Made by a program: the position numbers and the translations under genes. This document shows, piece by piece, positions 1 to 37,048 of a DNA stretch of 37,048 bases; within the stretch, counting starts at the first letter, position 1, and the number at the start of each line of letters is the position of its first letter. The notes under the pieces were generated by a model that did not search any database, was not told where the DNA came from, and was given only the letters and a program-made list of their open reading frames with translations. This stretch comes from Phycisphaerae bacterium. Its GTDB lineage: Bacteria; Planctomycetota; Phycisphaerae; UBA1845; PWPN01. Location of the stretch: assembly GCA_012729395.1 (NCBI GenBank), contig JAAYDF010000102.1, positions 1 to 37,048 of the forward strand. Reading direction: 5' to 3'.

Positions 1-477
1 GCCGTCTGGCCGCATTTCGACGGTTTTTCGGATGAGCATCCCGGGCGACACAACGTCATGTGCTGGCCGATCATCGGCGGGTTCTGGGCTGAGGCGGCGA
101 TGCGGGGCGGGCGGCCGGATTTGTTTTATCGGGAGTTGACGACTCTGGCCGGTTCGGCGGTGGAGCATGACGGGGAGTTTTTCGAGTTGTACGACTCGCG
201 GACGGGGGCGATTGACGGCGGGTTCCAGCCGGTGGGTCCTCATGGCGTACACTATGAATCCTGTCATCATCAGACGTGGTCGGCGACGGCATTTTTGCGG
301 ATGGTATTTCGGGTGCTGCTGGGGATGCACTTTGCAGCCGGGCAACTGCGCTTGCAGCCAGTGCTGCCGCCGGAGATAACTCGTGTGGAGTTGAGGGGCT
401 TGCCCTGGCAGAACAGGCGGTTGCAGATCATCGTGTCGGACGGCGGAAGAACGGTCCAGCAGATCGAGGAGTGTTGA
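1..477 (+). CDS. Glycoside hydrolase, C-terminal part of an (alpha/alpha)6-barrel (MGH1/GH63-like), 5' end outside the window
   Basis: The frame is open from the first base, so only the last 158 or so residues are present. The segment WPHFDGFSDEHPG, then MCWPIIGGFWAEAA, then SCHHQTWSATAFLRM resembles the final helices of (alpha/alpha)6-barrel glycosidases such as the MGH1-like and GH63/GH37 groups. The end, reading LRLQPVLPPEITRVELRGLPW, is the small beta-rich closing element seen after such barrels. It should hydrolyse a glycosidic bond, but the substrate cannot be told because the catalytic acids lie upstream. It converges on the arabinofuranosidase gene. Family-level call is reasonable; exact GH family is uncertain. 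Confidence 0.6.
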   Translation, partial: AVWPHFDGFSDEHPGRHNVMCWPIIGGFWAEAAMRGGRPDLFYRELTTLAGSAVEHDGEFFELYDSRTGAIDGGFQPVGPHGVHYESCHHQTWSATAFLRMVFRVLLGMHFAAGQLRLQPVLPPEITRVELRGLPWQNRRLQIIVSDGGRTVQQIEEC

Positions 478-487
478 TGGACCGGTT

Positions 488-514
488 GTGCCGCTGGGTC
501 GGGTGATGCGGCAC
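488..514 (+). terminator. Weak hairpin after the partial glycosidase gene
   Basis: Arms GTGCCGC and GCGGCAC enclose a 13-nt loop 11 bp after the stop codon, in the space between two convergent genes. There is no T-run on either side, so a terminator role is only suggested by position. The rest of 515-636 shows nothing but a 17-nt repeat. Confidence 0.25.
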
Positions 515-567
515 GTACGGTGTCACCACGCGCGGCGTTCGAGTCATGACGGCAGGATACCCTCAGG

Positions 568-584
568 CGGAGGAAAAGGGAAGA
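568..584 (+). repeat. 17-nt direct repeat, copy 1 of 2
   Basis: The 17 bases starting CGGAGGAAAAGGG are identical to 4402-4418. Both copies lie in short intergenic spaces next to glycosidase genes. The purine-rich content resembles a ribosome binding site, so part of the match may be functional convergence. Confidence 0.4.
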
Positions 585-636
585 AGTGATCATGGTGTCC
601 CCGGGATCTGGGATCTGTCCGTAGAGTTTGCCGCTG

Positions 637-2640
637 TCAGCGGACGAGCGGCAAGCAGGCTATTCGAAGTCGGGCGCAGCCCAAGGGGATCAGTGTGATC
701 GTTTCTTGCGGCTCGGCGGATGTTGCGGGGCTTTTGGGAAGGACATCGGCCGTTTCGTTGACGAGTTTCCAGCCGGGGATCTTCTTGGCTCTTGCCGTCA
801 GCTCGATCGGGGCGTTTTCGACCGTCCAGGGCTGATCGGCGACCTCGCGACGGCGGGCGACGGCGATGTGGTTGTCGTGCATCGGCTTGTCCGGATCGGC
901 GATCAGTCCGTAATTCCAGGGCGAAGCGGGAAGGACCTCCCATTCCGGCCATTGGTCGGTTCCGCCGCATCGGCGCCATTGTTCCTCGATGCGAACCGAG
1001 TAGCTGAGCGGTCCGCGATCGACGGTGACACTGCCGGTTCGCGGCCAGGTGGTCAGGGAGATTTCGTGGGGCATTTCGATTTCGACGATATCGCCGCTGT
1101 TCCAGGTTCGTTCGATGCGCAGATAGGCGCCCGGCGCGGGAGTCAGATCGACCGGTTTTCCGTTGACGAGAGTCTGGAAGTCGCTGCACCATCGGGGCAC
1201 CCGGAGATAGAGGGGAAAGGCGACCGGCTGTGCGCTGTTCAGGGCGATTCGGACCCGGCCGTCGAAGGGATACTCCGTCTCGACGTCGATTTCGACCGGC
1301 ACCTTCATTGGCCCGACCTGCGCGGCGATCACCGCCGGCGCGTAGAGCCAGCAGGCCAGCCCGTGGTCCGCCGTCGCCTGCCAGAGATGCTCCACGAACC
1401 ACGGCCAGCCCATCGCCACGTTGTGCTGACAGCAGCGATAGAGATGCGGCGAATAATCGATCTGTCGGCCCTTGTTCTGGTATTCGTGGTTCTCCGATTT
1501 ATCCAGTTGCGGCTGGTTGGAGGCGGTGATGTAATGAAGAGCCTTCAGGTCCGGAGTCTGTGAGGCGGGAAAATGGTTGAAGGTAATATCCTCGCACCGA
1601 TCCGCATAGACCGGGTTTCCTGTGAGTTGGCCGAGGAGATAAAAACTCTTATTGAACTCAGTGATGCCGCAGGTCTCAAATCCCTGCCGGGGGTCGGTGC
1701 ACCCGGTACGGATATTTTCATCCGCCGCGAAAATACCTCGCGGCTGTTGACCCCAGGTCCCCAGATGTTGCTGATACCAATATTCCGTGTTAGCAAGGTC
1801 TGAGGATCGTTTCGATTGGGCATAAAAAATACCGGCATATTTATACCGCTGGGTGAAGCTGACCACATGATGTTCGAGCCATTCACTATTTGGCCCGGGG
1901 ATACGGGAGTAGAAACGCAAGGCTAAATCGAGTAACCGTTTATCGCCAGTCCGGTTATACAACCAGTAAAGATGGGGCAGCATATCACCCGCCCGGGCCA
2001 TTTGAATGACCGGCGTCCAACCAGCCCCGGTCGCCTCGTCGCCGAACCCTTTGAACCCTTCCGTCAAATGCGGCAGAAACAGATCATTCGGCAGTTTGCG
2101 GCAGAACTCGAAGAAGCTCGTCATCAGTGGAATCACGCGCGAATCGCCGGTGTATTCATGGTGCCGGACCACCGCGTCAAGGACGATCATGTGCGGCCAC
2201 AGATCGCAGATCTTCTGACCATTTTTGCCGACCAGGCACTTCATGTCCGGCGGCCCGAAATATCCATCGGAGTCCTGACTGGTCAGAATGATGTCCATCC
2301 ATCGCCCGGCCTCGGCCAGTAACGACGGTTCCTGCGTCTGAACCGCCAGGCTGTAGAACCCGCGCAGCCAGTACGGCTGTTCTTCCCAGCCGTGATCGTC
2401 CCATCCGCGACGATTCGCCTCGAACCACCCGTTGTGCGGCCCCAGGAAGGTGCTGAGCTCGCCAAGCCGGCCGGTCATCCCCGAAGCCATCAAGTCCAGT
2501 TGATGCCTCAGCCAGCCTTTGGCGCGGATCGAGCCCAGCGGCAGCTTGGCCAACGGATTGCTCAGCAGCGGGGATCGATTGAAGCAAGGATCGGTATTCT
2601 CCGCGATCGCCGGTTTTGGGACACTGGTTGCTTTCATCAT
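637..2640 (-). CDS. Beta-L-arabinofuranosidase, glycoside hydrolase family 127 (DUF1680)
   Basis: A 667-residue protein that fits GH127, enzymes that release L-arabinofuranose from beta-linked arabino-oligosaccharides through an (alpha/alpha)6 barrel and a catalytic cysteine bound to zinc. The metal/catalytic set is visible: Glu322 and Cys324 in FETCGITEFN, and Cys403-Cys404 in YRCCQHNVAMGWPWF. This matches the Glu-x-Cys plus Cys-Cys set with about 77 residues between, as in the characterised HypBA1 enzyme. Beta-sandwich domains follow to the C-terminus. No clear signal peptide, so probably cytoplasmic. An AGGAGG motif lies 11 nt before the ATG at 2640 (a second ATG follows directly). It has its own promoter with an embedded dyad. 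Confidence 0.9.
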   Translation of the reverse strand: MMKATSVPKPAIAENTDPCFNRSPLLSNPLAKLPLGSIRAKGWLRHQLDLMASGMTGRLGELSTFLGPHNGWFEANRRGWDDHGWEEQPYWLRGFYSLAVQTQEPSLLAEAGRWMDIILTSQDSDGYFGPPDMKCLVGKNGQKICDLWPHMIVLDAVVRHHEYTGDSRVIPLMTSFFEFCRKLPNDLFLPHLTEGFKGFGDEATGAGWTPVIQMARAGDMLPHLYWLYNRTGDKRLLDLALRFYSRIPGPNSEWLEHHVVSFTQRYKYAGIFYAQSKRSSDLANTEYWYQQHLGTWGQQPRGIFAADENIRTGCTDPRQGFETCGITEFNKSFYLLGQLTGNPVYADRCEDITFNHFPASQTPDLKALHYITASNQPQLDKSENHEYQNKGRQIDYSPHLYRCCQHNVAMGWPWFVEHLWQATADHGLACWLYAPAVIAAQVGPMKVPVEIDVETEYPFDGRVRIALNSAQPVAFPLYLRVPRWCSDFQTLVNGKPVDLTPAPGAYLRIERTWNSGDIVEIEMPHEISLTTWPRTGSVTVDRGPLSYSVRIEEQWRRCGGTDQWPEWEVLPASPWNYGLIADPDKPMHDNHIAVARRREVADQPWTVENAPIELTARAKKIPGWKLVNETADVLPKSPATSAEPQETITLIPLGCARLRIACLPLVR

Positions 2641-2673
2641 GGTTCCAGTCGCCTCCTATTCCGCATCAACCCT

Positions 2674-2702
2674 ATTGTGGATTTCCTGTCCGGAAATGCC
2701 AA
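2674..2702 (-). promoter_or_regulatory. Sigma70-type promoter of the arabinofuranosidase gene with an operator-like dyad in its spacer
   Basis: On the minus strand: TTGGCA (2702-2697), 17-bp spacer, CACAAT (2679-2674), about 35 bp before the start codon. The spacer contains the perfect dyad ATTTCC-TGTCC-GGAAAT at 2681-2697. A regulator bound there would cover the promoter, which suggests substrate-controlled repression. The regulator is not in the window. Confidence 0.55.
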
Positions 2703-3077
2703 GATGAAGAAACAGTAGAAAATGTGGACAAAACCGACCTGCCGGCAGAGGCTCGTTGCGGACGTTGACGGGCGAGTCTCGGGGAAGATCCCATGGACGC
2801 CGTGCTTGATTCCGCTCGGATCAGCTCTGCCGGAACCCTCAGAATCATCCTGATCTTCTCGGCCGGCTTGTGAGTTGCCCGCGCCGCTGATCGACCGATG
2901 ATCCATCGGCGAATGCTCGATTGCGCCGCCCGTCAGACGAATCCCCACCGTCCTGAGCGAATTGCGCCCCGCTTGACCAAACGCTGCGGCTTTCCCAGAG
3001 TCCTGCGAGTGGAGGCCAGGGAGAATGCTCAAGTCAGAGCCATCATAAGGTGTCCGCGGAATTGTGCCCGGAGTCGT
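2703..3077. other. Gene-free stretch between two minus-strand glycosidase genes
   Basis: No reading frame here resembles a known protein, and I see no T-tailed hairpin or tRNA. It holds the upstream side of the arabinofuranosidase promoter and the 3' flank of the GH99-like gene. Confidence 0.5.
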
Positions 3078-4328
3078 TCATCCGTTCATCGGCAGGACGT
3101 CGCTGGGTTTGGCTGGGTCGTAGGCGATGGGGATCTCCAGGGCCTCGGCCAGGGCTTCCAGCATGCCGAATCCGTGACGGGCGTCGGGCAGGAGGTAGTG
3201 CCCCTCGGTCCACTCGTTCCAGGTGCCGATGGTCAGGACGGGCGGGATGTTGGGCCGCTCGTTGAGGTAGGCGAGGGCGGCCTGGACGAAGGCTTTGAAT
3301 TTGGCTGGCGTGTCGTTCAGTACGATCATCGCGCCGTCGACGTTTTCCGGGGTGCGTTTGTAGGGCACGGGCATGATGTGTCGCGGCGCGTTGTCGAAGC
3401 CGACGCCCACCGCCGCCCATTGCGGCAGCGGGGACATGGCGTCCCACTGCGGCCAGTACTTCTGAACGATCTCAGCGGTCAGATCGCCGTAGTCGGTGAA
3501 CGTTTCTTCCGGCGGGCGCTTGGCCACCACGTCGCCGATCGGGTTGTAGTGGGCGTAGCTGTCGACTCCCATGGCCTCCAGTTCCGCTGCGTTCAGATAG
3601 GGCGGGGCGGATACGTGGACATGAATCTCCGGATGTCCCATCGTTTTCGCCGCGTCGCGAACCCGATCGAGAATCTCCCTGGCCCCGGCCGGCGTCTTGC
3701 CCAGCCCCAGCAAGCTCCACGCGCCGTAGAGCACCAGCACGGGCTTGCCGTCGATGCGCCAGTAGTTCGGCAGGTGGAAGTATCTGGCCGCCGCGTAGTA
3801 CAGGCTGCGATAGGTCTGTTCCAGGTTTTCGCCCGGGGCTGGGTAGCAGAATCGCCGATGGATCGCGCCGTCCGTTTTGCGGGTCGGATACCAGAGCGGA
3901 AAGCCGTGGCTGGTCCACATGACGGCGAATTTCATCGTTTCGCGATTTGTCGATTGCAGGAAGCCTTCCTCGAGCGCCTCATGGAGCGACGGTTCGCCGT
4001 TGAACCAGTACCAGTCGAATATCCAGGCGTCGATGCCGTGGCCTTTGGCCAGACGGTTGTACAGCTCCCAGGTTTGCGGGCGGCGTTCGTCGAGTTCGCC
4101 GAGCATCGGGGACCGCGGCTGCTCGTGGCCGGCAAACCACGGCCGGCACGCCCGCATCAACTCGTATTCGGTCCAGCCGGGCGCACAGAGGCGATCATAG
4201 ATCGCGGATCGGTGGTAGCTCGGCCAGACATAGCACGCCACCGTCAGATCGCTGGGGCGATGGGCCTTTTGGATGTCGATAATCCTGGCGAGATCTTCGG
4301 GTAACCGCAGGGATTTGGGAGACGTCAT
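3078..4328 (-). CDS. Glycoside hydrolase family 99-like / WbsX-like protein
   Basis: A 416-residue protein with the pattern of the WbsX / GH99-like TIM-barrel family: an N-terminal VACYVWPSYHRS strand, HGIDAWIFDWYWFNG near residues 100-120, and the closing signature WNEWTEGHYLLPD with Asn371-Glu372. GH99 enzymes are endo-acting on mannosides; members of this wider group occur in polysaccharide utilisation and O-antigen clusters and are mostly uncharacterised, so the substrate is unknown. The ATG at 4328 is preferred over one at 4397 because GAGGA stands about 10 nt before it and family similarity begins there. It is divergent from the GH29-like gene. Confidence 0.75.
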   Translation of the reverse strand: MTSPKSLRLPEDLARIIDIQKAHRPSDLTVACYVWPSYHRSAIYDRLCAPGWTEYELMRACRPWFAGHEQPRSPMLGELDERRPQTWELYNRLAKGHGIDAWIFDWYWFNGEPSLHEALEEGFLQSTNRETMKFAVMWTSHGFPLWYPTRKTDGAIHRRFCYPAPGENLEQTYRSLYYAAARYFHLPNYWRIDGKPVLVLYGAWSLLGLGKTPAGAREILDRVRDAAKTMGHPEIHVHVSAPPYLNAAELEAMGVDSYAHYNPIGDVVAKRPPEETFTDYGDLTAEIVQKYWPQWDAMSPLPQWAAVGVGFDNAPRHIMPVPYKRTPENVDGAMIVLNDTPAKFKAFVQAALAYLNERPNIPPVLTIGTWNEWTEGHYLLPDARHGFGMLEALAEALEIPIAYDPAKPSDVLPMNG

Positions 4329-4340
4329 GCCTGGTTCCTC

Positions 4341-4382
4341 TTCAGTTGCCTGGGTTTGGGTTCGGGTTTGAGTTTTCTCATG
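4341..4382 (-). repeat. Leader element shared with the region upstream of the GH32/43-like gene
   Basis: Reading the minus strand, AGAAAACTCAAACCC continues as an A/C-rich tract. A similar stretch (AGAAAACGCAAACCC and following) lies at about 10535-10572. Both stand directly upstream of a minus-strand glycosidase start, and both neighbourhoods also contain TCCGTCGAATG. The function is unknown; it may be an old duplicated leader. Confidence 0.3.
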
Positions 4383-4401
4383 GCGACAGGGTAGCATTCG
4401 A

Positions 4402-4418
4402 CGGAGGAAAAGGGAAGA
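4402..4418 (+). repeat. 17-nt direct repeat, copy 2 of 2
   Basis: Identical to 568-584. It lies in the divergent region between the GH99-like and GH29-like genes. Confidence 0.4.
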
Positions 4419-4509
4419 GGCAGTCGTTTGTCATGGCTTTCTTCTGGACGCGCGGGATCGCGTTGGGTACCAATGAGGCCCATTGAGCAATGAGAGGAAA
4501 GGACGCGGG

Positions 4510-6195
4510 ATGGACCATGCATTCGCGTATCAAGGCATGCGTTACGGTTTCTTTGTGCACTACGTTGCTCCTTCGGTGCTGTACGCGGACGGCCGGGTGA
4601 CGCAGAGCATCGACGAAGCGGCGGACGGGTTTGACGTTCGAGGCTTCGCGGACGACCTGGACGCGATGCGGGTCGAGTACCTGATCTTTACGGCGTGGCA
4701 CTACCGCGTCCGGCCGCTCTATCCGAGCGCCGTGATGGAGGCGTGGCGGCCGGGCAACTGCGCCCGGCGCGACCTTGTGGGGGAGATCCTCGAGGCCGTC
4801 TCGGCGAAGGGCATCCGCGTCGTCCTGTACACCCACCCTCGCGACGGGCACGATTTCGAGGACGAGGACCGGGTCCGAACCGGCTGGGGGTTGGGGTATG
4901 AGGAGGGCAGATTGGATACGCCCAATCCCAAAACGTTCGATTGCGCGAAGTGGAATGATTTCATGCTGTCGTTGTACGCTGAGCTGCTCGATCGGTATGG
5001 TCGAAGGATCGACGGATTGTACATCGACGGCATGGGGCCGGGCCGTTTCGCGGGCGGGGCGATCGGTTCGCAGTCGTACGAGTTTCCCATCATCGATTAC
5101 ATGAAGATTCGGCAGATCGCCAAGTCGGCGAATCCGAACATCGCGTTGATTCAGAACTACTTTGGGTACAAGTTCACCTGCGATTTCGCCATGCCGGAGG
5201 GTTTCTTCGGGTACGAGAACAGGCATCCGGATACGCGGACGTGGCCGGCGTGCGAGAAGGCCCTTGCGGTCACTGCCTTTAACAGTTGGTCGGCCGGTGC
5301 GGTCAAGGGCCCGAATGTGGCGCGAATCACTCCGGAGGACGCCGCGCGTTTCACGGTGTTCCAGTCCACCTGCAACACAGCGGGCGGGGTGGCCTGGGCG
5401 TCGGGCCCGTATTGCGGCGGCGGCTGGGAAAATGGCGTGATGGAGACGATGACGGAGGTGGGTCGGCATATGGAGCGGTTGGGCGAATCGGTCAAGGACG
5501 TCGTACCGAGCACCAGTTGGCCGACGGTGTCGGGCGATACGCTTGAGTCGCGCGATTGGGTGACGGCTTCGTCGTCCAGGGACGGGATGCACGAGTATAT
5601 TCACATCATGAGGAAACCGGAGGACGGAATCGTTACGCTGCCTGCTCCGCAGGATGGGGCGAGTTTTTCCGATCCGGCGGTTCCTGGCGGCCAGGCCGCC
5701 GTGGCGGAATTTCGACAGGACCAGTCCGGCCTGCACCTGCGGCTCGAAGGGCAATGGGACGAAGTGGATACGGTGGTGCGTCTGGCCCGCTGCGCCAATC
5801 CAGGCGCGCCCATCGTCGAGTGGCGCAACGATACGGATGTGCGTTTCGTGTATGGAGGGGAGTGGGTGTACGACTTCCTTTCCGAACATCGCAGCGAGTT
5901 TCACGGCAACTACGAGTACGATTCCCATACCACGGCGCGGGACGGCGACTGGTGCCGCACCACTTTTGAAGGCGACGTGGTCGAGGTCATTGGTCCGGTC
6001 GGTCCGGAGGGCGGCCGGGCGGACGTGCTGATCGATAATATTCTGATGGGCCAGATGGACAATTTCGCATCGGAGAGGAGGAACCGTCAGGTTCTCTTCC
6101 GTTCAGGGCGATTGTACGGAGGCCGGCACGAGCTCAAAGTGATCAAGACCGGCGGCCAGACGATCGAATTGGACGCGGTCAGGATTATACGATGA
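4510..6195 (+). CDS. GH29-like (alpha-L-fucosidase-like) protein with a C-terminal beta-sandwich domain
   Basis: A 561-residue protein. The N-terminal 300 residues look like the GH29 TIM barrel: GMRYGFFVHYVAPS near the start, VEYLIFTAWHYR on the next strand, and RIDGLYIDGMGPG, where Asp173 sits where the GH29 nucleophile is expected. GH29 enzymes remove alpha-L-fucose with retention. The usual HxxG-type substrate residues are not all clear, so this may be a divergent member with another substrate. Residues from about 400 form a separate beta-rich, possibly carbohydrate-binding domain, whose last 70 residues are duplicated at 8687-8907. The ATG at 4510 has AGAGGAAAGGA about 9 nt upstream and is preferred to a TTG at 4483. 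No obvious signal peptide. Confidence 0.6.
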   Translation: MDHAFAYQGMRYGFFVHYVAPSVLYADGRVTQSIDEAADGFDVRGFADDLDAMRVEYLIFTAWHYRVRPLYPSAVMEAWRPGNCARRDLVGEILEAVSAKGIRVVLYTHPRDGHDFEDEDRVRTGWGLGYEEGRLDTPNPKTFDCAKWNDFMLSLYAELLDRYGRRIDGLYIDGMGPGRFAGGAIGSQSYEFPIIDYMKIRQIAKSANPNIALIQNYFGYKFTCDFAMPEGFFGYENRHPDTRTWPACEKALAVTAFNSWSAGAVKGPNVARITPEDAARFTVFQSTCNTAGGVAWASGPYCGGGWENGVMETMTEVGRHMERLGESVKDVVPSTSWPTVSGDTLESRDWVTASSSRDGMHEYIHIMRKPEDGIVTLPAPQDGASFSDPAVPGGQAAVAEFRQDQSGLHLRLEGQWDEVDTVVRLARCANPGAPIVEWRNDTDVRFVYGGEWVYDFLSEHRSEFHGNYEYDSHTTARDGDWCRTTFEGDVVEVIGPVGPEGGRADVLIDNILMGQMDNFASERRNRQVLFRSGRLYGGRHELKVIKTGGQTIELDAVRIIR

Positions 6196-6221
6196 TGGGA
6201 ATGAAGTAAGGCGAGATCATG
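5975..6221 (+). repeat. Duplicated gene end, donor copy (3' end of the GH29-like gene)
   Basis: This stretch, with the stop codon and about 25 bp beyond it, matches 8687-8935. By hand, 24 of 213 aligned coding bases differ with no indels between 5983-6195 and 8695-8907, about 89 percent identity. Confidence 0.85.
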
Positions 6222-6442
6222 GCGCTGCGGCTGCGAAGGCCAGGACCCTGGCCAGGGCGCTGCGTCTCCGGAATTAGGAATTGGGGCAGACGATTCGCCG
6301 TTATAGGACCTCCGGTTTTCAGCCGTCGGAACCGGGGCAGTCTGTTTGACGGACCTTTGCACAGAGCGGGCGCAATTCATGCGCCTCCGGGCGGCGGCGT
6401 TAGGGGCCTGATTCATTCCCAGTTTTACTTCTTCAGTGTCTC
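6196..6442. other. Gene-free stretch before the PEP-CTERM gene
   Basis: It contains a perfect 6-bp hairpin (GGCCAG-GACC-CTGGCC, 6238-6253) without a T-run and the end of the duplicated block. No gene was recognised. A promoter follows at 6443. Confidence 0.4.
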
Positions 6443-6471
6443 TTGACAGTGCAATAGGCGGCAGTTACAAT
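6443..6471 (+). promoter_or_regulatory. Strong sigma70-type promoter for the secreted PKD/dockerin/PEP-CTERM protein
   Basis: TTGACA (6443-6448), 17-bp spacer, TACAAT (6466-6471). This is a consensus -35 and a 5 of 6 -10. The leader would be nearly 190 nt before the ATG at 6668, long enough for post-transcriptional control, though no known riboswitch was recognised. Confidence 0.6.
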
Positions 6472-6667
6472 AGGATCGTTTGAGCGGCGTATTGTCGAGT
6501 CGGATGAGGTCCGCGTCACAACGGGAACAGCCGGCTCGATGAGGCCAAGAGGGCAGGGAATGAGGATGCGGATGATTGGGGCTGGCGTGAATCCGGATGG
6601 CGTGGTCGGAGGAAGGGGAAGGCGAGTCACAGTAGCAATGTAACGTAGCGTAAGGAGGGCATGCATC

Positions 6668-8662
6668 ATGGTGCGACGTCTCGCGTTCCCCGCGGAGGCC
6701 AGCGGCATTGGCAGTCATCAGGCAGGCGTGATCTGGGCGAACGGTTCTTGCCGGTCATTGGCGTGGTCGGTTGTTCTGCTTCTGCTGATGACAGTGTCGG
6801 TTGGTTCGACGGCGTGGGGGTGGGGAGGGCCCACCCATTCCAAACTGGCCCAATTCCTCCTCGACGATCCGGTCATCAGCCCGTTTGTCACCGAATTCGG
6901 CATCGACCGTAGCTCGGTGATCAGTTGGACCGGGGAGCCGCCGGACGCCTGGCATCATCCAGGCTGGGAGATGATACGGGACCGGGGCTACCTGGGCGTG
7001 CACAATGGGATGGATTGGACCAGCCTGGATGAGACGACCCGGCTGAAGTACCTGATCCACATCGCCACTGACTGCGGAGTCCCGTTGGGCCACAGCCCAG
7101 CCAGAGAGGTTTACATCGACACCGTCGCCGAGGCGTTTCTGGAAGCCCAGGTCGCCACCTGGGATTCCTGGCCCAGCATCGTGGGCAACTCCTACTACCA
7201 GCACAGCCGCACCGGTTACGCTGCGCAGTTCACCGGCAGCTACTCCGACATAACCAACACCTTCTACTACGCCTGCCTCAACAACGCCTCCTGGTTCAAG
7301 AGCACGCCCACGCCCTGGTACCTGTTCGGCTCGCACACCTCGGACGACAATCGCGCAGCCGGATGGAACGGCACAACGCTCGGCCAGATGCTGGGCCGGG
7401 CCATGCTGGCCGATTACTTCCTGGCCAAACGCGACACCGTCGCCGTCATCAACGGTTCCTACGCGGTCAATCCCGGCGGCAACGTGACCTTCTCAGCCGC
7501 CGGTTCCTACGACCCCGACTCGATCAGTTGGGCCACCAACGGCACGTACTACAACAACGGCGGCGGGTTGACGGCGTTCGACTGGGATCTGACGAACAAC
7601 GGCGTGTGGGACGTCTCGGCCTCGTCGTTCAACTTGAACTACGACCAGCTCTACAGCCTCGTCGGACCCACCGAGGGACGCACCATCCAGCTTCGCGTCA
7701 TCGACAACGAAGGCAAAGCCGCATACGCCTCCACCACCCTCGCCGTCTACACCCAACCGACCGCAGCCGGCCAGGCCCAGTACGGCTGGCTCGGAAGGGC
7801 CGGAGACGTCCCCAGCCAATGGGACTGGGACAACCTGATCGACAACGGCTCGTACGACCTCGACGGCGGGTCCGTCACGACCTGGGCCTGGGACCTGAAC
7901 AACGACGGAGACTACGAGAAGGCCGGCGGGAGTTCCACGCGGGTGTACTACTCCGACTTCGAAGCCGCCGGCGTCGCGCCCAACGAAAACCACACGGTGA
8001 CCCTGCAGGTCACCGACAACGAAGGCGCCACCAGCACGATCAGCGGCATCGCCATGCCCGTGCTGGTCAACCCGGTGGTCGACTCGATCGGCGGACCTTA
8101 CGTCTTCGCGCCCGGCGCCGCCCAATTCGCCGGGGCCGGCCACGATCCCGACGGCGGGTCCATCACCGCCTACGGTTGGGACGTGCTGGCGGACGGTTCC
8201 GTCGATTACAGCGGCTCGACGGTGAACCTGACCTACCGGAACCTGGTGGACCTGGGCCTGGCGCCGGGAACTTACCAGTTGCGGTTTGCCGTCACCGACA
8301 ACGACGCGGACATCACCGGCTGGTGGGCGGGCCAAGCCAGCGTCCTGACAAGCCTGACGCTGCTCGATCCGATCGGCGGAGACGCCAATTGCGACGGACT
8401 CGTGGGCGTCTCGGACCTGGCAATCCTGGCCGCCTCCTACGGCAACGCCAGCGGCACGACTTGGCATACCCAGTGGCTGGTAGGGGATTTTAACGGAAGC
8501 GGCATGGTGAATGTGTCGGACCTGGCGATCCTGGCGTCCAATTACGGGTATGGCATGACCGGCGGGACCGGAGAGGTTGCGGCACCTGAACCCGGAAGCC
8601 TCCTGTTACTGGTACTGGCGATCCCGGCTGTGTGCCGTGGGCGGCACAGGCAGATTCTCTGA
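6668..8662 (+). CDS. Secreted phospholipase C-like protein with PKD-like repeats, dockerin pair and PEP-CTERM anchor
   Basis: 664 residues. An unusually long N-region precedes a hydrophobic stretch (31-48) and TAWGWGGPTHSKL, which fits export with an N-terminal Trp near the mature end as in zinc-dependent phospholipase C / P1 nuclease folds. HIATDCGVPLGHS (His131, Asp135, His142) matches the HxxxD...H metal motif of that fold, but a later His/Glu pair is not evident, so catalysis is unsure. Three PKD-like repeats follow (FDWDLTNNGVWD, WAWDLNNDGDYE, YGWDVLADGSVD). Two dockerin-type calcium loops come next (GDANCDGLVGVSDLAILAASYG and a second ending VNVSDLAILASNYG). The tail has Pro-Glu-Pro at 640-642, a hydrophobic helix and basic residues, the PEP-CTERM sorting signal read by exosortase. 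AAGGAGG lies 9 nt before the ATG. Confidence 0.75.
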   Translation: MVRRLAFPAEASGIGSHQAGVIWANGSCRSLAWSVVLLLLMTVSVGSTAWGWGGPTHSKLAQFLLDDPVISPFVTEFGIDRSSVISWTGEPPDAWHHPGWEMIRDRGYLGVHNGMDWTSLDETTRLKYLIHIATDCGVPLGHSPAREVYIDTVAEAFLEAQVATWDSWPSIVGNSYYQHSRTGYAAQFTGSYSDITNTFYYACLNNASWFKSTPTPWYLFGSHTSDDNRAAGWNGTTLGQMLGRAMLADYFLAKRDTVAVINGSYAVNPGGNVTFSAAGSYDPDSISWATNGTYYNNGGGLTAFDWDLTNNGVWDVSASSFNLNYDQLYSLVGPTEGRTIQLRVIDNEGKAAYASTTLAVYTQPTAAGQAQYGWLGRAGDVPSQWDWDNLIDNGSYDLDGGSVTTWAWDLNNDGDYEKAGGSSTRVYYSDFEAAGVAPNENHTVTLQVTDNEGATSTISGIAMPVLVNPVVDSIGGPYVFAPGAAQFAGAGHDPDGGSITAYGWDVLADGSVDYSGSTVNLTYRNLVDLGLAPGTYQLRFAVTDNDADITGWWAGQASVLTSLTLLDPIGGDANCDGLVGVSDLAILAASYGNASGTTWHTQWLVGDFNGSGMVNVSDLAILASNYGYGMTGGTGEVAAPEPGSLLLLVLAIPAVCRGRHRQIL

Positions 8663-8686
8663 AGAGGCACCCATCGTCGCGTCCAA

Positions 8687-8907
8687 CACGTGTGGAAGGC
8701 ATCGGTCCGGTCGGTCCGGAGGGCGGCCGGGCGGACGTGCCGATCGACAGTATCCTGATGGGCCGGATGGACAGTATTGCCTCCAAGAGGAAGAACCGTC
8801 AAGTCCTCTTGCGTTCAGGGCGATTGTACGGAGGCCGGCACGAGCTCAAAGTGATCAAGGCCGGCGGCCAGACGATCGAACTGGCCGCCGTCAGGATTGT
8901 CCGATGA
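8687..8907 (+). pseudogene. Orphan copy of the C-terminal domain end of the GH29-like gene
   Basis: This fragment encodes the last 70 or so residues of the GH29-like protein (from EGIGPVGPEGG to AAVRIVR and stop) without the catalytic domain. No start codon with a ribosome binding site fits. Twelve of the amino acids differ from the parent copy, with about equal silent and replacement changes, as expected for a fragment under weak or no selection. The homology runs on past the stop to about 8935. It sits immediately after the PEP-CTERM gene and in the same orientation as the parent 2.7 kb away. Confidence 0.75.
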
Positions 8908-8949
8908 TGGAAATGAGGCAAGGCAGGATCACGTAGCTACCGCCTCCTG

Positions 8950-10473
8950 TCAGCCCGGATAGGGATGGTTGATCGGCTCCAGAGTCCAGACCTGGATGTT
9001 CTCGAACGCAGCTGTGCCGTCCTCGATATAGAACCCGATGCCGCCGCGCGGGGCTTTGTCGTGAATGTTCCGCGTGAACTTCCAGATTCCATCCACATAC
9101 GCTTCGAAGTAGATATCCCGAACGAACAGATCAAGCCGGTACGTCTTGCCTCTTTCCGGGGCTTCGAAGATGACCTCATTCAGATCGATCCGGCTGGCCC
9201 ACGAGTGCTCAACCGTGCCGAAATGCCACTGCCCGTACTGCAGGTCGCCCTGGATCGCCACGCCCGGAGTTTTCGGATCATCTTCCTTGCGTTTGTTGGC
9301 GTGCCCGCCGTCGCGAAGGGTGATCGCGAATCGCGAGCCGGATTCCACCGTCACCGAGCATCGAAGATGAACATCCTGTAATCTCGCCGGAACCAGGGCC
9401 AGCGTGCTTCCGCCGTCGCTGGAGATTTTCAATCCGCCCTGCCCGGTCTTTTCCCACTTGCCGGCTCCGAGGAATTCCCCCTGAAGGGCGATGTCATCCA
9501 GCGCAAGCCGGACCTCGTCGCGGTGGACTTTCTCAACTCCCGGCCAATAGGCGGCCTTGAGAGTGCCGTCTTCTTCCTGAACGAGCCTCTTCGGAAAAGC
9601 CGTGGCGACACAAGGCCACCAGTTTTGATGATAGAGCAGCACATCCCCCTTCCACGGCATCACCCGGCCGACATACGCGTTGGACGTCTGGCTGCAGCCG
9701 ATGAGCAGATGATCGGCGGGAACCGTATAGGGTCCTTCGTACGAATCGCTGATCGCATAGAACGTTCCCGTACATTGCCGCCGGGTCCGGGTATCGCAGG
9801 TCAGCGCCAGCCAGCTTGCGTTGGACCATAGCACGTAATGCTTCTGGCCGATCTGGAAATGTTCCGGGACTTCCATCAACGCCGCAACGCCCGGCCCGAA
9901 CAAGGGAGGCATCGGCTCCCACCGCCGCAGTTCCGGATCGGTGCTCTTGTACCGGGCGATGCAGCCGCGCCGCGAAACCGGCCCGTGCGTCGCATGCGCC
10001 CCGATCAGGGCCTCGTAGTGATCGCCGACCTTGTGGATATAGGCGTCGCGAAAGGCGGGCGGGTTGCAGATGCACTTTCTCCCATCCGTCTCGTAATGCG
10101 GACCCTGCGCCACGAAGCAAGGCTCCTGCCACCGCTTGTCCCAGTGGACCAGGTCGTTGCTGTGAAGAAAGCAGATTCCCTGCGGCTTGCCGAGGTTGGA
10201 CGTATAGCTCATCATGAACCCGCCGGAAGGCGCGGCGAAGACCATCCCCGTCCCCACCGCCCCGACATCGAAGGTGTCTCCCGGCCGCCTGATCTGAATG
10301 GCTGGAAGCTCCTCCCAGTGAACCAGGTCCTCGCTGACCGCGTGGCCGGCCCATTCCCAGCACTCATCCTTCCGATTGGCCAGAAAATAGAGATGCATCC
10401 GCCGGCCGTCCGGGTCCGGAAACATCCAGGTGTCCCAGAGAAACAGCTTGTCGGTATTCGGTCGATAGTTCAC
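8950..10473 (-). CDS. GH32/GH43-superfamily five-bladed beta-propeller protein with C-terminal beta-sandwich
   Basis: 507 residues. The start, LFLWDTWMFPDPDG (residues 11-23), resembles the WMNDPNG opening of GH32 enzymes, with Asp14 or Asp20 as possible nucleophile. Blade-like repeats follow (AVSEDLVHWEEL, LHSNDLVHWDKR, SDSYEGPY). From about residue 330 a beta-sandwich resembles the GH32 C-terminal domain (YRLDLFVRDIYFEAYVDG). Likely activity is hydrolysis of a fructosyl, arabinosyl or xylosyl linkage; the substrate is not decidable. The start is GTG at 10473 with AAGGAGAG about 6 nt upstream. No signal peptide. It lies behind the cellulase-like gene on the same strand, 137 bp apart, so the two may be co-transcribed. 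Confidence 0.7.
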   Translation of the reverse strand: MNYRPNTDKLFLWDTWMFPDPDGRRMHLYFLANRKDECWEWAGHAVSEDLVHWEELPAIQIRRPGDTFDVGAVGTGMVFAAPSGGFMMSYTSNLGKPQGICFLHSNDLVHWDKRWQEPCFVAQGPHYETDGRKCICNPPAFRDAYIHKVGDHYEALIGAHATHGPVSRRGCIARYKSTDPELRRWEPMPPLFGPGVAALMEVPEHFQIGQKHYVLWSNASWLALTCDTRTRRQCTGTFYAISDSYEGPYTVPADHLLIGCSQTSNAYVGRVMPWKGDVLLYHQNWWPCVATAFPKRLVQEEDGTLKAAYWPGVEKVHRDEVRLALDDIALQGEFLGAGKWEKTGQGGLKISSDGGSTLALVPARLQDVHLRCSVTVESGSRFAITLRDGGHANKRKEDDPKTPGVAIQGDLQYGQWHFGTVEHSWASRIDLNEVIFEAPERGKTYRLDLFVRDIYFEAYVDGIWKFTRNIHDKAPRGGIGFYIEDGTAAFENIQVWTLEPINHPYPG

Positions 10474-10534
10474 GGTTTCTCTCCTTTGCGTCTGGAGACC
10501 ATTCGACGGACACGATGCTCAACTCTATCGCGGC

Positions 10535-10572
10535 CTTCTGGGTCTTGGGTTGGGTTTGCGTTTTCTGATGGT
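10535..10572 (-). repeat. Leader element similar to 4341-4382
   Basis: On the minus strand AGAAAACGCAAACCC is followed by an A/C-rich tract, lying about 62 bp before the GTG start of the GH32/43-like gene. See the matching element upstream of the GH99-like gene. Confidence 0.3.
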
Positions 10573-10610
10573 CCGATCAAGCCGTTGCTCGATAGTGAGG
10601 ACTCGATTGT

Positions 10611-11894
10611 TCAGGGTCCCAGCAGGCGTTCGACTTTGCCGGCGAGAATGTGCCGGTTGAGTTTCGTGATGTAGCTTTTCTGAGGCTCTTCGTGCCAGGC
10701 CGGCGCGTCCGGGCAAAAGTAGCAGGTGGGCAGGATTCCCCAGTAGCCCTGCTCGATGGCGGTATGGACGGCATTCTCGACGACCCAGCGTCCGGCGGCG
10801 GACTCTTCGAATCGCGAATGGAGCGGCGGATAGAGATTGTAGCCTTCGTCGATGACCGCGGGCACGTTGTATCGCCGCGCCCAGTCGGCGCCCTGTTTGA
10901 TCTTGGTGGTGACGCTCTCGACCATACCATCGGCTTCGGCGCCGAACTGCCGGAAGCACCAGTAGTCGAAGCGGTTGTTGTCGAGGTTGGCGTAGAACCA
11001 CACGCGACAGATCCACGCCGGGTGGACGAAGTCACCGACGTTCACGCGGGCGACGAATTCTTCCCACGGGGTGAAATCGGGTTTGAGGATCCATCGGAGG
11101 AACTCGTCGTTCATGTCCGGGCCCTTGTCGATGTCCCACAGGGCTCCGCAGAAGAGTTTGGAGAGCGTGCTCTTGCCGGCGTAGGCGTGATGGTCGACCA
11201 GTTGAGTGTTCCTCGCGAACCAGCTATCCTCAAACCAGGCGTAGTCGGCGGCGATCAGCAGATCAGGATGGCGCTGCCGGAGGAAATCGATCGCCTCTTC
11301 GGACCGGAGGCGTTTGGCTTCGTCTTCTCCCGGCACGTAGTTCATTTCGTTGTGAACTTCGACGTAAGCGATGGTCCTTTCCAGGCCGCGGTCCTTGATC
11401 TCGTTGATCAGGCGATCGTGGGTTCTGGCCATGTGCATGAACCAGTCGGTGTCCGGGACGGAGAGGATCTGGCGGCGGATGTCGCGGTCGGCGGCGATGG
11501 GAGGCGTTTCCTGGAACTGCCAGCTCGTCAGGGCGAGACACATGTCGTATCTGGCGGCCAGATCGACCAGTTGCATCAGGCGCTCGTGGACGTCGAGCGT
11601 GACGCCGCGGTATTCGCAGGACCGGTTGTTGGTCCGGCCGAAGGGGCCGGCGAAGGGAGCCAGCTCGATCCGGCCGCGCCGCCGGCCCTGCGGGTCGCGA
11701 CACCAGTCGGGGGCCACGTCGATGCGCAGGCAGTTGAAGTGGCGGTCCTTCGACTCGGCGACGGCGCGTTCGAGGTCCTCATAGGCTTCGCCGGGGCCGG
11801 AGTTGGTCAGCCACCAGTATCCCCAGAAACCGATCGCCAATCTCGGCGGCAGGTGGGCTGGTATTGTCGGCGATGCGATGACTTCATGGCTCAT
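10611..11894 (-). CDS. Cellulase-like clan GH-A glycoside hydrolase
   Basis: 427 residues forming a probable (beta/alpha)8 barrel. The strand-4 acid/base signature is YVEVHNEMNY with Glu183 after Asn182, and the strand-7 nucleophile is likely Glu350 in VPAVIDEGYN, the two-glutamate pattern of clan GH-A retaining enzymes. The opening RLAIGFWGYWWLTNSGPG and many aromatic residues fit the sugar-binding cellulase-like family (related to GH5). No signal peptide, so action on imported oligosaccharides is more likely than on polymer. The ATG at 11894 has GAGAGGAGA just upstream. The substrate is unknown. Confidence 0.65.
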   Translation of the reverse strand: MSHEVIASPTIPAHLPPRLAIGFWGYWWLTNSGPGEAYEDLERAVAESKDRHFNCLRIDVAPDWCRDPQGRRRGRIELAPFAGPFGRTNNRSCEYRGVTLDVHERLMQLVDLAARYDMCLALTSWQFQETPPIAADRDIRRQILSVPDTDWFMHMARTHDRLINEIKDRGLERTIAYVEVHNEMNYVPGEDEAKRLRSEEAIDFLRQRHPDLLIAADYAWFEDSWFARNTQLVDHHAYAGKSTLSKLFCGALWDIDKGPDMNDEFLRWILKPDFTPWEEFVARVNVGDFVHPAWICRVWFYANLDNNRFDYWCFRQFGAEADGMVESVTTKIKQGADWARRYNVPAVIDEGYNLYPPLHSRFEESAAGRWVVENAVHTAIEQGYWGILPTCYFCPDAPAWHEEPQKSYITKLNRHILAGKVERLLGP

Positions 11895-12534
11895 GGGCGT
11901 CTCCTCTCCGGCTTGTCCTTTCGACGGTCGCGACTCTGTTCGGTCATGCTATCCGGCTTCCCGGTTGTTTCAAGAATATGTTTCGCAGGAAGCTCAGATG
12001 GCGGGGGCCTGCCGCCCTGCTGGGCTTCTCCCACAGAGGCGCGGAGACGCAGAAGGAGGAGACAGGGCCCAGGCCAAGGTCCGTCGGCCGGTGTGGCGAT
12101 TCCTGGCAGATCGGTGGCGGCGCGGTGGATGGCGCGATACAGGAAGATGCGAACGGTCGGCGTGAGTTCGCTAGTATACCCACGGTACACAATTTCGGGA
12201 TGGCCACGCGGTGAGCGTTTGCGCGGTGACGGCGGCGGGTCGTGATTGGCGGGAGATGCAAAGTGGTACGGGGTGGCGCGTCCCTGCGTTTGTGGAAGAA
12301 CCCGCGGCCTCTGACGACTGGCTTTTGGCTGGAAATCGCTTTTTTGTGTTGATGAAATCGCGTTTGGCGCGTCCGAAAGCGGGTTTCGGAGAACTTTATA
12401 AAATTTTTCATCTACAAGCACACACTCTGAACTAGACTTTCCGCAGGCACCGGGGTATAGTAAGTCAAGTGGTTAGCGCAGCAACGAATTAAAGAGCAGC
12501 GAGCTTAAACGATATTTTGCCAACCCATGTTGCC
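11895..12534. other. Gene-free stretch between the glycan region and the tRNA/integrase element
   Basis: No credible gene in about 640 bp. It contains a dispersed-repeat-like block at 12026-12060 and an AT-rich patch around 12395-12420 that could carry promoters but has no good -35/-10 pair. It marks the left edge of the accessory region. Confidence 0.5.
12026..12060 (-). repeat. Dispersed repeat of the CTGCGTCTCCGCGCCTCTGTG type
   Basis: On the minus strand this block reads TTCTGCGTCTCCGCGCCTC and on into TGTGGG, and in one frame gives FCVSAPLWE. I recall near-identical short blocks scattered through many environmental bacterial genomes, often mistranslated as small proteins. That link is from memory and was not searched. 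Confidence 0.35.
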
Positions 12535-12591
12535 CCGCTGCCTCAGTGCTGTCGCAGTGAGCTCCCCGCTCACTGCGGCAGCCATTTTTTT
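12535..12591 (+). repeat. REP-like palindromic element, copy 1, acting as a probable terminator
   Basis: A 15-bp hairpin (12548-12562 with 12568-12582, loop TCCCC, one mismatch) is followed by CA and seven T, so it would work as a Rho-independent terminator on the plus strand. The 21 bases at 12535-12555 recur exactly, inverted, at 31546-31566, and the loop and 3' flank are also shared. The stem sequence between them differs but still pairs. Confidence 0.7.
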
Positions 12592-12665
12592 GCGCCGAGG
12601 GCAACTCGCCAGCCGAGAAGGAATTTCGCGGACGGAAGGATTTGTGGACGGGCGGCTGCGGGCAC

Positions 12666-12699
12666 AAAAAAGGCCGGCAAGGCTGACGCCTTCCCGGCC
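12666..12699 (-). terminator. Rho-independent terminator of the tRNA-Arg gene
   Basis: On the minus strand GGCCGG-G-AAGGC, loop GTCA, GCCTT-G-CCGGCC, then six T (12671-12666), starting 10 bp after the tRNA 3' end. A textbook intrinsic terminator. Confidence 0.85.
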
Positions 12700-12708
12700 T
12701 TTGGTCAA

Positions 12709-12782
<74 letters not shown>

Positions 12783-12836
12783 AAATATCGCTAAATCAAG
12801 GCTTTATGAACGGCTGCGATTTTGTGACTTTCCAGC

Positions 12837-12857
12837 ACTACAACCTTGACTACAACC
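12837..12857 (+). repeat. Two direct repeats ACTACAACC, 12 bp apart
   Basis: Copies at 12837-12845 and 12849-12857 flank and overlap the -35 box of the integrase promoter. This placement fits an operator or recombinase/excisionase arm site. The function is inferred. Confidence 0.45.
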
Positions 12858-12874
12858 ATTCTGGGGATTATAGT
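12846..12874 (+). promoter_or_regulatory. Sigma70-type promoter of the integrase gene
   Basis: TTGACT (12846-12851), 17-bp spacer, TATAGT (12869-12874); each box is 5 of 6 to consensus. Transcription would start near 12881, giving a leader of about 37 nt. Confidence 0.6.
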
Positions 12875-12917
12875 ACTCCCTTGTTCGCCGATCAAATTGT
12901 AGCCGAAGGTCTGTGCC

Positions 12918-14060
12918 ATGGCAAAACTCAGTGGCAAAAAAGGCAACCATTCATCGAAGTTCCCCCTTACTCTACACCCGACGGGCCAGTTTTGCAAGAA
13001 GATCAGAGGCAAGCTGTATTATTTTGGAACTGATAAGAAACAAGCGCTGCAACGATACCTCGAACAGGCGGCTTTCCTCCACGCTGGCAAAGCCGTCAAG
13101 CCAACGGCAGCAGGCGACAGGGTCTCGATCAAGACGTTGTGCAATCTGTATCTTCAGCACCAGAATGTAAGGGTGGATGCAGGAGAAATAAAGCCTCGGC
13201 AGCTATATGACCAGACATCGCTGCTTCGAGGATTCGTCAGGTTCGTCACCCCGAATCGTAGCGTTTCTGATATTTCCACAGCCGATCTCAGCGCTTACCG
13301 AGAAAAGCTGATCAAGCAGCGGAAGGCTACCACGACGGTCAACAATCACGTTGCTGCCATCAAAGCCATGTATCACTGGGCGATGGAACACGAAATGATC
13401 ACGTCCATGCCCAATTTGAAGGCGATCAAGAAGGTTACGCCGAGTAAGGTTACCAGGCCGACCTTCACGACGGAGCAGATCAAGACCTTGCTTGGCCACG
13501 CTAATCCGCAGATGCGAGCCATGATATGGCTAGGGTTGAACTGTGGGCTAGGTTGTACCGATTGTGCCGAACTTCTCTGGCAGCACGTTGACCTCGACAC
13601 GGCGAGAATTGACTTTCCCCGAGGGAAGACCGGCGTCGGAAGAAACCTGCCCCTCTGGCAAGAGACGGTTGAAGCGCTTCGACAGATACCTCAGCGAAAT
13701 GAACGCGTCTTCAACACGCGCAGAGGGAATGCCTGGGTCCGAACGGTTGATAAGACAGATAAGGATGGAATGACCAAGTTCACCAAGGACAACGCCCTCA
13801 GCAAAGAGTTCGCCAAGTTGATGAAGAAGGTTGGGCTCAAGACAGAAAAGGGCGTCGGGTTCTACACGCTCAGAAGGACAGCTGCCACATGGACGGCTCG
13901 ATCCAAGGATCCCTTTGCCGTTCAGAAACTGCTCGGGCACGCCGATCTGAAGATGGCAAGCACGTACGTTCAGGATGTCTCCGAGCAGACGGATCGAGCC
14001 ATCAACAACAGCCGACGTTTCATAGTTTCAGATAGTTCTTCATCTTCGGCAGACGCTTGA
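12918..14060 (+). CDS. Tyrosine recombinase / phage-type integrase with altered catalytic set
   Basis: 380 residues: a basic N-terminal arm-binding part (1-60), a SAM-like core-binding domain (about 70-165) and a catalytic domain. The usual first arginine motif (GLRxxE) is replaced by GLGCTDCAEL at 210-219, and the HxLRH box reads FYTLRRT, keeping only the Arg (319) and losing both histidines. GHA (His341) and the nucleophile Tyr350 in ASTYVQDV are kept. I associate this pattern with a planctomycete integrase group. It should catalyse site-specific integration and excision of the neighbouring element. It lies 136 bp from the tRNA-Arg with its own promoter. The end overlaps the convergent HTH gene by 41 bp. 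Confidence 0.8.
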   Translation: MAKLSGKKGNHSSKFPLTLHPTGQFCKKIRGKLYYFGTDKKQALQRYLEQAAFLHAGKAVKPTAAGDRVSIKTLCNLYLQHQNVRVDAGEIKPRQLYDQTSLLRGFVRFVTPNRSVSDISTADLSAYREKLIKQRKATTTVNNHVAAIKAMYHWAMEHEMITSMPNLKAIKKVTPSKVTRPTFTTEQIKTLLGHANPQMRAMIWLGLNCGLGCTDCAELLWQHVDLDTARIDFPRGKTGVGRNLPLWQETVEALRQIPQRNERVFNTRRGNAWVRTVDKTDKDGMTKFTKDNALSKEFAKLMKKVGLKTEKGVGFYTLRRTAATWTARSKDPFAVQKLLGHADLKMASTYVQDVSEQTDRAINNSRRFIVSDSSSSSADA

Positions 14061-14424
14061 CCGGTCTTACCTTTTGCTCCGTCCCAGGACTTGACTGTGT
14101 TTCCCTCGATGCCAGAAACTCATCCAGCATCGATCGGCGAATCCTGTAAAACCCCCGCTGCCCCCGCCGTCCATTGCTCTCCCGCAGATCAACGGCTCTG
14201 AGATTCCCGGTCTCGATCCATCGGTAGACGATGCTCTGCGATACCTTCAGTTCCTGTGCCACATCCTCCACTGTCAGCCACTCGTGATCAGCCGGTGTGC
14301 TCTCCTTGACGATGATCTGACGGAACCGCTGCTCCATCGCCGCGCAGAGGCGCTCCACAGCAGAATGAAAACTGCCATCCTGCTCGATCAGGAGATCCAG
14401 GTTGTCTGGCTGCTTCACTCCCAT
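14020..14424 (-). CDS. Excisionase-like helix-turn-helix DNA-binding protein
   Basis: 134 residues with a MerR/excisionase-type (HTH_17) winged HTH at about 48-108: EWLTVEDVAQELKVSQSIVY, then the wing and FYRIRRSMLDEFL. Such proteins bind DNA to steer an integrase toward excision or to control element genes. The C-terminal tail is basic. It is convergent with and overlaps the integrase gene, an arrangement in which transcription of one can reduce the other. No strong ribosome binding site precedes the ATG at 14424, so the start is uncertain. Confidence 0.65.
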   Translation of the reverse strand: MGVKQPDNLDLLIEQDGSFHSAVERLCAAMEQRFRQIIVKESTPADHEWLTVEDVAQELKVSQSIVYRWIETGNLRAVDLRESNGRRGQRGFYRIRRSMLDEFLASRETQSSPGTEQKVRPVKRLPKMKNYLKL

Positions 14425-14762
14425 TACTTACGCTGAAAAACCGAAAGCCTCTGTTCCTGCTAAGCGTTTGTGGCCGACCGTTCCAATGAATCCCAAGATG
14501 TGGCCTTGTCACCAATTCCAGCTGGGATGGCGAGTGATGGGCATACGCCATTGCGCCGGATGCCCTGCGCCGATCCCGACGAAGGCCGAAGATATACGTG
14601 CACGCCCTATCTGGTACCTCGACTTTTCAACAATTCATTGAACGCCTTGAACACTCACGGCATCACTCACCTACAAGACCATTGTCCTGCCTCTTTTGAA
14701 CAGCTTGATCCTATCCTCGATCAAATCGGTAGTTTCCCCAGGTACGATAGATGCAGAACCGA

Positions 14763-15051
14763 CCGATCTGGACTGACAAGTACAGGTCCATTATGGCCTT
14801 CCTTTCTTGCGTTTCTTAGTCTCATTGGTTTGAGAATAGGGGAAGTTCATGCACTCCGCAAATGAGGCGGCGTCTTGTCTTGAGGACTGACGCTGGTAGC
14901 AAACGCAGCTCCACTATCGGTTGATGGATTTCCACAGAAAGCGCGACCTAAATGCCCGCTGTTCAAGGCATTCCAAAGCTTATAGAGCAAGCGGAAAACG
15001 ATGTTCCGGAGCCGGACGAGCTACCTCTACAGGTACGGCCGGGGGCGGCCT
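14763..15051 (+). pseudogene. Decayed tyrosine recombinase fragment (tentative)
   Basis: One frame contains SLIGLRIGEVHALRK (up to the stop at 14863), close to the first catalytic-arginine box of XerC/D-type recombinases. DKYRSIMAFL lies just before it in another frame, and FPQKARPKCPLF about 20 codons after it past in-frame stops. The pieces in the right order but different frames suggest a frameshifted relic. The remaining part of 14425-15103 has no recognisable gene. Confidence 0.35.
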
Positions 15052-15103
15052 GACTGCTTGGGCCAAACCGCCCCGAGCCAAACCCAGCCGGGGAGCGGAT
15101 CGT

Positions 15104-16639
15104 CTATGCTGCCGTCACCGATTGACCCTCGGCCTTCCTCGTCTTTAGCTCTTTCCCAACTCGCTCCCTTGCCGCCCGACAGAAATTCGGGGAGGCATCA
15201 ATGCCCGTAAACTTGCGCCCCAAGCGAGCCGCCATGGCACAGGTCGTCCCGGTGCCGCTAAAGCAGTCGACGACCCAGTCGCCATCGGCCGCATGGCGCC
15301 CAGGCCAGCTGAAGAGCTTGATCACGCCGTAAGCCAAGGGTTCACTAAAGGCGCACGGATGCGGGCAGTAAGGTCTCGTCTCGGCAGGAACATGCCACAC
15401 GTTGCTCGTCAACGTGGCGAACTCCTCCGAGGTCATGTCGCTTTCCTGCCCCGTGATGCAGGGCAGCTCCCACTGGTCCTTACAGAAGACCAACAGGTAC
15501 TCGGCCTCTCTTCGGAGAATTGGCTGCTGCGGAGAACGGTGCGTCCCCCACTGGCACTTGTTGTTCCTGACGTTTTTCTTGACCCACGCGATGTCATCGA
15601 AGTAGAGCAGCCCCACCTCGTCCATCAGGATGTCGATGTCCTTGACGATCGGGCGTTTGAAGTACCTGCCACGGTCATCGCTGTCGCGGGTCCGAATGCT
15701 GTCGCAGTTGATGACGGCCCTGCCTCCCTTGCGCAGAATCCGCTTCCATTCGAGAAAGATCGTCTTCAACCACGCGAGATACTGCGCCCATGGCCGATCA
15801 TCATCGATTGGCTTGCCTTGCGAGTTGTTTCCGTACTTGCTCCTGACGTTGTACGGAATGGAGGTGAACACGAGGGAAACGGATTCATCGGGTATCTGCC
15901 GGAGGCCTTCCATCGCGTCGCAGCAGAGGATCTGATTCTCCACAGCAGAGGTGTTCTCGAAAACGACTTTCTCAGCGAGAAAGCGCTGCCGCCTAGCCTG
16001 CCTTTCACCCGCATCGACCTTGAACCGGATGCTGTTGATACTCTGCTCGCCCCGGCGCAGCTGGTCGATGTACCTGCCGTACTTCTCCTCCTTCTGTAGC
16101 AGCCCCTTGACCTTTGAGACGTAGTCCGTATTGGTCCGCGCCAGGGCGGCGACCTCGGCATTGAAATGGAACGGCTCGCAAGCCTTGTCAGAACCTTGAC
16201 GACCCTTGCGGGCCTCCTTTGCACGGCTCGTTTTGCCGCCCTTTCTGCCGCCTTCGACTCTTCTGCGCTGGGCGCGCCTTGCGTACTCATCGCCATAGAG
16301 CTTGAGCACGGCTTCGATGCGCTGGAAGGCGTTCATCTGGCGCCGGTCAAACTGGCGAGCCAGAACCCATCTGCTCGCCTCGAACTCGTCGTCGAACCCA
16401 ATCTTCAGGACTGGCACCTTGATCCCCAGCTCACGGGCGATCTTGTAGCGGTTGTGGCCGTCCAGGACCACGCCCTTCTCTTCCCAGACAACTAGAGGGT
16501 CGATCACGCCGTGTCGCTCGATGTCGGCCTTAAGGCTGTTGTACTGCCGTTCGTCCAGGGGTGGCAACATCCTGCGGAACTTCCGGTCGGTCCCCAACGT
16601 CGTCGCCATCACCATCACTTTACTTTTCTGTGTGTCCAT
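15104..16639 (-). CDS. ParB-like nuclease/CTPase-fold domain fused to a DNA methyltransferase (A)
   Basis: 511 residues. The N-terminal ParB/Srx-like domain carries VVLDGHNRYKIARELGI. A basic helical stretch (KGGKTSRAKEARKG and on) links it to an N4-cytosine/N6-adenine methyltransferase in the order catalytic motif then SAM motif: TSIPYNV (a change from the usual TSPPY) and VVDCFSGTGTTCAMAA near the C-terminus. The enzyme should methylate exocyclic amino groups of DNA bases, perhaps targeted by the ParB-like part. No restriction nuclease is beside it, so a solitary regulatory or element-protecting methylase is likely. The start at 16639 follows AGAGGAGAG; an upstream ATG lacks similarity. It is divergent from a paralogue at 17189. 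Confidence 0.75.
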   Translation of the reverse strand: MDTQKSKVMVMATTLGTDRKFRRMLPPLDERQYNSLKADIERHGVIDPLVVWEEKGVVLDGHNRYKIARELGIKVPVLKIGFDDEFEASRWVLARQFDRRQMNAFQRIEAVLKLYGDEYARRAQRRRVEGGRKGGKTSRAKEARKGRQGSDKACEPFHFNAEVAALARTNTDYVSKVKGLLQKEEKYGRYIDQLRRGEQSINSIRFKVDAGERQARRQRFLAEKVVFENTSAVENQILCCDAMEGLRQIPDESVSLVFTSIPYNVRSKYGNNSQGKPIDDDRPWAQYLAWLKTIFLEWKRILRKGGRAVINCDSIRTRDSDDRGRYFKRPIVKDIDILMDEVGLLYFDDIAWVKKNVRNNKCQWGTHRSPQQPILRREAEYLLVFCKDQWELPCITGQESDMTSEEFATLTSNVWHVPAETRPYCPHPCAFSEPLAYGVIKLFSWPGRHAADGDWVVDCFSGTGTTCAMAARLGRKFTGIDASPNFCRAARERVGKELKTRKAEGQSVTAA

Positions 16640-17130
16640 CGCGGCTCTCCTCTGTGAAGCCGTGTGGGGAACTCCGGGTCTGCCGCTCGGCAGATCCGCC
16701 CTTCGCTCCCACGGTGGGCCCAAAGGCCCGCCGCGATGGCTGTAAGGCTTACAGCTGAATTTCTGGCCGAGCTTATGATCTACCTCTCTGGGCTTATAAT
16801 TTTAATATTCTATGTGTATCATCACTCTTGCTGGGGAATTTGCCCCAAAAGGGAGACAAGATCGGTGAGTGTTCCTTCTTGAGTACTTTCCTGTCAGCGC
16901 AGACAGGTAAGCTCCACGAGGCCCTTGAGCATGCTGCCGCCACCAAGACTTCCCCCTTGAGCCGAGGGTCCTGAGAAACCGTCCCTCATTTTTCCTCGAA
17001 AGCTACCGGGAAGAAAGGAGGCATGGCCGTCAGGGTGGGGCGAAGGAGGTGGAGTTGCCGTCGCCACCCTATGAGTTGTCCAGCTTTTGTTTCTCCTCGC
17101 GTGCCGCGAGGCAACGTTACGGCAACTCTC
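16640..17130. promoter_or_regulatory. Shared control region between the divergent ParB-methyltransferase genes
   Basis: It holds a perfect dyad GCTGTAA-GGC-TTACAGC (16739-16755), a hairpin GGTGGGCC-CAAA-GGCCCGCC (about 16713-16732), an AT-rich 40-bp patch with TATAAT at 16795-16800 that is the likely promoter zone for the minus-strand gene, and a small TGGGG/CCCCA dyad near 16832. No gene. Autoregulation by one of the DNA-binding methylases is an inference. Confidence 0.45.
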
Positions 17131-17159
17131 TGGCCACGGTGGACTCCGGCAACTATAAT
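17131..17159 (+). promoter_or_regulatory. Promoter of ParB-methyltransferase B with GGCAAC repeats
   Basis: TGGCCA (17131-17136, 4 of 6), 17-bp spacer, consensus TATAAT (17154-17159). GGCAAC occurs three times around it (about 17110, 17121 and 17149), which could be binding sites for an autoregulator. The leader is about 20 nt. Confidence 0.5.
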
Positions 17160-17188
17160 GCTCGCAACCGTATCAGGAGGTGAAGGGA

Positions 17189-18628
17189 ATGCCCACTCTT
17201 CAGAGAGAACCGCAGACCGATCCGGAGTTTGACGCGCTGCTGCCGCCCCTTTCGCAGATTGAAAGCCAGCAGCTCGAACAGAGCCTGCTCGCCGAGGGTT
17301 GCCGAGAGCCCTTGATTGCCTGGGTGCGCGGCGGGACAGACGGGGCGGACGTGCTGGTCGATGGGCATAACCGTTACCGCATCTGCAAAGCCCACAACAT
17401 CCCATTTGAGGTGAGGACGATGTCTTTTGCGGGCCGGGGGGAGGCGATCCTGTGGATCGTCCGCAATCAGATCGGGCGGCGGAACCTCAATCTCTACCAG
17501 CGGTCCGTGCTGGCTTTGTCTCTCACACCGATCATCCGAGCCGAGGCCAAACGGAACCAGCGGCTGGGCCGGGGGCGGGGCCGAAAGGGTCGGAAGCATA
17601 CAGCCAACCCTTTTCAGCCCATCCAGACCAGCGGCGTCCTGGCCGAGATCGCCGGGACCTCCGCCTACACGATCAAGCAGGTCCGCCGGCTTGATCGGTA
17701 CGCCAGTAAGGAGACCAAGCGGCACCTCTACGAAGGTAGGATCAGCATTCGGGGGGCCGTGCATCGGACAAATCTGGAACTCAGAGGCAAACGCCGCCAG
17801 GAGATCAGCGACTGCGGGGTCGAGGCCAAGACACAGGACGAGGGCCACGGGGTCATCAACTCGATCATCTGTGCCGACGTGCTCGAAGGACTGCGAATTG
17901 TCCCGGACGCTTCCGTGCATCTGATTATCACGTCGCCGCCCTACGGCTGCGGGATCAACTACGGCGACGGTTCGGCCACCGATCGAATGCGGTACCTTGA
18001 CTACCTCGATTGGCTCAGCAAGGTATGGGTCGAGGCCGAGCGGGTGCTGGTATCCGGGGGCCGGATGGCCGTCGTGGTCGATAGCCTCCTGAACCGCGAC
18101 CCTGAGGAAAAGCGACACGAGCTGCGTCGTCCCCTGTTCGCCGACCTTGTGCTGCAGATGAGGGGCCTTGGAACCATGAAGTACCGGGATCGGATCGTAT
18201 GGTATAAGGACGCGGTGGTGGGGAATCGCGCCGGGTTCGGTTCCTACCTCTCCCCGAGCAACCCTCAACTGCTGCACAATGCAGAGGACATCCTGCTCTG
18301 GTCCAAGGGCGACTGGCAGCTCGCCCCGCCCTCGGAAGATGCGGCGGGCGATCTGACCGCCGACGAGCACAGGCTTTGGTCCAGGAGTACCTGGCACATC
18401 CCGACGCGTCTCCCCAGCAATCAAAGCCATCCCTGCCCATTTCCGGCTGAAATCGCCGAGCGGGTGATCAAGATGTTCTGCTATCCGGGTCAGGTCGTAC
18501 TCGACCCCTTCTGCGGGATCGGGACGGTGCCGGTTGCGGCGTGCCGGCTCGGGCGAGGCTACATCGGGATTGATAAGTCGAGGCGTTGGTGCAGCCAAGC
18601 CCGGGCGGAACTGTCCAACCTTCAGTGA
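17189..18628 (+). CDS. ParB-like domain fused to a DNA methyltransferase (B)
   Basis: 479 residues, same layout as the divergent neighbour: ParB-like domain with VLVDGHNRYRICKAHNI, a very basic linker (QRLGRGRGRKGRKH), an HTH-like part (VLAEIAGTSAYTIKQVRRL), then a methyltransferase with intact TSPPYG and the SAM-binding motif VLDPFCGIGTVPVAA near the end. Overall similarity to A is clear in all parts but distant, so an old duplication or two acquisitions, possibly with different target sites. The ATG at 17189 has AGGAGGTG 6 nt upstream; an in-frame GTG at 17180 overlaps that site and is rejected. Confidence 0.78.
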   Translation: MPTLQREPQTDPEFDALLPPLSQIESQQLEQSLLAEGCREPLIAWVRGGTDGADVLVDGHNRYRICKAHNIPFEVRTMSFAGRGEAILWIVRNQIGRRNLNLYQRSVLALSLTPIIRAEAKRNQRLGRGRGRKGRKHTANPFQPIQTSGVLAEIAGTSAYTIKQVRRLDRYASKETKRHLYEGRISIRGAVHRTNLELRGKRRQEISDCGVEAKTQDEGHGVINSIICADVLEGLRIVPDASVHLIITSPPYGCGINYGDGSATDRMRYLDYLDWLSKVWVEAERVLVSGGRMAVVVDSLLNRDPEEKRHELRRPLFADLVLQMRGLGTMKYRDRIVWYKDAVVGNRAGFGSYLSPSNPQLLHNAEDILLWSKGDWQLAPPSEDAAGDLTADEHRLWSRSTWHIPTRLPSNQSHPCPFPAEIAERVIKMFCYPGQVVLDPFCGIGTVPVAACRLGRGYIGIDKSRRWCSQARAELSNLQ

Positions 18629-18815
18629 CCGAAGTAGCAATAGCAGCCGTGGGTGGATGCACGGCGCTTTACTGGAAAGACGGGTTCGAGCTGGCACCGC
18701 ATCTCCCGCAGTGCCACCCCGAGCATATTATAGTCCTCCTGCGAGTAGAATCCCCGTCCCTTTGGCGCCCACTAGATTTTGACATCGGCGAGCCCCTCTC
18801 AGGGGAGTTGGTTCA
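18629..18815. other. Short gene-free stretch after ParB-methyltransferase B
   Basis: Only a small CCCCT-CTC-AGGGG hairpin (18793-18805) just before the inverted-repeat arm. No gene was recognised. Confidence 0.4.
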
Positions 18816-18845
18816 GGGGAACGCACTTAGTAGTACACACCACAC
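18816..18845 (+). repeat. 30-bp perfect inverted repeat, left arm
   Basis: Starts GGGGAACGCACTTAG and ends CACACCACAC. Its exact reverse complement is at 20267-20296 inside the primase-like gene. Weaker similarity goes on for about 20 bp on the CA-rich side (to about 18865). Confidence 0.9.
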
Positions 18846-18916
18846 GCACCACACACGCCACTCTCCGCATCCGGTTTGTTCGTTTTCCTCTTCCCTAGGT
18901 CGGTCTTGCCTTTCGG

Positions 18917-18960
18917 CTAGTCATATTGTCCGTAGGAATTCTCCGTATTGTCCAGACTAG
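18917..18960 (+). repeat. Iteron-like repeats bounded by a dyad
   Basis: TATTGTCC occurs at 18924-18931 and 18946-18953, 22 bp apart (two helix turns), inside an outer dyad CTAGTC (18917-18922) / GACTAG (18955-18960). TGATAT then repeats at 18961 and 18974. The position upstream of a putative replication gene suggests initiator-binding sites. Confidence 0.45.
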
Positions 18961-19078
18961 TGATATCGATTTCTGATATGATCGACCCCGATAATAGCGA
19001 TCTCACTTTTTGCGGGAAGGAAAGATCATCGCATCCGTCGAATCAACATGCAGCACAATGCAGAGTGCTTTCTGAACA

Positions 19079-19195
19079 CCCAGGGGTTGGTAGGTTGGCG
19101 CACGACAAGAACAATTCGTCTTCCGCGCATGTAACGTTGGATCGTGACTGCTCCAACCCCCGGCCCAGGCGGCTGCATCTGCCTGGGCTCTTTTT
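19079..19195 (+). terminator. Leader hairpin with T-run before the primase-like gene; possible attenuator
   Basis: GCCCAGGC (19163-19170) and GCCTGGGC (19181-19188) form an 8-bp stem followed by TCTTTTT, a good intrinsic terminator 17 bp before the ATG at 19213. Upstream, GGGGTTGG (19083-19090) can pair with CCAACCCC (19153-19160), and CCCAGG (19079-19084) can compete for the terminator's 3' arm. Mutually exclusive pairings of this kind occur in leaders of plasmid rep genes controlled by attenuation. Confidence 0.55.
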
Positions 19196-19212
19196 ATCAT
19201 GATGGAACGATA

Positions 19213-21108
19213 ATGCACGAGTCCACGAATCCATTGAACCCGGGAAAGAAGAAACGGAGAAGACGTGTCTATCCAATGGAAACTGAAGCCGCCTGGTACG
19301 TCCTAAAGGAGTTCGTCGATCCACTAGAGTGCCTTGACAAGCGGCTGGGCACGATCTCGCCGCTGAACACGAACGAAGTCCTCTGCCATGTGTACTCCCG
19401 GACCAAGCTGTATACGCCCTACCATTTCTCAAAAAAGCGTCTCCACGATCATCTTGAACAGACTGACACGTACTACTACCGGTCGAAACGTAACAGCCGC
19501 CACAAGATAGGCTACGGACGCAGCGCCAGACAGGCTCTTGCCCTACCGTTTTCAAACTATCTGGGGATCACGGAACGGGTTCGGACGTACGGGCGCTATT
19601 ATGTCCTGCTCGTGGGATTGGATGTCGATGGGCACAACGGTGAACGCGATATCCTCGCCGTGCAGGACTGGCTCGTCAGCGACTACTTCACGGCGTCGTA
19701 TTGGGAACCGTCAAGCAGCTATACGGGACGCCATGGATACTACAAAGTCGCTTACCGAGACCACCTCGATCTCGACCACGTCAAGGGTGTCCTGACGGAG
19801 CTTCATAAGCTACTCGATGTCAAGCGGAAGAAGATGGGATTCGATGCGCCGATCGATGTGGCGTGCGGGCTGCCTGCTTCGTACTACTACGACCGGGAGA
19901 ACGACATCTGTGGAATTGACTTTGCGGCAAGAATCAAAGAGACGCAAAGGAAGCACATGGAAAATGCATTCAAGAGGCTGACTGCCCGGGGAGAAGACTG
20001 GACGAGGTACTTCTTTCGGGAAGACGATGACGAAGAAACCCCATCACAGCTGGCAGGAATCCGGCTTCCTGTGACGCTCAAGAGTTCTCAGGGCTACAAG
20101 ATCCCTAGATTCAACGGGACGGCAGAGAGATACAACATGCACGATATTGCAGCGTTCTGGAATCTGCCCTACTACGATTTTGCTGATCTAGTGGTGATGA
20201 GAGATCAGTTGAGGACAGAGGTCATGCTGGGGGACTCGGAAGAAGGAGAAGGGAGTGGTGTGGGGTGTGTGGTGTGTACTACTAAGTGCGTTCCCCCAAG
20301 GGAATGCACCAGGGGTTACAGATCCAGCAAGGCGCAGGAGTCAGGCACCGAGAGTTCCGTCGCTTCCAGCTCTGGTTCCAAGCAAGCGAGTGAGCCGCAG
20401 CGCAAGGCCCGTGACGGGAACAGGCTGACTTACCAGGAGCGGATCGAGCAGTGCCGGCAGATCAAAGACACGCTCGTCAAGACGAACAGGTTTTACTGGT
20501 GGTACGCGGTCCTGTTAGGTTATGTCCCGTCCGTTGATGACGCCATCGAGGAGTATGTCCAGCAGGGCTTAAACACAACGCAGAGCCTGCATCATCCGTC
20601 AAGGAGACGCAGATTTGAACAAGTACGAGCCTTCATCGCAGCAAGATTCAGCGCCGATCGGATCGGTCCAAACTACGACGATTGGGACGAGCGGAAGCAG
20701 CGGATGATCGATGAACTCCAGCAGCGGATTGGGGAGCGTGATCTGAGATGGAGAAAGGACAAGAGAAGGGTCTACGAATTGACCTTGGAGGATTTGGCGG
20801 TTGTGTATTACGGCATTATGAAATCGAACGAGGCAGATGCCATGGGAGAGCTGCGGGACCGGACGCATTCGTTCAGCTACCGGCAGGTCAATGGGGTCTT
20901 CGGAGCGATATGCGGCCGCACGTGCCATCGGGCAAAGGCGGCGAAGATCCTGAGGCTGCTGGTGGAAGTGGAACTGATCGAGAAAGTTGGGGAGCACGTG
21001 GTCGGCGTGAGGGGAACCTGCTATCAGGTCGCAGACTTGGGGTTTCAGAACCCATCCAAGCACCAGACGTCGCCAGTGGCTTCGTGTGGCATCGGCCTTT
21101 CTAGATGA
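19213..21108 (+). CDS. Putative archaeo-eukaryotic primase-like replication protein of the element
   Basis: 631 residues from the ATG. The N-terminal half shows the spacing of AEP/PrimPol folds: YYVLLVGLDVDGHN with Asp137 and Asp139 (hDhD motif), then EPSSSYTGRHGYYKV with His174 (sxH-like motif), both well conserved in planctomycete proteins I recall; the third acidic motif is not certain. A Cys-rich linker (CVVCTTKCVPPREC, about 352-365) is encoded by the right arm of the 30-bp inverted repeat. A Ser/Lys-rich stretch and a helical C-terminal domain follow, ending in a winged-helix-like region (AKAAKILRLLVEVELIEKVGE). The likely role is priming or initiating replication of the integrated element. 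An in-frame GTG at 19144 lies before the terminator hairpin, so the later ATG is chosen. Confidence 0.45.
   Translation: MHESTNPLNPGKKKRRRRVYPMETEAAWYVLKEFVDPLECLDKRLGTISPLNTNEVLCHVYSRTKLYTPYHFSKKRLHDHLEQTDTYYYRSKRNSRHKIGYGRSARQALALPFSNYLGITERVRTYGRYYVLLVGLDVDGHNGERDILAVQDWLVSDYFTASYWEPSSSYTGRHGYYKVAYRDHLDLDHVKGVLTELHKLLDVKRKKMGFDAPIDVACGLPASYYYDRENDICGIDFAARIKETQRKHMENAFKRLTARGEDWTRYFFREDDDEETPSQLAGIRLPVTLKSSQGYKIPRFNGTAERYNMHDIAAFWNLPYYDFADLVVMRDQLRTEVMLGDSEEGEGSGVGCVVCTTKCVPPRECTRGYRSSKAQESGTESSVASSSGSKQASEPQRKARDGNRLTYQERIEQCRQIKDTLVKTNRFYWWYAVLLGYVPSVDDAIEEYVQQGLNTTQSLHHPSRRRRFEQVRAFIAARFSADRIGPNYDDWDERKQRMIDELQQRIGERDLRWRKDKRRVYELTLEDLAVVYYGIMKSNEADAMGELRDRTHSFSYRQVNGVFGAICGRTCHRAKAAKILRLLVEVELIEKVGEHVVGVRGTCYQVADLGFQNPSKHQTSPVASCGIGLSR
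20267..20296 (-). repeat. 30-bp perfect inverted repeat, right arm, inside the primase-like gene
   Basis: Exact reverse complement of 18816-18845. On the plus strand it encodes the Cys-rich linker between the two halves of the protein. The arms enclose about 1.42 kb containing the leader and the N-terminal half of the gene. Confidence 0.9.
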
Positions 21109-21225
21109 CCGAGAGTACGGCGCTAGACGGAAAGACGCCACCAGCGGATGCTGTGAATGCCAAGTGGGACCTGGCGAGTCAGCGAAGAGAAGTAAGCCGT
21201 ACTGTGCGAGCGGCAGGAAGCCTTG

Positions 21226-21789
21226 TCAAAGCTCTGATACAGCTCCAGCCGGGCCACTGTTGAGTTGAGTGGTGCCGTAGGAGCAAAAGTTCAGGAGAGT
21301 ATCAGCAGTGAAAGCAGATCGGTTAGGAGGTGGGGATAGCCGAAGCCCGATCTCGTGCTCGCCCCAGTATTCGAATTCTACATTCATGTGGCGGGCAGCG
21401 GCGATGCGCCTCCACTTCCGGACATGCTCTTCCCATTTCTGCATGAAGCTCTTCTGGCCGCGCAGTTTGGCGTCGCTGCGGTTCATTGGCGTACAAATCG
21501 TGTACTTGGTGAGCCGCGGATGTTTGGCGATAGCGGTCCGAACTGAATTGTCAATCTCTCTCCACTGGGTCGAAGTCAGGGCCGAACGAAAGTATTTTGC
21601 CTGCCAGCCCCATTCATCACCACCGGGTAACCGCCAGAAGCACTCCACTCCGGCGTCCGGTGCTCCTTTTCGGAGAAATCGAGAGCCGCTGGGCATGCTT
21701 TCACCAGCGGCCAATTGGCAGCACAATTCTTCAAATCCAGCGCTCTTTGAGCCGTTCCAGACCCGCAGGCTATCCCAGTCCACCGCCAT
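21226..21789 (-). pseudogene. 5' remnant of an Avs-like (STAND NTPase) gene: Mrr-type nuclease domain only
   Basis: Residues 1 to about 152 match the N-terminal effector domain I know from antiviral STAND (Avs) proteins: WDSLRVWNGSKSAGFEELCC, then PDAGVECFW and EWGWQAKYF, giving a PD-(D/E)xK-type site with Asp45 and the Mrr-like Gln63-x-Lys65, and VEFEYWGEHEI near the end of the similarity. After GLRLS (about position 21333) the sequence stops resembling the family and runs to a stop, so the NTPase and sensor parts are missing. The full protein would be over 1000 residues. The nuclease domain itself is uninterrupted and could still be made. ATG at 21789 with GAGGCGG upstream. Probably a deletion relic in the defence island. 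Confidence 0.65.
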
Positions 21790-22003
21790 CGACACGCCGC
21801 CTCAATCCATGTCTTGGTTATCCAAAATTCGCTGGTCCATCATCTGGCTGCTCGTTTCAGCAATTGTCCGCAACTGAGTATGCCGCGTCGCCCCTGGCAC
21901 ACAGGCTCTTTACCATAAGCAAGTTTGGTTTGGCATTTGCTGGATATAGCTCAGAGGTCATCATCTATAGGCCCAAGTTCGTCTCTTGGCCCGGCCGTGT
22001 CGG

Positions 22004-22585
22004 TTACTTCTGGTCTGATGTCAGCATCGCCTGGCCCTCGGCGGTAATCTCCCATACGCCGCGGGGCGAGTCGCGTTTGAGCAGGCCCTCGTTGACCATG
22101 CTGTTGCGTGCCCACTGCGCGGCGTTGCGCCAGCGCGGGTTGTCGGGTCCGCTGGCCAGCGGTTCGTAGTCCACGTCCTTGAGGATCGGCTTCATGAGCC
22201 GGCCCACCCGCTCCAGCACTTCGGCCACTTTGCCGCTGCCGCCCATCTCGTCAAGCACCCTCAGAATGGGCCGGTAGTATGCCGACTCGTGCGTACGAAC
22301 GCCCTTGCGCAGCTTGCCGAGGTTGCGTCGTTCGGTACGGGTCTGCTCGTCCTCATCCCGCTCGGCCGCCGCCGCCATCTGCTCCCATTCCTTCCGCAGC
22401 GCGGCGACCCGGTCACGGAACGCGGTGAGCACTCCCGACCGCTCCAGGGCCTCTTTCGCCTTGTCGTAGTCGCGGCCCTGGAAAGCCCGCGATCCGACGC
22501 CATTGACGAAGTCGATCTCGGCCTCGACTTCCTCCAGGAGCATCTCGAACGCCGAGGATACGTTGGACGGATTGTTTTCGATCAT
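22004..22585 (-). CDS. Mrr_N-type winged-helix protein
   Basis: 193 residues. An N-terminal helical, charged part (1-100, coiled-coil-like, rich in Glu and Arg) is followed by a winged-helix domain of the Mrr_N type: YYRPILRVLDEMGGSGKVAEVLERVG, then WRNAAQWARNSMVNEGLLKRDSPRGVWEITAEG. In Mrr restriction enzymes this domain contacts DNA before the nuclease domain, but no nuclease domain is present. It is the last gene of the four-gene operon, 6 bp after the RhuM gene, with its ribosome binding site inside that gene's end. Likely a specificity or regulatory subunit of the restriction-type system. Confidence 0.7.
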   Translation of the reverse strand: MIENNPSNVSSAFEMLLEEVEAEIDFVNGVGSRAFQGRDYDKAKEALERSGVLTAFRDRVAALRKEWEQMAAAAERDEDEQTRTERRNLGKLRKGVRTHESAYYRPILRVLDEMGGSGKVAEVLERVGRLMKPILKDVDYEPLASGPDNPRWRNAAQWARNSMVNEGLLKRDSPRGVWEITAEGQAMLTSDQK

Positions 22586-22591
22586 GAATGC

Positions 22592-23668
22592 TCAGTCCTT
22601 TTTTCGCTTCCTGGTAGTCTTGCGCGGAGACGGTTGAGTCGTGCGGGTTGACTCCAGTGCCTTCGCCGTAGACCTCAGATCATCCAGATAGCGGTTCTCG
22701 GCAGCTTGTTCCGCCGCCAATCGCCGCCTTTCGACGAAAACCCCATACTGGGTCTCGGCCCAAGATCTGGCTTCTTCCTGGCTCACCGAACCCAGGCCCT
22801 CTAACACTGGAAGCTCGGTGTCGCGAAGGAATTTGTCCAGGAAAACCGTCCAGTCTCGCATTCTGATGTCCTGCCGCCGCTGGGCCCGGAACTCAGCCTG
22901 ATCGAGGAACATCACGACGATGCGGTTCAGCGTGTCGATTTCTCCTTCAGCCAGGTAATTCTTTGCCGTCGATACGTCGCGTTTGAGAACCCGTCCGCCA
23001 CTCCATGTCATCAAGCCCATGTTGGCTTGGTCAGCATCAGCCCGTCGGCGGATGATCTCGGCCGCCGTCATCCCACTGGCGGCGTAGTGCATCTTATTCT
23101 GCATGGTGGCGAAGAAGAGTTGCGTCTCCTGTTCGCCTTCACGATAGTCTACGGCGAGAGCGAGAATCTCACGGATACGCTGATACACCCGCTTCTCACT
23201 GGCCCGGATTTCGCGAATGCGGGCGAGCAACTCGTCGAAGTAGTCGCCCAGACGATCACGGCCTTTGAGGCGGTCGTCATCCAGGGTGAACCCCTTGACA
23301 AGGTACTCGCGAAGCCGCTCGGTGGCCCACTGACGGAACTGAGTGCCGCGGAGGGACCGCACCCGGTAGCCGACAGCCAGGATCATCTCAAGGCGGTAAT
23401 GCTTGGTTCGGTATCTCTTGCCATCCGCGGCAGTTATTAAGTATTCCTTAATAACTGCCCGCTCTTGCAACTCCCCGTCTCGCAAGATGTTACGAATATG
23501 AATGTTGATATTGGAGACTGAGGTCTGGAAAAGCTCAGCCATGTGGGCTTGGGTAAGCCAGACGGTTTCATTCTCCAGCCGCACCTGAATGCGGCTCAAT
23601 CCGTCCTCCGTCTGGTAGAGGACGATTTCGGAATGGGCCTGCGGGACTTCTTCTGGTGGATCAGTCAT
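22592..23668 (-). CDS. rhuM: RhuM family protein
   Basis: 358 residues with the hallmarks of the RhuM family: EIVLYQTEDGLSRIQVRLENETVWLTQAHMAELF at the start (an HTH-like DNA-binding start), SVSNINIHIRNILRDGEL, KHYRLEMILAVGYRVRS, and a C-terminal AKNYLAEGEIDTLNRIVVMFLDQAE region. The biochemical role is not established; the family is named from a Salmonella pathogenicity island and is common inside type I restriction operons. The Lys/Arg-rich tail may bind nucleic acid. GGAAGG precedes the ATG. It sits 12 bp after the methylase stop and 6 bp before the Mrr_N gene, so it is clearly co-transcribed. Confidence 0.85.
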   Translation of the reverse strand: MTDPPEEVPQAHSEIVLYQTEDGLSRIQVRLENETVWLTQAHMAELFQTSVSNINIHIRNILRDGELQERAVIKEYLITAADGKRYRTKHYRLEMILAVGYRVRSLRGTQFRQWATERLREYLVKGFTLDDDRLKGRDRLGDYFDELLARIREIRASEKRVYQRIREILALAVDYREGEQETQLFFATMQNKMHYAASGMTAAEIIRRRADADQANMGLMTWSGGRVLKRDVSTAKNYLAEGEIDTLNRIVVMFLDQAEFRAQRRQDIRMRDWTVFLDKFLRDTELPVLEGLGSVSQEEARSWAETQYGVFVERRRLAAEQAAENRYLDDLRSTAKALESTRTTQPSPRKTTRKRKKD

Positions 23669-23680
23669 TACTACCTTCCT

Positions 23681-26600
23681 TTACTTCCACCGCTGCTTGC
23701 AGTATTCAACGGTCTCTCTGACGGTTAGCTGACGGGTGGAGTTGCCGGCGCGGATGAACATGATCTCATCGTTGCCGTCCTTGACGTAGGTGGGTTTGGG
23801 CGATGGTCGAACCGCGACGCGGCAGACTTCGTGCTCGCCCATGCCGTGGAAAGTCACCGAAAGCAACGGGCTGCTGTCCTTGCCGAACTGGCCCAGCAAC
23901 AGGGTCACCAGCCAGTTCTCGAAGCCGTCCCGGTTCTGTTTTTTGCCAAGGGTCTTGAAGTCGTGACGGAGTCCGACGATCCGCCCGTCGTCGGCCACGC
24001 CGATGAGCAACGTTCCGCCGTCGGTGTTGAGGAAGGCCGCCACGGTCTTGACGATCACCATTTCCAACGCTTTGTTCAGTCTGTTCTCATTCATATCCCA
24101 GCGGGCGGACGATTTGAATTCGGCATTGGGGCCCTCGCCGGCGGCGATCAGGGCAGCCGCTTCCTGGTCGGCGGACTTCGGGGCGAATTGCCGGTAGGCG
24201 GCGAGGGCATCATCCTTCACGCCCTGCGGGACCAGGGGAAAGGTCGTGAGGATGTAGGCAAACTCCTCCTCGGTCAGGCCGTAGAGGTGGGCAATCAGGC
24301 CATCGAGTTCGGCCCGCAGCTTGGCCCGTTCGGCTGGGTCGGTCGCCCCCTGCTTATGGCTCTTAAGGCCGACCTCGCGGGCCAGGTCGTCGAACTCGGG
24401 CATCGTGCAGATCAGCCGCGCCGCGCGCTCCACGATCGGCCTGAAGTCCTTGTCCTTCGCCGTCAGGCGAGGAACAGGAAGCTGGTAGACGTAGAAGAAA
24501 TTCAGGGTTGTCGTAACCTTCATGCGGATCAGGTAGTCCACCACGTAGCTGTTCCATGCGGCGCACAAGAAAAGCTGCTCGCCATCCCGAATGAAGCGAT
24601 CCTCCTCCTCGTCAAAGATGCGAACGGTCGGAATCTTGTTGCCGTGGAAAGTCGGCGGGATGATCGACGACACCATCGTGCGCTCGTTCGTGTTCGAGGC
24701 GATGTCCCGAAATCCCAGCCGGTACGCCTGATAGTCGAGCCGTTGTCCTTCGTCTTCAGTGCGGCCGAGAACAACGGCGCGGGCTTCCTTCTCGTCCACC
24801 CAGTAGCGCGGCTCGGCGAAGCGGTGGTTGAAGTGCCAGATCATCTTGCCTTCGTACAACGGTAGCCGCCCCTTGCCCGGCGCATCCTTGAATAAGTGGC
24901 TGTCGTTTGTCATGTGGAACTCGGCCGTGAAACTCACCTTCCACTTGCCGGCTACGTCTTCGCCCAGCAGTGGGAAACGCAGAGCCTTCTCGCAGATGGT
25001 CACGTCGATGTCGTTCTTGAACTCCATGACGGAGAGTGAGTCCGGCGAGAGGCGTTTGACCAGATCGACGGAGATGTCGATCGCACCCTGGTCGGGGAAG
25101 CGGTCAAGCTCGGCCACGTCGAGTCGCATGAACGCGGCGGGGAACGACTTGGTCTTGCCGCCCTTGGCAAAGGTCAGGACGACGAACTTGAAGCTGCGGT
25201 GAACGTTCTCGAAGACCTCCTTGCGGTTTTCGATGCAGAAGAGGCCAGTGACCTGGGCCTGCTCGAAGAGCATGGTGCGAAGCTGCTTGGCCCCCAGGTC
25301 GGTGTAGATGCCCGAGGGGATGACGATGCCACACTGCCCGCCGGGGCGCAGCAGGTTAAAGCACTGCTCGGCGAAGAGCTTGTAGAGGTTGATGTCGGAG
25401 CCAGCCTTCTTGCCGCCGACGATACTGATCTGGTTGCGGTATTGCGGCGCGGAGCGGTAGAAGGCGCTGACGTGGGGATAGGAACTGAGGTACTGCAACC
25501 AGGCGTCGCGGATATCGCCGTCCTTGAGCAGGTCGGCCTGCTCTTCCTCGAACTCGTGGATGGTCATCTTCTTCTTGGTCACGAGGTCGGAGTAGTCCTC
25601 GAAGAACTCCTTGGCGTTGGGCTTGAAGATCTCCCAGGGCGGGTTGGTGATGATGGCGTCGAAGCCGCCGCGTTCGTTGAGGACCTGGTCGAACTCGTAG
25701 CCCCAGTGGAAGGGCTTAAGGTCGCGGATGTCCTCGGGGGTCATGGAACGCTTGACGGTTTTGCTCGGCTTGCCCTTGCGGTCGTCCCAAGTGGCCTGCT
25801 CATACTTGATTCCGAGGCGCTCGAACTCGGCCAGGAGGATGTCGTCGAGGGTGTCGAGGGCCTCCTGCTTCTTGGCCTGGATCGAGTCGCGCAGGCCGCG
25901 GAGGTCTTCGGCGTAGGCCGCGGTGTGGCGGTAGGTCTCGATCAGGCGGTTCTTCTCGGCAACGATCTCGGCATAGGGCTTGCGGAAGAGGTTCCCCTGG
26001 GCGTTACGTTTTTTGAATTCGGCGTCGTCCACGTGCATCAGACCGATGAGGCTGTTGCCGGGCAAGATGTTGAAGTCGATATTGGGCAGGGGTTCCAGGT
26101 CGTCGGCTGAGGCGGCGGAGGCGACCAGGGCGAGGAAAAGGCGGAGGCGGGCGATTTCCGTGGCCTCCTCCATGATGTCCACGCCGAAGAGGTTATCAGT
26201 GATGATGGATTTCTTGATGAAGTAGTTGATGCTGCGGTGCTGCTTTTCGGTGCGGGCGAGCCAGTCGGACATGGCGCGGTCGCTGAGGAACTTGATCTTG
26301 CCGACGACGGCGGAGTAGAGGTCGATGAGGGTCCTCATCGCGGCGACGAGGAAGGCCCCTGACCCGCAGGCGGGGTCCAGGAGGGTGAGGCGGGGCAGGA
26401 CCCTTTGGAGCAGGTGATGGCAAAGGGGGGCGTCCAGGTCGAGCAGAAGCTCGGCCACGGAGTCGTACTGCCTCGCCTTGGTGACGCCGGGGATTTCGGG
26501 CGTGTTGACGGCGTCGAGGACCAGACGGTGGATGGTCCGCTCGCAGAGGTACTCGGTAATCTCGGTGCGGGTGTAATAGGCCCCGAAGGCCTTCTGGTTG

Positions 26601-27613
26601 ATGTACTTTTCGAAGATGTAGCCGAGCACATCGGGGTTGATCTCGTCGTCCCGGCCGCCGGGCGTGTCGTTGAGGTTCCAAGAGTAGCGGGCGAAGAGGG
26701 CCAGCAGATTCTCGAAGGCCACGTCGGGCACGGCGATACGGGAGTATTTCTGCTCGATGGCGTGAGGCAGGAAGAGGCCGCCGTTGAGGTACTTGATCGT
26801 TCCCAGCAGGGCGCGGGCCTCGGGCGAACGCTGCTCTTCGGGCTTGGCGAACCCTTCGAAGAAAAGACACTTGAGGAACTCGCCATAGAAGCGGTCCTTG
26901 CCCTGCTTTTTGGACTGGGTGAGCCTGTGCTGGAGGTACTCGCCGTCGCCCCCGTCGAGGAAGAACTTCCGCTGGAGGAAATAGATGAACATCATCCGGT
27001 TGAGCAGGATGGAGGCGTACCAGCGGCGGTCGTGATCGTCGTCAATTCCCTCGATGAGGTCCAGGAAGGCGATGTGCTGCTCCTGGAACTCGTTATAGAA
27101 CTTTCTGGTGACCCGCTCGACGTCCAGGGCGTTTTTGAGCCTGCCGGTGACTTCGAGGAGGGAGACGTTGCCGGTGGCGTCGAAGTCGCCGATGTCAAAG
27201 ACCATCGCGCTGAGCTTGCTCAGGAACAGGTCGCCGGGCTGCCCCCGGACGAAGATGTGGTCCCGGGCGTAGCTCCTGCCCTGCTCACGTTTCATCCAGT
27301 ACCAGAGGCTCTGGGACCGCCGGCCATCGACGAAGATGAGGAGGTTTTCGTGGTGATGGGCGGCGATTTCCTTATGGATCGCGGCGCGGGTCCTGGCGTC
27401 GGGGATTCTCCCGTCGCCGTCGGTGGGCTCGATCTCGAAGATCACAACGCCGGCAAGCTGGGCGATCTGCCGACGGTTGAAGGAAACGTCGCCGCAGCCC
27501 ATGGCGACGGGCCGGCAGTCGGCGGGCTGGGACCAGCCCAATTCCTCGATGAAGAGCTTGAGGAATTCGAAGTCCTGGAGACGCCTGCGGGCATTTTCGA
27601 GGTCGATGGCCAT
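23681..27613 (-). CDS. Eco57I-type DNA methyltransferase with C-terminal AlbA_2/Schlafen-like domain
   Basis: 1310 residues. A long N-terminal helical region (1-400) leads to an adenine-specific methyltransferase: SAM motif LLDPACGSGAF (411-421) and catalytic NPPW (657-660) in FDAIITNPPWEIF, the gamma-type order typical of Eco57I and BREX/DISARM-like methylases. A target-recognition-like region follows. Residues 1163-1310 form an AlbA_2 (divergent Schlafen/AAA_4) domain: NAEFKSSARWD, LNTDGGTLLIGVADDGRIVGL and a closing FIRAGNSTRQL. This fusion is unusual and may add nucleic-acid binding or RNase function. It should modify host DNA at N6-adenine while the neighbouring helicase acts on unmodified DNA. 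The start is 3 bp after the helicase stop, so translation is probably coupled. Confidence 0.85.
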   Translation of the reverse strand: MAIDLENARRRLQDFEFLKLFIEELGWSQPADCRPVAMGCGDVSFNRRQIAQLAGVVIFEIEPTDGDGRIPDARTRAAIHKEIAAHHHENLLIFVDGRRSQSLWYWMKREQGRSYARDHIFVRGQPGDLFLSKLSAMVFDIGDFDATGNVSLLEVTGRLKNALDVERVTRKFYNEFQEQHIAFLDLIEGIDDDHDRRWYASILLNRMMFIYFLQRKFFLDGGDGEYLQHRLTQSKKQGKDRFYGEFLKCLFFEGFAKPEEQRSPEARALLGTIKYLNGGLFLPHAIEQKYSRIAVPDVAFENLLALFARYSWNLNDTPGGRDDEINPDVLGYIFEKYINQKAFGAYYTRTEITEYLCERTIHRLVLDAVNTPEIPGVTKARQYDSVAELLLDLDAPLCHHLLQRVLPRLTLLDPACGSGAFLVAAMRTLIDLYSAVVGKIKFLSDRAMSDWLARTEKQHRSINYFIKKSIITDNLFGVDIMEEATEIARLRLFLALVASAASADDLEPLPNIDFNILPGNSLIGLMHVDDAEFKKRNAQGNLFRKPYAEIVAEKNRLIETYRHTAAYAEDLRGLRDSIQAKKQEALDTLDDILLAEFERLGIKYEQATWDDRKGKPSKTVKRSMTPEDIRDLKPFHWGYEFDQVLNERGGFDAIITNPPWEIFKPNAKEFFEDYSDLVTKKKMTIHEFEEEQADLLKDGDIRDAWLQYLSSYPHVSAFYRSAPQYRNQISIVGGKKAGSDINLYKLFAEQCFNLLRPGGQCGIVIPSGIYTDLGAKQLRTMLFEQAQVTGLFCIENRKEVFENVHRSFKFVVLTFAKGGKTKSFPAAFMRLDVAELDRFPDQGAIDISVDLVKRLSPDSLSVMEFKNDIDVTICEKALRFPLLGEDVAGKWKVSFTAEFHMTNDSHLFKDAPGKGRLPLYEGKMIWHFNHRFAEPRYWVDEKEARAVVLGRTEDEGQRLDYQAYRLGFRDIASNTNERTMVSSIIPPTFHGNKIPTVRIFDEEEDRFIRDGEQLFLCAAWNSYVVDYLIRMKVTTTLNFFYVYQLPVPRLTAKDKDFRPIVERAARLICTMPEFDDLAREVGLKSHKQGATDPAERAKLRAELDGLIAHLYGLTEEEFAYILTTFPLVPQGVKDDALAAYRQFAPKSADQEAAALIAAGEGPNAEFKSSARWDMNENRLNKALEMVIVKTVAAFLNTDGGTLLIGVADDGRIVGLRHDFKTLGKKQNRDGFENWLVTLLLGQFGKDSSPLLSVTFHGMGEHEVCRVAVRPSPKPTYVKDGNDEIMFIRAGNSTRQLTVRETVEYCKQRWK

Positions 27614-27616
27614 GGT

Positions 27617-30600
27617 CTATTTGCCCTCCCTGGCGGACGGCTTGGACGGTTTGAGGGGCAGCCTGGCGTGCGGGCCGGGCTGCGGCCGGAACCAGTCGGT
27701 CTGGTCCTTGTTGGCGGACAGCCCCATGGAGCAGATGATCCTAGGCTCCTGTGTCTGCTCTTCTTCATGGATCAGGCACAGCCGGTCTTCCTCACGCAGG
27801 GCGACGACCAGGTGGGCCAGGTCGCTGTCACAGATGCCGGACCGAAGCTGACGATTGAGGGTGTCCGTCGCCGTCTGCCGCAAGGGGTAGCGGTAGATTT
27901 CCTCGATGGCCCTGGTCAACTGCTCGGTGGCGAAGAGCGTGCCCTTGATCTCTTCGGCGTAGGCTTTGAGCCGTTCATAGGTCCGGAAGCGGGCCCCCGA
28001 GGGTCGGCCGAGTTCGCCGCCGACGGATTTCTCTTCCTCGACGATCAGGTCCACCCCCTTGCGGACCAAGGCGTGGTGTTCCTCCAGGCGCGGCAGGGCC
28101 GGGGTGTCGGGCGGACACTCGGCGGCCTTGAGGATGGCGAATTGCGATTCGGTAACGCTGTGGCCCTGTTTGCCCATGTAGGCCAGGGCGTCGTTGCCTT
28201 CGGCGGTGCGGAGATAGACCAGGACGCCTTCGGGTTGGCTTGCCGTCGGGGAGTGGGGCTTGGTCGCGTAGATCACCGGGGGGAGTTCGGCGATGAGCTT
28301 TTCGAGGCTGGGGTCACGATCGATGGCGTTCTTCCATATTTGATAGGCGTAGGAGGCCAGGTCCACCTCGGTATCGGCGTCGCCGTCGAGGATGCCCGCC
28401 TTCTCGGTGAACAGGTCGCGGACGACCTGATCGTTGCGGTCGTCCTCGAAGAACGATTCGTCGGTGCCAACAACTTCGGCGTTCTCCTGAAGCCGTCGGC
28501 GAACGCGGGCACGGAGTCGGATGATCCGCTCCACGCCGTCGGCGGGCAGGAAGGAGTAGCATACGATCTGCTCCGACTTCTGGCCGATGCGATCCACGCG
28601 CCCGACCCGTTGAATGAGCCGGATGATCGCCCAGGGCAGATCAAAGTTGATAACAGTGGAACAATCCTGGAGGTTCTGGCCTTCGCTCAGCACATCGGTG
28701 GCGACCAGGACGCGGAGTTCGTCGGCGGGGGCAATCCGATCCCGCTTATTGTTGCTGACCGGGCTGAACCGCCAGGCCACGGCGGTGGGATTTTCGCAGT
28801 CGCCGGTGACACCAACCGATCGATTGACGCCCGCGGCATGGAGTTGGGCGTCGAGGTAGCGGACGGTGTCGGCGAACTGGGTAAAGACGATGACTTTTTC
28901 GCCGGCATGCTTGCCGGTCAGTAGTCTGACCAACGCGGCCAACTTGCTGTCAGAAGCGGGGTCCCACTCGCCACAGACTTTCAGGACTTTCAGGAGGGCC
29001 TCCGCGTCCGCCTGAAGGTCTTTAGCCAACGAGGGCACGAAGAGGTCCGGCCGCAGCCACTTGAACCGCCGTTTGTACTGGCTGGCGTACTCGGTGTACA
29101 CCTCGGCCGCGCGGTTTCTGAAATCTTCGGGAGCCTTGAGAAAGACCGACCCATTGGCCGGCTCCTCACCTCCGTTGTCATTGTCTTCGAACAGCCCCGA
29201 GATGTGGTCTTCATCCGAGATGCGGGCGTCGAGCAGGCCCATGTCCTGCGTGCCGATGGGAATGAGCAGCCCCTCTTCGATGGCGTAGAGATAGACGTAA
29301 TTCCGCAGTATGTGCCGCTGGATGGACAGGAGGAAGGCGTGGCCGCAGCTCTCCAGGCGCTTGAAGAGGTTTGTGCGGCAGAATCCCATCAGCCGCTTGC
29401 CCGCTCGCGAAAGGTCCTGCATCACCCGGCCCTCGTCCTGAGTGGGCGGTTTGTGCGGCCTTGCGGCGACGTAGTTCCCCAAGCCGTAGCGGGGCAGGGT
29501 CAGCGCGTTGATCGTGTTGACCACCTGATCCCCGTAGAGGCGGGCATACTGGTCATCGTTCTTCTTCTCGTTGATCTCAAACTGAGCCCTCTTCGGGACC
29601 CTCACGGGGAAGTACGATCGCGTGCCGTCCTCAAACGTCAGGTATCTTCGGCCGGAGGCGGAATCGGTCTCCGCGTAGTTGTCCTGGATGAAACTGCGAG
29701 TCCGGCGGACCAGATACAGTCGCATGAGTTCCCGCCAATCGTCGGCGAACTCGCTCTTTTCGAAAGCGGCCAGGGACCTTACCGGACACTGATGACGCCG
29801 CTTGAACTCCGTCTCCCCAAGCTCACGGAGCAGCCGTTCCGGTCGAACGCCGATGTCCTTGTCCTCCGTGACGAACAGCCGCAACTGGTTCGACAGGTCC
29901 AGGTAAGTCTTGTTGTACGGCGTGGCCGAAAGCAGGATGCACTTGCTCTCGTTTTCCCGAAGATACTCCTGAATGGCCCGGTAACGTTTGCCGTCACGGT
30001 TGCGGAGGTTGTGGCTTTCGTCGAGGATCACCAGCCGGTAGCGGCGAAGGTTGACCAACTCCTTGGTAACCTGCGTGATCGAAAGTACCCTGGCCCGAAG
30101 CCTGTACTGTTCGCGGTAGTCTTCCCACATGGGCACGAGGTTCTTGGGGCAGATGACCAGCGTCTCAAGTCCGTGGTCGTCCTCGAAGATCCGGGCGACG
30201 GCCGTGGCCATCAAGGTCTTGCCCAGGCCAACGACATCGCCGATCAGAACGCCGCCCCTCTTGTTCAGGTGATGGGCGGCGATCTTGACGGCGGCCTTTT
30301 GAAACTCGAAGAGTTTTTCGCCGAAGTCGGTGGGGACCTTGAACTCAGTAAGGCCGGCGCGGGCTTCTTGTGAAAGGTGGTAGGCGATTTTCAAGTAGAT
30401 GTGATAGGGCAGAACCGGCTCGGTCCGCGCCCAACTGCCTTCGATGATGTCAACAAGCTCCTCCGAGATATCGATGCACCACCGGTCTGTCCACCGGTCC
30501 TCGAACCACTTGGCGAGCTTCTGACATGCATCATGGTCCATCACGTCGATATTCAGCTCGCCCTGGCTCGACAGGCCCGCGAATGTAAGGTTGCTGCTGC

Positions 30601-31075
30601 CCAGGAACCCCACCATCGGGTTGATCGGGTCCGGCCGGAACAACAGATAGAGCTTGGCATGAAGGGTGTGGCGAAGGAACAGCTTGACGACCACCTTCTT
30701 CGCCTTGATCTGTGCGGCCAAGCGACGAAGCCCCGCCTCGTCCTGGTCCGTGGGCGCTCCGATGGCCAGCTGCTCGCGGAATTCCTCGGCGAGTCGCGCC
30801 TTGAGTCGCAGGATGGTCTGCGTGTCGATCGCACCGTCGCGTGAGACGAGGCTCATCGCGGCCCGAAGCTCCTCTTGCGGGAGCCGCTGCATCCCAACCA
30901 GCAGACGGCAGCACTGACCGTCGCCGCCGGCCCAGCGCTCGATGTAGGAGTCCAGTTGCTTCCATCCCCGCAGGTTGAAGTAGCCCACACAGAAGTCGGC
31001 GTGGTCCGCTGCGTTAAGGGTCTCCTGCAGTGCCGGTAGTAGCTGCTGGTCGATGTTGTCGAAAACCCGAGGCAT
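27617..31075 (-). CDS. PLD-like nuclease domain fused to an SNF2-family helicase
   Basis: 1152 residues from the ATG at 31075 (GGGAAGG upstream). Residues 1-200 are a phospholipase D-type domain with one HxK half-motif, HAKLYLLF (His139, Lys141) and GSSNLTFAG (about 159-167), of the kind found in DNA-cutting PLD proteins. The SNF2 motor follows: GDVVGLGKT (Walker A, 279-287), DESH (352-355), LLSATPYN (382-389), then helicase-C with VIVFTQF and QRVGRVDRIGQ. SNF2-PLD proteins act in restriction-type defence as translocases with a nuclease; DISARM keeps similar parts (DrmD, DrmC) in separate genes. It is first in the operon with the methylase, RhuM and Mrr_N genes. Confidence 0.85.
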   Translation of the reverse strand: MPRVFDNIDQQLLPALQETLNAADHADFCVGYFNLRGWKQLDSYIERWAGGDGQCCRLLVGMQRLPQEELRAAMSLVSRDGAIDTQTILRLKARLAEEFREQLAIGAPTDQDEAGLRRLAAQIKAKKVVVKLFLRHTLHAKLYLLFRPDPINPMVGFLGSSNLTFAGLSSQGELNIDVMDHDACQKLAKWFEDRWTDRWCIDISEELVDIIEGSWARTEPVLPYHIYLKIAYHLSQEARAGLTEFKVPTDFGEKLFEFQKAAVKIAAHHLNKRGGVLIGDVVGLGKTLMATAVARIFEDDHGLETLVICPKNLVPMWEDYREQYRLRARVLSITQVTKELVNLRRYRLVILDESHNLRNRDGKRYRAIQEYLRENESKCILLSATPYNKTYLDLSNQLRLFVTEDKDIGVRPERLLRELGETEFKRRHQCPVRSLAAFEKSEFADDWRELMRLYLVRRTRSFIQDNYAETDSASGRRYLTFEDGTRSYFPVRVPKRAQFEINEKKNDDQYARLYGDQVVNTINALTLPRYGLGNYVAARPHKPPTQDEGRVMQDLSRAGKRLMGFCRTNLFKRLESCGHAFLLSIQRHILRNYVYLYAIEEGLLIPIGTQDMGLLDARISDEDHISGLFEDNDNGGEEPANGSVFLKAPEDFRNRAAEVYTEYASQYKRRFKWLRPDLFVPSLAKDLQADAEALLKVLKVCGEWDPASDSKLAALVRLLTGKHAGEKVIVFTQFADTVRYLDAQLHAAGVNRSVGVTGDCENPTAVAWRFSPVSNNKRDRIAPADELRVLVATDVLSEGQNLQDCSTVINFDLPWAIIRLIQRVGRVDRIGQKSEQIVCYSFLPADGVERIIRLRARVRRRLQENAEVVGTDESFFEDDRNDQVVRDLFTEKAGILDGDADTEVDLASYAYQIWKNAIDRDPSLEKLIAELPPVIYATKPHSPTASQPEGVLVYLRTAEGNDALAYMGKQGHSVTESQFAILKAAECPPDTPALPRLEEHHALVRKGVDLIVEEEKSVGGELGRPSGARFRTYERLKAYAEEIKGTLFATEQLTRAIEEIYRYPLRQTATDTLNRQLRSGICDSDLAHLVVALREEDRLCLIHEEEQTQEPRIICSMGLSANKDQTDWFRPQPGPHARLPLKPSKPSAREGK

Positions 31076-31210
31076 CGATCGCCTTCCCTTTGTTCTTGAA
31101 GCCGCGGCCGAGAACTTCATGGGAGTGCGTCTCCGAAGACGCCCACCCACCGGCCCCTCAAGCATCGGGAGCCGCCAAGTCGCCCTTTGCAGGGCAGAAA
31201 GTAAGTGCTA

Positions 31211-31238
31211 ATTATGCAGGAATGACGGCAGAATGCAA
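31211..31238 (-). promoter_or_regulatory. Possible promoter for the defence operon
   Basis: On the minus strand TTGCAT (31238-31233), 16-bp spacer, CATAAT (31216-31211), about 136 bp before the helicase start. The -10 is 5 of 6 but the -35 is poor, so the call is weak. It overlaps the thermonuclease relic on the other strand. Confidence 0.3.
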
Positions 31239-31516
31239 CCGCCGCAGCCCAAGTTGCGGGATACCCGCCCTATGCTTGGCAGCTAGCCCGGCAGGCCAAG
31301 CAATACACGGTGGCCCGCCTGCGGGAGGCCAAGATCATTCGCCTGCGTAACATGCGGCAGGATAAGTACTTCCGCATCCTGGTCGACGTGGAGGTCGACG
31401 GCCAGGATCTGGGCAAGCGGCTGATTGAGGCGGGGCTGGCTGGGCCGTACGATGGGGGCAAAAGGCCCAAATGTGGGAGTAGGGCCAAAAGCCCCTCCGG
31501 GGCGGATGGCCAATAA
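31226..31516 (+). pseudogene. C-terminal fragment of a thermonuclease (SNase-like) gene
   Basis: After an in-frame stop at 31223, the frame reads YAWQLARQAKQYTVARLREA, then RNMRQDKYFRILVDVEVDG, then DLGKRLIEAGLAGPYDGGKR. That is the C-terminal half of the staphylococcal-nuclease fold (DKYxRILxDVxVDG...LGxxLIxxGLAxPYDGG). The N-terminal half with the first catalytic Arg and the calcium-binding Asp is missing and no start codon has a ribosome binding site. The tail after GGKR is non-homologous and leads into the palindromic repeat. A relic, probably cut when the defence operon arrived. Confidence 0.65.
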
Positions 31517-31566
31517 ATGGCTGCCGCGGCAGGCGGGGAGCCGCCGCGACAGCACTGAGGCAGCGG
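31516..31566 (-). repeat. REP-like palindromic element, copy 2
   Basis: Inverted relative to the copy at 12535-12591. The 21 bases at 31546-31566, the loop core GCTCCCCGC and the 3' end GCGGCAGCCATTT are shared. The stem differs (GGC-GGC with GCC-T-GCC instead of AGTGAGC with GCTCACT) yet still pairs. The T-run is broken (TTTATTGG), so terminator function is less likely here. Confidence 0.7.
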
Positions 31567-31633
31567 TGGAGCCACAGGACAGCTGCCCGCAGCGCGATTG
31601 CCAATCCTTTTCTTGTGCCGCTGCTGTGGAAGA

Positions 31634-31867
31634 TCAGGATGGGGAAGATTGGCCCATCAGCGTTAGGTCCGTTCCGCACCTCGGACAGCTTCCCTCGATC
31701 GCTGGCTCATCGCAGCACGGCCGGTACCCACACTGGGGGCACCGGCCGATGAGAACCGGCCGCACGAAAGCCTCGCCCTGCGGCCTCACATCCCGCCTCA
31801 GCTCCGCCCGATCCGCACACCGCTCACAGATCGCCCGCCGCTCGGCGGCGATCTTCTCCTGCTCTTC
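31634..31867 (-). pseudogene. Zinc-ribbon protein fragment without a start codon
   Basis: An open minus-strand frame of 77 codons reads RAICERCADRAELRRD, then IGRCPQCGYRPCCDEPAIEG, then SCPRCGTDLTLMG, with three Cys-x2-Cys knuckles plus a Cys-Cys pair, so it clearly encodes zinc ribbons. A TGA stands just before it (31868-31870) and no start codon is usable, so it seems to be the 3' part of a truncated or frameshifted gene. The function of the parent gene is unknown. Confidence 0.45.
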
Positions 31868-31870
31868 TCA

Positions 31871-32244
31871 TCGAGCATGTATGAATGCGGCTCCCAGACC
31901 GCCGGCCTACGGGAGAGCGGGCAGCGGCTCCACATATCGGCGGGTTGCACACTGCCGCCTTGGGAAAAGACACCTACGGACGCAATGAACCACTGTCCAA
32001 GACTTCACTTCGGTTTCCTGCAGAGAATGGAAGTAAACGGCTGAGCTCTGCGAATGATCACAGGCCCTCCAGCGGGTGCGGCTCCCGTGTCTCCGTCGGG
32101 CCGACAGCAGTGACGTGGCCAAGGACATAACGCACTTTCGGACTGTCATCGGGCAGATGAAAACGGTTCTCCCGCTCTTTAGATGAAGGTCCGTGGTAGA
32201 ATGTGCCCCTACCAGGAAACAGGGATGGATAGGGGGACCGTGGA
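31871..32244. other. Gene-free stretch
   Basis: No recognisable gene, RNA or hairpin with T-run between the zinc-ribbon relic and the ISL3 fragment. Together with the neighbouring relics it looks like an eroded boundary between two accessory modules. Confidence 0.45.
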
Positions 32245-32622
32245 ATGGAGCCCTACATAACCGTCGGGCCACACCTGCCCGATTCCGAGGTGCTTTCGTG
32301 TCACCAAGTTGCGGTGAATTCGGAACCTATCACGATCAGGGTCGCGGCAACACGGCCTTCTGCGGCGTGTCCGGATTTTGGTCGATTGCCGTTCCGGGTT
32401 CACAGCCATTATTCCCGCGTGCTGGCCGATCTGCCCTGGCACGGCACCCCCGTTCAGTTACACCTCGATGTCCGGCGTTTCTTCTGCAGTAATCTCTGCT
32501 ATCGGCGGCGGATCTTTGTGGAACGATTGCCCCAGGTGGCGAAAGTCCATGCCCGCAAGACGGTTCGTTTTACCGAGTCGTTGTGCGCCATCGGCTTGGC
32601 GTTGAGCGGCGAGGCTGGTTAG
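32245..32622 (+). pseudogene. N-terminal fragment of an ISL3-family transposase
   Basis: 125 residues match the start of ISL3 transposases: PFRVHSHYSRVLADLPWHGTPVQLHLDVRRFFC, then RRIFVERLPQVAKVHARKT and IGLALSGEAG, where the frame stops. The DDE catalytic domain (the following 250 or more residues) is absent. The first zinc-finger knuckle is damaged (ACPDFG instead of CPxCG). No terminal inverted repeats were found nearby. A dead insertion-sequence remnant. Confidence 0.75.
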
Positions 32623-32764
32623 CATTTGAGTGTCACAAGCACGTCCTTGCCGAGCTGTCGTGTGGACAGACATGATACACGATGCCCTGGCAAAGGTGTT
32701 GACGAATAAATGGTATCTTTCACCGGGCAGTTCATAACGATTGGCGGGGCTTACCCGTGGGTCC

Positions 32765-33703
32765 TCAGTACGATACCCGCTCTGCCGCCTCCGCCAATTG
32801 CTGTTGGGTCCTCTGCGTATAGCGTGCGGTGGTATTCAGGTTCTCATGCCCGAGAATCTGCGCCAAGGCGACGATGTCGTTGCCCGTATCCTGCAGGAAC
32901 TGATGGGCCATCGAGTGGCGAAGCAGGTGCGGATGGATGCGAAACCCGCAGATCGCCGCGTACCTATCGCACAAGGCCCGTACCCCCCGGTCCGTCAGAG
33001 GCCCACGCTCCCCCAGGAACACTCGGGACGTCTCTGCCGGCGGACGGCTCTCCAGGTACGCCGTTACTGCCTTGCGGGCCGGCAGCGGCAGCGGGACGGT
33101 TCGCTGCTTGCCGCCCTTGCCGAACCGGAAGACCACCGCCCCCGACCGCTCGTTGATAAGCAGGTCCTGTAGCTCCAGTTGGACCAGGTCACTGACCCGA
33201 CAGCCGGTGTGCAGGCTCAGACTAAAGATCGCCATCGCTCGAATGTCCTGCCGTAGTTCGACCTCCCGAAGGAGTCGGCGAACTTGTGATCGTTCCAGCC
33301 CCTTGGGCGTCAGCTGTTGGAGGCGAAGCTCTTTGACCTCCTTGGCCGGGTTGGTTGACAGATGCCCCTGACCCACGAGCCAATTCAGGTACCGCCGAAG
33401 CGAGACCAGAGCCCGATTGACCGTCGAGACAGCCTGCCGACGCTCCTCCCTCAGATAGCGTTTGAAACTCGTCACGTCCATCATGGTAATCCGCTTCGTA
33501 TCGAATGGTTCGCTGTTCGCCGCAAAAAAGAACCCGGCAAACTTCCGCAGGTCGAACCGAATCGCCCGGACCGTATGCGGGGAGAGGTCGTGGGAGCTCA
33601 AGAACCGCCCGACAAGCCCCGGCTCCTGCGGAGCGACAGGGACGCCTTCGAAAATATTATCGCCCGAATTGTGACGGCCTTCCGAACAAGAATCAGACAT
33701 CAT
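32765..33703 (-). CDS. XerC/XerD-type tyrosine recombinase with a complete catalytic set
   Basis: 312 residues. SAM-like core-binding domain (about 25-120) with [20 protein letters not shown], then a catalytic domain with every expected residue: Arg in [12 protein letters not shown], Lys in [12 protein letters not shown], the HxxR box in [14 protein letters not shown], His in [10 protein letters not shown] and the nucleophile Tyr in ARYTQRTQQ. It should cut and rejoin DNA through a Holliday-junction intermediate. It is last in a minus-strand cluster with an HTH gene (40 bp upstream) and two RuvB-like genes, unlike housekeeping xer genes. AAGGA precedes the ATG. It differs strongly from the integrase at 12918, so the two modules are independent. 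Confidence 0.88.
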
Positions 33704-33742
33704 CTGTACACTTTTCCTTCTATATTGGAGTGATATTCGTAG

Positions 33743-34228
33743 TTATCTCTCCACATTATCTGCCGAATTCTGACACTTGAGATACCGGTAGATCGCCCTC
33801 AACACTTCACTTTCATCAACGCCAGTAGTTCCTCCAGGATAGCAGGTGCGGATTGCCGAGCGGACTTGGGCGTCGGTCAGGTCATCGAGTCCCAGATCGG
33901 CCAGAGCCTCGATCAGGTCGGGATCGACCGGCTGTGTTTCCGACGCCGGTTTCGACGGACGCGGCTCCCTCGGGGCCGACGCGTAGGATCGTCGCGAGTA
34001 GAACAGAATTGGACGGTTGTTGGCTCCGTAGTTCCGTGCCCGGATCTCCAGGTTCGCCTTCTGAATTTCCGGCGGAAAGAAGGGACGCCGGGTCTCGGTG
34101 TCGTGGACCGGCGGAAGGAACACCCCCTCCTGGACCAGCTGATAGAATCGACTGCGACTCATCCCGAGCATCCGAGCCATCTCAGTTACCGATACGGCAG
34201 CTTTCAGGTTATCAGTTCTTTCAGCCAT
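33743..34228 (-). CDS. Helix-turn-helix DNA-binding protein of the recombinase module
   Basis: 161 residues. An N-terminal MerR/excisionase-like HTH (about 10-55: AVSVTEMARMLGMSRSRFYQ, then FFPPEIQKANLEIR) is followed by a basic, Pro-rich linker and an acidic C-terminal helical part (DPDLIEALADLGLDDLTDAQVR). The likely role is directing the recombinase or regulating the cluster. The start overlaps the end of the RuvB-like gene by 8 bp with an ideal GGAGGTGA site, so the two are translationally coupled. No family name can be given for the C-terminal part. Confidence 0.65.
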   Translation of the reverse strand: MAERTDNLKAAVSVTEMARMLGMSRSRFYQLVQEGVFLPPVHDTETRRPFFPPEIQKANLEIRARNYGANNRPILFYSRRSYASAPREPRPSKPASETQPVDPDLIEALADLGLDDLTDAQVRSAIRTCYPGGTTGVDESEVLRAIYRYLKCQNSADNVER

Positions 34229-35204
34229 TGTTCACCTCCGCTGCGACATTCTCCTGCAGATGCCGAAGCCCCTCGCCGGTGATCATCCTCCCCCTGTCGC
34301 TCTTGCCGATCAAGCCCACCCGCAGCAGGAACTCCTCGATCGTCGTCGCGACCGTCTTGGGAGTAAGTCCGATCTGTGACGCCAAGACGTTCAGGCGTAC
34401 GGGTTCGGCCGGCTGGGCAAGGATGCGGAGGTATTTCCGCTCGATCGGACCCAGCCCCAGGGCATCGAGACCCTCCAGCCGACAGGCGGCATCGAAGTGC
34501 TCGATGGTCAGGACGGTGTCGCCTTGGCTTCGAGCGACTCGCCGAACTTCTTCGAGGATTCGCAGAGCGATTCGCGGAGTGCCTCGACTGCGTTGGGCGA
34601 TCCGATTGAAAAGGCCTGCATCTTCCATTTGCCAGCCGAGCTTGGTTGCCCGCTGGCTCAGCATGACCGTTAACTCTTCGTTGGTGTAATAATCGAACTG
34701 AAGCACGAGCTTGAATCGGTCCCGCAGGGGCTTGAGCAACTTTTCGGGGTTGGTGCTGGCGGCGACCAGCGTCAGGTTCGCCATCTCCAATACGCGTTTT
34801 CGCTTGGCGTCCGTCCCGCCGAGGAAGATCTTGCCGTTCTCCATTGCCCGATAGAGTGTGACCTGGACCTCGGGTCGCAGTTCATGGACCTCGTCAATGA
34901 AGGCGAAGTCTCGATCGCCCGGCTCCATTAAAAACCCCCTCATCTGTTCGATGTTCCGGATGTTCTGGGCGAGCTGCTCGAACATCGTCGAGCCCATTTC
35001 CTTTGAGATTAGATGACATAGCTCGGTCTTCCCGACGCCGGGCGGGCCGACCATGATCGCGTGGGGAAATCGCACTCCGTCCTGCCAGGCAGCGTTCAGG
35101 GCCACCTTGATCCGCTCGACAACTTGCCGTTGACCGATGAACTGCTCGATCACCGACGGAGTAGACGAGGGATCGTTGACTTCGTTGGATGGTTGTTCAG
35201 ACAT
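34221..35204 (-). CDS. RuvB-like AAA+ ATPase (intact)
   Basis: 327 residues collinear with RuvB, the hexameric motor that drives Holliday-junction branch migration: FIGQRQVVERI at the start, Walker A GPPGVGKT (53-60), Walker B FIDEVHEL (102-109), sensor 1 ASTNP, arginine finger in PLRDRFKL, sensor 2 GTPRIALRIL and a RuvB-like C-terminal winged helix (VLASQIGLTPKTVATTIEEF to GEGLRHL). It is shorter in the RuvA-contacting hairpin region and divergent from housekeeping RuvB, so a paralogue specialised for the cluster is likely. AAAGGAG lies 9 nt before the ATG. It is 60 bp downstream of a degenerate paralogue and overlaps the HTH gene. Confidence 0.8.
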   Translation of the reverse strand: MSEQPSNEVNDPSSTPSVIEQFIGQRQVVERIKVALNAAWQDGVRFPHAIMVGPPGVGKTELCHLISKEMGSTMFEQLAQNIRNIEQMRGFLMEPGDRDFAFIDEVHELRPEVQVTLYRAMENGKIFLGGTDAKRKRVLEMANLTLVAASTNPEKLLKPLRDRFKLVLQFDYYTNEELTVMLSQRATKLGWQMEDAGLFNRIAQRSRGTPRIALRILEEVRRVARSQGDTVLTIEHFDAACRLEGLDALGLGPIERKYLRILAQPAEPVRLNVLASQIGLTPKTVATTIEEFLLRVGLIGKSDRGRMITGEGLRHLQENVAAEVNNG

Positions 35205-35264
35205 CGCAGCAACTCCTTTGCATTCCGTGAATCATGCCGTTGAATCTCTGGACAACACGCACAG

Positions 35265-36053
35265 CTAACGGCCCGACTTGGTTTGCCCCTTGTCGGGGGG
35301 CCAGTTGTGCTTCAGGTACGCCACGCCTTGGCGGATGTGGGTCGGGGCTAAGGGACCCTTCCCTGCCTCACGAGCCAGCATCCGAGAGGCGGCGATGATC
35401 TGCAGAGCCCAGCCGGGTCGCCCCTTGGCGTCCTTGACCGCCAACGCCACCGCGTCGTCGCGGAGCGACCAGCCCAGGGCCTTGGCCCGCTGTCCCACGA
35501 CCTGGGTCAGAAGGTCCGGGGGGTAGGGATCAAACCGCAGGATCAGACGGAATTGGCCGATCACTCGCTGGCAGAGGTTGCCCTGGCCGCACACCACGAA
35601 GATGGGGCAACGGGCGATCTTGAAGCTGTGGGCCTCAAGGCGGCCGGTGACGCTACGGCTGCAGAGCACCCCGGAGCGGATGGCCGAGTACAGGGCGGAT
35701 TCGAAACCCCTGGGCAAGCTGCTCAATTCGCAGAGGACGACCAACGCGGTGCCGGACCGTTGGGCATCCAGCATGACCTCGGCGATCTCTGAGGATCGCC
35801 AGAGGCTGTCACTGACCAGCACCTCGGTCACCTCCAGTCCCAACTCGTGGGCGATGATCCGGGCGGTCAGACGCCTGCCGAGGTACGCCGGGCCGTAGAG
35901 CAGGGTTGGTCCAAAGCCGACGTGGTCCCGGCCCTCCCGACGCACCTCCCAGAACGCCTCCAGGGCGTGCCGGACCGTCTGGGTGTGGGGCGAGATCAGA
36001 TGATTGATCGTCCGGGGCTCCCACTCGTTGATGTCCATCATCGCCTCGTCCAT
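35265..36053 (-). CDS. RuvB-like ATPase homologue with ruined nucleotide-binding motifs
   Basis: 262 residues with the same order of elements as its neighbour: LLYGPAYLGRRLTARIIAHELG replaces Walker A (GPAYLGRR at 54-61 in place of GPPGxGKT), VVLCELSSLPRG replaces Walker B (Asp to Cys), then RLILRFDPYPPDLLTQVVGQRAKALGW and GRPGWALQII, which parallel LVLQFDYYTNEELTVMLSQRATKLGW and GTPRIALRIL in the intact one. ATP hydrolysis is improbable. A scaffold or regulatory subunit in a mixed hexamer is plausible. The frame is uninterrupted, which argues for function. The start is ATG 36053 with GGAG 8 nt upstream; an in-frame TTG at 36143 is possible. The winged helix is missing. Confidence 0.65.
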   Translation of the reverse strand: MDEAMMDINEWEPRTINHLISPHTQTVRHALEAFWEVRREGRDHVGFGPTLLYGPAYLGRRLTARIIAHELGLEVTEVLVSDSLWRSSEIAEVMLDAQRSGTALVVLCELSSLPRGFESALYSAIRSGVLCSRSVTGRLEAHSFKIARCPIFVVCGQGNLCQRVIGQFRLILRFDPYPPDLLTQVVGQRAKALGWSLRDDAVALAVKDAKGRPGWALQIIAASRMLAREAGKGPLAPTHIRQGVAYLKHNWPPDKGQTKSGR

Positions 36054-36188
36054 GGCAAGAACTCCAAGCTCCTTCCAGTAAACGACCTCGACAATCTCTG
36101 GACGAAACTGGCACACACCAGCATGACATGGATCCGATGTCAAGGGGGCCAGTTGTTCGCCAGGCGGGGCCTCGGCGGCCGAAAGAGC

Positions 36189-36203
36189 CTATAATCCTTA
36201 TAG
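36189..36203. promoter_or_regulatory. Palindrome CTATAA-TCC-TTATAG upstream of the RuvB-like pair
   Basis: A perfect 6-bp dyad with 3-bp centre, in an AT-rich patch about 136 bp before the ATG at 36053, with AATCCTT repeated beside it. On the minus strand TATAAG could be a -10. An operator/promoter is likely in this position, possibly bound by the cluster's HTH protein. Confidence 0.4.
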
Positions 36204-36596
36204 AATCCTTGCAGAGCGTGGCGATTCGGGGGGGCTGGGGCCATCCAACGCTGCCACTTTGCTGTCGATGTGTTGGCCAATGGCGGCAATAGGCCTATTG
36301 GATCCGAAGCTGCTGGAATACCGAATAGGGCCTTGGAACGCCCCTGGTGCCGCTGGATCGCGGTTTCGCTTGGTCTCGGCGATGCCGGAGACCGGCCGAG
36401 TCGCTGGACGAGGGTTGCTCGGAAGTGTTTCGTGCTGGAAAAATGCCAATTTGTGCTTATTCGATCCCGCCAGGTCGCCGGTGGTGGCTGACCCGGGTTC
36501 CTGGTTTCACGGGGCCTATGCTTGCGATTCATTCGGCAAACGCAAGTGTAGAGCGGCCGTGTGTGGTGGTGTCGGCCAGTGTGATCGATTCGTGTG
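36204..36596. other. Gene-free stretch between the RuvB-like and amidoligase genes
   Basis: The only open frame (36140-36532, minus) is Pro/Arg-rich and shows no recognisable motif, so I do not call a gene. No terminator with a T-run is seen after the amidoligase gene. Confidence 0.4.
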
Positions 36597-37048
36597 TCAG
36601 CCCTTCGCCCGCTTGAGGGCTATCTTGCCGTTAAAGTGCTTCCACCTGCCCAGGAGGTACTTGCCCGTCTCCCGCAGTTCGGGGCAGACCTGACGGTAGA
36701 TCCCGTTGTTAGGTTTGTATCCGCAGGCAATCAGCATTTTCTCCAGGCTCTCTCTTGAGTTGGCAAGTTGAGCGGCGTTGCGACAGTTCCGCCGGACCGC
36801 ATGCTCGACCATCTGCAGGCAAAACCGCAGCCAATGCCGGGCCTTCTCCGCATTGATCGTGCCCTGGTGGTACCGCAGTTCGATGCGGGGCGACCCGTTG
36901 AACAGGTGAGTCAGATTAAGCCCGTGATAGCGTTCCCACCCGGCCAACGCCCTCTGGAACGCGGCTCGGGTTCGGCATCCTGCCAGCCGCTGCGGTCCGG
37001 CGGGCATGGCTGAAGCATAGCGGCAGTTACGCCGGGAGGGAGAGACCA
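36597..37048 (-). CDS. Amidoligase family protein, C-terminal part (5' end outside the window)
   Basis: The frame is open to the right edge, leaving about 150 residues. WERYHGLNLTHLF, then IELRYHQGTINAEKARHWLRFCLQM, and an upstream NCRYASAMP fit the C-terminal half of the Amidoligase_2 family (ATP-grasp-like/COOH-NH2 ligases related to glutamine synthetase), where YHGLNL and ExRYxxGT are recurrent signatures. These enzymes are predicted to form amide bonds on peptides or cell-wall-type substrates and are common on phages and plasmids. The apparent start at 37007 is only an internal Met. It has the same orientation as the RuvB-like cluster but a 544-bp gap, so co-transcription is uncertain. 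Confidence 0.65.
   Translation of the reverse strand, partial: VSPSRRNCRYASAMPAGPQRLAGCRTRAAFQRALAGWERYHGLNLTHLFNGSPRIELRYHQGTINAEKARHWLRFCLQMVEHAVRRNCRNAAQLANSRESLEKMLIACGYKPNNGIYRQVCPELRETGKYLLGRWKHFNGKIALKRAKG

Follow-up and report, generated by a model that had tools for sequence, protein, structure and literature searches.

An inverted repeat with one arm inside an AEP primase-like gene of a putative Planctomycetota integrative element: candidate paired primase start sites

The element and its replication gene

The window, i.e., the whole 37,048-nucleotide stretch of Phycisphaerae bacterium DNA analyzed here, contains a putative integrative element with its own replication gene (19213-21108, plus strand). 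A tRNA-Arg(ACG) gene (12708-12783, minus strand), which is the likely integration site, adjoins the tyrosine integrase gene of the element (12918-14060, plus strand; PF00589, 6.5e-20; phrog_1, 2.2e-44). Upstream of the replication gene are two genes for N6/N4-methyltransferases, one of which weakly matches ParB-N, and a XerC-like recombinase, an HTH protein and a RuvB-like AAA+ ATPase are encoded at 32765-35204 on the minus strand. The element carries two tyrosine recombinases. The latter module travels with the primase gene in relatives: the XerC-HTH-RuvB set was found beside this gene in three other loci (G269, G732 and G755), and a partial set in G407. Because the set recurs with the primase gene, these loci look like a family of integrative elements. 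RuvB is unusual on a mobile element; in the window the minus-strand module also includes a degenerate RuvB paralogue (32765-36143 for all four genes).

Several other features of the window were observed. A defence-like island (22004-31165, minus strand) follows the replication gene and precedes the XerC-like, HTH and RuvB-like genes; it encodes an Mrr-N protein, a RhuM/PDC-S05 protein, a PLD-SNF2 helicase and a Type IIG-like restriction endonuclease-methyltransferase with a Schlafen AlbA_2 tail. A short ORF (21226-21795, minus strand) covers only ~155 residues, at the N-terminal end, of the Avs2 anti-phage ATPase profiles, which are about 1500 residues long, and may be an Avs2 remnant or a stand-alone N-terminal domain. 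There is also a second window-specific inverted repeat (12535-12593 and 31509-31566; about 55 nt, 85-87% identity, with a perfect 21-nt part), whose arms are 19 kb apart, have only these two copies in the genome and bracket the tRNA, the integrase, the replication gene and the defence island.

The protein encoded by the replication gene had no Pfam or PHROG match, and PDB sequence searches gave no name for it either. An AlphaFold (AF2) model was built from four sequences; its catalytic core is fairly confident, residues 341-405 are disordered and the C-terminal part is helical. Foldseek alone provided no significant E-value for the model or for its catalytic domain. With VIA-align, enzymes of the archaeo-eukaryotic primase (AEP) superfamily were on top for the whole model (Prim-PolC, Z 9.0 over 197 residues; LigD polymerase, Z 8.3), and the catalytic domain by itself (residues 15-338; 19255-20226) matched best to CAPP Prim-Pol (Z 10.1 over 180 residues), with leading rows that were almost all AEP primases or Prim-Pols. 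The S-2L, NrS-1, human and yeast primases ranked below Prim-PolC, LigD polymerase and CAPP Prim-Pol; RepB' was absent among the structure matches listed, which is uninformative either way. The catalytic motifs DxD (D136/D138), GxH/sxH (H173 in GRHGY) and hD (D214) are invariant in five relatives. The product, which combines the AEP fold of the model with these motifs, is probably an AEP primase; because the Foldseek E-values were not significant, this assignment rests on VIA-align and the invariant DxD, GxH and hD motifs.

The catalytic domain is followed by a disordered linker (residues 341-405; 20233-20427), which has pLDDT values under 50 and is the most variable part of the alignment, and then by a helical C-terminal region with a tentative winged-helix-like domain (residues 406-606; 20428-21030). 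The latter is suggested by VIA-align, in which residues 490-606 of the model matched PerR, Fur and RPC62 with Z about 6. As for the C-terminal ends of related primases, those of loci L029 and L030, which are only 33% identical, terminate in the same tail, PRPPPRGQPPP, and the primases of several other relatives also end in PPP; the tail is possibly a docking motif.

The open frame of the primase gene extends back to a GTG at 19144, but translation is likely to start at ATG 19213, because an intrinsic-terminator-like hairpin (19162-19189, plus strand; 0.5 expected by chance) precedes this ATG. Within the leader (19060-19212), pairing of GGGGTTGG with CCAACCCC could compete with the terminator-like hairpin just before the start codon, and attenuation is possible. 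An initial sequence-only reading of this DNA had described the leader as attenuator-like, which is plausible in view of the competing structures, although the leader folded no better than shuffled sequences (z -0.9).

An inverted repeat with one arm in the linker-coding sequence

Positions 18816-18845 and 20267-20296 are exact reverse complements (30/30 nt), as the sequence-only reading had it, down to the coordinates. The left arm, with the 30-nt core GGGGAACGCACTTAGTAGTACACACCACAC on the plus strand, is intergenic and has a methyltransferase gene (ending at 18628) on one side and, 367 nt downstream, the primase gene on the other. The right arm, with its core on the minus strand, is within the primase gene and encodes part of the disordered stretch of the protein, where pLDDT is 22-46 over most of residues 341-410. 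The arms enclose 1421 nt that include the N-terminal catalytic domain of the primase, in agreement with the 1.42 kb and N-terminal half of the gene that had been read between them. Ungapped extension of the core yielded 39 nt with 95% identity (18816-18854 and 20258-20296), whereas gapped alignment extended the similarity to 60 columns (18816-18873 and 20237-20296) with 9 differences. All nine are outside the 30-column core, a distribution with a probability of about 0.001 if the differences were randomly spread.

The repeat had also been judged to be far beyond chance, and comparison with shuffled sequences bore this out. The window was shuffled 40 times with a first-order Markov model; the longest exact inverted repeat per shuffle averaged 16.2 nt and was never longer than 20 nt, versus 30 nt in the actual sequence, and alignment of the linker with the flanking DNA scored 37.6 versus a shuffle maximum of 17.4. 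The arms are specific to this element: the 5.74-Mb genome has these two copies only, even when 3 mismatches are allowed, no others were found in viral contigs, and a search of 397 genomes of the class gave one match with 3 mismatches, which is the control level. With two copies in the genome, a MITE or other dispersed repeat was rejected. An assembly fold-back is unlikely: relatives can be aligned with the gene on either side of the right arm, and beyond the core the two arms differ from each other. Of the iteron-like repeats that had been proposed between the arms, we found a 10-nt word in two copies (18925-18934 and 18938-18947) but no array of three or more near the arms, so this part of the earlier description stands only weakly.

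Recurrence in related loci and hairpins of the arms

We examined 18 loci with related genes, the window's included, from genomes of the phylum. At each locus we aligned the linker region with the reverse-complemented DNA around it, out to 5 kb, and compared the score with those of shuffled sequences. A linker-to-flank pair was detected in three of the 18 loci: the window and those of two distant relatives, G176 (47 nt, 83% identity; score 32.7 versus a null maximum of 18.0) and G615 (about 70 nt, about 75% identity; 20.3 versus 17.4), the last of which belongs to another family in the phylum. Each of the three has its in-gene arm at 0.57-0.58 of the ORF; the partner is inverted and lies in flanking DNA, and the arms are separated by 0.8-1.4 kb. 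The partner precedes the gene in the window and lies shortly after the stop codon in both G176 and G615. The three loci share the layout but differ in arm sequence, and the G615 arms have no sequence relationship to those of either the window or G176. No pair was detected at the remaining loci, including the close relatives G345, G269 and G407. Searches of phages and plasmids with tblastn and scans of viral and genome contigs revealed no close relative other than three loci that were already in the set.

A candidate common arm motif, TAnTAnTACAC, present in the window and G176 arms and in the gene of G407, was rejected, as its matrix found no second sites in other relatives. Separately, a short, partly palindromic word, CAAAAGTTG, recurs upstream and downstream of the primase genes of several distant relatives (loci L026, L027 and L030) and is a possible initiator or regulator site.

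As a positive control, we applied the same alignment method to the oriV of one IncQ1 plasmid. One strong inverted pair was detected (1038-1100 and 1138-1203; 27.7 versus a null of 17.9) beside the 22-nt iterons. On the minus strand, the pair contains a hairpin followed by CGCGTGTGCAGCC, in agreement with published ssiA, in which the hairpin occupies nt 7-27 and a GTG nt 31-33 (PMC4434180). From this agreement we infer that the pair corresponds to ssiA/ssiB.

Hairpins could be drawn at the outer edges of both window arms. That of the right arm (20286-20309, minus strand) has the form GTGCATTCCC-TTGG-GGGAACGCAC with 9/10 pairs (folding z -1.0), and the left arm has a weak hairpin-forming sequence (18793-18827, plus strand), CCCCT-CTC-AGGGG followed by GTTC-AGGG-GAAC (z -1.0, not significant). 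On the hairpin strand the arms continue TTAGTAGTACACACC, and a GTG start motif is absent within the next 13 nt. The window and G176 hairpins were no better than shuffles; however, the known IncQ1 origin hairpins failed likewise, and thus the shuffle-folding test has little power against an ssi-type function. The polarity of hairpin and tail, as judged by which side carries the hairpin, differs between G176 and the other two loci, the window and G615.

The G615 arms, by comparison with their own shuffles, both folded better than 200/200 (z -3.9 and -3.4). Each forms a large hairpin in addition to a small one, TCCC-TTC-GGGA, and both share the 3' tail TGACTTGGGGCT. When the two copies of the large stem are compared, 4/9 pairs differ at both positions, and pairing is preserved throughout. 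A comparable hairpin with a tail, GATGGCCCG-CTGGGA-CGGGCCATC ... TGACTTGAAGC, lies within the gene in G732. The compensated stems of G615 and the G732 hairpin are evidence for a folded single strand.

Paired primase start sites and other explanations

These features have partial counterparts in known replication systems. RSF1010 replicates by strand displacement with a bidirectional start (PMC4434180; PMC6925257), and has on each strand one hairpin site of ~40 nt that is recognised by the AEP primase RepB' (PMC4434180). The window resembles the IncQ/RSF1010 system in its AEP primase and in two similar, inverted sites on opposite strands; in both cases the sites are element-specific and imperfect inverted copies, and in RSF1010 each bears a hairpin. 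However, the RSF1010 sites are located in the non-coding oriV, about 40 nt apart, whereas here they are 0.8-1.4 kb apart and one is in the primase gene. RSF1010 also has an iteron array beside its sites, as well as the RepA helicase and RepC. No such array turned up here, and the window genes that were scanned included neither a RepA hexameric helicase nor a RepC initiator; the linked ATPase is RuvB-like instead. We do not file the window pair as an IncQ-type origin, because searches for iterons, for a GTG motif after the hairpin and for RepA/RepC were negative.

In the Sulfolobus plasmid pRN1, the AEP replication protein, ORF904, needs a stem-loop beside its gene, the structure of which is conserved but not the sequence (PMC4234260). 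The window would have a similar combination of an AEP replication protein with stem-loops, here candidate ones, by its gene, although pRN1 has one large downstream stem-loop and an SF3 helicase domain, whereas here there are two separated sites. The third system is phage lambda. The lambda origin consists of clustered direct iterons inside gene O, which are bound by O as double-stranded DNA. As in gene O, the origin signals here would be in a replication-protein gene, in a tolerant stretch between domains; unlike in gene O, there is one in-gene arm with an inverted partner outside, the protein is a primase, and no iteron family was found in the window linker.

The pairs are element-specific, inverted, hairpin-associated and tied to an AEP primase gene, and by the logic of RSF1010 and pRN1 we therefore favor, with somewhat more confidence than doubt, the idea that the primase of the element starts at the two arms, one per strand, which together would form an origin of the paired single-strand-initiation type. 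Recognition by the primase, action as single strands, priming and use as an origin are the parts that we infer. Each arm would become single-stranded when the element is excised or the origin region is opened, for which the linked RuvB-like ATPase is a candidate helicase. The AEP primase, encoded between and across the arms, would then recognise each single-stranded arm, and priming there would let both strands be copied, each from a site of its own. Of the two sites, one would sit in linker-coding DNA, where the amino-acid sequence should hardly matter, and the other in flanking non-coding DNA. Among the options of the sequence-only reading, initiator-binding sites fit best, but as paired opposite-strand sites for a primase.

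An alternative, which we regard as unlikely but as deserving attention, is that the arms are double-stranded binding sites of the replication protein, through its winged-helix end, or of another element protein, and serve in initiator loading or autoregulation without priming. A winged-helix-like C-terminus is indeed suggested, the left arm of the window is in the upstream region of the primase gene, and long element-specific sites would look as these do. However, autoregulation of a promoter does not explain the second arm downstream of the gene in G176 and G615, and the compensatory changes on both sides of the G615 stems speak for folded single strands rather than for a fixed double-stranded sequence. 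The same changes bear on a further, rather improbable explanation, that the left arm is a functionless relic: part of the linker would have been duplicated nearby in inverted orientation, for instance through template switching in replication. Arm similarity declines with distance outward (over some 60 nt in the window and some 120 nt in G176), as decaying duplicates would be expected to show, and the relic proposed in the sequence-only reading is probably right as to how the arm arose. As to the lack of function, we argue that the copy was kept by selection, because the perfect core is sharply bounded, with all differences outside it, three lineages share the layout and its place in the gene, and the G615 stems are compensated.

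A function at the RNA level seems very improbable; in this case the arm within the gene would act in the mRNA, as a structure or as the target of an antisense RNA, and transcription of the second arm would supply its pairing partner. The hairpins would form equally in RNA, and a leader with a terminator-like hairpin is present, as is one weak minus-strand promoter match (18954-18925); however, this match is near chance level (0.5 expected), there was no Rfam match, and the partner is upstream in one element but downstream in the others. Finally, we give hardly any credence to the invertible on/off switch of the replication gene put forward in the sequence-only reading: a perfect 30-nt inverted repeat inside coding sequence and two tyrosine recombinases would suit recombination between the arms, but near-identical arms are not conserved in relatives (83% in G176, about 75% in G615), inversion with a downstream partner would not part the promoter or N-terminus from the gene, as it would in the window, and in the inverted form of the window no more than 16 in-frame codons would precede the C-terminal half.

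Under the favored explanation of paired primase start sites, the feature that would be new is a priming site written inside the coding sequence of the primase itself. It is conceivable, although here our doubts somewhat outweigh our confidence, that Planctomycetota harbor a family of integrative elements in which replication begins at two primase start sites, far apart and on opposite strands, with one of them in the primase's own linker-coding sequence, and that enzyme and site co-evolve as a unit whose specificity changes between elements. If so, this would be a new layout of a minimal strand-by-strand origin, carried with, and partly inside, its own primase gene, in a phylum whose mobile elements have hardly been described. 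It would mean that a coding sequence is constrained as folded DNA, would offer a primase family with matched, swappable sites for the study of sequence-specific priming, and would hint at a RuvB-like motor in mobile-element replication.

Follow-up and report, generated by a model that had tools for sequence, protein, structure and literature searches.

Examination of four adjacent genes in a 37,048-nucleotide stretch of DNA from a Phycisphaerae bacterium (GCA_012729395.1, contig JAAYDF010000102.1), referred to here as the window, revealed that three of them are a conserved unit. These genes, which encode an intact RuvB-like AAA+ ATPase (RuvB2), a helix-turn-helix protein (HTH) and a tyrosine recombinase (Rec), were found in the same order and on the same strand at 34 distinct loci in approximately 31 Planctomycetota genomes, the window included. 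The trio RuvB2-HTH-Rec appears to be an undescribed mobile-element recombination module with an unusual motor. The fourth gene of the window, Deg, encodes a RuvB-like protein which has lost its ATPase motifs.

Gene content of the cluster

The four genes are all carried by the minus strand and are closely packed, with gaps of 39-60 bp and one overlap of 8 bp; the coordinates of the open reading frames listed in the initial annotation were confirmed exactly. Rec (32765..33703, minus strand) encodes a short XerC-like tyrosine recombinase of 312 amino acids with a match to Phage_integrase (E 3e-28; Pfam/NCBIfam). It carries the R-K-H-R-H-Y set of the tyrosine recombinase superfamily as R169, K196, H259, R262, H286 and Y295, all of which are invariant columns across 8 homologues, so the earlier description of a fully equipped Xer-type recombinase is borne out. 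Its best-scoring type is XerC, yet its 180 and 156 bits compare with cut-offs of 335 and 330 for TIGR02224 and TIGR02225, respectively, and it obtains 67.5 bits with the integron integrase model TIGR02249 (cut-off 265).

HTH (33743..34228, minus strand) encodes a protein whose AlphaFold2 model (pLDDT 89) comprises a predicted MerR/excisionase-type wHTH (residues 14-66), a loose linker and a C-terminal three-helix bundle (residues 103-153). The wHTH gave moderate VIA Z scores, 5.3 to RdfS and Pukovnik Xis and at most 6.9 to MerR regulators. The modelled domain thus agrees in fold, the level which this comparison addresses, with the small MerR-like wHTH of excisionase/RDF proteins, as had been proposed for an excisionase-like protein. 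The C-terminal bundle weakly resembles RuvA domain III, a lead which comes from a profile comparison: against a domain III profile drawn from E. coli, P. aeruginosa and planctomycetes, hhalign gave a weak match covering the domain (score 21.7, probability 28%), compared with 13.4 for the best of 100 column shuffles and 16.8 for the best of 50 windows from other real alignments. The Pfam RuvA_C model did not match HTH, and it likewise fails to detect the genuine RuvA proteins of these genomes. A structure search with the HTH model covered residues 8-75, a range which leaves the tail outside, and returned no RuvA chain.

RuvB2 (34221..35204, minus strand) contains RuvB_N (E 2e-32), the RuvB AAA lid and RuvB_C (Pfam/NCBIfam). 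The P-loop, AAA lid, C-terminal wHTH and ATPase motifs of a RuvB are all present, which is not the case for Deg, and the Walker A and B motifs, Arg finger and sensor 2 are intact, confirming the complete RuvB-like motor claimed initially. Alignment with the Thermotoga maritima RuvB, of which an R170A mutant is present in the PDB, places R170 and hence the Arg finger at the second R of LRDR[FM]. RuvB2 nevertheless falls below the RuvB equivalog cut-offs (227.6 and 249.1 bits versus 299 for TIGR00635 and 282 for NF000868). The host carries canonical ruvA (C76:9317-9868) and ruvB (C76:10166-11140) genes on a contig other than that of the window, and its RuvB shares 35% identity with RuvB2. RuvB2 is therefore a different protein from the host RuvB, and the possibility that the intact ATPase might be the only chromosomal RuvB of the organism is ruled out.

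A conserved trio with varying recombinases

A profile-based survey combined with tblastn revealed trio loci in Planctomycetales bacterium 10988, Gemmata sp. IIL30, Fimbriiglobus and Phycisphaerae MAGs, among others. HTH was detected at E < 1e-30 in 21 of the 397 class genomes sampled (about 5% of the class). The RuvB2 and HTH genes either overlap or, as a rule, are separated by no more than about 60 bp, and Rec usually follows 14-200 bp further. The aligned RuvB2 proteins of the trios keep Walker A and B, the finger Arg and sensor 2; L051 is degenerate and has no Rec. In the subfamily L138-L140 the recombinase is short, at approximately 200 amino acids, and of the tyrosine type. The initial annotation had proposed a search for the order of all four genes in other genomes and had stated that the idea of a special system would fail if the genes co-occurred only here; three of the genes recur widely, and Deg is absent from the other loci.

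Pairwise distances of the three proteins are correlated, most strongly for HTH and RuvB2 (r = 0.81) and less so for Rec and HTH (0.69) and for Rec and RuvB2 (0.66), values reached in 0 of 2000 permutations and to which shared descent contributes. HTH-RuvB2 pairs were found with Rec clades that are just 21-25% identical, and loci with similar HTH-RuvB2 (44-48%) may carry Recs only 25% identical. In a single case, L126, HTH-RuvB2 is followed on the same strand by a 99-amino acid ORF and then by a large serine recombinase (Resolvase, Recombinase and Zn ribbon domains). Rec without HTH-RuvB2 was observed in L064 and L065. The Rec clade was absent from the viral contigs scanned, and a viral origin of the module was rejected on this negative result. 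No trio and no family-level match was found among 72,556 plasmid records, in which the matches to Rec and RuvB2 did not exceed about 37% identity and HTH gave none. RuvB matches from phages and plasmids showed 32-37% identity, as canonical RuvB does.

Dead companions of the module

Deg (35265..36053, minus strand) encodes a RuvB-like AAA+ domain plus lid, with matches to RuvB_N (E 6e-5) and TIGR00635 (E 3e-10) and none to RuvB_C, the whole C-terminal wHTH being missing. The Walker A position reads GPAYLGRRL, the Walker B position reads VVLCEL, with Asp changed to Cys, the finger position is Gln and the sensor-2 position is GRPG; the reported loss of both Walker motifs in a frame that stays open could thus be verified. 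A Foldseek search with the Deg model retrieved RuvB (E 6e-17), the model itself being built on an alignment of RuvB relatives. Because the first 30 residues from a TTG at 36143 lie beyond the homology and have low model confidence, the ATG at 36053 (262 amino acids) is the likelier start, with the TTG as a possible alternative.

It may be asked whether Deg, as distinct from the trio, is simply a decaying and functionless duplicate. No Deg ortholog came from 114 genomes of the order, 397 of the class, the other loci of the contig collection or the plasmid records, and all motifs as well as the wHTH are lost, as expected from decay. However, the Deg frame shows a frame-specific codon score and a GC3 of 0.86, and it remains open at 24% identity to RuvB2; when neutral drift was simulated, none of 500 copies was free of stops once identity had dropped to about 31%. 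Since the gene is codon-biased and open at a divergence where neutral copies would hold stops, these sequence features support Deg as a live gene. Dead relatives lacking the wHTH probably also arose separately beside other trios, and we regard decay of Deg as rather unlikely.

These relatives constitute a second family of dead RuvB-like proteins, encoded at L048, L049, L123, L130 and L131 (hereafter the L048 type). They are 246-258 amino acids long, without wHTH and with the motifs lost, and in all five loci the gene is located beyond the 3' end of Rec and reads in the opposite direction. In the 397 class genomes, L048-type ATPases were found solely beside trios. A class-wide search with a profile of all six dead proteins gave no further strong member; next in rank came the intact RuvB2s of trios, followed by canonical RuvBs. 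In leave-one-out comparisons the L048-type proteins recognised one another at 71-175 bits, L049 and L123 ranking below some intact RuvB2s, and in the tree, whose long branches forbid a finer placement, they are one group (support 100/99). Membership of Deg in this family was considered and rejected: its leave-one-out score was 29.9 bits versus 96 for intact RuvB2, and it ranked below most intact RuvB2s. Because Deg falls outside the L048-type family, dead companions of the module probably have at least two separate origins. The pairing of an active and an inactive ATPase, proposed from the window alone, therefore stands in part: a dead family recurs beside five other trios, but Deg itself is absent from relatives.

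Genomic setting

Upstream of Deg, the window ends in an Amidoligase_2 gene recognised by its domain match (36597..37046, minus strand; open at the contig end). Elsewhere in the window, a 42-bp attachment repeat in tRNA-Arg(ACG) (12743..12784) marks one end of a genomic island and adjoins an integrase gene (12918..14060, plus strand). A perfect 42-bp copy of the 5' half of the tRNA-Arg is present at G000:C216:10500-10541, where no tRNA was found. An integrase next to a tRNA and a far repeat, as in a tRNA island, are thus both present, the linkage to C216 being assumed; should the far end lie on C216, the island would measure at least 34.8 kb. Its gene content (type IIG, PLD/SNF2 helicase, Mrr, RhuM and methylase) includes defence-type cargo at 22004..31165 on the minus strand, coding for an Mrr_N protein, RhuM, a type IIG methylase with SLFN AlbA_2, and PLD and SNF2 helicase. 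Rec is distinct from the tRNA integrase of this island, and a second integrase was observed near about nine trio loci, the window included.

Other loci point to elements with differing cargo. Two trio copies in G212, with modules 84% identical and outer regions common on both sides, differ in the segment that runs from the Rec stop to a small conserved gene, one copy carrying a GYF-domain gene and the other a Hen1/Pnkp RNA-repair operon. In nine loci this small gene is found after Rec, either directly or with up to several other genes in between. Arsenic genes follow Rec in L047; ArdC-type genes lie upstream in nine loci, and amidoligase genes upstream of RuvB2 in four, including the window. 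If its role is confirmed, the trio would also define a class of elements that carry cargo such as restriction, RNA-repair and arsenic genes, in a phylum for which few descriptions of mobile DNA exist. The initial suggestion of a mobile or recombination system is upheld in this respect, since the set is widely conserved in mobile DNA, is linked to recombination and has a motor other than the housekeeping RuvB. The ends of the element, which the initial annotation had proposed to define from empty and occupied sites, were not located: the ends of the G212 copies showed no notable shared direct or inverted repeat, the regions after Rec held no common motif, and neither an exact element end nor a Rec attachment site was found.

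Proposed mechanism and alternatives

We favour, tentatively, the reading that RuvB2-HTH-Rec forms a module for recombination in the mobile DNA of planctomycetes, in which HTH recruits RuvB2 and RuvB2 remodels the recombinase complex. From the genes and their motifs, order and co-variation, the swapping of recombinases, the location in mobile DNA and the recurrence of dead paralogues, we infer recruitment, translocation at the recombination site and modulation of the ring. HTH would use its wHTH to bind a specific element site, and its C-terminal helical bundle would recruit RuvB2, taking the place that RuvA has for RuvB. RuvB2, with its ATPase machinery and a DNA-contacting wHTH, would be an element-dedicated translocase or remodeller of double-stranded DNA, which may drive, direct or disassemble the complex of the adjacent recombinase, a logic comparable to that of FtsK with XerCD or of the AAA+ helpers of DDE transposases. 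Deg and the L048-type proteins may be accessory subunits or inhibitors which break the symmetry of the ring, like the non-catalytic subunits of clamp loaders, and which would thereby tune or cap it. In a bolder and less probable form, which we consider somewhat unlikely, Planctomycetota mobile DNA would possess its own RuvAB analogue, a sequence-specific HTH with a RuvA-III-like tail loading a RuvB-type motor at the sites of both tyrosine and serine recombinases, with catalytically dead paralogues evolved at least twice as ring-tuning subunits.

In favour of the recombination module we counted the constant order and strand at the 34 loci, the kept RuvB2 motifs and the co-variation, as well as recombinase swapping, the HTH fold, the RuvA-III score, the G212 elements and the dead ATPases beside trios. 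Counted against it were the weakness of the RuvA-III likeness and the lack of a Rec attachment site or element end, together with the second integrases near about nine loci, the lone Recs of L064 and L065 and the primase- or Rep-like neighbours.

These last neighbours leave room for a role in replication or maintenance, with HTH as an origin-binding initiator or partition-type protein, RuvB2 as a helicase or loader at the element origin, and Rec resolving dimers of a circular form. Primase-like genes are neighbours at L133, L140 and L073 and Rep-like genes occur at L064 and L065, ArdC is recurrent upstream, Rec scores best as XerC, a dimer-resolution type, and several trios are in islands with another integrase. 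The primase and Rep signals are, however, weak, below family cut-offs and limited to few loci, and no trio was found in the plasmid records; we consider this role unlikely.

Less probable still is the model of the initial annotation, in which a hetero-hexamer of RuvB2 and Deg branch-migrates the Holliday junctions of Rec; it is possible but not favoured. Rec does belong to the tyrosine recombinases, RuvB2 is related to RuvB and keeps both motor and wHTH intact, and Deg is in the same operon. On the other hand, Deg is missing from other trios and tyrosine-recombinase strand exchange requires little branch migration. Serine recombinases act by a double-strand-break route without a Holliday junction, and because HTH-RuvB2 stands before such an enzyme in L126, a role confined to Holliday junctions appears weakened by this gene arrangement.

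Equally doubtful is a target selector or gatekeeper, HTH-RuvB2 picking the insertion site and licensing the recombinase as TnsC, MuB or IstB do for DDE transposases: we found no target-site pattern and know of no RuvB-type AAA+ protein acting as a target selector. In its favour are the different recombinases that accompany an otherwise constant HTH-RuvB2 pair and the precedent of the Tsy elements, tyrosine-recombinase elements with separate target selectors and HTH (PMC10293859).

Comparison with known systems

The initial annotation knew of no described system of this form, and our search of the open literature for a RuvB-like/HTH/recombinase set, subscription papers being outside its scope, likewise found no published description. 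We know of no recombinase of a mobile element that is served by a RuvB-type motor of its own. Gamma-mobile-trios (GmtY/GmtX/GmtZ) are three-gene modules around a tyrosine recombinase with variable cargo, an organisation which RuvB2-HTH-Rec shares, but Rec obtains 27.1 bits with the GmtY model NF040693 (cut-off 340). AAA+ helpers exist for DDE transposases, and FtsK helps Xer. As with XerCD-FtsK, a short Xer-type recombinase is possibly assisted by a DNA translocase; in contrast, the motor of the trio is RuvB-like and encoded with Rec and HTH, and Rec falls well short of the equivalog cut-offs for XerC and XerD. RuvB2 would resemble TnsC, MuB and IstB as an AAA+ ATPase dedicated to a mobile-element recombinase, but it belongs to another AAA+ clade and the recombinases of the trios are of the tyrosine type, once serine.

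The nearest described design is that of the Tsy elements, composed of YRec, HTH, TnsF-like and GIY-YIG proteins, which are likewise multi-gene tyrosine-recombinase elements with an HTH accessory protein (PMC10293859). Hallmarks of Tsy are a TnsF-like zinc-finger tyrosine recombinase and comM as the target. The third component of the trio is instead a RuvB-like motor, and domain matches in the genes examined near the trio include no zinc-finger TnsF-like protein.

Finally, RuvB2 has all three domains and the motifs of the RuvB of RuvAB, and HTH may, on a weak likeness, stand in for RuvA. The trio differs in that RuvB2 is below the equivalog cut-offs and on a separate deep branch, its partner HTH has a wHTH and not the RuvA tetramer fold, and RuvB2 lies in an operon with a recombinase in a host that has its own ruvAB. 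If confirmed, the trio would offer a testable example of how site-specific recombination can take over a housekeeping repair motor whose loader has given way to a sequence-specific protein, and of dead AAA+ subunits that emerge repeatedly in the same context.

Defence genes and probable island ends

In the window, an integrase gene and an adjoining tRNA-Arg(ACG) gene occupy positions 12708-14060, and a perfect 42-bp repeat of the 5' half of this tRNA gene is found on a separate contig of the same genome (G000:C216:10500-10541, locus L210). These two places are probably the two ends of one defence island, the insertion point of which is probably the 5' half of the tRNA-Arg(ACG) gene. Defence cargo in the window includes a gene coding for a Type IIG-like restriction-methylase with a Schlafen AlbA_2 domain at its C-terminus (23681-27613), adjoined by a PLD and SNF2 helicase gene (27617-31165).

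A small conserved protein of the LGxVVATxGAL type, without a Pfam match, is encoded downstream of the trio recombinase (Rec), beyond a variable stretch, at L057:10951-11241 and in eight other loci; its gene may mark the edge of a cargo site.

Variation around the trio

The end of Rec in L049 is interrupted by one copy of a 1179-bp inverted repeat pair (6162-7340 and 11190-12368; 98.9% identity), likely an insertion sequence. Recs from the same clade also occur without HTH-RuvB2 in L064 and L065, where the upstream ORFs weakly match an HUH-type replication protein. L051:8494-14088 carries a distant pair of HTH and RuvB-like genes in which Walker B is degenerate (DN); no recombinase adjoins the pair, and its neighbours are a gene for Hsp70 and a vWA-like ORF. 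At L126:7625-10014, the HTH-RuvB2 pair is followed by a large serine recombinase in place of a tyrosine recombinase. Finally, L137-L140 form a second subfamily combining RuvB-like and HTH proteins with a recombinase which, in three of the four loci, is about 200 aa long and apparently lacks the N-terminal domain.
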